Assembly (NCBI GenBank): GCA_020746835.1
Contig: JAGPNK010000004.1
Coordinates: 2,664,843 to 2,728,842 of the forward strand
Direction: 5' to 3'
DNA from: Stachybotrys elegans
Lineage: Eukaryota; Ascomycota; Sordariomycetes; Hypocreales; Stachybotryaceae
DNA: 64,000 nucleotides
The notes beneath the pieces are model-generated. The model made no database searches. It was not told where the DNA came from and saw only the letters and a list, made by a program, of their open reading frames with translations. Positions 1 to 64,000 of the stretch are shown here, in pieces (position 1 is the first letter of the stretch; the number at the start of each line of letters is the position of its first letter). Both the position numbers and the translations under genes were made by a program.

Positions 1-1781
1 TGCCCCTGGCCATGAAGCGTCCGGGACACATGTTCTTGCCCCCTGTTGACACACGTATCAGCTGCCGCCCCTCCTCGACATTGACTGGGCAGGAAGAGGG
101 GAAAAAAGAAGGGAAAAAAGAAGAAGAAAAAAAAAAGACTCACCTCCAAACGGGATCCAGGACCCCTCCAGACCCTCGGTTGAAAAGTAGGGCTTATCGC
201 CATCTGCGGGCGGTCCCACGCCCAGCTTTTCTCGAGCCTCGGGTCGCACGGGGCCACTCTCTGGGTCGCTTGGGTCGACAATGAATCGGTCCGCCCAGAA
301 GTCGTCGACGGGATGTGCGCCACGGCGCGTATTCCACACGTCCTTGTTCTTGTGCGCGATGCCTGCATTCATCAACCCGTAGCTCGACTGCGGGATGCGC
401 CACTGGCCCAGCTTGAGTTCGCCGTGCAGCGGAACCACGGGCACAAACGCCGTCACGTACATGCGCAGCGTCTCGGCGTAGACGGCCGACATGAGCGTGT
501 CCGAAGTCAGGTCTCGGAAGGGCACCTCGGACAAGGGCGTGGCGCTGGAGATGACATGCACCTGCTGCCTCACGCGCTCTTCCAGCTTCTTGTCCTGTAG
601 AACTTCCAACATGGCCATCAATGTTGCCGGAACCGTGTTTCCCAATGCACTGTTTCATTAGCAAAAAAAAAAAAAGAAAAAAAAAGAAAAAGAAGAAGAA
701 GAAAAATGAAAGGAAAATGGACATACCCCCAGGCGACACCGAGGTCGTGCGACGCAATGGCATCCTCGTCAAAAAATGATTTGAAGAACTCGTGGCGGTA
801 TCGCGTCCACTCGGGACCCCATGCCTCACTTCTCGACTCGTAACCGCCCTCTATCTTCTCCTTGCTGGCCATGACGCGGGCCGACTTGATCCAGCCTCGG
901 ATGTCTTCGAGGAGCCTGAAGCGAATGCGCTCAGCCTGCGTAAACGGCATCCCCTTGAGCAGCCACGGGATCAGTCGGTCAAACTCGAAAAAGTCGTAGA
1001 CAAAGTTGGGGAACTGCTTGAGCAGCATCGGCCCAAAGATGGCCTCCATCTCGGCGGCGCCCACGGTTGCCTGGATAAAAGTCCAAAAGTCCTCCACGTC
1101 TGTCCACTCCTCCGTCTCGTATTTGGAGATGAGGGAGTCGAACGAGGTCCGGAACGCCTGCAGCGTGGGTGCCAGCCCTCGGCCTGCGAGACCCTGACGG
1201 TCGCTCTCGTGGATGATTCGGTGCACGCGCATGTCCTTGGACTCGGAGCCCGGCACGGGGCTGCTCTTGGTGCCCGTCTTGTCGTTGAGGTACAGGGCGG
1301 CCGACTCGTACTTCATGCCGCAGGCATTGACGAAGAAGTGCGTGGCCATTGGCCGGAAATCCAGCAGCTGCGACACCTTCCATATCTGCCGGATGATGAG
1401 GGGATCTTGGTAGAGGTAGACCTGAAAGCCGGGGAGGAGCGGTATACGAACCACTGTCGCCTCGCCGTTGTAGGTTCTATGTGCGGTCAGCTTGCATGTC
1501 GTGGAGCGTTGGGAACACCATCAACCGTACGTGAACCGAAGGACGGCCTTGCGGATATTTAAGCCAAATGGGATGCCAAGCTCAATGTATGGTATGAAGG
1601 CCGGGTACTTGGGCGGGAGCTGTTCGGGGCCCCGTCGACGCCGCTGTGCGCGATGATACCAGAAGAGATCATTGATGTAGAAGACGGTTCGGAGAGCCGT
1701 CAGCGAAGCTAAGACGGTAAGCCAGCTGTTGGTTGTGACAACCTGCACCCATGGGTGCTCCCGGATCGCCACGTTCAACAT
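1..1781 (-). CDS. cytochrome P450, 3' end outside window (partial)
   Basis: Haem-thiolate monooxygenase, probably anchored in the ER membrane. The start is the ATG at 1781, followed by a hydrophobic N-terminus (WLTVLASLTALRTVFYI). I infer three introns: 1477-1530, 650-726 (poly-T rich) and 43-143. Splicing restores the I-helix (GVAWGALGNTVPATLMAM), the ExxR helix (ETLR) and the haem loop FGGGKNMCPGRF right at the window edge, so the protein is lost only after the Cys ligand. The AxGNTxP I-helix in place of the usual (A/G)GxDTT resembles CYP7/CYP8-like fungal P450s. The substrate is unknown. It is divergent from the rhodopsin-like gene at 2770 and may belong with the P450, aminotransferase and Zn2Cys6 gene to its right. 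Family assignment is secure; the function is not. Confidence 0.9.
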
Positions 1782-2769
1782 GATGCTGACGATAGCACAC
1801 CAGGTTCGTACCCGAGTCCAATTAACGGGGTTTACGAAGGATGGGTAGGGACAAATGGAACAATTCTGGACGCTTCAAAAAGGCCCGGTGAGGGTGACAT
1901 CAAGTGCCACGGGGGTTTTATACGGTTCTGCGCTTCCCAAGCACCGCACCTGCACCTACGGGATCAATAATCCTGCCGTCTCCGACACGTGCTGAACCAA
2001 CAGATCATGCTATCGTCGGCATCATGCACATGTGCAGGTAGCATTGCTTGGTCCCGGGGTGTGGGTGTGGCATGTCGCATGGGAGATAATGGGGGGTGTG
2101 GTGGCAAGCCGAGGCGAGTAGATAGCAGCCAAGGAAGAAGAGGAGGGAGGATGGCCGGCGCGGTGGGCTCGAAACAACGCACGACGCACGACGCACATGG
2201 TGCATGATGCGCAGGTGGAATGGGGGGACGAACGGGTGGACGGAAGTGTGTGGCCAACTTTCCCAGCCTTCTTCTTCCTTGCCAAGGAACTTTGGTCCGG
2301 CGTGAGCAGATTTCATGTGTTTGCTGACTGCAGGTAGACAAGAGACGTTGCAGGAAAGCTGGCCATGCCTAAACAGGGAGCTTGCAAGGCGCAGAGACCG
2401 GGCGGTTATTGCTAGGCTGAGGCAAGGGGGGCCTTTTCGGGACTGGTTTTCTGGAAATAGAAGGGCCCCTGGTACGTTTTCTCTTTGTCGTGCCGCCTTT
2501 GTACATGAGATAACTCTTGCTTGCGCGGCATCACGAGGTCCCTATAGGCCCACGGCGCGCAGGATTCCGAGTAGAGAGGGGCGAAGATGAGGAGGAGGAG
2601 GAGGATGATGAGGAGGAGGAGGAAGCGGCAATGCAGGCCCGCAGTTCTGGTGTCGCATCTCCTCGATTGAACAAGCTCTTTAATACAATATTGTGCCTCT
2701 GCCGCCCTGCCACACCCATCCCACGTTTTCATCTTCCTGCAGCGTCTCGTTTGTTGGTTGCATTCGACC
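1782..2769. other. intergenic region, divergent promoters
   Basis: This is the upstream region shared by the divergent P450 and rhodopsin-like genes. I see no convincing gene. A GAG/GAT trinucleotide-rich microsatellite lies at about 2585-2632. It produces acidic or poly-Ser shadow reading frames that I do not accept as genes. Confidence 0.6.
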
Positions 2770-4344
2770 ATGGACTTGCTGGATCTGTCGAGAATACCGT
2801 TGGCCCAGGCGCCGCCCGGCTCAGACAACCTGTTTGAGGATGGGCCCTCGCAATCCTGGATGCCTCGGTTGGCCATATACATCACGCTGCCCTTGGCCAC
2901 TGCATTGGTCGTGTTGCGTCTCTACACCCGTCTCAGCCTGCGCTATGGCCTGGGCACAGACGACTGTGAGTGGCATTCCTCGTATGTACGTTGGTTTGTT
3001 TGCAGGCTAACCCAAGTCCCCTCGGCAGACCTGTGCATTGCTGCCATGGCGGCCAGTGCTGGCTTCTGTGGTGTCATGCTTGAGCAGCGCAAGTCGTCCC
3101 CTGTCGCGTCGCCGACCCGGCCCTCGATGCTAACGACCCCAATCCAGAGCTCGACGACACCTACGGACGACATTATTGGGATGTGCCAGTGTCCGCCGTG
3201 ACGGATCGTCTCATGCAGGTATTTTTTTTGTTATCCATCCACACGGCGACTTGAGACGGCTCGTAATAACCTCGGTTGTCTCGATAGGAAACATGCGCCA
3301 TCTCGGCCGTGTACTGCTGGGCAGCGGCCTTGACCAAGCTCTCGCTCTGCGCGCTGTACCTACGGCTGTTTTCCCCGCTGGCGCGCGTCCGCATCGCCAT
3401 CTGGGTCGCCGTCGGCTTCATCGCCGTTGGCTACGTGACGCTCTTCGCCGTGTGGATCGCCTACAGCGTGCCCCGAGTGGGACAGTCCTGGACCGACCCT
3501 GTCTTCTTCATTCGTGTTGGTCGTGACACGCCCGCCATCAGCATAACCCTGAGTGCCTTGAGCGTTTTTACCGACTTCCAAGTCCTGCTGGTCCCTCTCA
3601 TGGCCGTGTCGGGCCTCGCCTTGACGAACAGGAGGAAGGTCGGCCTGGCGGCCTTGTTTGCGACGGGTCTATTGTATGTCATTTCATTCATGGATCGTGG
3701 GCAGCCCGAGCTGAGTACTGATTTGTCGCAGGGCTTGTGCTTTCTGTGTCGCTGGACTGCCGCCGCGCATCTCCATCTACCGCGCAGCCAATGTTGACCA
3801 CCAGCCCGATCCCTTCTGGACGTCGACGCCTGCGTATGCGCTCGGGTAAGGGCTCCTGTTCCCATCAAGATCCGAACTGTGACCATTGGCAGGCTAACAT
3901 GGGTGTTGTGCTAGCGTTGCCGAGATCAACCTGGGCATCATCTGCTCGTGCATCCCAGTTTGCGTCCCTCTTTTCCGGGGATGGAGGGCGAGTCTCGCAT
4001 CTACAGTGACGGGGTCCTACCTGGGCAAATACTGGTCCCGCTACCGTGGATCTTCGGGCTCGTCGTCCCAGGCGGATAGGAAGGGCGCGGGGGGCAACGA
4101 GTCTCTCCCAAGGGTGCCAAAGGGGAACCTCAAGACTCTCCTGTCCTTCATCGGCCGGGGCGGCGACAAGAGCAACACATTGACCTCGGCCTCGCAGCAG
4201 AGCATCGCCCCAATCAAGGCGGCGCCCGACATTGAGCTCGCGCGGTACGACGAGCTTCGCTCCATCGACGTCGACTACCACACCTACCTGACCCCCCCGC
4301 AAAAGGCCTCGCAGGGTTCGCACGGCCGCAACTCCGCCTACTAA
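2770..4344 (+). CDS. fungal rhodopsin-like (PTH11/SAT20-type) seven-TM membrane protein
   Basis: Predicted plasma-membrane protein of 419 residues in six exons. Introns are 2966-3026, 3089-3147 (a GC-AG intron, donor GCAAGT), 3219-3286, 3674-3731 and 3846-3914. Signatures of the fungal rhodopsin-like domain are visible in order: LRLYTRLSLRYGLGTDDY after TM1, YGRHYWDVP before TM3, YCWAAALTKLSLCALYLRLF in TM3, SVFTDFQVLLVPL and the terminal AEINLGIICSCIPVCVPLFR. A cytosolic, Ser/Gly/Lys-rich tail of about 130 residues follows. There is no CFEM domain, so a sensor role is only a possibility; the family is large and mostly uncharacterised. The start is the first ATG in frame with TM1. Confidence 0.88.
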
Positions 4345-5570
4345 ACTAATGGCATGATCTTGATCTGGCGGAAGCTAGTTACTGGCAAGACTAGGGACCG
4401 GGAGCTAGGAGTAGCGTGCGGCCGATGGATAAAGACGATGGATAAAGACGATGGATGCCAAGACGGAGAAACTACTGGAATGTACGGTTACGCATACAAG
4501 GAACGGCGTGTTGGTTGGCGTTTGGCGCAACAAAATACCACAATCTTACGATAAACTTTTCTCGTGCATAACACGGTATGCGGTTGGTTGTTGTTTGACG
4601 TGACTGTTACAACCCAACGTATGTACGTACGCACCACATGCAAACCCACAGCCAACCTCGGTTTCCAGCCATCATCAGGTCGGGTGAGGGGAAATGACCC
4701 AGTCGCTTGGGGGGCACCATGGGGGTCTCTGTCCCAAATATAGGACGTGTCCCCTCCCCTCACAACCTACGGGCGTTGACGTGCTGTCCAGAGATCCGGA
4801 CGTAAACCCTGGAGCCCCAGTCCCGGAATTGTTGGTGAGCATCGATTGTATTCAGAAAAGAATGGAAGGCTGTGTGCATGCATGCACGTATGGATCGACA
4901 TCCATTGCGACATGGCATCGTGGGCCGCTTCACAAGCGAATGTAACCTCACCGGCGACAAGCCGGGCTAACCAATGCAGTGAGCATTTCGAGGAGGGGCC
5001 CAAAAGATACAAAGACAACGGCGCGTAAACTGATAAAAACAGCGTGGCTTGGCGCTCCGCGACAACAGCCGGTTTCTGGGACAAGTGCCAATATCGCCAT
5101 GCACCTGTCGGTCAATGAGCCAATGAGGCCAGCATCAAGGGTTCCCTCCCCTTGTACGTACATTGGCGTATCGAATCCTTCGGCCCTCCTAGAGGCTTGA
5201 CTGCGCCGTCAGCGGGCTCCATCACGATGACGCTTGGCCGAATGGAGCCCAGACGGAAGACGAGGACGTGCCGCCGGCCCCCCCGACCTCCACGTCCACT
5301 CACAAACAGACAGACAGACAGAAGGGCAGAAGTGCAGAAATAAGCACTGTGCAGGGCTGGCAAGCTAGCTCGATGCAACGCTACAGCCCACCTACATCAC
5401 CAACCTGCATACAGTCTGTCCCATCCGCTGGCCACGGCACCCCCTTTGCACCTATCCGTGTTGTGAAGTTGTCTCTATCTAGGTGGGCTTATATGTGCAG
5501 CTGCAGCAGTTTGCCCATACAGCTTGGAAGCAGCGTGAACTCGTCCCTCCCCCATCATCACCCCCCTGTC
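4345..5570. other. intergenic region with short tandem repeats
   Basis: No gene recognised between the rhodopsin-like gene and the P450. It holds a 13-bp direct repeat (gatggataaagac, about 2.5 copies, near 4423-4456) and a CAGA tetranucleotide run near 5306-5320. The last several hundred bases are the presumed promoter of the P450 at 5571. Confidence 0.5.
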
Positions 5571-7368
5571 ATGGCTGTCCCTCTCCCGAGCCCAGCACAG
5601 GCTGCCGTGGTGGCATCCATCGTCATCGTCGGCACCTATCTCTACAGCAAGCTCTACTACCACCGCTTCAAGCTGAACGCGCACATCCCTCAGCTGCCCT
5701 CTTCTCTTCTTTTTGGCCATCTCATCGCTTTCGATGCCTTCACCAAGAAGGGGGTCCTGGATCGCCATCCAGATGTCATCTTCTCCGAGATGCACCAGGC
5801 GGCAGGAAAGCCGCCTGTCATGCTGCTCGACAATTGGCCCATTGTGCCTCCAATGGCCATTGTAGCCAACCACGAGGTTGCCGAGCAAGTGTCTAAACCC
5901 TCGCCCCTCTTCCAGTACAGTGCTCCCAAGTCGCAGTCCCTGGCCCGCGTCGTCGACTTGATTGGACCCAAGACCATTTTGCTCAAGCAGGTAGCAGAGC
6001 TCATCCCGTCTCATTGCCCTGCAGGCTAGCTAATATCCTCTTAGAATGACGACTGGAAGCAAGTGCGAAGACGGTTTAATCCTGGATTCGCACCCCAGCA
6101 CCTCATGACTCTTCTCCCGCTCATCCTAGACAAGGCCTCTCTTTATTTTGGCATCTTGGATGAGCTTGCCAAGTCGGACAAGCCCATATCTCTGGATGGA
6201 GCGACAACCAATCTTACATTTGACATTATTGGCGCTGTGACAATGGGAGTAGACATGAATGCACAGCACCTAGATCCCTCTCAGCAAGGCGAGATGGTTG
6301 TAATGTACAAACAGCTCATCAAAAGTCTGTCCCCCTCACCCCTCGCGAGCCTTGAGCATGACTCTGACCTAACGAAGCATTTGCCGACGATAAGCTACAG
6401 CTTCCTTGGTGGTTGATACCTCGAGTCCATCTCCAACGCCGCCGTCTGGGTGCCAAGATCTCCGCCCAGCTGCAGGACATTGTTCGCGAGAGCTTTGCAA
6501 ACATGAAGGCCGGTTCCGAGACCACCGGATCGCGCAGCATCTTATCCCTAAGTCTCAAGGACGTCGATACCCTGACGCAGGATATCCTCGATGAGACGTG
6601 CGACCAGCTCAAGACTTTCCTCTTTGCAGGTCACGATACGACTAGCACCACCATTACCTGGATGGTCTACGAGCTTTCCCGTACGCCTCATGCCCTGAAG
6701 AAGGTCCGTGAGGAGCTGGACCGTCTCTTCGGCCCCGGGCGTGCGGGCGACCCTACGTTTGTCCGCCAGAAGCTCTTGGAGCCTGGTGGTGATGCTCTCA
6801 TCAACCAGATGGTCTACATATCGGCCGTTCTAAAAGAGGTCCTTCGCTTGTATGCGCCTGCAGGAACCATTCGCTACTCCAATCCAGGCACCGGCTTCGT
6901 GCTCAAGACCTCGCAGGGGGACTACAACGTGGATGGCAACTGGATATACCTGAACCATAGAATGATCCACCTCGACCCGGGCGTCTACGGAGATACAGCA
7001 GAACAGTTTGTACCCGAACGGTGGCTGCAGCCCGAGGGCTTGCCCGCCAGCGCGTGGAGGCCCTTTGAACGAGGACCGAGAAACTGCATTGGTCAGGAGC
7101 TTGCCAACATTGAGGCGCGCATCATTATCGCCATGCTCATCTCCCGCTACGACTTCACCAAGGTCGGCCTTGGGGAAATTGCTCCTGATGAGACAGGCAA
7201 GCCCTCGATCAACGACAAGGGTCAATATGATGTCAAATCGGAAATGTACACTGTAAGTCTTTATCCTAACCTGGCATCTCGATCCAAGATGCTAATATTT
7301 TGCAGACTATCCAGATTAGTGGAAAACCGGTGGACGGGATGATGGTCAAGATCAAGATGGCTTCATGA
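5571..7368 (+). CDS. cytochrome P450 (CYP59/StcS-like by motif)
   Basis: Complete P450 of 545 residues in four exons. Introns are 5991-6044, 6325-6377 and 7253-7305. An N-terminal membrane anchor (AAVVASIVIVGTYLYSKLYY) is followed by the I-helix FAGHDTTSTT (His-Asp-Thr near residue 316), KEVLRLY, PERW and the haem loop FERGPRNCIGQELA with the Cys ligand near residue 469. The intron at 6325 has a non-consensus GTCTGT donor, but only this splice joins YKQLIKTFADD to KLQLPWWLIPR, as expected in the family. FExGPRNCIGQELA resembles the sterigmatocystin/aflatoxin P450s StcS/AflN; that is a motif impression, not proof of substrate. It lies convergent to the dead MFS transporter. The product is unknown. 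Confidence 0.92.
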
Positions 7369-7638
7369 TAGAATTCAGTATCATAAAAAGGGTTTGAGCT
7401 TTGTGTATCATTAGTAAAGAAAGGATATGATGCTTTAGACATGCTTCAGAGAGAGAATCAATTTCTGATGGAGAGTGATGGTCACCTTTCGAAATCTTGG
7501 CCACTACTTCTCTCTGTAGTCTGGAGCAAGGCATGCACGTATGGCGATCCTCCCTTTAGCTTCCGCTTGATGAGCAATGCTTGGGCCAACGAAGAAACTG
7601 TCGGCTGTAGCCCCTACTCGGCTCGTCACACTTGTTTC

Positions 7639-9470
7639 TTATTTGTTCTTCTCAACTGATGGTAGGTAAAGCGGTAAGGGTCCATCATACCTCTGAAGAT
7701 CGTTTTTTTCATGTGGTCCCACCTCTGGATGTAGCACTTGATCCCCATAGCAGCCATCGATGCCGTACTGGGTATCCAGTTCTGTCCTGAGCTCTGGCCC
7801 TCTCTGCATGCCGACAACGAAGAAGCTGACGATGCTGATGGCCATGCAGAAATACCAAATAGCACGGAGGCTCAAGACAAAAACGGTTACAATACGGTTC
7901 AGGGTATCCGTGGGGAGCTCATTGCTTTCTCGTAGCCGGGGAACCTGGCTTGCAAATGTGTAGGCCGCGCCATGCCGTAACTTGGGGTAGAGATCAGGCA
8001 TACCTATCAGTCATATTGTCGTCGAATACCTCGTTGAAGATGATGGCTGATAGGGTGACGCCCCATATATACCCAAAGCTTCGAACGAAACTATAGGCGG
8101 CACTGGAAGCTGCGACATATTTCTCGAGCAACGAGGCCATGATGGTAGGTAGGAGGCTCGGTATAACGAGACCAACATCCGCACTTGCGATGAGTCGAAG
8201 AATGACCCATGCAGCCATGGACGTGCCAGAGACCAGTAAGGTAAAAACGCCTGTAGCTATCGTCATAATAGCAAAGGCTACAGCATGTAGCGGCCTATAG
8301 GCACCGAACTTGCTCAGTAGGATTCCGCCTGCCACAGCAAAGACTATAGATGGAATAGCAAAATGGAGGAAATATGTCCCAGACTCTAGCACTGTTTTCC
8401 CTTGAACGGCCTGAAGATAGATGAGGAAGAAGTAGGTTATGACCTGCAGGATGATGGAGCTTGTAAAGGTCAAGACAAAAGCAGCAGCCGAGGTGCGACT
8501 GGCGAGGAGGTATGATGGTACGCTAGGATAGCGCGCATATACTGTCTGGTAGGCGTGAAAAGCAGCCCAGACTAGGGACCCGCGGGTCAGCAGCATTATG
8601 ATACGCCACGAGGACCCAGGGATTCTGATGCCTCCCATCACGACTCCCCATGCCAGGGATGAAGATGAGGTTGCCGATGACATCCAACTGACGCATGAGC
8701 GAGAGGGGCTGTCGGAAGGCCGGTGTGGTTGTCGGGTCCGGCGGAGAGGTCTGGGTGGTAGGGAGCTCGTGTGAGCCTGTCTTGACACCACGCATCAAGA
8801 GAGCAAGGGCTATCATGACAACCCCACAGATGGATAAGTTCATGTAGAAGATCCAGCGCCAGCCAGACTCGGCAAGGGCACCACCGACTGGTGGTCCGAG
8901 GGCCGCGGCGATACATGCCCAGGAGAAGATGAGGCCGAGGTACTTGCCGCGCTCATGCACAGGCACCAAGCCACAGCACACAATGTCAATAAGCACGTTG
9001 ATGCCGCCGGCGCCAGCACCTTGGATATCGCGACCAGCGATGAGCATGCCGGGTCCTGTGGCGCCACAGACATCTCTGCTGCCGAGAAGGAACAGTGCGA
9101 TGGAGGCAAAGAGCGCAGTACGCCGGCCCAGGACGTCGGCTAGCAGGCTGCACAGGGGCTGCAAGGCGCATGATGCGAGGATAAGCGAGTTGGCTATCTA
9201 GGCATACTTGGTGGCGCCGCCAACCTCAGAGACGATGGTAGGGAGCGCCGTAGTCATCATGGCGACATAAAGTGCAGATATGAAGGCGAGAATGCAAAGG
9301 CATGTAAAGATGCCCCAGAAACGCAGTCCCTTGGCCATCGGAGCTACAGCAGCGCTGCTCTCCTCATGCTCTGGGTCACGCTGCTGGGGACCATCAGCCC
9401 CTACCTTTTCGACTGGGCCTGACATGTACGCAGAGAGACTAGGGTGCTCGCGTCGGGCCATTTCGAGCAA
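7639..9470 (-). pseudogene. MFS multidrug-type transporter (DHA family), inactivated
   Basis: Homologous to 14-TM drug:H+ antiporters. Recognisable stretches are VAMMTTALPTIVSEVGG, LADVLGRRTALFASI, GRDIQGAGAGGINVL, LGPPVGGALAESGWRWIFY and the later helices to FVRSFGYIWGV. At least three lesions are visible. First, the conserved Trp after ATKYA (expected YAWIANS) is a TAG stop near 9196. Second, near 8635-8665 the reading frame changes between NLIFIP and SLAWGVV, with about eight expected residues missing. Third, near 8001 the frame changes again before LYPKLRHGAAY. The TGG-to-TAG change is a C-to-T at CpA on the plus strand, the preference of RIP. The true N-terminus may begin upstream of 9470 (GADGYYDNIGELLEMARRE is in frame). 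Confidence 0.82.
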
Positions 9471-9633
9471 CTCCCCAATGTTATCATAATAACCGTCCGC
9501 CCCTAGCTGGGCGAGCTGGAAGGAGGGACATAGAAGACAGAAAATACTTTGGATGCTATCTTTATGAGATTTTCATGGTTGTAAATAGAACAGTGTGCAT
9601 TTCCCAACCCGGCCACACACTCCTCTATCCTCA

Positions 9634-10098
9634 TCATGCCCTCTTGACTCGAGCCTTGTCCGAGACGCCTACACCTGACAGAAACGCAACCCTGATTAAA
9701 GTGACGAGTGAAGTAAAGAAGAGGTTGCCCCAATCACCTCCCCGTATTTCTCCAAGCGATAGGCGGTCCTGCTGCTTTAGGCTGACATACAAGCTGGCAA
9801 GCATAGAGATATCAACGAGAAGGATTCCCGCGTTAACTGCCCTCCAGACTTTGATATCGCCAGTGATGCGCAGGACGACGCCCTGCACCACGGCAATGAA
9901 GGAGAAGAGTGCGGCAAGCTGGTGGAAGAGAAAGCCATGGTCGGGGTTGTAGGGCGACATCTGGGCGGGGATGAAAGAGTCGAGCATCACCTCGGGCATA
10001 AAAAGCGTGGCGTAGACGGTGGGAATAAGCGTCAGAGGGTCGACCCATTTGAACCAGATGTCATAAAATTTGTGAACATGTACCGATGGCGATGCCAT
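9634..10098 (-). CDS. small four-helix membrane protein (DUF7704-like)
   Basis: Single-exon protein of 154 residues. About four hydrophobic segments are visible: LIPTVYATLFM, HQLAALFSFIAVVQGVVL, VNAGILLVDISMLASLYV and NLFFTSLVTLIRVAFL. The conserved-looking DHGFLFHQLA lies before the second helix. It resembles the small integral membrane proteins annotated as DUF7704 in fungi, several of which sit next to metabolic genes; I recognise the architecture rather than a defined function. It is on the same strand as, and just upstream of, the MFS pseudogene, so the two may once have been co-expressed. Confidence 0.7.
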   Translation of the reverse strand: MASPSVHVHKFYDIWFKWVDPLTLIPTVYATLFMPEVMLDSFIPAQMSPYNPDHGFLFHQLAALFSFIAVVQGVVLRITGDIKVWRAVNAGILLVDISMLASLYVSLKQQDRLSLGEIRGGDWGNLFFTSLVTLIRVAFLSGVGVSDKARVKRA

Positions 10099-10876
10099 TG
10101 CGACTTGGCTTGCTTTGTTCCGAAAACGACAGAAGAGCTCAAGAGAAAAGAGCTAGCTGGCGAGTGAGGAAAGAAGTAAATTTGTATTGACTGTGCCTCA
10201 AATGAAGGAGGGGACATTACGTTCTAATGGACCAACAACTTCTCAACCAAGTCGGGAAGGCAGACAGTGAGGGAGGGCGCTGGGGGCCGTCTTACGCGAG
10301 GACAAGGGTGTTAGGTGCGGACCAACAGCTACAAAAGCTCCAATCAATTACTTGGCACTTAGCCTGTTATCCAACTGATGGCACGAATTAGACGTAGGCT
10401 AGGAGCAGAGGCAACCCAAGGACAAGGACAAGGGCCTCCAAGGTACACTGCGCCGCTGCTCGCCACGGCAATTTCCTCATCACATCTGTCGTCATGATCG
10501 ATTTTAAAGCCCTTCACTTGTCGCTCTCCTCTGTCGCTATACTCCGACTGTGCCCAGTTTCGCAACCACAGTGGTGGGCCGTCGTCAACTATGAAAGCGA
10601 TCCAACGCTCCAGGCCCTGGACATCACCCTTGACTGTGCCTTGGAGGGCATACTCAACCCAACCTCTTGTCGTGCCGCCCCCGAGTTAAACAACGACTAC
10701 ATTGTTGTTTCAAGCTGGCCTAGGAAATTTCCTGTAAGTCATGGCAAGTCGTAGCCGCGGAAACTTGCTATGGTCGGCCATTATTTCCAGGGGAGACTTT
10801 CCAACACTTTTTTCAGCCTGTTGACGCTGTCAGCCAGCCTAGCACAATTGCATCGCTGCGAGATGCTGCCCAAATC
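10099..10876. other. intergenic region; weak reading frame only
   Basis: A plus-strand frame at 10494-10754 (86 codons) is followed by a GTAAGT donor-like site at about 10734. It lacks a clear signal peptide or recognisable domain, so I do not call it a gene. The remainder is presumed promoter of the DUF7704-like gene and 3' flank of the aminotransferase. Confidence 0.4.
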
Positions 10877-12276
10877 TTACCTATCAAGGCCAACATCCAT
10901 AGTTCTCTCGGGTTGCGTATAAACCATTCTGAAGCGGCCTGGCTCAGAGGCACCTTCTTCTCCCGGATGTAAGAACACCCCTCCCTCTTGAAGTTTCTCT
11001 GCCAACATAAATTCTCTGGCGCGGTGGCCGAGTGTCTGATGGTCTGTCGTATTGGGCGGTGGCAACCAGTTGCTCAGGTCGATGTAGACGAAAAACCCAG
11101 AGTTGGCCTCAAGGTAGGGGATGTTGAGCTCCCGAAGCCTTGACGTGGCTGCGCGGTACGCTGTAGCAATAGTGGCCCGTGAGAATTCTAGAAAGGAGCG
11201 ACACCACTCTCTGTCTTCGAACATGGCGGTTGTGATGGCAACGGATGGTGCTGAAGGTTCGTGGAAACGGGCCAAGGCTGCCGCAGCACGTCGAAGCTCG
11301 GCATTTCGTGTGATGAGAATACCCAACCGCAAGCCGGCTGCAGAAAAGTCTTTGCTGGTGCCGTACTCGACATGTACAAGGTTCGGATCGATCAAACCGT
11401 CGGTATCGATGGCGAGCGCAGACGTAAAATGTGGTAGGTTCTCCGACTCCCCCTCCAGCGACTCGAAATCTGTCAAGGCGTAGACCTCGTCGCTTATAAG
11501 GTGCAACCTCCGTCTCTGGCAGAACTTCATAATCTCCACGATCGTTTCACGGGGATAGTAACGCCCCAGAGGGTTGCTGGGGTTGACAATCAAGACAGCC
11601 TTGATCTTTGTGCCCTGCTCTTGTGATTTGAGAAGGGCACGCTCCATATTCTCCACGATGCCAAGTTCCATGGCTTCATGAACCTCGTTGTCGGTGTAGA
11701 CAACCTTGACGTCATTCTCGTTTCCGAAATCCAACTCCAAACGACCGTACACTGGTCTGGTTACGAGTATTCCCTCACCTGGCTCGGCGAGTGCCCACGC
11801 CAGAACCGAGTGTAGAGCTGTGACGCCCTGGAAGATTTGGACATTGGTTTCGTTCACGTGGGTGGCGGGATGGAAGGTTTCCTCGATGTGGCCAGCAATT
11901 GCCCTGAGGAGTCTCTGGCTTCCAGCAAAGCCATACGTAAATGCTGCCGGGGTCAATTCAACCTGCTTGAGGATTAGAAATGCATCTCGTGGTTTAGGTG
12001 AGTATTTCAGCATACTTGGTTGGCAAAGTTGGCCAGCTCTTGGTGAACCAGCGGGTTTTCTGCTGTGGAGAAAGACACAATGCCTTCGGGGTTGGCCTCG
12101 GGGTTGTATCTAGCGGAGGAACCCGGGGCAAATTTCCAGGGGACATTTAAGCGAGACAGGAGTTGCTGGGAGCGCTCTGATACCAGTGATGATTGTCCAA
12201 GTTGAGATGCAGAGACAGACTCGACGCCCAGAGAAGCTATCGACAGCACCGGGCCCAGACCCGGGAGTAGTTTCAT
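10877..12276 (-). CDS. ACC synthase-like PLP aminotransferase (class I/II)
   Basis: Fold type I PLP enzyme of 448 residues. The intron 11963-12015 joins ELANFANQ to VELTPAAFTYG. Family landmarks are NPEGIVSFSTAEN near the N-terminus, FTYGFAGSQRLLRAIA, NPSNPLGRYY (binds the PLP ring), DEVYALTDF (Asp/Tyr contacts) and YGTSKDFSAAGLRLGIL, which holds the Schiff-base Lys. Fungal members of this group include 1-aminocyclopropane-1-carboxylate synthase-like proteins and GliI-type C-S lyases of secondary metabolism, so a PLP-dependent elimination or transamination is plausible but the substrate is not readable. An upstream in-frame ATG at 12375 would add 33 Arg-rich residues. It is transcribed in the same direction as the Zn2Cys6 gene. 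Confidence 0.9.
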
Positions 12277-12750
12277 GGTATCAAAGCCGTCGTTAAGGCG
12301 TGTAGAAGGGCTAGATCTCCTGGATGGCAGTCGTATCTTTCCCCAATGCCGCCTTCTCCGGGTTATGGACCGCATTTCAACTTTTCAACCCTGCACACCT
12401 ACTTCAATCAGCATAGCCTCAGGAACACGTGTTGCGTGGTATGAGGTCAAGACGGAGCAATAAAACCAATCGTCAGCGGACCGTCTCTTCCGTCTCCCTA
12501 AAGTTGAAAAAATGGCTCAACTTGGCAAGATTTTCAAGCTTGGCATACGCATAAAGGCTGTTCCAAGGACTAAGTATAAAACCCGAGGTTGGCGGACACG
12601 CGTGCATGCCAATGTCTATCATTGCGGGGTAGCCGCTTTTGTGTTTTCAGACCTTCCGTACTGAGCATATGAAGTTAGTAGCAGGGGCTGAGGAGCAGAG
12701 ACATAGACAGCTGCAGTAAGGAAAAACAGTATTGTAGGATAATCGTATAT

Positions 12751-15009
12751 CTATCCTTCATGAGTGCCTCTCTCCTCCGCATCCAAATCAATGCCTTCAA
12801 CCAAGTTGGTCAATATTTGAGAGTCTAGCTCCTCCTTCTTTTTTACCGTGGCCACCGGCCAGCTGCTTCGTACCGTCTGCGCCAAATCCTTCTTTGTGTC
12901 AATCTCCTCGGTCGGATGAACCATGTCCTTCAGTAAGCGAATTTCTTCTGGCCTCATTTTGCTCCGGATGACCTGGAACAGGGCTTGGGCCAAATAGTGA
13001 CTCTGGCGTTGGTTATACAGCCCCTTTGCGATGAGGATCAAGGTGGACCGTAACAGTTCGAGCTCGGGGGGAGTTGTTTCGTCGTTGATGGCATTTATGC
13101 AATCATATCCGGCAACCATAAGCGGTATTACAATGAATAGATCCATGGCTTCGAATCCGTGCCGGAGGTAATACAACCGAATGAGGGTGTAGAGATCTTT
13201 TTTTGCATTGCTTACTATTTTCCTCACGGCCTCTTGTTGATCATGCTGCTTTTGAGCAAGGGGCTCGTAGATGGCTAGTATAAGGCAGTAATAGTACATG
13301 CTAAGTCCTGTTAGCAATAAACGTCTAAAGAAAACGAACAAGACTGCCTTGGGTCCTTACTGAAGTTGCAAATGTGCAGGAAGCGCTATGGCTGCTGGCT
13401 GAAGCGGAGGTGGTAAGTCATGATACCAGCTTTTCAGGCGTGAATGAAGGCTGTCCGCCACCTCCAACGTCACCTCTGATCCTTTGGAGTAGGCTGCTAC
13501 GCAAAACTCGTTCATGATGAGTCTAAACTGGCATTTGGTCTTGAAGATATGCCCAAAGCACGATGGCACACAGCTGTAGTTTTGTGGGTATCTCAACCAT
13601 ACCTCCCCATACCACGATGTGTCTTTAGGCGGTTCTGGCAGTGGCCAAATGGAAGGTGTAGTGAGCAACGGAGGAAACATGAACGAGTATGCGACAAGCC
13701 TAACGATGTTAGCACCTTTTCACTGGAGATGGGGGCGCTGATGGGGGCGCTGATGGGGGCGCTGACGTCTCCCAGCTGTACAGAGTCCATGCTGTGAATG
13801 CCCTGCCTTTCTGGATCCTCTCACTTTGTCCATCTGCGGTGCCGTCAAAGAGGCCCAGCTCTTGGGCCATAGCAACGGCCCTGACTCTATAGGGCTGTCC
13901 AATTTGATCTAGGCCGCATAGATTATGGAAAACGCTGAAGAGTATACCGGCTTGTATGCTGGTGATGCGCGGCTTGTATGCTTCCAGCTCCCAGATGCGT
14001 TTTGCTTCGGCCAAGAACCGGCACAGAAGTGTACTGGGATCCCAGTACATGGCACAGTCCGTGAACCGGGGAGAGCAGACCTAAAATCATCAGATAATTA
14101 GGCGTGCAGGGTCAAGGACACATACACAAGAGTAAGCAAGAACAATGTTGACAAGCAGCGAGGAGCAGAAGTCTTTTTCTTGCGCAGCCATATCCTCCAA
14201 AAAGTAATCTTTTTGAAACGCGGAAGTGAACTGGTACTCGCAGCGGAAGAAAACCCCAAGAAGATCGCGCATCAGCGCGTCGTCACTGCAAACTGTAGTC
14301 CATACCGATGGTTTTACGTCGGAAAGTCGCGGGTCAATGACTTGAGCGGCATGGAATGGCTTGAGATAGAGGCTCTGATGTTCGGCAGAACTCAGCGTTG
14401 ATGTGGCTTGCTGTGGCAATTGATTCCCAGGGTAGAGAGACGTTGCTTCGTAGAGAATCGAAGTCAAGTACGGATTATCAGGAATGAAGACTTCGGGCAT
14501 GCGTGATTGGTACGGAAGTTCATATCGCATCCTGGTTTCGGGTGCAACGGCCATTTGAAGCAGAAGATTACCGGCCTTGATATGATTCACGAGGGTCTCG
14601 GCATCGGTGCCGGCTCGTAGTCTCTGGAGGATACCCTGGGCTTCATGTTCGGGCAGAGTCTTCATGTATCCGAGAAGTTCGGCATCATTGGCGGCTCGAT
14701 CCAGTAGCTCCTGGGGCCGTACCTGATAGTGGCAGTCCCCGTGTCGCTTCACGCAAGCTCGGCATTTTGGCCTGTCGCCAGAGCACTGCCACCCTCAGTT
14801 GGCATGTGTGCGTCATGCGTACGTCATGTTTACGGGCAGGGGCATTTATTTACCTTAGATTTGTTTTTACGACATGCATCACAAGCCAGTGTCACATGCT
14901 TTGGTTTCGCGATTAGTTTCCGAGCCGTGCTCGCCTGCGCAAGAGGACTGGCGGATGCCGGCAACAGAGGGCGAAGAGGCCGATTCGTGCGGGATGTCTT
15001 GTCTGACAT
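12751..15009 (-). CDS. Zn2Cys6 transcription factor with fungal-specific regulatory domain
   Basis: Nuclear regulator of 672 residues in five exons; introns are 14786-14853, 14081-14125, 13700-13766 and 13301-13360. The binuclear zinc cluster is created by the first splice: ACDACRKNKSK joined to CSGDRPKCRACVKRHGDC gives all six cysteines (Cx2Cx6Cx6Cx2Cx6C). A linker with heptad-like Leu follows, then the middle homology region (CAMYWDPSTLLCRFLAEAKR, FTAWTLYSWETLVAYSFMFPP, SWYGEVWLRYP), as in NIT4-like regulators. Intron 3 has a GTCAGC donor and contains three copies of a 12-bp repeat. It is a candidate pathway regulator for the P450/aminotransferase genes to its left; this rests on proximity only. 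Confidence 0.93.
13727..13766. repeat. 12-bp tandem repeat (3 copies) inside a Zn2Cys6-gene intron
   Basis: The plus strand shows gatgggggcgct three times in a row. On the gene strand this reads as GCGCCCCCATCA repeats starting right at the donor. If the intron is retained, it encodes SAPPSAPPSAPP before a stop. Confidence 0.85.
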
Positions 15010-15383
15010 AGAGAAGGATTTGCCACATGATAATGAAAGCGGAGGTGGCGTAAGAGATGTTGCAATAATATATACTTTAGCCGGGAAATTCCGATGAAAT
15101 TCCGGGGCAAATTGCTATCAGATATGAATTGCCTACCAATCTGGAAAAGTATAAGCCCTCAATTGGTATAGGGTATGCTGGGGCTTGTGCTGTAGGTGTA
15201 GAATACAATAGCTAAGCTACATGACAGAAAGAAGACACCATTTGACTTTGTTGTTTCTGTTCATAGAATGAGATTAAAAGATCACCCTCTGCTGGCTGGC
15301 CGTCAAACAAGTCCAAAGCACAAATGATCAATGACAACGATGACGATAATAGCGACGACGACCATGATAACGACAACCACGGC

Positions 15384-16121
15384 CTACATACCCTCACACT
15401 TAGGCTCATGAACAGCAAATTCCATCTCGAGTTGATTCATCATGACAAGATTCAGGACCTTTAAGTTGAAGTTGAGGCCAATGTTCACCCCTGCGCCTTC
15501 ATCTGGTCTAGGGCAGCTTCGAGGCCTCCGTCCTTGAGGTGTAGAGATATCGAGGATTCCAGGATGAATTGGCCTCATAGTAATCGTTGCTATGCGATTC
15601 TGAGTGTCTTGAGCTCTCTCCCAGTAGTAGATTTGCGCTCTAGTCCCAAGGGCGACGGCACCGTACAGCCGAAGACAATCATGATTGGTATTTGCGGCCA
15701 GACATTGATGGAGTTGTTCCTTTGCCATATCCCATTCTTCCTCTGAGTCGTGACCTTGAGGCCTGCACTGAAGGATGAATATGGGCCATTCCGCAAGCTG
15801 TCCAGGTGAATGTAATGGCATAGGCCCACTAACAAGACGAACTTCGATAACGATGGGGTCGGGCTCTCTCCCGTCCCCTGGAGGTAGTGATCTGTAAGAC
15901 AGTTTGAAGAACTGTGCTCCGCGAGGGGGAAACCATTCTTGTGAAATAAGATTCCATAGGATCTGAGCCGATTTTTCATCCAAGGACCGTTCAGCAGTGC
16001 TGAGGGCGCTCCAGAAAGAAATGTGATGGAGATTAAAGGACACGCCCGTCTTGGGCCATGTTGATGTAAGCGAGATGACGTGAAGTACAAGACTCTTCAC
16101 AAGGGCGATGAAAAGTGTCAA
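15384..16121 (-). CDS. fungal hypothetical protein
   Basis: An open frame of 245 residues with coding-like composition (WNLISQEWFPPRGAQFFKL, AEWPIFILQCRP, LRLYGAVALGTRAQIYYWE). These phrases resemble a widespread family of uncharacterised fungal cytosolic proteins in which a short N-terminal region precedes an ALxxAERS...WNLI...WFPP segment. The start is uncertain: the frame opens at a TTG codon, and an ATG at about 16053 in another frame could be a first exon. The stop is at 15384-15386. No function is assigned. Confidence 0.55.
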   Translation of the reverse strand: MTLFIALVKSLVLHVISLTSTWPKTGVSFNLHHISFWSALSTAERSLDEKSAQILWNLISQEWFPPRGAQFFKLSYRSLPPGDGREPDPIVIEVRLVSGPMPLHSPGQLAEWPIFILQCRPQGHDSEEEWDMAKEQLHQCLAANTNHDCLRLYGAVALGTRAQIYYWERAQDTQNRIATITMRPIHPGILDISTPQGRRPRSCPRPDEGAGVNIGLNFNLKVLNLVMMNQLEMEFAVHEPKCEGM

Positions 16122-16619
16122 CCCGACTTATGCCAGTGAGCGCCAATGTTGTACTTGATTGAACGAAGTATCTGTCCCTTTCGTGTCACTTTATCTTAGG
16201 ACTTTATGAGGAAACTAACCGCTTTCGATTTAGACTATATAATTATAAGATATGCGTTTATCCATTCTGCATTCCGTTTTGGCCCTTTGCCGCTCGTCTT
16301 GGTTTGCTGCCTTCGAAGTGCCTGGTTCGCCTTCCTGCACTGAACTGCCGGACCGTTTAGCATAGCTCTTCAGCACCACATTGGCTACTTCAAGCCCCGA
16401 TGGATAATGTTATAAAATACAAGGAAGTGGACAAAGATCCATGGCGGATGTTGGCGCTGAGTTACTGATCTCAACTGTCGTGAGGTATTCTCAGATGTTG
16501 AGAAGTTGAACGTTTAATATAAAATCGTCATTACGTAGTATATTTTATATATGTACAGCCTCTAGAGCCCGAGCCTGGATCCTCATGTATTCATATGACC
16601 CCTCTCTATCCCAATATTA
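16122..16619. other. AT-richer intergenic region
   Basis: Nothing gene-like seen. It is the 3' flank of the glycoprotein gene at 16620 and the upstream flank of the hypothetical protein. Confidence 0.5.
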
Positions 16620-17492
16620 CTATAGCATGGCTGCGAACATCAGACCTGCGGAAACCAGCCCACCCCATGCCAGGCTGATGGTGGCTCTCGGCGCAGCACT
16701 CTCGATGACATCCTCGATATCACGACTTCCGCTGCGAGCCTCGGGTCGTAGACAGGTCAGCAGATCCGGAATATGCGTTTCCGAGGGGTCTCTGGCCCCA
16801 AACCCGAAATGAACGAGCCACACCTTGCTGATCATATCGTCGTACAGGCTCACGTCCCCAGGTCTGAAAACGTTGACACCAATTGGCTCTGAAAATGGAA
16901 TCGCCCCGCCACCAAACGCAAGTAGGCCGTTTGAGAGCTCTCCCTCGCAGACCCTGCGCCTTGGGTCGTCGCGTGTTTCGCCTGTCTGGGTAATGTTGTG
17001 CAAGGCTTCCCAGCACTCGTCAGATAAGACGCCTCGACAATCTTGGTTAAAAGATTCATCGAGCGGGTAGTCGACCAGATATATATTGCCGGAAAGTGAC
17101 CAGGCGCCATCTTCCAAGCCCATCGGCCATCTTTGGTCGGTCTGGTTGAGAATAGAGCGGGGCTCCTCGTAAAGCACCTGAGCTCCTGTTACACCGTCAT
17201 AGGGTGTTCTGGGCACTGCGTAGTCGCCGATGACTGAAACAGAAAGACTCCATCCGTCCATGGGTGTACCAGGAAACGCTTGGGTGGTGTTGTAACCGGT
17301 AACATTTCGGACGGTGGCTGTAGCGTTTGCGTTTCTTATAGCTTGCTCCCATCTATCCTCGGGTATTCTGACGGTGTGGTTTTCCTCCAAGTTGTAATGC
17401 GCAGCCTCGACATCTCTTTGTGCATAGGCCGATGCGATGAACGTTGCCAAGAGGAGGGCTGGCGAGACGATGGATGGAGTAGGGGCAACCAT
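16620..17492 (-). CDS. secreted glycoprotein, probable GPI-anchored
   Basis: Single-exon protein of 290 residues. The ATG at 17492 begins a signal peptide (SIVSPALLLATFIASAYA, cleavage before QRDVE). The mature part has many N-glycosylation sequons (NHT, NAT, NVT, NTT, NQT, NIT) and several Cys (DCRGVLSDEC, RRVCEGE, LLTCLRPE). The C-terminus is a short spacer followed by a hydrophobic tail (ISLAWGGLVSAGLMFAAML) with no polar end, as in GPI-attachment signals. No enzymatic motif recognised; it is likely at the cell surface or wall. The frame extends upstream to 17747, but the signal peptide decides the start. Confidence 0.8.
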   Translation of the reverse strand: MVAPTPSIVSPALLLATFIASAYAQRDVEAAHYNLEENHTVRIPEDRWEQAIRNANATATVRNVTGYNTTQAFPGTPMDGWSLSVSVIGDYAVPRTPYDGVTGAQVLYEEPRSILNQTDQRWPMGLEDGAWSLSGNIYLVDYPLDESFNQDCRGVLSDECWEALHNITQTGETRDDPRRRVCEGELSNGLLAFGGGAIPFSEPIGVNVFRPGDVSLYDDMISKVWLVHFGFGARDPSETHIPDLLTCLRPEARSGSRDIEDVIESAAPRATISLAWGGLVSAGLMFAAML

Positions 17493-18402
17493 GGCGGAAG
17501 CGATTATATTGTGCAAGTAAATAGAGGTGAGTTGATGTGTCTGCGCGACACCCCTAACCCATAGGCTGGAGAAGCCATCTTTATGGCATCGAATCTTGCC
17601 AAGAATCGTGAGATTGCAGGGCCGACTTGGCTTGGTAGCCAGCACAGCCCTTGAGTCTCGACCCGCCCTGCCAAGAGTATTGGCCATCATTTGGAACTTT
17701 TGGGACAGGGACCCTGATCCTGCTGGGCCATACCACGGATTCTGCAACGAAGAATTTGGAGCACAAGTGCAAGATGGACGTATATCGAGGCTATGAATCT
17801 ACATGTTATAAGAGAGATTGAAGCATTGCTTGGTACGATGCTAACTGTGGGAGAGAGCGTTACTCCGGAGTTGTCAGTTGGGAATAGAGGCTCACATATC
17901 ACAAGTGGAGTCTGCAACAGTGCAAGGATGTTAGATGCGCCACGTTGGGCGCAGTCAGCACAGCCCGATCAAAGCCAGCGGGCAAGCTTCACCGATTGAT
18001 TGTGACAGAGAAAGCGTGACAGCCCGTGGAAAGCAGCTGCAGTGTAGAGTATGAATTTGTTTCTACTGACTCTTCTAATCCAGTCTAGATTGATCTCCTC
18101 AAGGCCCAATCCTATTGATTCATGCTTCTAAACTCGGCTCGCTTATGCAGCCATTTCTGGTAAGTCATGTTGGCTGTCTCCATTTCCAATCTTACTGCAA
18201 GAGCTTCGTATCTTCGTATTTCGTATTTTAACGAATCGCCCATGCATTGCAATCGAACCAAAAGCTCAGACGTCTCGTGGTAGATGTGATCACGTTGAGC
18301 TGGGCAAAGCGGAATGCTAAACACAGCCTTGAGAATACTCGATGCCGTCAAGCGTAGTGCAGGGATATCTAACTACCACTATCCAAGTGAACGCGGTCCC
18401 CC
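17493..18402. other. intergenic region with one coding-like fragment
   Basis: Most of this stretch holds nothing I can support. The exception is the minus-strand fragment listed separately at 18118-18369. Confidence 0.4.
18118..18369 (-). other. coding-like fragment, possible exon or gene relic
   Basis: A minus-strand frame of about 80 residues without its own ATG (LDIPALRLTASSILKAVFSI, then HETSELLVRLQCMG and a helical, charged tail). It is preceded by an AG that could be a splice acceptor. The amphipathic composition looks like real protein, but no first exon is evident. It could be a 3' exon of an unrecognised gene or a relic. Family not recognised. Confidence 0.3.
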
Positions 18403-19230
18403 TCATTCGAACCGTCTGCCAGGCGCCGCACTATTCAGGTTGAGCGCAGACTTTCTCTCGTCTAGTTTTTTGACGACGGCCCCTAGGACCACTTTGAGCA
18501 GATCGTCCGTCGACAGTGACCCAGCCTGATTGCTCCAGCTCGTGGTGTCGACAATGTCTCGCGTCTTTGCGTCCTGGTGCAGCTGATCGTCCAGGTACGC
18601 AAAGGTTTGCTGCACATCTGGAGTCGGATTGCCAATCTGGAACAGCTGGATGCCGACCTGATATTCTGGCACGCCTAGCTGGTCCAGCATTCTTGCCACA
18701 TTGACCAAGGGTGACTTGACGTCGTCGTCGAAGTGCCCGGCCGTGATGACGATGAGGTTCAGGGCGGCGGCATCTTCTTCCGTCTTGAGCTTGTCGCAAT
18801 ACCACGAGAGGATCTTGCCAAGGCGGGCACCGAGGTTGCACTTGCCAGCAGGCTTAATTCGGTTGAAGATGCCACGCACTGTCGTCTTGTCCTTGGTGCT
18901 TGCCGAGTCACGCTCGCCAAAGGCCCCAATGTTGCGGTAGCCCGACCGGCGGAGGCTCATGCTCGAGAGGAGGCCGCTGGGTCGGTGATTGAGGAAGAAG
19001 AGATCGATGCCATCCGGGTCGTACTTGGTGGTGATGGGCGTAATGCGCTCGAGCAGAGCGTTGACCTCGTCCCAATAGGGGGTCATGGCAGCAGAGTCGT
19101 CCACGAGGAACATGGTGTCGAAGCACCGCAGGAACGACAGCGTCTCTCCAAAGTCGTCCGTGTTGACGTCGAAGCCAGCCTCGGGGTCTTTGGGCACCGC
19201 CGCAACGCTGGGCCAGGCATTCTCATCCAT
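18403..19230 (-). CDS. vWA-like domain protein
   Basis: Single-exon cytosolic protein of 275 residues. A von Willebrand A-like fold is suggested by DTMFLVDDSAAM, a weakened MIDAS (DxSxS becomes DDSAA), near residues 38-49. The alternating strand/helix pattern follows: GIDLFFLNHR, CNLGARLGKILSWYCDKL, ALNLIVITAGHFDDD, YQVGIQLFQIG, and YLDDQLHQDAKTRDIVDTTSW, which is also seen in fungal vWA proteins. Metal binding may be impaired by the Ala at the last MIDAS Ser. A protein-interaction role is likely but the partner is unknown. Confidence 0.8.
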   Translation of the reverse strand: MDENAWPSVAAVPKDPEAGFDVNTDDFGETLSFLRCFDTMFLVDDSAAMTPYWDEVNALLERITPITTKYDPDGIDLFFLNHRPSGLLSSMSLRRSGYRNIGAFGERDSASTKDKTTVRGIFNRIKPAGKCNLGARLGKILSWYCDKLKTEEDAAALNLIVITAGHFDDDVKSPLVNVARMLDQLGVPEYQVGIQLFQIGNPTPDVQQTFAYLDDQLHQDAKTRDIVDTTSWSNQAGSLSTDDLLKVVLGAVVKKLDERKSALNLNSAAPGRRFE

Positions 19231-19608
19231 ATTTGCAGCGTAGTATGAAGCGGCTTTGATTGCGCAGAGCCAAATCTTGCGAAAACTCTTCAGAGAAGGA
19301 GGGGGATTAGCGCATGCGACAGGTCGCTAAACGAAGCCTGTGAGCTGTCGATCTCAGCCACTAACCACTGAACAGGGTGCGAGACACGGCTTCTCATTGG
19401 ACTATTGACTGTCTGTAACTGGGACCAGGGATATTTGATGAATTATTCGCACAATAAACAGACATGAAGCTCTACATGTAGTTCCAGGCAAGTCAACGCT
19501 CCTCCATCACATATATACACGTTCTTTCGTAGTGCTGTTGTAACATGGAAATGGATACTTTAAGCCAGCAATATAGTCAATTCTTTCAACAACCATTACA
19601 AGTCACGT

Positions 19609-19682
19609 GGTTCCGTGGTCTAGCTGGTCATGGCATCTCGTTAACACCGAGAAGGTCCCCGGTTCGAGCCCGGGCGGAATCA
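19609..19682 (+). tRNA. tRNA-Val (anticodon AAC)
   Basis: A 74-nt cloverleaf. The acceptor stem GGTTCCG pairs with CGGAATC, followed by discriminator A. The anticodon stem TCTCG/CGAGA encloses the loop TTAACAC with anticodon AAC. The T arm is CCCGG-TTCGAGC-CCGGG. The internal A box (TGGTCTAGCTGG) and B box (GGTTCGAGCC) are intact, and a TTTT Pol III terminator starts at 19685. No intron. Confidence 0.95.
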
Positions 19683-19947
19683 ACTTTTGCCAGCCGCGGC
19701 GTCTTCAAGACTCCTTTCTTTTTGATAAGGGCACCATAGGTGAGTCAGGCATGATAAGGGATGCCCAACCATCTTCATCAGAGGCATCTCATGTCAGCAA
19801 TACCCCGCAATCTCGACGTAATCTAGAGAGCGGGGTGATCTTCAGTATCACAAGATAAGGATTCTTGGACCTTCATGATAAAAAGGGTCTCAGTATAACA
19901 CGCTTATTTTCCATCTTCGTTATCTAACGCAAAGGTCCTGTATCATC

Positions 19948-21046
19948 ATGACTGGTGTCCAGACGTTTAAGCTTGGCGACTTTGAGCTCCAGAGCGGCGC
20001 AAAGCTGAACGGTGCTTGGATTGCATACAAGACGTTTGGCGATTCATCCCTTCCAGTCGTCTTGTATCCAACCTGGTTCTCAGGATCGATAGCCGACAAT
20101 GAATGGCTCATCGGCCATGACAAGACTTTGAACCCCAGCAACTACTACATCATTATTGTCGCTCTTATTGGGAATGGCCAGTCCATAAGCCCGTCCAACT
20201 CAGACATCAAGCCGTTCCCCAATGTTTCCTTCTACGACAATGTTCTCGCGCAGAGGCGGCTCGTGGACCATCTCGGTATCCAGCACCTGCGCGCCGTGCT
20301 TGGCTGGTCCATGGGCGCTGCGCAATCATTTCAGTGGGCCACGCAGTATCCCGATTTCATGGACATCTGTGTTCCCTTTTGTGGATCAGCACGAACCTCC
20401 TTGCATAACCAGGTGTTCCTCGAGGGAGTAAAATCTGCTCTGCTGGCTGCCAAGGGGGTAAGCTCTCGTGGAAGCGCTGCTGGGCGCGTCGAGTCGCAGG
20501 GATCCGAAGACAGAACCTGGTCAGACAAGGAGAGGGAAGTCGGCCTCAAGGCTTTCGGTCGAAGCTATGCCGGCTGGGGTTTCTCCCAGACATTCTATCG
20601 TTATGAGATGTACAAGAGGTGGTATGGCGCTCGTAACCTCGAGGACTTCATGGTGACGTTTTGGGAGAAGTGGGCGCTATCCAAAGACCCAGAGAACCTG
20701 CTGGTTATGCTTCATACCTGGCAGAGCGGAGATATCAGCAAACAAGAGCCATATAACGGGGATTTTATAAGGGCCCTAGCGGCCATCAAGGCGAAGACAT
20801 TGGTCCTACCTTGCGAGACCGACTTATATTTCCCGCAAGTATACATTGTTGCCCCCTGCCTTCTTTGATCTGACCGCAAACAGACCTGATGATTCTGAAT
20901 TCGAGGTATCCTGCATGGACCCCAAAATCGCCCAACTTGACGTCTTTCAATCTATGTGGGGGCATTGGGCTGGAGGGCCTCCTGGCAATATCCACGATGC
21001 GGAGTGGCTGGATGAGAAGTTGGCGAAGCTATTCCGAGAGGCGTAA
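19948..21046 (+). CDS. alpha/beta hydrolase, homoserine O-acetyltransferase-like
   Basis: Protein of 349 residues in two exons with intron 20835-20883. The donor is GCAAGT (a GC-AG intron); only this splice gives DLYFPPDDSEFEVSCMD in frame. Landmarks of the MetX-like alpha/beta hydrolase group are LNGAWIAYKTFGD, VVLYPTWFSG (oxyanion region), the nucleophile elbow GWSMGAAQSFQWA with catalytic Ser, an Asp in LPCETDLYFP, and His in MWGHWAGGP near the C-terminus. The usual homoserine-binding details cannot be checked, so it may be an esterase or acyltransferase of other metabolism. A second ATG start is unlikely because MTGVQTFKLGDFELQSG aligns with the family start. Confidence 0.9.
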
Positions 21047-21297
21047 TACAGAAATCCGAGCTACACACGTAGGCTGTGAGGCTTATCAACAGGCTGTACA
21101 AAGAAAACGCAATCCAAGAATTACATGCAGAATAAAGCTGTCTCTAGGGCAGCTGTTGAGCCAAATATTATAGCAGCTCGCAGAGCGGAAGTAATAAGCT
21201 TTTCCGGATTTTGAGCCATGTCCATATCTTATGAACTCCGTGTTGTTACGTGGAGCCCAGTTCATCAAATTCCTTGCGACATAGTCACCTCAGCTAT

Positions 21298-24195
21298 CTA
21301 CATCTTGAAAGTTCTCGCCAACCTCTGTGGTCTGCTTGCATATTGTATCTGGAACCGCGGGGTTTCCACGACATCCCAGTCCTCCTCCTTCTCTTCGTCG
21401 CCGAATATTTTGAGTGCTCGTACGAGAAGCGAATAGCTACCCTCCGGAACGAAACTGCCGTCGCTCAAGTCGCCATACCAGGTGATTGTTGATGGTCCGA
21501 CTGGGTTTCTTGGTTGGAATCGCTTGGGAAAGTTGGACAGAGAACCTAGGATGTGATGGCTACCGATTTCGGTGGTATTGCTGGTGCCATTAGTAGGCTT
21601 TACATCCACCCGGACAAGCTTAGAGCCCATGGAGAGACGCAAGTTGAACCAAGGAATCGTGTAATTTCCATCCTCGTCATAGTGGTCGGGGGTCGGAAGG
21701 TGATATATATGCCCAGAAGAGATAGAGTCGGTGCTGGTGCTGGAGAAAAGATAGTTTTCACCATTCTCTGTGTCAAGAATAACAGCATCCTTCATATTCG
21801 ACGCAACGCCCAGGTACGGGATGGTGAGAGCGTCACCATTTGTTCCGTTAATCGTCACGTAGCCGTTGTATATCGGAATGCGAGACTCGTTGAGCCCCTC
21901 TGGCGCTGTTGCTGAAACCTGGATGGTGGCAGACTGACCTGCTGGGATGATAGCAACTGGAGGGCTGAACGATAATTGGGCGTAGTTTGTTACGGTTTCT
22001 GGAAAGTCTCCGTAGTCGTGCAAGGAGGGGATCGGGTTCCCATCCGGCCCCAGGGCATACACAGTTCCACTGCCACTATTCCCGAGAGTATAGATGACGA
22101 GTCCGCTACCCGTGTTTTGGATGCTGAATGTTTGAGTGGACTGATGCTCCGTGTCGTTAAAGGAAATGCTCGACGTATTCACGATTGTTGTGGTGTGGAC
22201 AGCATCGTATATGTTGACATGACCTCCACCTTGCTGAATGACGGGGCCGAGCCAGGGATGCTCACTCCTCCCGTCGTGAAACATGTTCTGCCTCGCGTTG
22301 CTGCTGAGAAGAGCATTGATCTCTGTCCCTGACATCTTGCCCTTGGCTTCGATCAGTAGCGCAATACACCCAGCAAGATACGGTGTTGCCATGGATGTGC
22401 CTGACTCCACGGCGTATCCACCTTTGTTCAAAGGGAATGTCGACATCATGTAGCTTCCAGGAGCCAAGACCGTAGGTAGAAGAAACAGCTCATTCGTAGG
22501 ACCCCATTGCGTGAAATAGCTCGTAAAGCCGCCGGCGAGGGTGTCCTCTTCAACTTTGTAAAGCTTTCCCGCAGATGCCTCATCAACCATTTGCAGATTG
22601 ATGGTTGATCCTGTGCCTATCATCTCCACCCACTCCTGGCCGGTTGAAGCAGGAACCATGCCTGCGCTCTCAATGCCCTCGGTTGAGATGGTCATCTCGT
22701 AGGTGCTTGGCTCATTGTTGTAAATGAGCATTCTTCTTCCTCCTGCAGCAGCAATATTCTCTGCCTTGATACCGAAAGAACAGCCTCCACGACGAACCAA
22801 TACAATCTTGTCCGAGAGATCGGGAGCATTGCTTGGAATAGTGCTGCATCCGTCGGTTGCCTCTGAGCTGTTCAGGCTGAGTGGGTAGAGAGAATAAGTT
22901 CCGTTGACAAAGTCTTTGCCCACAGCAGGAGTCCACCCAAAGCTCTGGGCAGAGGAGTTGCTGCCGCTCGAGAAGGACGCTTTGGTCAGAAACATGGGTG
23001 CTAGTGGTTGGTTGACAGAGCCAACCCCAGTGGCACCTATTCCGTCGGCGCCATTCGAGGCGTAGAAAGTCCCGTAGTACCCGTCGTTGCCAACCGCAAC
23101 AAGACATGGAACGCCGGCTTTGGCGATCCTCTCAATAAGTGTTCCCCATGGTTCTAAAAGCGACGCTCGTTGGTAAGTGACTTTACAACCAAACAGATGC
23201 AGAAAGGGTGCTTGCCTTCAGACCAACCGCTGTACTCGCCCAAAGATGCAGTGATTACGTCTGCGCCGGCGTCGTATGCGCGCGAGAAGGCATCAATGAA
23301 GAGATCAGTCGTTCCGCGCCCCCTGCAGTCAAGCACACGATAATGTCCGAGAGTGACATTTGGGGCGACACCAGTGAAGCCATAAGGGTTCTCCTGGGCA
23401 GCAACCAAACCAGAAACGTGAGTACCTATAGTGTAATCATCCATCAGACTTGAACATGATGTGCGCAGCAAAGTTCAGGAAATTACTGACCATGAGAATG
23501 ACAGTCTGCGAACGGGTCTCCTTCTGATGCTGGTCCTTTGCCGATTTCGTCGCCGACCAAGTCTGCACCGAATGACACCAAGCAGCCCTCGCCAAAACAG
23601 CCGCCCAAGGCTGGATGGTGGTAGTCGATGCCTGAATCTACTACGGCAACCTTAATGCCGCTACCGAGGTAGCCTTCATTGCGCAGTTTGTCGACACCCG
23701 TCATCTGATGCACAACCTCCGCTCCCTCAGCCTGTCGGGCGCGGAGGTGATGTGGAACATCCCATGTTGTTGCATCTCCAGCGGCCGCTTGAGAGCGACT
23801 TTCTGGAGCAGTGATTTCTCGAACAGGTGCAATCCAGCTTACGCCCGGCATGGAAGCGATTCTCTTCACTAGAGCATCTTCATCGTTGCTGGCGTCAAGC
23901 GTGAACGAGAGACCGTGGAACAGACTGGAGGATATATCTCGTCGCCGGGTGGCCCGTACTCCTGTAGTATCTGTTACGAGACCGAGAAAGTCATCGCTGG
24001 ACTGGATTTGCATGAGCCAATGGTCAGTTTCAGTGATTACCAGTCGATATTATTGGACTTTACCATTGAAGCATCATGAAGCTCGACGATGTACGAACTA
24101 GGCACCACGTCTGGTTTGCCACGGGTACTGATAGCAGCAAAGATAGCCGTAGGAAAAGCTGCGGCTATGCCCAAGCACCGCCAGAAGTACACCAT
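21298..24195 (-). CDS. secreted subtilisin-like serine protease (S8, with PA domain)
   Basis: Extracellular endopeptidase precursor of 902 residues in four exons; introns are 24002-24063, 23426-23490 and 23154-23215 (a GC-AG intron, donor GCAAGC). A signal peptide (LGIAAAFPTAIFAAI) starts at the ATG at 24195. An inhibitor-I9-like prodomain (SYIVELHD...FHGLSFTLD) is followed by the catalytic Asp in VAVVDSGIDYHHP (near 166), His in CHSHGTHVSG (near 214, completed by splicing) and Ser in VESGTSMATPYLAG (near 538). A protease-associated insert (VLVRRGGCSFGIKAENIAAAG) lies between His and Ser, with an Fn3-like C-terminal region after it. The whole triad is intact. Dikaritin clusters usually encode an S41 peptidase rather than S8, so a link to the RiPP locus is not implied. 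Confidence 0.93.
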
Positions 24196-26172
24196 TGTGA
24201 GTCAAGCAATACCGCAAAAGGGAGCGGGATACCTGCACTCTTGACGTGGGACGGAAGGGCAGTAACAAGGGTGGAAACACTTGTAACTTATTTGTCGGCC
24301 TTCGTATGGGCGTTTTGACCCAGAGCCAGCGCGACCTCATAATCCGATCTGAGGACCCGTCTTTGATCGACTGATAAGCTATGGCTAATGCCCCTTACTC
24401 CCATGGACCGTATTCGCAGGCAGCACAGACCCGTCAGTGCGGTTCTCAGACTGTCGATCAGAATAAGTGGCAGAGGGATGTTTGAGTCATGCTAACCAAT
24501 TGTAAGCCACTCGCGCTGAGTAGCGCTGCCGGCAGTTCACGTTAGCCAGCAGAGATTGGAGAGCTGAAAATAGGAGGTCAAAGCATCCAAGACATGGCTA
24601 GTGCAGCAATGTGAATTTGAACCAGGCTAACAAGGGTGCTTTATTGTGATCACTATGTATGCACCGACGCTGGATGGATTATTGTAATTAAAGTTGTTAG
24701 TGTCGCCGCCCAATCTCCCCCGGAGGCTCTTAGTCCGAGTAGGATCTTCACTAAGCTCGGCATATCAGTAGTCCTTCGCGTCCATCTTGGATGTAGGGTT
24801 AGACCCTGACGCAGAGCGAATAAGCCAGCATAGGTGTATGGTCTTGGCTCTCAATAATGCCATGAGGTAGGATTTGGTTCTTGCAGGCCCGAAGAGACGG
24901 CTACTGTATGGGTGTCAACGAGGCTGGAGCTGGTCAGAGTGAAGGCAAGCAAATTTTCTAGAGGCTTTCGATACCTACCGCGAGAAGCTCGATGTTATGG
25001 CAGACAAATAATAAGATGTAGTAGCATGGCAGATCAGGGAAACGAGGGGAAAATCCCGACATAACACACCCGATAACTGAATACTTTGAGGGCCGGTACA
25101 GGTCGGAAATCTATCCCCAAGATGCGGAAGTTGCAAGACCCTAGCCGGACGTATTGCATATATTCTGACACCTGAAGAGCACGTGTCGGTGAGAGTAAGG
25201 TCGGGTACAAACCTACGGCCTAGGGACGCACTATCAGCGAGAATAGGAAGGGCCTGTTTTCCGAGGACAATGATTCCTTAGCCTCGTCACTACTCTAGAG
25301 GGGTGCACGATACAATGGGATTCGGCGTGCACGAGGAACAGGCCCAATGAGAAGCTGGAGTCTGTTCTGTAGAAAGTCCGAGGCATAGTCAAGTTGCAAC
25401 TATGATGAACGCGGCCATTTACAGTTGTTAATAACTAGCTACAACCCAATTTTGGGATACCAAGTTTGTATGCAAACAGACACGTTATGCATAGGCATAT
25501 TGTCATATACCAGCCCAAGCCTCGAGGAGACTCTTTCGCACTAGCTATCGTTACATATACAAACCATGAATAAAGGCTAGCTCCTGAAGCTTTATTTATG
25601 GTCTTCTTCAGCATTCCTCTACTAAAACAAAATCTCTCTAGCACATGAGGACGTCTGTAGCTTTGCCATGATCAAGTGTACATTGTATTGCTATAACTTG
25701 GTTGACGTGGTTTGCCAATCCAATCATCTGCTTTGACTTACTGAGTGAGTCCCTGACACATCTTATGGAAATTTAGGGGATACGAATGACGTCTACTGCA
25801 TCATGAACCCATGAGATGCCGTCTCCAGAGCTACACAGCTTCAACCTTACCCTACACAACTTTGAAGAATCATGCAGAACCGTAATCAGTTGCGAGAGTC
25901 TCTCTAACTATTATATTGAATATTATACAATTGCTAACCGCCATTATACCTTAATCGATGTCTTCCATCAACCACATCATTGCATCATAGAGTTTATCGT
26001 GGCAAAGTAGAACATGCTTCATCTTCTTCAGGATTCGGGGCATCTCATATAGCTTTCTCCTACGCGAATGCTTGTTTGCATGACTAGCAACAAGTATTCG
26101 CTAAGCCGTCCAAACTCCACCCCTGAATATTTCTTTATATATGCATAACGTAGATTGTTCTGATCTAAATAA
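24196..26172. other. gene-poor stretch of about 2 kb
   Basis: No frame longer than 70 codons with coding character and no recognisable fragment on either strand. It separates the subtilase from the first UstYa-like gene and may mark the left edge of the RiPP locus. Confidence 0.5.
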
Positions 26173-27294
26173 CTACAGTTCCTCCTCTCCGAAGCACACC
26201 TTGGTCTGCCAATACATGTACTGCTTTGGCTCATGTTGAGTCATATTTCCTGGCTTGAAATGCACCGCATCCAACTTATCCAAACAATGCTTGATATGAC
26301 CCGGGTTTATATCTCTGGCACACACGTGCCTTCCACTCTCCTTGGCCTTGAAGTATCTCCTGAGAGCCAATATGCAGTGCGCATCATGGAAGCTGGTATC
26401 CCACTCGATGGCAACTTCTCTTGAACCTAGCCAAGCAGGTCGCACATAGTCTCCGCGGTCTGCTACCTGCGTCATGTGCGGATATCGCTGACGGAACCAC
26501 TGCTGATATCTGTCCTCCTCCTCATCATATAGATGCGCCGGTACAAGAGCTTGGTCGTCCATTCTGAAAGCCCACTCGCCATTGTTGTGGGGATGTGTGT
26601 GTGTCCACTCACTGGCATTGTGCCACTGGATGCGAAGCTGGTACTTGGGCCCGATGCTTTCGCCTGTGGGATAGCGAACATAAGACCCGAGTGCCAGAGG
26701 GGCATCCGATGTGTTGTTTGTGTGGTCATGGGGCAAGAGGAAGAAAGCGATAGAAATGAGAATAGCGATAAGAATGGCCCCTCGAAATACGCGCCCATCA
26801 AGCGCAGAGGCAAGCCCTGAGGATGGAATGTATGGTCTGAGTGACAGCTTGCGCAGTGAGTGCTGTAATTTCCAACCGTAGGCACTTCTTGACAGTCCAA
26901 GAGACTTGGCATCAACTATTGAGTTGGCAACTGATGCCTCAAGAGCTGTTGCTACCATCACATAGCAACCACAATCTTCATCACCCTTGAACGAAAGGAC
27001 AAGCGGCGCGACACGCCTCTCCGCTGGTGACCTGAGATATGTATCCAATACTTCAGAGGCGTCTTCAATATCCAGACTGCTTGGGCCGTATGCTGGATAG
27101 ACCCAGACGAGAGCAGTGGTCATAGGGCCATTGTAGAAGTGTGACATGCGAAGCAAAGCACTGCTTCCTGCATGGCCGTCATTGGTCAAGGCACTTCCGA
27201 TCAAGTCTCGCAGCAACGAGTCGATGCTACGTGAAACTTGGGGTGGAATTGACGAAGAGTCAAGAACAAAAACTTCGGACTGTGCGCTGTCCAT
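26173..27294 (-). CDS. UstYa-like (DUF3328) oxidase A, with long N-terminal extension
   Basis: Single-exon protein of 373 residues. A membrane segment (GAILIAILISIAFFLL, about 172-187) is followed by a luminal domain with the two UstYa signatures HDAHC (303-307) and HIKHC (333-337). UstYa proteins are copper-dependent-type oxidative cyclases of fungal RiPP pathways. Residues 1-170 are exceptional: typical family members have 30-60 residues before the membrane helix, whereas here a folded-looking region is present (TTALVWVYPAYGPSSLDIED, RRVAPLVLSFKGDEDCGCYV). It could be a fused domain. The HTHPHNNGEW segment (231-241) also looks unusual for the family. It diverges from the small secreted gene at 27932, sharing a 640-bp promoter region. 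Confidence 0.87.
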   Translation of the reverse strand: MDSAQSEVFVLDSSSIPPQVSRSIDSLLRDLIGSALTNDGHAGSSALLRMSHFYNGPMTTALVWVYPAYGPSSLDIEDASEVLDTYLRSPAERRVAPLVLSFKGDEDCGCYVMVATALEASVANSIVDAKSLGLSRSAYGWKLQHSLRKLSLRPYIPSSGLASALDGRVFRGAILIAILISIAFFLLPHDHTNNTSDAPLALGSYVRYPTGESIGPKYQLRIQWHNASEWTHTHPHNNGEWAFRMDDQALVPAHLYDEEEDRYQQWFRQRYPHMTQVADRGDYVRPAWLGSREVAIEWDTSFHDAHCILALRRYFKAKESGRHVCARDINPGHIKHCLDKLDAVHFKPGNMTQHEPKQYMYWQTKVCFGEEEL

Positions 27295-27931
27295 TCTAGT
27301 TGTTGATACTGTCCTACAGCTTGCAGCGAGGACGTGACAAGGTGGGAATGGCAGAGTACTGGAGAAGTCGCCCTCTCTGTCTCTCTGTGAGCTCCAGGAT
27401 AGATGGCTGTAGGCATGCCAAGTCCCCCCGTCAGATAGCCCCCAACGCCAATGGTAAGCGGTGTATGGGGCCTTCTGTCAAATGGCACTGATGGAACATC
27501 CAGAATACCTGCAGCTTGCGATGAGTGGGGTGGAATGGGGCCAACTGGGTTCTGTTAATCCATGTCTTTGGGTGAGTGGTACACTCTACACCCTGGCCAG
27601 AGGAGTGGCCGAAAGATCCCTGACTAGACTGCGTAATATGCTGATACGATTTACGAGAGGCAGGACTCAGCGAGGCCAGGTGACTAGGTGACTTGTAAGC
27701 CTGAGAATTGTGCCTGGAGGCCTGCTCTCCTATCTACTCGCCGAAAGTTGCCGGAGGACCGTCGACCTGTCGCCTTGAGTCTGTGCCCGGGGTCATCCCC
27801 CTGCATGAACTGATCACTCACGCGACTACCACTCCTCCTTCGGTCATTACCCCAGTTTGCTATCAATTACTTGCAGCAACACAACATTTTCAACACCTCA
27901 AACTCGTGTTTCTGCTCTCACACTATCAACC
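27295..27931. promoter_or_regulatory. shared divergent promoter region of UstYa-like A and small secreted peptide
   Basis: A 637-bp interval between two divergently transcribed genes, with a CCAAT-like site (gccaatgg near 27447-27454) and no gene. Co-regulation of the two genes is an inference from the arrangement. Confidence 0.4.
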
Positions 27932-28232
27932 ATGAAGCATGGTACTTTGCTTATGGGCTTTATAGCCGTTGCCCTCGCTGCACCACCTGCTGTAAGACAA
28001 ATCGAGGTACTTCACACAATGACAAATTATTCCTTGATTTCACTAGAGCTGATGAGCGAGCCAGACAAAGCAGAAAACATTTCCAGTGGGAGAATGGGCT
28101 GGTGAACATGAATGGGATGCTGAGAAAATACCAGTAGAGCACGATGTGTCAATCGCGGAATGGTTTGATGTGATTGATGTCCCAGAGCCTTGGGAGAAGG
28201 GAGAGAAGATGGACCATTCTCACCACATGTAG
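27932..28232 (+). CDS. small secreted acidic Trp/His-rich peptide precursor
   Basis: Proposed protein of 75 residues in two exons. Exon 1 (27932-27991) encodes exactly a signal peptide (MKHGTLLMGFIAVALAAPPA). A strong GTAAGA donor at 27992, a CTGAT branch point and the CCAG acceptor ending at 28064 join it in frame to exon 2 (28065-28232). The mature part has no Cys but is rich in Glu/Asp, Trp and His (GEWAGEHEWDAEKIPVEHDV, SIAEWFDVIDVPEPWEKGEK, MDHSHHM). Signal-peptide exon plus intron is also the layout of the RiPP precursor at 32182, so it may be a second, non-repetitive precursor, a leader-type partner or an effector-like peptide. Without the splice, exon 1 reads on for only about 40 codons. 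Confidence 0.55.
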
Positions 28233-28424
28233 ATTAATACATGTCTATAATGACCACTGGTGATCTTGAAGTAATATTCAAAAATGTCTTGTAAAGAACT
28301 GTCACAATAAAACGCTTTCTTGCTCAATTTACTTCGAAAGTCGGTGATACATCCACTATATCCAATACCTGAATGTGAGTTTGAAACGCTGACTTTGTTG
28401 GGCTGCATCGCCGGGCCATTGATC

Positions 28425-29924
28425 TTAATCGTTGTGAGAACCTTCGGAAAGAAGATGTCCACGTTCATCCCCTTCAACCTTCTGCTTTGAGGAGGCGTCT
28501 TCCATCTGTTCCTTCCTGCGAGCCAATTCGGGGACAACAATGAGGAGAACTATCGCCTCAACTGCTGCCAGTGTCCCCCAAACCATCCTGGCTGAAGCTC
28601 GTTCCTTGGCAAATACAAGACCACTGACCGCAATATTAGCCTCCAATCTGAGGAGCATCATTCACATAACTCACAATGCCGTGTTTGCGGTGCCAAGTAC
28701 TAAAAGCAGCCTGCCATTCCATCGATGGGCGAACGAGGGAGCAGTCCTTCGCCTGTACTTGACGAAATTCTTGTGATGCCACCAGCCAAGCCAGATTTGA
28801 ATGCCAACTAAGGCCATGAGGACACTTCCCAAAGCAGGGTGTGCTTCCAGCAGTCTTTCAAACTATTTATACCATTAGCTTCGCTTTGGTTCGTTTGTGT
28901 TCGTGAAAGCTTACCCCATTGTTGGCGATTATCGGCCATAGCATCAAACCAACGCCACTGAAAGCGCAAACCATGGCAGTGAGCTGAATCGTCACATGGG
29001 CCACGAATGACTTGGAGTACCCAGTGCTGAAGACAGCAGCACCGGCTGGAAAGAGAATCATGAAGGCGAATCCAAGGAGAAGCCCGTGCGCCCTGGCAGC
29101 AGTGAAACCAGGGTCGCTTTCAGACTCCGAGCCATCGGCGGGAGCACCAAAATCTGAGGCTCCAAAGGTTCCCTTGCTCCGGTCAACTGTCGGCGGCGCA
29201 GCTGCCTGGCCTGCATCAGGGGCACTGGCAGTCATGTCGGCCCAGAAAAGGCCTGCCTTGTCAGCAAATTTGTCACGACACTCGTGGAGGGCAAGGCTTC
29301 ATACTGTAGTGATCATGCTGGTGGATACGAGCGTCGGAAGTCGCAACCTCAAATGTTTGCTTCAGCTCACGAGCCCAGATGAGCGGGTGGCTCTTCTCCG
29401 TGGGGTTGAATGTGGCCCAGCTATCGCAAGAGTAGCAAACGAAGGCATACTCTTGCCAGGTATCAGTTTGAGAATTGATGGAAAGCAATTCCGCTGCTGG
29501 AGTTTTGTCTGGTGCTTCCTGTGGCTGAAAGTGACCCCTGATACAATGAGTTTAGGGTCATGTGCAAGAGGGGACATAACTTACGCCGTTGTGCGCACAC
29601 TAAGAACCGCATCTGCGAAATTGTCAGCAGCCTTCTCTGATTGAGGCCAAGGAGGAACATACTCTTGCTTTGGTCGGCGATAATGAGAAACATAAGAGCA
29701 CCGGCCATTTGTTCACCAATGCCCATAGCCATCCATCCCGTTGTAGCTGTACCTTCGTATCCCAACGTCACGTAGAGATCTACACCGCTGCTACTTTCGT
29801 TCTTCGCGCCGACAATACCCAGGCAGATATTGGCAAGCTCATCTTTGTGGCAATACTGTATCGCACCCAAAGCTGATGTGCAAAGAAGGCCGAGGCCAAG
29901 GAGCAGGAGACGTGTTGGTGTCAT
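28425..29924 (-). CDS. DOMON and cytochrome b561 transmembrane protein
   Basis: Protein of 415 residues in six exons; introns are 29613-29662, 29538-29584, 29253-29304, 28863-28914 and 28624-28674. A signal peptide (LLLLGLGLLCTSALG) leads into a CBD9/DOMON haem domain (GWMAMGIGEQMAGALMFLII, with Met ligand; His in RIHQHDHYS). A Ser/Asp-rich linker follows, then a cytochrome b561 domain (AHGLLLGFAFMILFPAGAAV, FVAHVTIQLTAMVCAFSGVG, LLEAHPALGSVLMALVGIQI, FAHRWNGRLLLVLG) with spaced His ligands, and a Lys/Glu-rich tail. Such proteins move electrons across membranes and can feed extracellular or luminal metallo-oxidases. Sitting between UstYa-like genes, it could supply or drain electrons for them; that is inference. 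Confidence 0.9.
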
Positions 29925-30762
29925 GGCTCAGGATGCTAAGGAACGCTGAGACGAAAGAGAAAGAGAAGGAAGCGGAAAGCAAGTTTGGCATGTCGAGACG
30001 GACTGGTGCCGCTCGTCTCTCCAGGTCTCAACTGTTCTCCCCACTGTACGGCAACTCGGCAGTCATATATCCCGAAACGGCAATGATAAGATGCATCTAG
30101 AGTCGGTTATCAACAGCGAACTTATCCCTGCACTCCCCATAGATCTAAATCCGTGCGCTTGGCGAACAAGGTTCACGACCCAGCCACCTTAAGGCTGTTT
30201 GACAGGACCAAACAGGGAACCTCTACGGATGATCTTCAAGTCACCACAGGTCGGCGTTAGCGGCTAGACCCAGGAGGTTGGCCTTTGTTCGCAAACACCT
30301 TACTTCGGCGCTTTCCTACCCGGCTTAGTAGACTAGCAATCCTTGCAACGACAAAGGTCCAAAGCCAGGATGATGTTCTACTAGCGTTGGTGATAGCAGG
30401 GTGTTGCCGCAAACTCCGAAGGATGCATAAGGTTGGGAGAATAGATTGCGAGTAACCATGCTCCAAACGATGCTTTTGGATACAAAGCCGAGATATTACT
30501 GTACATGAAGGATTGCTGGGTTTAAACACCATGTGTGGTAATGCGTTCGCTTATTTCTCGCCCCCACACTCATCCTATCCCCGTAGATATCAGCATATCC
30601 CAGTGTGTGGGGACTTCTACGGTAGTCGGGCTGCTTACTTTGTCGAGTCAATGTAGATAGATAGCAAACGCAGTATAGTACTTTGGTTCTACTAAGTAAC
30701 ATGGGTTGTCGACACCATCTATCAAAGACCCATGCAGCTCATGGCACCGCCAAGTCGAGTAC
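29925..30762. other. intergenic region
   Basis: No supported gene between the DOMON-b561 start and the UstYa-like B stop. Presumed promoter of the DOMON-b561 gene. Confidence 0.5.
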
Positions 30763-31482
30763 TCAAGCCTTCAAGCCTGCATCCTGTTCGATGGGCTGCC
30801 TACACCAACCAAACCCACCACCCGAAGGAACCCTCGCGTAAATCTCCCCCACGGTGCTCCAATCGGTCGCCAGGAGAACACTGGTGCAGTGGGCCGTGTG
30901 GTGGTATTCGCCAGCCCAGATGTTGGTCGCGATCCTTCCCTCCATGGACTTGTGCAGTCGCTTCCACCACAGAATGCAGTGGCCAGCATGGAACTCCTGG
31001 GTGGTCCAGATGTCTTTTCCAGCCATCTCAGACATCTCCTCGAGAGTTTCAATGTGCCGAGTGCCCTCTTTATCGTAGAAGAAGGGCCAAGGACGGACAC
31101 GCTCGGGAGCGCGCAGCCAGTCCTCAAACTCCTTGGCCGTACTTTGATCTTGGCAAGCTGCCGGCCACCAAGTCGCCGAGAGCAAGTCGTAAGAACATCC
31201 CAGGGCTCGAGCTTCAGCAGTGGTGTTGCCGCACTGCGAGGAGTCGACGAATGGGCCACGAGCGGCTGAGGCACCGCCGTCGTTGTGGTTGTGACCACCG
31301 CCCAAGGTTGACGTGCTCGAAGTGCCAACGCCGACTCCCAGAATGAAGGTAACTGTAGCAGCAAGGCCAGCCAGAGCTACATTCCGCAAGTTGGACTTGG
31401 CTCGGGTGTGAGCCGTAGGGGTGGCGATGATACCATTCTCATCGCCGAGAGCAACTTTCTCGTAGTTTGGAAGATAGCTCAT
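30763..31482 (-). CDS. UstYa-like (DUF3328) oxidase B
   Basis: Single-exon protein of 239 residues starting at the ATG at 31482. A short cytosolic N-terminus, a membrane anchor (NVALAGLAATVTFILGVGVG, about 34-53) and a luminal domain with the CG-T...EA...C motif (CGNTTAEARALGC, 84-96) precede the signatures HAGHC (165-169) and HTAHC (195-199). It shares the CG-T..C, WxPxxC and signature spacing with UstYa-like D, so B and D look like one subfamily and C another. Predicted role is oxidative modification of the secreted precursor peptide in the secretory pathway. It is divergent from the precursor gene, with about 700 bp between the two start codons. Confidence 0.92.
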   Translation of the reverse strand: MSYLPNYEKVALGDENGIIATPTAHTRAKSNLRNVALAGLAATVTFILGVGVGTSSTSTLGGGHNHNDGGASAARGPFVDSSQCGNTTAEARALGCSYDLLSATWWPAACQDQSTAKEFEDWLRAPERVRPWPFFYDKEGTRHIETLEEMSEMAGKDIWTTQEFHAGHCILWWKRLHKSMEGRIATNIWAGEYHHTAHCTSVLLATDWSTVGEIYARVPSGGGFGWCRQPIEQDAGLKA

Positions 31483-32181
31483 GGTGAAAGAGCAGAGAGA
31501 AAATTGCAAACTGTGAAGGTGAGGATATGAGAGATGAGTCCAGTCGTGCGAAAGGAGATGGCGGAGAGATGTTGGAATCTGACTTAACCGCAGCCTTGTG
31601 CGAAATTCGGTTCGGTTTAACGCCGAAGTAACACAGATAGCAAGGCTTAAATTGCCGGCTCGCCATATCTCCCCTTTACTCGTGATCCTCCTTTATCGAC
31701 AGACGTTATATGCCGCATCAAGGATAGTCCTACTGACGTGGTCCTCGCCGCTTGCAAGGTCAAGGATCGGCCGGTGGATGCTGGTATTCACAGACGCCTT
31801 ACGTGATTTGACAAAAGCTCCGAGGTAAGGAATCAGGATGATGGGTCAATGTGATCCTCAGGAGTGCGGAAACGGCTCATATACCTCATGGGTGTGCATA
31901 ACCAGGGTTTCACGATACTGCCAGTCCACTTGGCTTGCCTACACTGCATCTTCACCGGCATCTTCACTCCGTGACGGATGACCCATGTAGGTCAAATGAC
32001 GGAAGGAAGTCGCTGTATGACCCAAAGATTATAGCCCACCTCTTTTCAGTATAATAGATGACTCTCTAATCTCATCTTTCAATGTTTTGACCGCATATCT
32101 CACCTTGCTTTATTCCTTAGTCCTTCTTGCTTCCTTTCCCAGCACCCTCTTCCAGCCACCTCACACGTATCTATCATCAAG
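31483..32181. promoter_or_regulatory. shared divergent promoter of UstYa-like B and the RiPP precursor
   Basis: A 699-bp interval between divergent start codons. A TATA-like TATAATA lies at 32050-32056, 126 bp before the precursor ATG, and the 5' leader that follows is pyrimidine-rich. The arrangement suggests co-regulation; no operator is identified. Confidence 0.45.
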
Positions 32182-32598
32182 ATGAAGACCTCCACCGTTC
32201 TCTCTTTGATCTCCATGATCACTGCGGCCATTGCTGCCCCTGCCGCTCCTCCAGGTAGCTCTACTTAGACTCTGATGAAACTTGAAGCCTAACAACCACC
32301 AGCTTCCCTGGAGGCCAGACAGTATCAGCTTGTTGTTTCTCAGCACGGTGTTGAGGATGGTGCTGAGACTACGGCTGCTAAGGAGAAGCGTCAGTACCAG
32401 CTGGTTGTCTCGCAGCATGGTATCGAGGACGGCTCCGAGGAGACCGCTGCTGCCAAGGAGAAGCGCCAGTACCAGCTCGTCGTTTCGCAGCATGGCATTG
32501 AGGATGGTGCTGAGACTACGGCTGCTAAGGAGAAGCGCCAGTACCAGCTCGTTGTCTCCCAGCACGGCATTGAAGAGCCCACCGAGGCTAGCAAGTAA
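32182..32598 (+). CDS. secreted RiPP precursor with four kexin-separated repeats
   Basis: Protein of 122 residues in two exons with intron 32255-32302 (48 nt, GTAGCT donor, CTAAC branch, CAG acceptor). Exon 1 encodes the signal peptide (MKTSTVLSLISMITAAIA, then APAAPP). After ASLEAR come four repeats at residues 31-54, 55-79, 80-103 and 104-122. Each starts QYQLVVSQHG, followed by a variable acidic spacer such as VEDGAETTAAKE. Repeats 1-3 end in KEKR, a Kex2 site; the last ends EPTEASK and stops. The layout matches dikaritin precursors (ustiloxin UstA, phomopsin PhomA, epichloecyclin GigA). Each core has one Tyr, the residue usually cross-linked. No known core sequence is recognised, so the product appears new. 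Confidence 0.9.
32320..32595 (+). repeat. four coding tandem repeats of the RiPP precursor
   Basis: Units run 32320-32391 (72 bp), 32392-32466 (75 bp), 32467-32538 (72 bp) and 32539-32595 (57 bp, truncated). The ten core residues are identical in all four. The codons are not: Tyr TAT/TAC, Leu CTT/CTG/CTC, Ser TCT/TCG/TCC, His CAC/CAT and Gly GGT/GGC all vary. The spacer varies in amino acids. Confidence 0.95.
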
Positions 32599-33157
32599 AT
32601 ATGTCAAGATCAACTAAATGACGGTTATGGACTAAATTTGGGTTCCATTTTGGGAAAGTAAATAAATATGGATAAGCTCGAATGAGGAATAAATACCGCG
32701 TTCAATTCACGTGAAGTAATATCTCACCCCAAACCAATTCTGATGACAAGCCATTTTGTACGCAGGATAGTCGTTTGCAACCAGCACGTAATCTACATGG
32801 GAAGCTGCGTTCCGTGTGGATGGGTATGCAACCCCAGCACGTGAGCTACCATCCCTGAGCCCTGTTCGACCTGCATGGAGGTTTGGATGGGTCTGTCTGT
32901 GCTATGTGTCTCCACTGGCATAGGATGCTGGCGAGGTGTTTGGACACTCCCCTCACCCCCCTTTCTCCCCTCCCTCTGGCTGTGCATCATGTTATGCCTG
33001 CGCTTTACTGCATTATAAGTGCCACGACTAATACAGTCTGGGTTATTTCATCCAAGATGCCTACTTATTGACTTTTGCTTACCTGCACCTCCATATTACA
33101 TCCAGCGTGGAGCTCTGAGGGTAGCATTTTCCAACCAAGCCTACTTCATCAATTGAC
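32599..33157. other. intergenic region between precursor and UstYa-like C
   Basis: No gene seen. It includes the precursor 3' region and the presumed promoter of the UstYa-like C gene. Confidence 0.5.
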
Positions 33158-34172
33158 ATGGCATACCATCTGGAGAAGGGTCTTCAGGACCGGGATGATG
33201 ATGAATCATCTACAGACACAACTCTTCTTCAGAAAGATATGGCTGCTTCCCAATATAGCAGGAAGAGTAGAAGGTCTTGGGCTAAACCTCTTCTTTTCCA
33301 TGGCGCTCTGCTTTCCATGTACTCACTGGGCTTCTTTTATGCTGTCTGGAGTCTTCAGAACGACCTCGGCTGCCGTAAAGCAGAAATTATCGATTGTAAG
33401 TGCCCTACGTCTAGGCGAGACATAGTGATTAACGTATCACAGCCTCTGCAACCTCTGCGTTGGAATACGGGACGCGGGTCTTTGACGAAATCGATGACCT
33501 GGATCTCTACTTTGGTAAACCAACACCAGAGTTGGACTCGCGATGGGAGGATCTATTGAAGTGTACGTCTGCATCCCATAATCTACCGAACTCTTATTAA
33601 TCTATCCAGATCAATGGTTGCAAGTACCGCAAGCAGACATGGAGAGGCTGGGCCGGGTTGAGGAAGGCATCAAGCTACCAGGTGGTGGCTACTTTGGCAC
33701 CTTGGCTGTATTCCACGATCTTCACTGCTTGGTAAGGCGCTTTCACGTTGATTGGGGTGCCCTTCTGACAATATTAGCGTCGTGTCCACCACGCATTTCA
33801 TCGAGACCATTATTTCCCCAACATGACCGAGGATGAGAAGGAGTTGGACTCTCGGCACGCCGGTAAGCAACCTCCTCCACGAACACAGAAGCGCAATCAC
33901 TAACTGTTCTAGCCCACTGTCTGGATAGTCTGCGCCAGAGTGTTCAGTGTGCAGGTGATGTCTCTTTGCTAACTATGCGTTGGGGAGTGAACACCCGTGA
34001 GCCATTGGGCAACTTTACGAGCCCGCACGAGTGCGTAAGCTGGGATGGTATCCAGGACTGGGCAAGCAAACACGTATACGATGTGATGGCGCCGGGTGTA
34101 CTAGTCCATCCCACCCTGGGGCCTTCTTATCCAGACGGCAAACCCGGACTGGGGGTTGGCAGGGACAATTAG
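33158..34172 (+). CDS. UstYa-like (DUF3328) oxidase C, classical form
   Basis: Protein of 274 residues in five exons; introns are 33396-33442, 33563-33609, 33732-33777 and 33863-33912. A charged cytosolic N-terminus is followed by a membrane helix (PLLFHGALLSMYSLGFFYAV, about 44-63). The luminal part reads SALEYGTRVFDEIDDLDLYF, then PGGGYFGTLAVFHDLHC (first signature, Cys 159), RRVHHAFHRDHYFP, and RHAAHCLDSLRQSVQCAGDV (second signature, Cys 191), ending with TMRWG and a Pro/Gly-rich tail. This is the textbook UstYa layout of ustiloxin and cyclochlorotine-type clusters. It is transcribed in the same direction as the precursor, 560 bp downstream. Confidence 0.95.
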
Positions 34173-34884
34173 CTGTAATTTGCGAGGTAGCAAGATAATT
34201 TTAGACCAAGCCAGCTACTGTGTAGCAAGGAATCCAGGCTAGGTGTTCATCCTCTCTGCGTGCAAATGCCGAGATGTCCGCCCATCAAGAAGCCCACTTT
34301 CTGACTACATGCTCGCAGGAAATTCCCCTTATCCACGCCCCCTTACTCCACAGTGCTGCAGACAAGCAATGGTCCCTCCAACCCATGTCATACATATGGT
34401 CCTCGGTCAACTCGTCAGGTCTTCCCGCCCGAGGTCCACAGAGCAGGGATAGAGGCCCGGCATCTATCCATTACACGATGCTGGGTAGCATTGCGATAGA
34501 CAGGGCTATCTTGTGGATTGCCTTGAAAAGAACCGAAAGGCATGGGCACATGGCTCTACACAAAAGGGACTTTTGAGAATGCACGCAGATCCGCCAGGAT
34601 TTCTCAGCTTCCCTGGGATTAATGGAGGCTACTCACTTGGCATAGTTGGGGGCGGGATTCTTCTAGACTGAAGCAAGCTATAGCATATCGGGAGGCCAAG
34701 GCCGATGTCCAAGCAAGCACCTGTCACCCCTCAAGCTTGACGCGTAAGTCGATGCGAAGGCGGTCAGTCGAATACCGCCGAGCAGCACTCCACTCATTGG
34801 CAGCCCCCAATGACATGAAATCTTGGACCTCTCATACGTCCCAACACACTTTATGCCATTCTGAACCCCCTTTCCCAAGCTCAG
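34173..34884. other. intergenic region
   Basis: No gene supported; open frames here lack coding character. Presumed promoter of UstYa-like D. Confidence 0.5.
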
Positions 34885-35562
34885 ATGAACTTCCACGATT
34901 TTCTACGGGTTCCCGGTGTGAGATATCACCGACTGCCTTCTCCCAGTGAAAAGTCAAGTACCAACGACTATTCCCCTGCATCACAGCACCGAAAATCCTC
35001 TTTTTGGTGTAACGTCCTGTTCTGCGGCATTGTCGCCATTCTGACAATTTCCCTTATTACTATATCGGCACTATACATCAACTTACTTCAACAATATGCG
35101 CCCAAGCCACTGCTGACGTGCGGAACGACCATCAGGGAAGCACAGGACAGAAACTGCTCATTTGACCGGCTGACCAAGGCATGGTTACCCGCGGAATGTC
35201 CTCGCTATTATGAGACAGAATTTCTTCAACTTCCGACAGCAATCAACATATCCAGTTGGCAATACTGGGAAGACTTCGCCGCTACCAAGGAAGTGACGGA
35301 TGCGGAGATGGCCATCTTCGCAGAGACAAAGCCTCAGCATGCGCAAACATGGGTATCGACAACGCGTATGCACCTGGCTCACTGCGTCTATGTTCTCATG
35401 CGGCAAGCCGATGCCTATGCAGCCGGCGAGAGATTGGACTGGACGAGCAAGGATGTCCCGCACGCAAAACACTGTCTTCAGATGTTGCTGGATACGGCCA
35501 TGACGGCGCCGGATATTGACACAGCCATTGCGCGAGGAGAAGTTGGGTTTGGTGCTTGTTAG
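34885..35562 (+). CDS. UstYa-like (DUF3328) oxidase D
   Basis: Single-exon protein of 225 residues. A membrane anchor at about 43-66 (VLFCGIVAILTISLITISAL) is followed by CGTTIREAQDRNCSFDRL (79-96) and AWLPAEC (99-105), the same Cys-containing element as in UstYa-like B. The signatures HLAHC (163-167) and HAKHC (193-197) come next, and the protein ends soon after with EVGFGAC. The B/D similarity suggests duplication or two enzymes acting on related positions. It forms the right edge of the recognised RiPP locus. Confidence 0.93.
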   Translation: MNFHDFLRVPGVRYHRLPSPSEKSSTNDYSPASQHRKSSFWCNVLFCGIVAILTISLITISALYINLLQQYAPKPLLTCGTTIREAQDRNCSFDRLTKAWLPAECPRYYETEFLQLPTAINISSWQYWEDFAATKEVTDAEMAIFAETKPQHAQTWVSTTRMHLAHCVYVLMRQADAYAAGERLDWTSKDVPHAKHCLQMLLDTAMTAPDIDTAIARGEVGFGAC

Positions 35563-35986
35563 AGTGTTTACACTATACATTGTATAGGATGTACCCTGTA
35601 GGGTAGCATTAGATCTAGGTAATCTAGATTCCTATTACAATTTTACAAAATATAAAAGCAGCTCTCTAGCCCGAATAGTTTCAAGACAATTTCTATGGGC
35701 TTTCTTGTAATACAGTACAAAATAGCATTAACTATAGCTAAGAACTATAAACTTCAATAAGTGATAAATGGACATAGTACCCTATGGATGAGAAAAGACC
35801 GACTGCCTTCTGTCTCCTTTCCTCTCTCTTCTCTAATCTTGCCCTTCCATCCCCTCTAACCCTATTCCCTTGCCTAAATTCTCCCCCTAGCCCGGCTGCC
35901 TGGCCTAGAGCATAGTAGTCAGCTAAATGGTTACCTCCAAGCTACATTACATGGATATCCCTTCTTCCTCCCTCTCCTTACTCGTC
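35563..35986. other. AT-richer intergenic region
   Basis: No gene; converging 3' ends of UstYa-like D and the hypothetical protein at 35987. It includes a pyrimidine-rich tract around 35815-35890. Confidence 0.5.
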
Positions 35987-37362
35987 TCATGGCAACCCTT
36001 GCTGAATACGTTCCTTTGTCCAGTCTACGTCCTTGACTCCATCGACTGTCTGGAAACAAGAAGGCTTCAAGGCTGCAAGCAGACTCCGCTCAGAGTTTGA
36101 CCAGTTGGACTCTTTAATGTCGTACAAGCTCTGGGACGTTCCGATGTACTGGTGAATATTGCCACTCACCTCCCCATACAGCATCACCCCACGCCTGTAA
36201 GAGGTCCAGCCCATGTAGACACTCTGCGGCACTGACTTGGGTAGAGGACCTTTTTGTTTTCTTTTCCAATAATCGAACTCAGACTGAAAGAGTGAGGTGA
36301 GCGGACGCGGGGATGTCGTGACCGAGGAAGGTGAGAGCATCTTACTCAGCTCCAGCTCCACAAGGTCGATCCAGACCTCTTTCCAGTACCTAGTACTACT
36401 GTCGCTCTGTTCCTTGGGCGGCAATTTGGAGTTGTTGGAGTAATGGGCCTTGTTTGGGATGTGCTCCATGTACCTCCGATACTGTAGGCTGGTGATGATC
36501 TGATTCTGCCTCTCCACGGTGTCGCGGAGGATCTGGATCTCTTTGTAGATGGGCTCAAGGCTCCGGATCCTGGTAGCGGCACTCTGTTTAAGGTTATCGA
36601 GGCAGAGCTCCAGAGATAAGAGTTGCTTTTCCATTGTGAGCCCAGCAACGAGTTCTGTGAAGTAACGGATGTTCTCATGGAAGCCGACGAGGAGTTTGGG
36701 AGTAGGCTTGATGTTACGGAATCCCCAATCAACAATGTTAGAGAATTCCATTTTCATATCGAGTGTGCTCTCGTAATGCGCCTTAGCATTGCCGAAGGCT
36801 GTCTCCAAGATGGAGTTGGATGCAAAGTCTAGATGCTTCTTAGTTGAGGTTTTACATGAAACTGCCGCTTGCACTCACCAGAATTCTTCAATAGAGGCGC
36901 ATACTCCTGTTGATACGCATGAAGGCGCTTTATGGCACTCTTCATAGCGGTTCCGTGTTCTGTCTTCCTCACTTTGTCTTCCGACGCCATCGCTGTGTTA
37001 AGCCTCCAGGCTTGTGTCCATTGTTCCAGAGGCTGTTCGGGGCTTAACTGGGCGAGTCTGTGTTCCCGGCGAATCTCAGTACAGACAAAGACAAATGCAT
37101 CTTGATATTTGTTGAGCATGTACACCTGTCTCTCTTGGGCATTGAGAGCTGATGCAAAAGATCGTAAGATATCGATAAAATCCATGGGATTGTCATCAAA
37201 AGCAAGCCTAACGGCTCCTAGCTCAATCGAGCTCTTCTGTGGTGGAAGCAGATTCTTCAGCCATGGAAACTCTGTACATTTGGCTTTGACTTCGTCTTTG
37301 GAGTTGTGCGTCAAATCGGCTACCTCGAGCCAGGCGGCCCATAGCTTGGCATCACTGGGCAT
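35987..37362 (-). CDS. hypothetical protein with predicted coiled coil
   Basis: Protein of 441 residues in two exons (intron 36829-36878). It is helix-rich and Trp-containing (KLWAAWLEVADL, LEQWTQAWRLNTAMASEDKV), with a probable coiled coil around ELCLDNLKQSAATRIRSLEP and KEIQILRDTVERQNQ. A C-terminal part has YMGWTSYRRGVMLYGEVSGN. No signal peptide, membrane segment or catalytic motif. I do not recognise the family; similar lineage-specific fungal proteins are often annotated as hypothetical. Confidence 0.75.
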
Positions 37363-38254
37363 GATGGTTGTCTTTGTACAAAGACTATGGGGTGTCGAGG
37401 GGATTGTGGGTAACTAATGGGAAGAGATGATAAGGGGTCTGCAAGTTCAACGATTTATCATGGATAGGTTGATTGAAAGACAATGAGCCCCAAAGACGGG
37501 GCTTGGGACTATATAACATACTCATGGGAATCCTTACCCTGGCAGCCATCACTTTAAGCTAGACCTCATGCATCGTGCACCCTGGACAGTGCCCAATGAG
37601 AATGACAAAGTAAGCGCGGAGGGATAAGGCTGGATCACTGGAGATGTGGTAGGTATTCAGCTCTTACGTAGCCCAAAATAGCAGCCAATGGGTATAGAAA
37701 TTTAAGCGCAGAGACATGATGAGGCTGGATAGCTTAAGATATAGTGGATATTCAGCTCTTATATGGCCCAGAATAGCAGCCAATGGGTACTAACCAGGTT
37801 GACACGTCATGCCTAGTTCTGCTATCAGGCTGGGCCTCTCTTCTTAGTCAACAGCTGCAGACAAAGCAAGCATGTCTCTTTATCTTGAGAATGCCGGAAT
37901 GGACAGGTACCATAGCTCACCGAGAATCCTCACATGGAATACAATGCTGTTGGTCTCTGTTTATCACATAATTCCACAGCTCAACGGAACAGGCGGTATC
38001 GCGTGATCATCTCCATTGGGGACCAAAGGTTGTAACTCGTTGTGACTGGCTGGGTTCAGTTGATCTGAGATGTTGCTCGCTGTCCAGTCCCGTGTGCGTT
38101 GCGTACACAAGAGGTTTAGAACTACCTGTGGTATATCCACCAGCAACAACTTGGATGGATCTCATCAGTCCATCAAATACGTCACGCCAGACCCCGTCGC
38201 CAAGAGGTATGTAATGTCGCACCGCCTTGACTGACGGCACTCGGGAGCTGGACC
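37363..38254. other. intergenic region with degenerate direct repeat
   Basis: About 37640-37695 and 37730-37790 are diverged copies of one segment (compare tattcagctcttacgtagcc with tattcagctcttatatggcc, both followed by agcagccaatgggta), roughly 90 bp apart. A minus-strand frame at 38007-38267 is not recognised. Confidence 0.55.
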
Positions 38255-38920
38255 CGGCCCTAAACAAGCGCCGTCGCGTTGTATGCAGTATCTCGGATCA
38301 TCTCATTCACGCCAATGTGTAGCTCGGTGCGAGTTATACGACAGCCAAGAACTTGACGGCAAGGTACAGCAAAGACTATCAAGCGGCTGTGGGATTTACA
38401 ATATCGAGGAAGATTAGATAGGTACTGACTTTCTTATCACTGTGACCTGGAATTAGTATGTCCTGTCCATTAAACTGGTTAATTGAGTAATCAGCATGTC
38501 CGCGCCACAGGTCCAGTTTAACACTGCAGCGTCGTTGCAGTTCAAGCCTGATGACAAAGTGATCGTTGCACAGCGGGATCACGAGTTAAACATTGATCCA
38601 TAGCTGCACCATACAAGCCATTTTAGGTACAAGATCAAGAGGTAGTCCTCCTCGACCCCCAGAATCCTAAACTTGAGCTAGAATCCCTGCAAGAGCTATT
38701 GATAGACAAGACATGACTTGTGGATTGCACGTACTCGAGCAAACCTCTTGGAACTATACACGATATCGAAGTTGTTGCTGATGTGGTGCATGAGGTGCCT
38801 GGTGCATTGCTATCCGTGGATTACGTGGCATATTCCCCTTATCGGCAAAGTGATATCAAAGAGTTGGGAGTTAACTTTGATTTCTTTTCTTGGTATAAGG
38901 TACTGCATTTTCTATAACGT
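38255..38920 (+). pseudogene. class V (cysteine desulfurase-like) aminotransferase relic
   Basis: Translation of the plus strand gives pieces that line up with fungal PLP class V aminotransferases in the correct order: SISDHLIHANV, stop, LGASYTTAKNLTARYSKDYQ; then SLQFKPDDKVIVAQRDHELN up to IDP, stop, LHH; then DPQNPKLELESLQELLIDKT, stop, LVDCTYSSKPLGTIHDI; and VDYVAYSPYRQSDIKELGVN with FFSWYKV. The expected residues at the stops are Gln (CAG to TAG), Trp (TGG to TAG) and Arg (CGA to TGA). A frame change lies between the second and third piece (about 38603-38640). The 5' end (PLP-binding start, DNAGGS) and the whole C-terminal half are missing. Confidence 0.75.
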
Positions 38921-39119
38921 AGAAGCACTTCGACTATTTGCTGTCAAATGCGCTGTAGACTGCGCCGTAACACTCGGTTAGCAGACTCGCCATGGACAGT
39001 ACATTAAATTATGCATTTCCTCAATATCCTCTATCACCACCTCTATTCACAATCATGCAAATTTGTCTAGGCCAACAGAGTTTACATACAAACAAGAATC
39101 ACATGCAGGGACCTTGTGA

Positions 39120-40466
39120 CTAACGCGTGAAGATCGTGGGACGGCGAAAGTCATCAATCCGGCTGACAAGTGAAAACATGGTCATCTGAGCTCTAGAGTA
39201 CCCGAGGATTTCCATTATGTGTTGCCATTTCGATTTGATGGGGTCGGTAGCGGCGTGCGGTAGCTTCCAAAAGACTGCGTGTATCATGATAACTTCATGA
39301 TATGGCAGCCCAAACTGTGCGAGAAACTCGATCACTCTATAGAATCCTTGGTGGGAGAGACTTTGTAGTCCCCACCTGTCGAGCAAATTGAAGAGCATCG
39401 ACCGCAGCTCCATGTGTTGATGCTTGGTGATGACGTTGTCATGCACAGGTATGCCGTCTTTCAGAACGACACCCGCATCGAGCCAAAGCTGAATTCCCTG
39501 GATGGCTTCTTGTCCGTCTGCCCAGTCCTTGACTGATAGGACGTATACATAGATGGGAAAGGGCGTGTAATACTTACGCCTACCATACGGCGGGTAACGT
39601 CTGATCCCACGAAATACAATAGGGGCGTGCTGGTTGGCTTCTGCTCCTCTTGTCAGGCATTCCAGGACGTGCAAGCCGTCTGTCCATGGCATGACTCGAG
39701 CTGCTGCAAATATTGGAATGCAATCAATTCGGCAATTCCTTGTCGGAGGTGAGGTAAAGCGCTTGCCATATATGCTCGCACCATGTTCGAGGAGCAAGTC
39801 TCTGACTGGGATATTGTGCTTTTCTATCGCGACCGCCAACGGACACGAAGAGCCGTCCATCACCCACTGTGCCCGCAGCGGATTCGCGCCATGGCCCAAG
39901 AGATAGCGTATTCCCTCTTCCGGCTGTTGGCGGCTTTTAATAAGCAAGATGAGAAGGATGTCGACAATGACTTGGTCGCAACATAGGCGATGGCCCGCCA
40001 TATCGACGACGACACGCATCATTTCGTCCTTGGCTGCCAACGTCTTGAAGTTCTGTAGTGGTGCTTTTGTCCACCAAAATGCATCATAGAGCTTATGACA
40101 GTGTTTCTCGATGCGAGCGCCGCGTTCCATGAGCAGCCTTAGCGTGCTTGGCTGGCAGTGCCGAAGAATGTCGTCCATAATGACCGGGTCTCCAATCTCC
40201 GCGCCTCCAGTGTTCCATCTGAAGGAGGAATTATATTTGCAAAACTTTTGCACTGCTGTATCCAAACCCAAGCGGCATGCCCTCTGGAACACCGTTAGGC
40301 TGTACTTTTTAAGGCGCTTTCCGGGTTGACAATAAAGAGTCGGCTCCACGCGCGCCTGCATTTGTCTGCTGCACTGGGATAGGGGGCTTAGTTGCTGAAT
40401 AGTCAGGTGACATAAGATGTCGTCAAGGAGCTCTTGGGGTAACGTTTCGAAGACGTGATTAGGCAT
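39120..40466 (-). CDS. F-box protein with ankyrin-like repeats
   Basis: Single-exon protein of 448 residues. An N-terminal F-box (LPQELLDDILCHLTIQQLSP) is followed by degenerate ankyrin-type units (PSTLRLLMERGARIE, GIRYLLGHGANPLRAQ, PLAVAIEKHNIPVRDLLLEHGASI, and LHVLECLTRGAEANQH). Such proteins are expanded in filamentous fungi and probably act as SCF ubiquitin-ligase adaptors, with the repeats binding the target. The target is unknown. Confidence 0.85.
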   Translation of the reverse strand: MPNHVFETLPQELLDDILCHLTIQQLSPLSQCSRQMQARVEPTLYCQPGKRLKKYSLTVFQRACRLGLDTAVQKFCKYNSSFRWNTGGAEIGDPVIMDDILRHCQPSTLRLLMERGARIEKHCHKLYDAFWWTKAPLQNFKTLAAKDEMMRVVVDMAGHRLCCDQVIVDILLILLIKSRQQPEEGIRYLLGHGANPLRAQWVMDGSSCPLAVAIEKHNIPVRDLLLEHGASIYGKRFTSPPTRNCRIDCIPIFAAARVMPWTDGLHVLECLTRGAEANQHAPIVFRGIRRYPPYGRRKYYTPFPIYVYVLSVKDWADGQEAIQGIQLWLDAGVVLKDGIPVHDNVITKHQHMELRSMLFNLLDRWGLQSLSHQGFYRVIEFLAQFGLPYHEVIMIHAVFWKLPHAATDPIKSKWQHIMEILGYSRAQMTMFSLVSRIDDFRRPTIFTR

Positions 40467-40945
40467 GGTCGATGGCTCATGGGCAAGGGATTATCAAGTC
40501 AGAGACACGAGGCTTAGAGGGGATTTGAATGTCTGTCGAGAAGCGGGGTAAGTGTAGGGAAAAGTCCTGGATTGGAAGGTGTTAAAATCGAACATCGGTG
40601 CACCGAAGGAAGGCGAAAAGAAGGACAGAATGGAATAAACAAATAATCTGATTAATCTCAGCCCGAAATAAAATTCCCATATGAAGTTCTAAAGCAGTCA
40701 AGGTCTATCACAAATTTACCAGCCGAGAGAAATTACCGTTGCCTCAGTTCTGCCAGTTCCATATATTGCCCTGTCAGGCCTTTTGGAACAACATGGTACA
40801 AGGCGTCAGTTTTGCGTGGAGAAAGGCAGTATCTATATCATATTCTAGCCGATAATCATAAGCACACTTGACTCGTATAAAGAGTAAAGGGTCCACAGGT
40901 TTGTGTGAACATCTTGATAAAAACACGGAGCATCGTAATGCTATC
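40467..40945. other. intergenic region
   Basis: No gene; promoter of the F-box gene and 3' flank of the transporter. Confidence 0.5.
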
Positions 40946-42428
40946 CTATGCTACCCATGTCGTGATTGCTTTCAAGCTTCCGACAACGGTGAGGGAGACA
41001 AATGGCGATAGGCAGTAAGATAGCTGTGCAATACCATGTTAGCAATTTGACGTGAATTCGTGCGTTCTTCCTGTTGACCAACCGTAAGAAACTTGGCAAT
41101 AGCCATCTTTTCTTCATCCTCAGCTCCGCCAACATCAGCTAGTGCACCAAGCTTCATTGCAGAAGGCCCGGTGGGCATCAGCATCATGGTGAACCACAAT
41201 ACCGGGTCGTCATCGAGGAGCTGTGTTTTTCGAGCCAGGACACCAATGACGAGAATGCTCACGCTGGAATATATTAGCATAACTCTTTGACACAAAGCTA
41301 TTCCGGAGGTCGGAAAGGCAACCCACATGGGCCAGAAGATGAACCGGACAAGCAGCGTAAAAGTGACTGCCGCGGGAGGGAGCTTTCCAGATGACTCTCC
41401 ACGGCGCATGCGACGCAAACTGACAGCAAGTTTGACGCCAACAATGATGACTTGAAGAGCAATAAAGAGCTCTCCAATGTTCTTCAAGCTCGTGGTAAGC
41501 CAGGCATTGAATATGCCCCCCTGCGTTGCGTCGTTGAAGAATGCCTTGTGAAGTGGTGGCGTTATTCCTAGAAAGATGCCAAGAATAGCTCCAATCCCCG
41601 GTGGGCTGAGAAACTTCCGAATCTGCGCTGTCACGGTTTGCAACCAGGGGGGAAAGGTATCCCAGACTTTCGTAAGGGCCTTGTAAGTGCTCAACGAGAC
41701 GGTGTCCTTCGTACGGTTCACACGATCAGGCAGCAGAGAAGTCTCCTCGTCGGGCTGGTCCTCCTGTTCGTAATCTCCTGCTTCTACTAGATCCTCGTCA
41801 CTCGACCGCTCGCGCAAGTGCTTATCCAGTTCCTCTACTGGGTCTTCCTCGTAGGCACCAAACATCTCCCCACCGATGCCAAAGGTCATTGTGTTGCCGA
41901 TAATGGAAGCGACGAGGAAATATGACCGTGCGCGCTTTACCATAGACTCTACGTCGTCATCATCGTACCGGGCCAGCTGTCCCAGGACCCCAGTGGATCC
42001 AAGCGATTGAATCAACAGGAGGGGCATCGAAGTCGTGTTGTTGAAACATACAGCGGGAGTAACCCACTTGGGGAAATTGAAGATACGAGTCGCGGAAGCC
42101 CCAATGGCCCAGGAGCTTAGGTTATAGAAGAGTGCCCAAACTATGGGCCTAGGGTTAGTAGGATGGTGTCTTTGGGGGCGAGGGATTTCTTGCACGTACC
42201 TAGGATGGGAAGAAACCTCGTAACATTGTCTATCTCCAGCTCCTCGCCAAGGTTGACAATGAGAAGCGCTGGCAGGAGCATGTTGACGCATAACTTGGAG
42301 ATTTTCTTGGCGGAGCTCTCATCAAGAAAACTGGTTTGTGCTGCAAGGACACCGTAAAAGATGGTGAGCAGCACGGATAGAGATGCCTGGATCGCCCCAG
42401 CGAAAGACGCAAGCATCGGGGAGGCCAT
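40946..42428 (-). CDS. auxin efflux carrier (AEC/PIN-like) family transporter
   Basis: Membrane transporter of 454 residues in three exons with introns 42141-42199 and 41024-41082. An N-terminal helical bundle (AIQASLSVLLTIFYGVLAAQ, NMLLPALLIVNLGEELE) is followed by WVTPAVCFNNTTSMPLLLIQ, the typical AEC N-terminal half. A long acidic cytosolic loop comes next (EDPVEELDKHL to NRTKD), then the C-terminal bundle (SPPGIGAILGIFLGITPPLH, MLMPTGPSAMKLGALADVGG). The last intron (GTTGGT donor) yields AKFLTLSYCLSPFVSLTVVG; without it the protein would end in an unrelated tail. Fungal members sit in ER or plasma membrane; the substrate is unknown. Confidence 0.92.
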
Positions 42429-43342
42429 TGCTCAAGTTGGAATCCCTGTGAAATGCCGACCAGATCACTCCGCAGAGATGAATATGACGCTGTAGCCTTG
42501 ATGAGAGTTTGGCAGCTGAGGCCAGTCAAAGGGGAAATTGCTTGTATTCATACTCCTAGGGGACAGAATTATTACGCCGCTCCTCCGTAGGTGCAAGGGC
42601 TGGGCCCATGCTCACGTGCCCAAAGCACAACGATGCCGTCATCACTGAAGTGGTTCCGTTAACCGAAGCCAGGGTACAAAGGCTTACATGACAGACGCGA
42701 GCGCCGATTGGCCTTTTGAAAGGAGCGGAGCCGCTGGACAATGCTGGACCATGTCGGAAATGACGTAGACGATGCATTCTGGTGTGCGAAACCTGATTAT
42801 CTGAAATAAGCTTAATAAGAAGGTGTCTTGGTAGATCAGGGGTAGACTCCTTGGCTAGAAAGAAAGTAAGTGGGTTGTTAGCTGTGTTCTGTGTTCTCTG
42901 TGCTGAGGGATTTCTTCAAGACAGGGCAACAAATAACCCAATTGCCCTATTTTGAACCAACGAAGCTGTTTCAAATAAATGACAAAGGGGAAGAAAGCAA
43001 GAAGGGAGTCCTACGCGGACGTACACAGGTTTTTCTTGCAAAATGGACCATCAAACCTCCCAGCATCATTGCTGATCAGTTCATTCCAGACCTCACCCGC
43101 GGCATCTGAGCTTTAGCAATGTGACAGAACCCATGATACGTGGCATTGTTTGCGGTTATGAGATGCTCTACAGTTACTGGTCTGGCATCAGCAACTCTGA
43201 CACTCTCAATGTGCATGGCGAGCTCTACCTCTCATCACGGTATTTTCAGACTTTATGAAGAATGCATGCCAATCTTAGTAGGTGTCGCCTTTCCCCAGTT
43301 GCTTTCCCCTTGGCTTCGGTGTTACACGTGTTCTACCCAAAG
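42429..43342. other. intergenic region
   Basis: About 0.9 kb between the AEC transporter start and the MFS stop. A plus-strand frame at 42891-43109 has no recognisable domain and I do not call it. Confidence 0.45.
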
Positions 43343-45021
43343 CTACTTGCGCTTCTGATCATCAACAATATGTTCAACATACTCCACATTCGTGTCCGTT
43401 ACGGCTTTTTCCGACTCGAGTTCTTCATGGCGCTTATCAAAGATATCACCAATCTCCTCAAGCGAGCGACCCTAGAGATTATTAGAAACAGCTCCTGGTG
43501 GTCTAACGAACGGGTTGGATAGCAAACCTTTGTTTCCGGGAACATGAAGTACACCACTGTCAGAACAAGTCCGAGCCATAAGCAGTAGAAAATGTAGTAC
43601 TTCCAAGCCAGGTTCTGGAGGCCGATGGGATTCACAAACTGGTTGAAGAAGCTAGCGCCCTTGACTGAGCCTATGAGTAAAGCCATGCCTTTGGCTCGGA
43701 TAGGGAAGGGGAGAATCTCGACGGGATAGGCAACGGTCAAGGGATTCCAACACACGTTGTAAGCCGTGATGAAGAAGAAGATGCAGACCAAGACTCCAGC
43801 ACTGGCTGCCTCAGCATGGGTTCGATGAAAGACACTTCCACTTGCTGTCCAGCACATCATGGCTAACAGCATGGCGGAAGTAGATGCGAGAAACAGGGGC
43901 CTTCTCCCAACCTTTTGCACCAAGTTGGCACCTGCCATTGCCACCAGCATGTTCCAGATCTGAATGATGCCGTTGATCAACGTAATCCTCTCCTGCGACG
44001 TAATTCCAATGTTGCGCAGGACCGGTGCCAAGTAATAGGAAACCAATCCCATACCTGACCACTGGGGGAACAAGGCACAACAGATAACTAGGAGGGTGCG
44101 GTGTCGGTTCGGGTTTGTCCGTACCAACTCCCCCCACGATCGGGAGCCCTCCAGTTCCATCCTCAGAGTTTCCCGAATTTCTTGGAACTCGGCTGCCACA
44201 AAATGATCGTCTTGGTTGTTGTTGGCATGATACTTGGTAAGGATAGCTTGCGCCTCGTCGCTTCTATTCTCGCCAATCAGCCAGCGGGGGCTCTCTGGAA
44301 GGAACCAGAGTGTGGCAATGTTGATGAGCGCAGGTGTTGCTTGAAAGATGGCCGGAAGACGCCACGACCAGTCGGAGGGGATTCGAGATGTTCCGTATGT
44401 GGTCCATGCAGCCAGAACAGAGCCGAGGTACCACAAGGTATTGTACATGGATGTAAGGGTCACTCGGGAGGCAGGGTGCGCAAGCTCTGTAACCATCATG
44501 GGTGCTGAGGCCGACGTGATAGTATTGCCGAAGCCAATGATGAAGCGAGACACAAGAAACATGGCGACTATACAGACCGCGTAAGTAATTAGATAGTAGC
44601 AACCATACCTAGAATCTCACTGTTCATGCTTGCAGTTTGAATCACAGCGCCGATGATTACGATAATGTCTCCAACTGCCATGGAGATGCGCCGGCCGTAT
44701 CGATCTGACAGGAAAGCAGCAGGCCAAGTCGCAAAGACGGCGCCGAGGGGCAGAATAGCGTTCATGGTCCCCAGAAGACTGCCTTGGGGGCTTCCAAAGA
44801 CTAACCAGATGGAAGTCAGCCATATACAGCACACGATGGACAAGGTGTTTAGTCTGCTTACATTGAACCCATCTATCGACTCCTTGAATCCCATTCATCA
44901 TAGAACTGTCATACCCCATGCCAGCACTTGCAATAAATGCCCCCGGCAGGAGGATGAGGTAAAGTTTGACAAGGCTCGAATTTCGGAACCATGGCTGCTC
45001 GTGATTGACGAAGGTAGTCAT
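43343..45021 (-). CDS. MFS sugar transporter (hexose/lactose permease-like)
   Basis: Sugar:H+ symporter-type protein of 506 residues in four exons. Introns are 44801-44861, 44568-44608 (41 nt) and 43472-43527. Family landmarks are GYDSSMMNGIQGVDRW in TM1, SDRYGRR (the RxGRR loop after TM2), RFIIGFGNTI, ELAHPASRVTLTSMYNTLWY, PESPRWLIGENR, QWSGMGLVSYY in TM7, VQKVGRRPLFL, NPLTVAYPVEILPFPIRAKG and FPETKGRSLEEIGDIFDKRH. The last motif requires the final splice; the unspliced frame ends in an unrelated tail. All conserved motifs are intact. It is the last intact gene before the AT-rich block. Confidence 0.95.
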
Positions 45022-45645
45022 CTTGAACTAGAGGACAAGGAAGGGGTCGTGTCACTGGCCGAGTGTCGCTTCAGGTCAGTAGTTGTGTGAGTTAATGAAG
45101 TCGTTGTATATCCTTGTCCTCGCAACCCCGGAAATCATCATTGCTGCAGCATGATAGTCCAGGTTTTCAACTCGTTACCCCACAGAGGACGGGTCTGGGA
45201 TGTTGGAGGACACCAAGCAAAAAAGTAACGTGACCAGCAGACCTGGAAGGGTCTAGTCACCAACCATTGAGGCTTCATCCGAAGTCTGGACCTAAGGCTA
45301 GTGGCCGATAGCGTAATGGAGAGCCAGTCGACCTGATGAATTCAAGCTGTAGCAATTTTGGGTCCTATAAGTGCCATTGTTATTCTTAAAGCCGGATCCA
45401 GCATTGACACAGGTCCTTGGGTAGTTGGGTATCAACGTCCTCTGCTCATCAATGAGTGGTTCTGTGGGCAGACGTTTGGCGTTGCGATGGTTGTGCCCCT
45501 CAGATCCTCACCTTACTCTCGGGGCTATTCCCAGCCAACTTCGGAAATAAGCAAATGAAATGTGATTTGGCATACACCCTGAGTGCTAAGATCGGGTGTA
45601 TGGCCGCGGACCATCCCGCCTTATTTTTATATGCCTCTCAAGCTA
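45022..45645. other. intergenic region up to the AT-rich boundary
   Basis: Normal base composition, no gene supported. It contains the promoter of the sugar transporter and ends at an abrupt change to A/T-dominated sequence. Confidence 0.5.
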
Positions 45646-46639
45646 TTTTTTAAGAGACTAGAAGTCAAATTAGGCAAAGGCTACCTATACTACCAGTGGT
45701 ATAAATAGCTAAAATCCTATACTACTAGTAGTATAGATAGCCAAAATTATATAAGTATTATATATACTAATAAGGGTTATATAACCTTTATTATATACCT
45801 TATTTAAAAAAAACATATATAGGTTTAAATTTAAAAGCTTAAAAATAATAAAGCTATTTTAATTTAAAAAGAGTTTAGTAATCTTTTTATATATAGAATA
45901 GCTATATTTATAGCTATTATAGTCTATAAATAGCTTTATATTAATATTACTATTAAAATTATAATATTTTTAAAATATATTAAAAATAACCCCTCTAAGT
46001 ATAAAGTAAAACTACTTAAAGGGAAAGGGATATTAATAAGGTTTTCTCTTTAGTTATACTAAAATTAAATAGATTATATAAATACCTAATTGTCTATTAT
46101 ATAATATACTTAATTATCTATATTTTAAGGACTGCATTAAGGCTTTAACTATATACTATAGAGGCTATAATTATGAATATAGTTATAAATAGACTAATAG
46201 TAATATAGTTAACAAGTAGAGTCTTTTGTCTAGAGGTTAAGGATATATTAAATATTATCTAGGCCTTATATAGTTTAAAACAATTAAAGAAGGCCCTCTA
46301 TCTCCCTTTACTAAAGCAATATAATAGATAGACTCTAAGATATAGATTAAGCTATTACATTCTTATAGCCTTTATATACTTAGCTAGCCTATTAGCCTTT
46401 TTCTTTTCTCTCTAGTTCTAAAGGGGGCCTAGGTCTAGGCTTTTAGGCTATTATTTAAAGGGCTTAAAAGCCTTAGTTTATTAATATAGACTATTAGTAA
46501 TACTATTCTTTAAAGACCTTTTAAAATAAATAGACTTACTTAAATAGCTTAATTATTTATAGCCTTAGATTATTCTTAGAGGCTTAAAATATCTCTAGTA
46601 TTTTAGCTTTTAGTTAAATCTATAGTATATATAGTATTA

Positions 46640-46830
46640 ATCCCTCCTGAGCATGAGGTTTAAAAGGCTTACACTGTTTTTTTCACTGTCTTTTCCGGCT
46701 TACCCTGGACCCATTCCCACACGCCGTTGCTGACTAAGCAGGTTCCCCGCATCACGTGCTTCTTCACAGCCTTCTGCACACGACTATGGCTTCCGACACA
46801 TTGCTTGACAGCTCTCTATAATATTATGTC
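46640..46830. other. GC-richer island inside the AT-rich block
   Basis: About 190 bp of near-normal composition stand out against the surrounding A/T. On the minus strand it is open for about 50 codons (includes KQCVGSHSRVQKAVKKHVM and LVSNGVWEWVQGKPEKTVKK) and then stops. Possibly an un-mutated fragment of a single-copy gene or a young insertion. Not recognised. Confidence 0.5.
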
Positions 46831-47565
46831 ACAGGGGCATTGGGCATACAATTTAGTAAGGCAGTAAAAGTGATTAATTTAATAACTAAAGTAAAAAACC
46901 AACTGAAAACCTATACTGAAAAACCAAGCCAAGGCCCTATAGCTACCACTCTCTTATGCTTTTGATTTACTAGCTAAAGGGGCTATTTTTAAAGAGCTAG
47001 CTTCTCTTAGCCTTTTTACTCTTTTACTTCTTATATTCTAGTTCTAAATTAGCTAGAGAAGGGGAGTAGTAGAAGTTATTCTATTTCTAAACTATTAGTA
47101 ATATTATTATTAGATTTTTTAGAGTAACTTACCTTATAAATAACTTCTTTACCAGTATTATTATAGATAGTAGCTAGGGCTATTACTACTATATTTATAG
47201 CTATATTATTATAAGTATAAGTATTATTTATTTATATTTTAACTATAAGATATAAGTAGGTAGTGAGATATAAATAATAAATTTATCTCTTTTAAGCTAA
47301 GGGCTTAAGGGCTTTATATAGCTATAGGCATTAAGCTTTTCTCTATTAGCAGTCTAGAGTAATAGTAATCTTATATAGTTACAGTTATAGACTTTTCTAG
47401 TGCCATTAGTTAAAGCTTTCTATTAGCATTATAACCTTATAGTTATAGCTAGTGGCGCTCTTTATTTAGGTATAGGTTATAATAAGGCTTCTATAGCATT
47501 AGCAACCTTATTTAATAAGTTAACTAAAGCTTCCCAGCTAGGCACTATTAGTCAGAGCCTTCTAT

Positions 47566-47592
47566 CTAGTCTAACCCTACCCTAACCCTCTA
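47566..47592. repeat. short telomere-like motif
   Basis: The text ctaaccctaccctaaccctc contains two complete CTAACCCT units with one degenerate spacer. It resembles the CCCTAA telomere repeat, but is far too short to be a telomere. It may be chance in this AT-rich stretch or an old interstitial trace. Confidence 0.3.
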
Positions 47593-48837
47593 TATATATA
47601 TATCTTAATATCCCGTTGTATTATATACCTATATATATATGGCTTATAATGTTATAGCCATCTATAGCTTAGTCATTTAGCTAGTTAGCTACCCTATATA
47701 GGTAGCCTAATAATAGCCTTATTATTATTTCTCTTTACTATTTATAACTATATTAATTACTAAAGTACTAAATACTATCTCTACTATTTATTTACTCTTT
47801 ACTACTTATACTCTATACTATATACTTTTTTCCTTATTATATAGTATTAATAAATATTAAATCTAATAGTATATATATAAAAGAAAGAGAAAGAGAGAAA
47901 TAATAAAAAAGGTAAAGGCCTTTTTATATATATTTCTTAAACTCTATTTTAGGGCTAGGCTTTATATACTAGATTATATATTCCTAGTCTAATATAGCTA
48001 TAGTACTATTTATAGCTATAGCTATTATATAGTAAGTTAGTTTTTTTATTATTTATATAGTTTAAGAACTTCTACTAGAATTATAATAGTATTTTAATTT
48101 TAGTATATTACTCTTAGTATTTTATTAAACTATTTTTATTATATATAGCTAATAATTAATTCTAAATAATAATACCTTTGCCTTATTAAAATATAGACTA
48201 ATAAATAGTATATATATATATTAAGTTTACTAATTATAAGTCTCTTTAACTATATATACTTTTATTACTATTATTACTACTATAGTCCCTTTATTATTCT
48301 CTAGCTCTAGCTAATAAAAGATATTATTTAATAATCTCTTTATTATTTAATACTATTCTTTAATTCTATAGATAGTAAGGCTACTATTATTTATATATAC
48401 TATTATTCTTTTTTCTATACTAAATATATTTACTATATTAAAAAATAAACCCTTTTTTTATCTTTTTTTTAATTTAAACTATTATTATAAACTAGAATAT
48501 AATATTTATTAAAGACTATTTAAATATCTATTTAACTAAAATAGTTTAGTTAGTATTAAAAGACTTTATATAGTTTTCTAAAGTATATAGAAGATTTATA
48601 ATTATTTTTTTATTAATAAGTTAATTAATATAAAAAATCTTTTTTATATTAATTAAAGAAAATAACTATAAAGTATTAATATAATATATAAAAATATAAC
48701 TTTATAAAGGTATTCTTTTATAAACTAAATTTAATTTATAAATATCTTTAATTATTATATTTACTAACTATACTATTCTATATATTTCTACTATAGTTAT
48801 TATAAAGTAAAGTAATTATTATATATAAAAATATTTT

Positions 48838-49343
48838 AACTATAGTAAAAGCTATAGTAAGGGCTCTAAGAGCTTTATAAACTATAAGAGTACTATATAA
48901 TAGCTATAGTAAGGGCTATAGTAAGGGCTCTAAGGCTATATAAACTATAAGGAAACTATATAATAGTATAGTAAGGGCTATAAGGGCTATAAGAGCTATA
49001 AGAGTACTATATAATAGTATAGTAAGAGCTATAGTATATTATAAGGGCTCTAAGGCCTATAAGAGAACTATATAATAGTATAGTAAGGGCTATAGTATAT
49101 TATAAGGGCTTTAAGACTTATAAGGGAACTATATAATAGTATAGTAAGGGCTATAAGGGCTATAAGGGCATTAATAATAGTATAATAAGGGCTATAAGAG
49201 CTATAAAAGCTATAAAAACACTATATAATAGTATAATAAGGGCTATAGTATATTATAAAGGCTTTAAGGCTTATAAGGGAACTATATAATAGTATAGTAA
49301 GGGCTATAAGAACTATAAGGGCTATAAGAGTACTATATAAAAT
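48838..49343. repeat. AT-rich minisatellite built on gggctataa
   Basis: About seven or eight imperfect units of roughly 60-75 bp. Each contains actatataatagtatagtaa followed by one or more gggctataag/gggctctaag submotifs. It is a higher-order array made from a 9-bp element. The units differ mostly at A/G and C/T positions. Confidence 0.8.
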
Positions 49344-50399
49344 AAATTAATAGTATTAATATTATTAAAATAGTACTAAACATTATAAAAAGTAAAGTAT
49401 TATATATAAAAAGCTAGGAATTAAACTAGTAAATTATAAAAAGAATAGTAATAAATATAACTCTTTATACTATTATATAATAATCTAGTCTATTTTAGTC
49501 TAGGGTAGGTAAGGGTAGATTAGTAACTAAGGTTCTAAGGGGCTAAGTTAGATTTATATTATAGTATTAGTTATAGTATTATATTTAGTAATATATTATT
49601 TACTAAAGATAAAAGTATAACTAAGTTATATTAATAGTTAGTAAGTATTTTAAAGGAACTTATAGTATTTACCCTTTTATATATCTATATAGTTTAGTAT
49701 ATTAACTATAGTTAACTATAGTTAATTACATTTTATTAACCTATATAAGGTTATTCTATATTAACTATAGTTAATTATATTCTATTAATATATATATATT
49801 ATATAATCTATAGTTCTATAACTCTTTCTATTAGTTATATTATAATATAATACCTTTTTTAAATAGTTTAATCTTTAAAACTATTTTTTATAACTACTTT
49901 AGTTTAGTAAATAATCTTTTTTCTTTATTATTATATCTTTATATATTACTAAGTATATATCTAGGCCTAAAGTTACTACTAAGTATTATTATATTATTAC
50001 TACTTATATAAATAAATTTAGTTTTAAAATACCTTACTATATACTTTACTTTTATTTAAATTATTTTTATATTATTATTAAAAGTAAGTACTAGTATAAT
50101 TATTATATTAAATTAAAATAAATAGATTATAACTTTAATAATATTTCTATATAGACTTATAAATTATCCTTTCTTTATATATTATTCTAGCTTTTAATTA
50201 ATTATAAATTACTTATATTTTTTATAAAAAGAATTATTTAAATAAATAGAAAGAATAAATAGAGATAGATCTTTTAAAGGCTCTAGCTTATTTATAGTAT
50301 CTTTATTAGTAGAAGAAAGCACTTTATACTAAAGTAGTAAAAATACTTTACTATAGTATAGAAGATTTAAATAAACTAAAGGTAGTAAAGGCTATAGAG

Positions 50400-52842
50400 A
50401 TCTAAAAGTATAAAGCCCTTTTATTTAAAATTTAGTTATTAAAGAACTATATTTCTATTAACTAGAGTTTATTATTTAATCTCTCTAGTTCTAATTTTAA
50501 TATTATACTTTTAAATACTTCTATATTTTCTTCTAGATATTTATAAAGTATTATAGTAATTTCTATATATTATTTAAGTTAGAATAGTTTTTCTATTTAA
50601 TATAGTATTCTACTTATCCTTCTTTTATTTATAAGTCTAGGATTTTTTTAACTTTCTATTCTTCTTAAAGTATAATAATTAGGTTTAATTATCTTTCTAT
50701 ATATATTATATTTATTATAGTCTTAAGTAGAGATATATAGAAAACTAAATATATTATAATTTATTTAGTATATTAAGTTAATAATTATCTTTACTAATTT
50801 TTTCTATAATTCTATAGAGTTCTAGATATTAAACATTAAGTTTTTATTTAGTTATATTATTATAATGTTTTTTATTATAAAGTAGACTATATCTCTCTTT
50901 AAAAAAGTTAGTTCTTTTAATCTTTTTTTATTATAGTATTTAGCTATTTATTATTATATAAAAAAAAGTTATTTTTATAGTTTATTATAAAGGTTTTATA
51001 AATCTTTTGCCTTAATAATTACTTTAGGTATATTTAGTCTTTCTTTAGTTTTATAAAATAATTCTAGTATAAACCTAAAGTTAGCTATAGCTAGTATAAT
51101 TTTTATACTTTTACTAATTACTATATTATAGATATATTATACTATAGATAGTTTCTCTAGCTAGTTATTTTATTTATAGATAATATAGTATTATAAATAT
51201 ACTTTTAATATTTAGTTTATTTATTTAGTTTATTTATTTACTAAGAGTTTTTAAACTATTATAAGTTTATAGTTTAAGTCTATTCTAGCTATAAGGCTTT
51301 ATTAAAATTTAAATATAAATAGTAGTTCTCTATTTAAAATAATATTATTTAGTAATTTATATATACTAATAATTATTTATAGAAAGATATAAAAAAACTA
51401 TTCTATATTTATTACTTTTTAATATAGTATAAAGTAAAAAAACTTTATAAGTTTATTTATAATAATAAAAATATTATTATATACTATTTTAGTAACTAAA
51501 TTATATAATAGAAATAGTTTTATAATAAAGTTTATTAATACTAATTTCTATAGTTATATAGAGACTAATAGAGGTTATAATAATTTATATAATTTATAAT
51601 ATTATGCTTTATTAATTATATATTTATAGTATTTCTTTATAATTTCTTTAACTTATTTTTTTATTTTAAGAAAGATATATTTTTCTTTAAGTTACTCTAT
51701 TATTTTATTTATTCTAAAGTATTTATAGAATAATAATTTATATACTTCTTTAATAAGTCTTAACTATTTAGCTTTATCTTTAATAATAGTAAGTTTAATT
51801 TATTATATTAGTATAATTCTTATTTATTTATTTTTATTATTAAGCTATTATTTTACTTTTATAGTTTCTAGTATATAGTAGTTATACTATAAGGTAAGGC
51901 TTTTAAAGTAAGTATTAGTATTATTACTTATTTTATAAATCTTTTTAAATTCTTATTTTAGTTTCTTATAGTATTTCTAGTAGTATTATTCTATAATATA
52001 GTACTTTAATTAATAGAATAGTATTATTTTTTTATTAGAGTATTATTTTATTTCTTACTTTAGAATATACTATATATAGAATAATAGAAACCAGTTTAAC
52101 TCTAATTATTATAGTTTTTATAAATACTCTTAAGGTAGTATTAATAGTTATATTATACTACTAATCTATTTATAATATCCTTTTATTATCTTTTTTAATA
52201 ATTATTTCTTAATTAGGGTTTATTTTATATTAAAGTCTAGCCTTTAGCTAATAGTATTTACTTTACTATTCTTTATTTCTTTTTAGTAAATAATAATATA
52301 GTTAAATTCTAATATATATTCTATATATCTTAGTTATTATTTATTAAGTTATTAAGTTATTATAAAGTATATAATGTTTTTATAGTCTATATAGATTTTA
52401 ACTTAGTATTTACTTCTAAGTATATAGTATTTAAATTCTTTTATAATATTAATAATTACTAAGAATTCCTTATTATAAATTAAATAGTTAAGTTCTAGTC
52501 TATAAAGCTTATAAAAGTAAAATACAATTAGATATAGTTTGCTATTTTTATTATATTATTTAATTTATACTCTAAAGATAAAGTTAAAGATATTAGTTTC
52601 TAACTTTACTTTTTTATTAGAATTAAATATTTTAAATATTAGTTTACTAAGAATAAGTTTCTTAATATATTTAAATACTTTCTACTATAATTTATTTTAG
52701 TATTAGGAAAAATTATTATTAGTAACTTTCTTTTTTATTAGGTTTATAAAAGGTATAGTAATTTTACTAAAGTCCTTAAAAAACTTCTAGTAATAGTTAA
52801 TAAATTCTAAGAAGGCTTATATTTCTTTAATATTAGTAAGTT
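50400..52842 (-). mobile_element. Ty3/gypsy retrotransposon remnant, copy 1 (heavily mutated)
   Basis: The order of recognisable segments parallels copy 2 (for example around 50.64, 50.93 and 52.25 kb against 54.88, 55.19 and 56.50 kb), but with more A/T substitution. It covers the integrase/RNase H side only and is cut off at the LTR-like repeat at 52.84 kb. No open frame remains. Confidence 0.6.
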
Positions 52843-53675
52843 ATAATAGTTAGGTTTCTAACTATAACTAAGTTTAATTATATTAGGGTTAGTTATTAAT
52901 AAAGTAGTTAGAGTATATATACTATTAAATATATATTATATTTAGTAATAGTTAAATACTTAAAGTATATAATAGTTAAGGTAACTAAGTTATATTAATA
53001 GTTAGTAGACTTTTAGCTAGATATACTCTATAAAACCTTTCTATTTATATACTATATAGACTATTTGTCTATTTAAAGTAAACTATTATAGTTTTAAGAA
53101 AGACTAGTATAGTTTAATAAAACTAATCTCTTAGTCTTATAAATCCTTTAGTTTTAGTAAGTTATATAATAGAGTTATATAATCTTTAAGACTATTATAT
53201 TATAATATAGTGCCTCTTTATAATAGTCTTTTATTCTAAGACTATATAAAAGGCTATTATTTCTTTATTTTATTTAGTTAGTCTATTCTTTTCTTTTTCT
53301 TTTTTAGTATATACTAACTATATCTATTTATTATATTTCTTAATATAAATATTCTAAATATAATAATTTTCTATCTTTTATTTTTATAATTAGTACCTTT
53401 ATAATTATACTATACTCTTTCTATTATTATACTAAAGTATAATATATTATTTTCTTTTATTTCTATTACTATAGTTATTATATTAAAAACAAAATAATCT
53501 ATTTTAGTCTATTTATATTAAGTATTTATTTATTTCCTTTATATTTATTCTCTTTTATATAGTCTTTACTTATTTATATAATTATAAAACTTTTTAATAA
53601 AGATATAAAACTAAAGGCTTTTAAGAATAAGGCTATAGTTACCTTAAAAATTTTTTTATATTATTTAAGAGACTT
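52843..53675. repeat. LTR-like direct repeat, copy A
   Basis: Starts near ataatagttaggtttctaac and runs about 830 bp to the start of copy B. Shared landmarks are a tattagggttagttatta block, an actaagttatattaatag block and the later tatattaaaaacaa block. It is more A/T-mutated than copy B. Confidence 0.6.
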
Positions 53676-53676
53676 T

Positions 53677-54535
53677 TATATAACGGTTGGGTTCCTAACT
53701 ATGACTAAGTCCGATTGTATTAGGGTTAGTTATTAGTAGAGCAGTTAGGGCATATATACTATTAAGTGTATATTATATCTAGTAATAGTTAAATACTTAA
53801 TATATACAGTAGTTAAGATAACTAAGTTATATTAATAGCTAGTAGGCTTCTAGCTAGATATACTCTATAGAATCCTTCTATCTATATACTAGGAGGACTA
53901 ATTGTCTTTCTAGGGTAGACTGACTTGCTCCCATAAGGGACTAAGTCATTTCTATAAGGGACTAGTCTGGTCTATTAGGACTAGTGGTTTAGTCCTATGG
54001 GTCCTTTCAGTCCCTGCAGGTTACATAATGAGTTATATAACCCTTATGGTTATTACATTGTAATATAATGCCCCTCCTTGGTAGTTCTTTGTTCTAAGAC
54101 TATATAAGAGGCCTGCCCTTCCTTGTTTAGTCTGGTTAGTCTACTCCTTTCTTCTTCCTTTCCTCAATATATACTAACTATGCCTATTTATTATATCTCC
54201 TAGCGCAAACGTTCTAAATGTGACAATCTTTTGTCCCTTGTCCTTGTAACTAGTACTCTTGTAATTATGCTATGCTTGTCTTGCTATTACGCTAAGGCAT
54301 GATATATTATTTCTTCCTACTTTTGTTATTATAGTTGTTATATTAAAAACAAGATGACTTATTCCAGTCCTTCTATATTAGGTGTCTGTCTGTTCTCCTG
54401 GGGCATCTATTTTGATATTTCTTTTTGCTTATTCCTTATAGTTATAAGTCTTTCTACTAAGGATATAAAACTGAAAGCTTTTGAAGATAAGGCTGTGGCT
54501 GCTTTAGAAAAAGTGTCTTGTGCTGTCTAAGAGGC
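53677..54535. repeat. LTR-like direct repeat, copy B (less mutated)
   Basis: Tandem neighbour of copy A. It starts near ggttgggttcctaactatg and retains much more G/C (for example gggactaagtcatttctata). A TATA-like ctatataagag is at about 54098-54108. It flanks the left end of gypsy copy 2. Confidence 0.6.
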
Positions 54536-54739
54536 CTCCACTTGTTTACTATGCCTTTATTAAACCTATTTAGCACTGAAATCCTATTGTAAGAATGCTA
54601 TCTATTGTGGATTACTTAGTTTGGAGGAGGAGAATGGAGTGTCTGAGGAACAGAACGTTATTGTGACCTAACAGGCTGTAGGCGACCTACAGTCCCTTAG
54701 CGCTTTTAGTATTCTTGATTAAGATACTATTGGGATTGA

Positions 54740-57700
54740 TAATACTGTTGGATTTCTTTCTAGGCGTGGGATAGATGTCTAGGTGGTTCCTATGTATTTT
54801 CTGATTTCTTATAGTTTTTCTATTTAATAAGGTACTTCTACTGATTTCCTATTTCTATGTTTTTTTTATAGTTAAGGATCTTTTTCACTTTCCATTCTTA
54901 CTTTAGAATGGCTTTATTAATATATGCTTTTTCAATGTAAATGGTTTCTTCTATAGGTTCTAATAGTGAAATGTAAAAGATTAGGTATAGTTGTACTTTA
55001 TTTAATAGATTGAGTTTGTAGTTATTATTAAAGATGCACTTTTTAACTAGAAATAGTCTAATATAGTGGTAATTAAGTTTTTTATTAGGTTGTTTTATAT
55101 TGATGTTTTTTATGGCAAGGTAAACTATATTTCCTTTCTAGAAGGTTAGTCCCTTTAACTGTTTTCTATTATAATATTCCTTTATTTATTCTTATATAAA
55201 GAGAATTTCTATTTAAAGCTACTTATATAGGTTCTTTAAGTTATCTAACTTAAGTATTGCCTTGGGTACTAGGGGTCCTTCTCTACATTCTTAATAGGTA
55301 TTAGGTATAAATCTGAAGTTTGTATAGGCTAGTGTAAGCTTAGTAGTCTTATTAATTAATATATTATATACTAGTTATACCATAGATAATTTCTCTACCT
55401 AATTATCTTGCTTATAGTTAATATAGTATTATAAGTATACCTTAAGTGTCTGGTTTATATACTTAGTTTGTCTGTTTATTTATAGTCTTTATGCTATATT
55501 AAGTTTGTAATTTAGACTAACTTATGCTATAAGGCACTGCTAGAATTGTAAGAAAAATGGCATTCCTCTGTTTGTAACAATGTTTAATAGCAATCCATAG
55601 GTAGTAATAATATATTATAGAAAGATATATAAAAATTCTTCTATATCCATTGATTTATTATAAGGAATGTAAAGATAGAACTTTATAAGTCTATTAATAA
55701 TGACTAAAATACTATTATAAACATATTCTATTGTAGGGTCTTATAATAGTAGTAGCTTAATAATAAAATCTATAGATATTAACTTCTATAGTTAGAGTGG
55801 TACTTAAAGAGGTTATAATTCTCTATAAGGCTTGTGTTATCGTGATTTAGCCTTATTGTAAATGTTACATTGTATGAGAATACATTTAATATATTTCTTT
55901 ATATTAGGGAACTTATAGTTCTACTTAATCCATTCTAGGGTTTTTATAACTTCCTAATATCTATATATAGACAATTTATATATATATTAAATAAAGTTAT
56001 CCCTGACATTATTTAGCACTTAGTAGTATAATATTTATTTACTATTATCTATACTATTATTATATTCCTTAATTCTTTGTAATAGTAAGTATACTATCTT
56101 AAAGACATTTATAATGCTTATGTTATAGGATTTACATTTCTTTATTTATTCCTTTAGGGCTATATTAAGGGTATTAGAGCTATAGAGCTATTTAACTTAT
56201 ATTATTATTTTATTAGGGTTATAATAGTTGGCAATATAATAGTTATTAATGATTTTATGTTCCACTTTATTTAGTAAGTAGACCTTCCCTCTGTATATAG
56301 TCTACTTGGTTTTTATAATAGTATTTTATCCTTTAAAATCCCTAAAATGCCATTCTATAATAACTCTCTAAATTATCTTAAAGTATTGCTCTTTTAGTTA
56401 TATATTTCCTATTCTTATAACTCTAGTCTATTATAAGTATCTCTCTAGGGTCTTTTCTAAGAGTTACTTAGTAATAACTAGTTATCTATTATTAAGGTTA
56501 GGTTTCTAACTAATAGTATTTACTTTTCTATTCTCTATTCCCTTATAGTAAATAATAATATAGTTAAATTAAACAAGGTATTCTATATAACTAAGTTATT
56601 ACTTACTTAACTTCTATATAGTAGTAAAGTAAGTAATGTTCTTATAGTCTATAAAGATCTTAATCTAGTGTTTACTACTTATATAGTAGTACTTAAATTC
56701 TCTAAGAGCTTCTACTATTATTAGAAATTCCTTATTATATATTAGGTAGTTAAGCTCTACTCTATATAGTTTATATAACTAAAATGCAATAGAGTGTAAA
56801 TTCCCTTTATTATCTCTCTAGCTAATTTATACTCTATTTATAAAATTAAATAAGTTAGTCTTAAGTTTAATTTCTTATTTAGGGTTAAAAGTCCTTAGTA
56901 TAGGTTTACTAATAATAGTGTTCTTAATTTATTTAAAGGCTTTCTATTGTTTCTCTATCTATTAAAACTTAAGTCCTTTCTATATAATATCTATAAGAGA
57001 GATAGTGATTTTTCTAAAGTTCTTAATAAACCGTTAGTAATAGTTTGCTAGGCTAATAAAGGATTATACTTTAGTAACATTTATTAGTGGTTTTTAATCC
57101 TTAATCACTGCGATTTTCTTTAGGTCTATTCTAATCTCGTTATGCAAGATAATATGTCTTAGGAAGGCTACTTCTTTCTTATAGAATTCACTTTTAAGAG
57201 GGTTAACTAGTAGTTATGTGTCTTTAAGAAGTTATAGTACCTTATATATATACTTCTTATGCTCTTCTCTATTATCTGAGAAGATTAATATATTATTAAG
57301 GTAATAAATAATAAAGATATTAAGGTATTTCCTTAAAATGTATATAATCATTTGTTAGAATATTATAGGTATATTAGTTAATTCTTATAGTATAGTAAGG
57401 TACTTATAAAGTCTATACTTTATTCTGAATGCTATTTTCCATTTGTATCCTTCTTTTATTTAGATTTAATTATAGGCTAATATAAGGTCTAGTATTATAA
57501 AGATTGTTTTACTATATAGTCTATCTTATATTTCTCCTATTAGGGGTAGTAGTATTCTATTCTTAATAGTAATGGTATTAAGCTATTAGTAGTTAATAAC
57601 TAGTTATAGCCTACTATCTTTCTTAGGTATAAACATAACTAGATATCTAGTTAATAACTTGGATACTTAGATCTTTCCTTAGTATAGTATCTATTTTAGG

Positions 57701-60700
57701 TACTTTTTGAGTGTTTCTTTCTATTTTATGTTAAGGGTATATAGCTTGTTAGAGTATAGCTATTTTCTATTAATAATGTTAATTTTATAGTTCTATTTAG
57801 AGTGTTATAGTAGTCTTCCTTTGACTTTTTTATTAAAGAGCTTTCTATACTTATAGTATTGTATTGGTATATTCTTTAGTCTCTCTTTTCTTTTAGTTAC
57901 TTTCTACCTTATCTCTTTAAGGTTCTTACTAAGCTTTTTAAACTGTTATATTATTTAGTATATAATGTAGTTTACTTATTACCTTTGTCCTTATATCTAT
58001 TTATATATTATTCCTTGTAAGGGTAGTAAGAATTCTATTCTCTATCTACTTTCTTTTAGTTATTTAATAGAGACTTAAGATCTCTCTAGGTTTGCTTTAG
58101 TATAGCTAGGTGTGGTTTGTCTAAGTGACTCCACCTGGCCAGTTTCCCAGTTAATTTATAGATTGTGCTTCTTAAACTATTTGTATTCTAAAAGTATGTC
58201 TACTATTTAGAATTTCCTAATATAGGTATAAATATATATATTACTATCTGTGACTTATAGATAGAGGTAATTAATTTCTTCTATAATACCTTCTTCTAGT
58301 AGGGTGTTTCTGTTAGTGTTTTAGATAGTGGTTTTCTATATTGCTTTCTATAGTAGCTTAAGTCTATTTATAGCTTTAGGGCTAATGTAATTCTTTTGTA
58401 CTCTATAGTCTAAAAACACTATAAGCTATTACCTATTAACCTATACCTATATAATGAGTTCTTGCTTTTTATTACTATTATTATATATATATAAGACCTT
58501 ATGCCCTATGCCCTAGTGTCCTGCCTTAGAGGGCGTCTCTAGTTTTTTAACATGTCATGCTAATCTACAATCTTAGCTTGTATATATATCTTATATTCTT
58601 TATATAGACAGTTATAATAGTTTAGTACTCTTATATACTAATTACTGTACTTCTAGTCCTTTTATTTAAGAATAAATAGATTATATAACTATTTTTTTAT
58701 TACCTAATGGTTCTTAAGGTTTTAATATAGGTAGTATCTAGGTACTAGGGTAGTTATAACTTTAGTTAGAAAATAGTTATTCCTAAACTTATTCTTACTA
58801 TATGTTTTATATAAATATATATAGTATAATACCTATAAGACCTTATTATGGTTTGGGTAATCTCTATAGGCAATAGGGGTATCTTTTACTATCTATCTCT
58901 ATTTTGTTTATTCTTCTAGAGCTTAGACTGTCCTTACTCTATAGATATAGAATCTATTATTATTAGGGCTTTATCCTCTAATAATACTATTAAGTGCCTT
59001 AATAGCACACTCTATTTCTACTTTTTTAGAGCAGTATATCAGTTGTGTCTATATGCTATATAAGTTCTATAGTGCCTTTTATACTTCCTTACTATCCCAG
59101 TTAGATTGTGCATTCTAGATCCTTTTCTCTATGGATTCTATAGGCTATTTGCAGTTTTCATTATTAATAATATTATTCTCTAAGATATCTAGCCCAAGCT
59201 CTATTATAATATTATACTTAGTGTAAGTGAGGTATAGGTGTGTAGTTCTCTAGTTCTAATAATATATTTAGGTTCTCTCTACTAGTTGCCTTACTTACTA
59301 TAGTTAGTTTACTTATTGGGATTATATAGGAATATTATTAATAGGGTTCCTATCTTAATTATATAATATCATGGTGATAATTATATCTTATATAAGTTTT
59401 CACTCTTGTTATTTCTTATTTTGTTTTTCTAGGGCCTTTTATACTTGCTAGACATTTTGTAGTATCTAGAAGTTATCTATAGGGTTCTAGTAGGTTTTAA
59501 CAATCTCCTATAGGGATTAGAGAGGTCCCTATTTAATGGCTTTGTCTGCCTAGAGTTATCTTTTGTATAGGTTCTAGATATAGTTAACTGCCTATTAATC
59601 TAGGTTAAAGTTATTTAACTATACTTCTTTAAACTAGTTTTATAGCTATAGTGTATAATAGTATCTAAAGTAATAATATTTCTTATACTTATAGAGTTTA
59701 TAATTATTATTCTTATAGTGGCTCTATCTAACTAAAGTGTAGGAGTCTTTTTCTTTTATAAAAACAAGCTTAGGTATCTAGTACTCCTAGTCCTCTAGTC
59801 CCTAGTAAAGCCCTTTTTTATTAAAATGTTTCTTAGGTATATACCTATGCTTGAATTCTCTATTATAGAGCTTATCCTACTTAGTAAAGTTAAAGTTATC
59901 CTTCTATATAGCTTTATAATTATCCTAATCTAGTGGGGTTATAAGTCTATAGAACTATAGCTTCTCTTTATTATATAGGATAACTACTATAGTGTGTATT
60001 GTAGTCCTAACACTAGTGCTTCTTTTATTAGGGAGTGGTATAAAGTGTATGTATTCTTTCTTATCTATTCCCTTAAATTCTTCTCTTTTAGGTATTTCTA
60101 CCTAGAACTTATTTTAGGTTAACTCTATATAGCTTCTTTAAATATAGCCCTTCTTACTATAGTTATAGTAGGTAATATTATTACCTTATTGTATAGTACT
60201 AATACTAGTATTTATGGCTTCTATATATATACTATAAGTAGTAGAGTGCTCTTTTTATTACTATTTAGTGTTAGTACTATGGTTATTTCTAATAAAAGGT
60301 TATTTCTACCTTTATTATACAGTAGTTTCTTTCTTCTCCTGTTTTTGCTAGAACTATTTCTTATTAATATAGACAGCTATTTAAATATACTTAATAAGGG
60401 TATTTAGTTATTGCTCTTTGTAAAGTTTATTCTTAACTCTTTCCTTTAGTCCCTTATAAAAGATTGCTATAAGTATACTATCTTTCTAGTTAAGGGGTAT
60501 AGTAATTTATTAGAATATTAATCTATAGTTAGCAGTAGATTTAACTTATTTAAGGCCTTTTAACTTCTATTCTACTACTCTTTCTTTATTAATAACTCTA
60601 AAAGTATCTTTAATTCACTATTTAAACTCTAAGTAACTATTAAACAGTCTATTAGTCTCTTTCTCTCGCTCTAGGTATATATTATCTTAATAGTCCTCTA

Positions 60701-61100
60701 GAATAGATTAGAACATTTATATAGCCATTTCTTTAAACCTTTCTGAAACAAATAGAACCTTCTCTTTATTACTTAAAAGGGTATATAGGAAGTACTAGAG
60801 GTATGTATTACACTGGTTTAGGAACCATTTAACTTAATTAGGACTTTCTCTAAAACAATCAGGTGGAGGGGGCTTAATAATAGCCCTAGCCTCCTGTTAT
60901 TATATATTTTAGTTTACTTGTTAAGCTAGTAGTATAGTCTGTATTTACTACATAACCTAGTTCAGTTATTACTGCAGCCACTAGTTGTCAGCGCGGGCCT
61001 CCTATAGCAGTCAGGCTTGCTACTGTGCCTCTGTTTCCGGTTGGGGTCCCGGAGTATAGGGCAGCACAGGTTAGTTACTAGTCAACATTATATTTAATAT
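54740..61100 (-). mobile_element. Ty3/gypsy retrotransposon, copy 2 (RIP-mutated)
   Basis: The minus strand at about 57.10-57.33 kb translates to a clear gypsy reverse transcriptase core: YLNNILIFSDNREEHKKYIY, followed by LLVNPLKSEFYKKEVAFLRH. The catalytic YxDD has become YLNN and stops replace expected codons, which are G-to-A changes on this strand. Orientation puts integrase near 55-56 kb and the gag side near 60-61 kb. LTR-like repeats lie on both sides. The element cannot be active as it stands. Confidence 0.75.
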
Positions 61101-61149
61101 TACTTAAGGGTACATAGTAACTGTCTAAATAAAAGCTATTAATATATAA

Positions 61150-61378
61150 TAGTCAGGTTCCTAACTATAACTAAGTCTAATTATATTAGGGTTAGTTATT
61201 AGTAAAGTAGTTAGGGTATATATACCATTAAGTGTATATTACATTTAGTAATAGTTAAATACTTAATATATATAGTAGTTAAGGTAACTAAGTTATATTA
61301 ATAGCTAGTAGGCTTCTAGCTAGATATACTCTATAGAATCCTCCTATCTATATATTAAGAGGACTAATTGTCTTCTAT
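61150..61378. repeat. LTR-like direct repeat, copy C (first 230 bp only)
   Basis: Starts near ataatagtcaggttcctaac and ends after ggactaattgtcttc, where copy D begins directly. It represents only the first part of the LTR seen in copies A and B. Confidence 0.6.
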
Positions 61379-61850
61379 AATAGTCGGGTTCCTAACTATA
61401 ACTAAGTCCAATTGTATTAGGGTTAGTTATTAGTAGAGCAGTTAGGGTATATATACTATTAAGTATATATTATATCTAGTAATAGTCAAATACTTAATAT
61501 ATATAGTAGTTAAAATAACTAAGTTATATTAATAGCTAGTAGGCTTCTAACTAGGCATACTCTATAGCATCCTTCTATCTATATACTATATAGGCTAACT
61601 ATTTAGTAGAACTATTAGTCTAGAACCAGGACTCATTCTAGACCGATTGGTCCAGTAGGTCCTCAGTTCTCTATAGGTTATATAACCTATTATATAGCCT
61701 ATATAGTTGTTATATTATAATATAATGCCCCTCTATAGTGGTCTTTTATTCCAAGACTATATAAAAGATCTGTCTATCCCTATTCTATTAGTATATAGTT
61801 TCTTTATTCTTTATATTCCTAAGGCTAACTATATTATATAGTGCTTATAA
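61379..61850. repeat. LTR-like direct repeat, copy D
   Basis: Starts near ataatagtcgggttcctaac, immediately after copy C. It is similar to copy B through a TATA-like ctatataaaagatctg (near 61758) and diverges afterwards. It borders gypsy copy 3. Confidence 0.6.
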
Positions 61851-62439
61851 ATGTTATGAGATCTAAACACTTATAGAATCCATTCTTCTTGCCAGTTGTA
61901 ATATAGATATACTATATATATAGTGTTTCTCCTATAGTTACTGCTGTATTATAGTTAAGAATACTGGGCGCTATTATAAATATATATTATAAAAGGTCCA
62001 TTATAATAGTGTTTTGGTGGCTTTAGCTTGTATATCTTTCCTATTTCCTTATACTTTCTTTTTTTAACTAACTATACTTTTAGTACAATCCTTAAACTCT
62101 TATAAGGCCTGCCTATTTTATAAGGAAAATTCTGCCAGCAATGATTTGTTATACCTATTAGATAAGCTCTCTATGCTTTAGGCCTATATGGCTATAGCTG
62201 CCATATATTTATTTTAGATTTGAAAAATTTATATGAACATGCGTTTCTATTAGGAGACTACAATCTATTGTGGCATTACTTAGTTAAATAAGAATAATAG
62301 CATTCTCCTATCCTTAGATACTTATAAGTCTTACTTAGTAGAGAAATTATAAGCAATAGGTATTCCTAATAATATTAATTAGTTTTCTTTTAGGCTTAGT
62401 CTTAACCTATAGAATACATCTCCTTCACTTATTAATAGT

Positions 62440-64000
62440 ACTACTAGATCTCCTTCTAGGTGTGGGATAGGTGTTTAGATAGCTTCTATATGTTTTCCAA
62501 TTTATTATAGTTTTTCTATTTGATAAAGTATTTCTACTAATTTCCTATTTCTATATTTTTCTTATAGTTAAGAATCTTTTTAACTTTCTATTCTTGCTTT
62601 AGGATAGCTTTATTAATATATACTTCTCTAATATAAATGGTTCCTTTTATAGATTCTAATAGTAAAATATAAAAAATTAGGTATAGTTATACCTTATTTA
62701 GTAGATTAAGCTTATAGTTATTATTTAAAATATATTTCTTAACTAGGAATAGTCTAATATAGTGGTAATTAAGTTTTTTATTAAGTTATTTTATATTAAT
62801 GTTTTTTATAGTAAAGTAAACTATATCTCCTTTCTAGAAGGTTAGTCCCTTTAACTAGTTCTTATTATAATACTCTTTTATTTATTATTATATAAAGAGA
62901 ATCTCCATTTAAAGCTACTTATATAGGTTTTTTAAATTATCTGACTTAAGTATAGCCTTAGGTACTAAAGGTCTTTCCCTACATTTTCAGTAGGCATTAG
63001 ATATAAATCTAAAGTTTATATAAGCTAGTATAAGCTTAGTGGTTTTATTAACTAATGTATTATATATAAGTTATACTATAGATAACTTCTCTACCCAATT
63101 GTCTTACTTATAGTTAATGTAGTACTATAGGTAAGTCTTAAATATCTGGTTTATATATTTAGTCTATCTATCTACTTATAGTCTCTATGTTATACTAAGC
63201 TTATAGTTTAGGCCAATTTGTATTATAAGGTATTGCTAGAATTATAAGAAAAATGGCATTCCTCTATCTATAATAATATCTAATAGTAATCTATAGGTAG
63301 CAATAATGTATTATAGAAAGATATATAAAAATTCTTCTATATCTATTAATTTATTATAAGGAATATAAAGATAGAACTTTATAAGTCTGTTAATAATAAC
63401 TAGGATACTATTATAAGTGTGTTCTATTATAAGATTTTATAATATTAGTAATTTAATAATAAAATCCATGGATATTAACTCCTATAGTTAAAGTGGTACT
63501 TAAAGAGGTTATAATTCTCTATAAGGCTTATATTATTGTGATTTAGCCTTGTTATAGATGTTATATTATATAAGAATATATTTAATGTGTTTCTTTATAT
63601 TAGGGAACTTATAGTTCTACTTAATCTATTCTAGGGTTTTATAACTCTCTAATATCTATGTATAGTAACTTATATATATATTAAATAAAGTTATCCCTAA
63701 TATTATCTGGCACTTAGTAGTGTAATATCTATTCACTATTATCTATACTATTATTGTATTTCTTAATTCTTTATAATAGTGGGTATACTGTTTAAAGATA
63801 TTTATAATACTTATATTATAGGATTTACATTTCTTTATTTATTCCTTTAGAGCTATATTAAGGGTATTAGAGCTATAGAGCTATTTGACTTATGTATTGT
63901 TTTATTAGGGTTATAATGGTTAGTAATATAGTAGTCATTAATAATCTTATATTCTACTTTATTTAGTAAGTAAACCTTCCCTCTATATATAGTCTATTTA
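62440..64000 (-). mobile_element. Ty3/gypsy retrotransposon, copy 3 (runs out of window)
   Basis: Collinear with about 54.75-56.28 kb of copy 2, clearly related throughout (for example the gtgggatag...tttctattt...gatttcctatttct series). It is the integrase side of the element, on the minus strand, and stop-riddled. The rest lies beyond 64 kb. Confidence 0.65.

Follow-up and report, generated by a model that had tools for sequence, protein, structure and literature searches.

A probable small dikaritin-type RiPP cluster with a QYQLVVSQHG repeat precursor in Stachybotrys elegans

A repeat precursor, an adjoining UstYa oxidase (gene B) and a divergent pair of UstYa-like proteins (genes A and C) together form what is in all likelihood a small dikaritin-type RiPP cluster in Stachybotrys elegans. 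The cluster lies in a window of 64,000 nucleotides, by which we mean the whole stretch of DNA that was analyzed and to which coordinates refer. The precursor is very probably that of a new cyclic peptide of known general type. The class assignment is well supported, and the cross-link chemistry is put forward below as a proposal. Of the features by which dikaritin loci are recognized, we found a signal-peptide-like start followed by repeats, putative Kex2 sites between the repeats, an adjacent DUF3328 gene and the double HxxHC motif.

The precursor gene (32182-32598, plus strand) encodes 122 residues once a predicted intron of 48 nt is removed. Exon 1 (32182..32254) starts with the ATG at 32182 and encodes the signal-peptide-like sequence MKTSTVLSLISMITAAIAAPAAPP. 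It is followed by the predicted intron (32255..32302, GTAGCT...CCTAAC...CAG), which has an in-frame stop codon, and by exon 2 (32303..32598), which carries the four core repeats and ends in TAA. As the unspliced frame terminates within the intron, the secreted form of the precursor depends on the predicted splicing. In length, the intron fits the four predicted introns of gene B (46-50 nt), while the donor sites differ (GTAG in the precursor, GTAA or GTAC in gene B). The spliced product begins with MKTSTVLSLISMITAAIAAPAAPPASLEAR and continues with four repeats that each start with QYQLVVSQHG. Hydropathy was the sole basis of the signal call, with a highest 19-residue value of 1.72 in the segment from residue 4. 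A first-pass annotation of the same DNA had described a signal peptide and four repeats with an identical ten-residue core, three of the repeats ending in KEKR, and this is what the spliced reading contains.

The gene appears to be present once, since a query with the exon 2 protein matched the genome at this place alone (E 0.1). No S. elegans entry for the precursor was listed in protein searches of 5.8 billion sequences, suggesting that the gene may be missing from public annotation. The precursor itself gave five weak Pfam hits, none of which reached the cut-off (lowest E 0.0032), and we regard them as chance.

The core copies are located at 32320..32349, 32392..32421, 32467..32496 and 32539..32568, all on the plus strand, in an array for which Tandem Repeats Finder reported a period of 72 and a score of 327. 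Repeats 1-3 terminate in KEKR, which therefore precedes copies 2, 3 and 4, and repeat 4 terminates in IEEPTEASK, directly followed by the stop codon. The earlier description of the copies as separated by KR holds for copies 2-4 with respect to the preceding KEKR, but copy 1 follows EAR and copy 4 has no KR behind it. Cleavage at the three KR sites would yield four repeat-bearing fragments, of which just two are flanked by dibasic sites on both sides.

At the DNA level, 7 of the 30 columns of the four aligned core copies are variable, and all of these are third codon positions. Any two copies differ at 4 to 6 of 30 bases and are identical in amino acid sequence. Altogether, at least 9 base changes have occurred with zero amino acid changes, an outcome with a chance probability near 4e-6 in a simple estimate that sets the synonymous fraction at 0.25, counts at least 9 changes and leaves gene conversion among the copies out of account. 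The spacers vary between repeats, while the amino acids of the core are constant. The restriction of core changes to synonymous ones appears to reflect purifying selection on the peptide. The same pattern rules out a chance repeat or a non-coding satellite.

The first-pass annotation had proposed a homology search for relatives of the precursor. Our search covered 5.8 billion protein sequences, with a method that requires shared short exact words and a length of 0.55 to 1.75 times that of the query, and returned a sole relative at E <= 10. This protein, P0001 (69 residues, from a 27-kb contig, E 4.9e-5), carries QYQLVVS-x-H twice, in the form of two QYQLVVSVHDIEEP repeats, and includes ERQYQLVVSVHDIEEPAPESKVKR and ERQYQLVVSVHDIEEPAPTE. 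A second search, with an alignment of the precursor and P0001 as query, found no relatives beyond P0001. Because the S. elegans genome has one precursor copy, P0001 must stem from another genome.

Comparison of the two proteins shows that QYQLVVS (core positions 1-7) and His9 are common to both, and that P0001 has Val and Asp where the S. elegans core has Gln8 and Gly10. The conserved QYQLVVS-x-H lies between spacers in P0001 that are unlike those of S. elegans. All six core copies (four in S. elegans, two in P0001) retain the Tyr. The P0001 cores follow LAER and LEER, with KR 11 and 5 residues upstream, so that three of the six copies (EAR, LAER and LEER) have a single Arg rather than a dibasic site before the core. 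Given the differing residues 8 and 10 of P0001 and the absence of a dibasic site immediately in front of its Gln, we regard the ten-residue length of the core and its N-terminal Gln, with possible conversion to pyroglutamate, as putative. The conserved His9 could mark the end of the core, act as a recognition residue or be a second reactive residue.

Genes A, B and C are all located within 3 kb of the precursor. Gene B (33158..34172, plus strand, five predicted exons, 274 aa) starts 559 bp past the precursor stop and encodes a UstYa protein (DUF3328, PF11807; 170 bits) with the motifs HDLHC and HAAHC; the PF11807 match found in the genome scan at 33627-34073 is inside this gene. Gene C (34885..35562, plus strand, 225 aa) is divergent and UstYa-like, with the motifs HLAHC and HAKHC and a PF11807 score of 26.3 bits against a cut-off of 25. 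Gene A (30763..31482, minus strand, 239 aa) is likewise divergent and UstYa-like, with an N-terminal hydrophobic segment and HxxHC at residues 165 and 195, and had no match above cut-off to PF11807 or other Pfam models. The proposed proximity of the precursor to a DUF3328 gene was thereby confirmed by gene B, with the UstYa-like genes A and C in addition. Hydrophobic peaks are found near residues 35-63 in all three proteins (2.09 in A, a modest 1.52 in B, 2.52 in C). Each protein has two HxxHC motifs, a feature described as diagnostic of RiPP-related DUF3328 proteins in the text consulted of PMC12048977.

Genes A and C are related. They are 24% identical (E 6e-11), an hhalign comparison of the A family with C gave a probability of 96.4%, and within the genome, gene A matches only C besides itself, and vice versa. 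An alignment of 12 rows (A, its ten database hits and C) contains 22 invariant columns, which include six cysteines and both HxxHC motifs, two of the cysteines being part of the motifs. The A family compared with six UstYa sequences of the genome gave an hhalign probability of 2.7% (E 0.017), which is not significant; in the short alignment, the HxxHC motifs were paired. Of the 12 alignment rows, PF11807 matched only that of C and not one of the 11 rows of the A family. As judged from sequence comparison, gene A is UstYa-like by motif and via C, not by direct homology.

Besides its own entry, gene A has nine database relatives, 45-73% identical, among them proteins of Xylariaceae sp. AK1471 and FL1272, Nemania serpens, Nemania sp. 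FL0916, Hypoxylon argillaceum and Lasiodiplodia mahajangana. These six are presumably all outside the order of Stachybotrys, which makes the distribution of gene A look patchy. The database model of gene A itself (S. elegans B0I35DRAFT_407649) has 212 residues; relative to ours it is short of 27 residues (81 bases), some of them from the N-terminal hydrophobic segment. The N-terminal stretch in question is present in 7 of the 9 other relatives and absent from P0008 and P0010. The gap in the database model is probably a false intron, although P0008 speaks for a real one.

Matches to solved structures had E values of 0.3 (A-family profile) and 0.48 (gene B) at best and were taken as chance, and the AlphaFold models were poor (mean pLDDT 44.6 for A and 52.0 for C). 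A shared promoter motif was rejected as too weak: the three intergenic stretches have two 8-mers in common, compared with 0.24 expected (maximum 3 in 200 shuffles), and no 9-mer.

In the 43.4 Mb genome, PF11807 has 28 matches, which group into 18 places. The 10-kb stretches around these places make up about 0.4% of the genome, and chance adjacency to the precursor is therefore unlikely. Among the 17 other UstYa loci, five carry KR- or RR-repeat precursors within their 10-kb stretches, namely many copies of AYGRHTDDVSQSKR (L002), DENLLDKKIGLSTDWIKR (L007), EIDVADAFKR (L008), VIYPDYRR (L012) and ASVLPPLVDAGIEKR (L015), the last a repeat that shows no Tyr. The five were chosen by eye among the rows that passed a repeat filter. 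In a control, this filter was passed by 5 of 19,685 shuffled frames and, elsewhere in the 64-kb window, solely by another frame of the precursor itself. According to the text consulted of the KEP survey, DUF3328 neighbours accompany 1758 of the 7878 KEPs (PMC7329392). Together with the five loci, this indicates that the precursor type is common and its kind already known.

Other genes of the window were inspected for possible tailoring or processing functions. Of the 48 tyrosinase matches (PF00264) in the genome, none is on C34, the contig that contains the window. The sole S41 peptidase match of the genome is on contig C23 and thus not in the window, and no methyltransferase was found among the 20 window proteins or frames scanned with Pfam. 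The five-gene dikaritin definition that PMC12048977, in the part consulted, quotes from Ding et al. includes a tyrosinase, a methyltransferase and a transporter or peptidase, and the locus departs from it in the tyrosinase. Pfam matches above cut-off identified an alpha/beta hydrolase (19882-20865), a subtilase with PA and Fn3-like domains (21301-23217, minus strand), a membrane transporter (40975-42318) and a sugar transporter (43402-44616). The subtilase, about 9 kb from the precursor, is a possible precursor-processing protease. An F-box-like match (39123-40490) and a zinc-cluster match (14093-14794) were below cut-off.

Two side observations concern the remainder of the window. On the same strand as gene A and downstream of it, a multi-exon secreted or membrane protein is predicted (28400-29924, minus strand) that starts with MTPTRLLLLGLGLLC; three exon pieces were negative against Pfam and NCBIfam at E 0.01, and the protein may be of the DOMON/cytochrome b561 type. 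The window forms the right end of the contig. Beyond about 46 kb its GC content is 14-29% all the way to the contig end, and this AT-rich part (46000-64000) contains many tandem arrays, for example at 48838-49356 and 61145-61585.

The architecture of the locus is in line with published systems. Umemura 2020 defined KEPs by at least 3 repeats of at least 8 aa between KR, KK, RK or RR sites, and reported, in the portion of the text available to us, that DUF3328 genes are on average 3.09 genes from the precursor and most often adjoin it, and that Tyr occurs in 65.6% of repeats with DUF3328 neighbours (PMC7329392). KEPs of the kind with DUF3328 neighbours are alike in architecture and gene neighbourhood to the precursor described here. 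For ustiloxin, phomopsin and asperipin, excerpts of three papers describe cutting of a KR-repeat precursor and UstYa-type proteins that help make Tyr ether rings (PMC6514808, PMC9233826, PMC4740483). Ustiloxin B is barely detectable without KexB (PMC4740483, in part), and the ustiloxin ring also requires the tyrosinase UstQ, while asperipin-2a is not formed without AprY, a single UstY-type protein (both PMC6514808, in part).

The asperipin-2a cluster of Aspergillus flavus (AprA/AprY) is similar in being small, with a repeat precursor, a UstY-type oxidase and no tyrosinase among its four genes (PMC6514808, in part). It differs in that its core, FYYTGY, has several Tyr in contrast to one Tyr per S. 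elegans core, and in having one UstY gene, a transporter and a reductase where S. elegans has three UstY-like genes. With ustiloxin and phomopsin, the locus shares the signal peptide, KR-flanked repeats and several DUF3328 genes, and the Y-x-L of the core may correspond to the Y-x-I of their cores. On the other hand, the core is another one, the S. elegans contig has no tyrosinase match, and a UstQ counterpart is lacking. Moreover, the acidic ED or EE residues are behind the core in S. elegans, but before the Tyr in EDYXI (PMC6339444, in the text consulted). Epichloecyclins (GigA) likewise have four repeats, a signal sequence, KR sites and a core Tyr (PMC6514808 and PMC9233826, in part). Their core is presumably different, and Lys methylation has been reported for GigA in these excerpts.

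By analogy with these systems, the precursor would enter the ER via its signal peptide, and kexin in the Golgi would cleave behind KEKR, and perhaps also behind the lone Arg of EAR. Membrane-anchored UstYa-type enzymes would then oxidize the repeat at Tyr2, the phenol oxygen of which would most likely be bonded to the beta-carbon of Leu4, Val5 or Val6. A Tyr2-x-Leu4 link would give a ring of the size formed from Tyr-x-Ile in ustiloxin and phomopsin, with Val5 and Val6 as alternatives. Other proteases may trim the flanking residues before the peptide is secreted. The computed [M+H]+ of QYQLVVSQHG is 1158.590, or 1156.575 with one cross-link and 1139.548 with pyroglutamate in addition. For QYQLVVSQHGIEDGAETTAAKE, the expected form after kexin and carboxypeptidase action, the values are 2374.152 and, when cross-linked, 2372.136. 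We infer splicing, expression, kexin cutting and the cross-link with its position, and any function of the product is likewise putative. Peptides of this kind typically act in defence or antagonism.

A more far-reaching variant of this scheme, which we consider doubtful, is that A and C form a separate peptide-oxidase subfamily, on or past the boundary of the present UstYa model, which acts together with the canonical UstYa on QYQLVVS-x-H and makes a cross-link other than Tyr ethers, for example via His9.

Unlikely, in our view, is a linear, unmodified, Kex2-processed signalling KEP (for instance a pheromone or a growth signal), with the UstYa genes nearby by coincidence. In support of this explanation, a secreted linear peptide could plausibly start with Gln. 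Moreover, a DUF3328 neighbour is missing from 6120 of the 7878 published KEPs and from nearly all of those annotated as mating factors (PMC7329392, in part). Against this stand the one clear and two divergent UstYa-like genes that flank the precursor, the constancy of the Tyr in six of six core copies, and the location of the alpha-pheromone-type repeat of the genome, which sits elsewhere, on contig C2. There, five WCMRPGQSCW-coding stretches (C2:1320819-1321382, minus strand) are very probably an alpha-type mating pheromone precursor. The alpha-pheromone repeat motif of ascomycetes is WCxxxG[QE]xCW. Its absence from our precursor, together with the pheromone-type repeats on C2, led us to reject mating pheromone identity.

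Quite improbable, although compatible with a dikaritin origin, is a silent or decaying cluster near the AT-rich contig end. The low GC content from about 46 kb onward would fit, as such AT-rich DNA is typical of silent, mutated regions, but the frames of the precursor and of A, B and C are open, the core has changed only synonymously, and the nearest cluster gene ends about 10 kb before the AT-rich part. Finally, although fungi have many secreted proteins that are acidic and rich in repeats, an intact secreted repeat protein, cell-wall or effector-like and with incidental KEKR sites, is highly improbable given the fixed core amino acids among varying spacers, the retention of QYQLVVS-x-H among different spacers in P0001, and the adjoining UstYa genes.

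The first-pass annotation had called the precursor a new candidate, with a core unlike the published ones it named. The strings QYQLVV, YQLVV, QYQLV and YQVVV were not found in a fungal context in the running text of the literature searched. QYQLVV turned up in a single paper, on peptide synthesis, and the other strings in 12 papers that, judged by title and opening of the abstract, treat different topics. QYQLVV is absent from the conserved motifs named in the consulted text of Le Marquer et al. (PMC6339444), and was not seen in that of Umemura 2020 (PMC7329392), which leaves the repeat profiles to a figure and the lists to supplements. As far as searched, the QYQLVVSQHG core is therefore new and the claim stands.

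The locus offers a compact four-gene test case, with one Tyr per core and three UstYa-type proteins. Two of these, A and C, share six conserved cysteines; A is unseen and C barely seen by the Pfam model. The interest of the locus is slightly raised by a core conserved in another genome, a very small gene set, and two UstYa-like proteins at the margin of what the Pfam model detects. Assigning roles to A, B and C would bear on the number of UstY proteins needed per cross-link.
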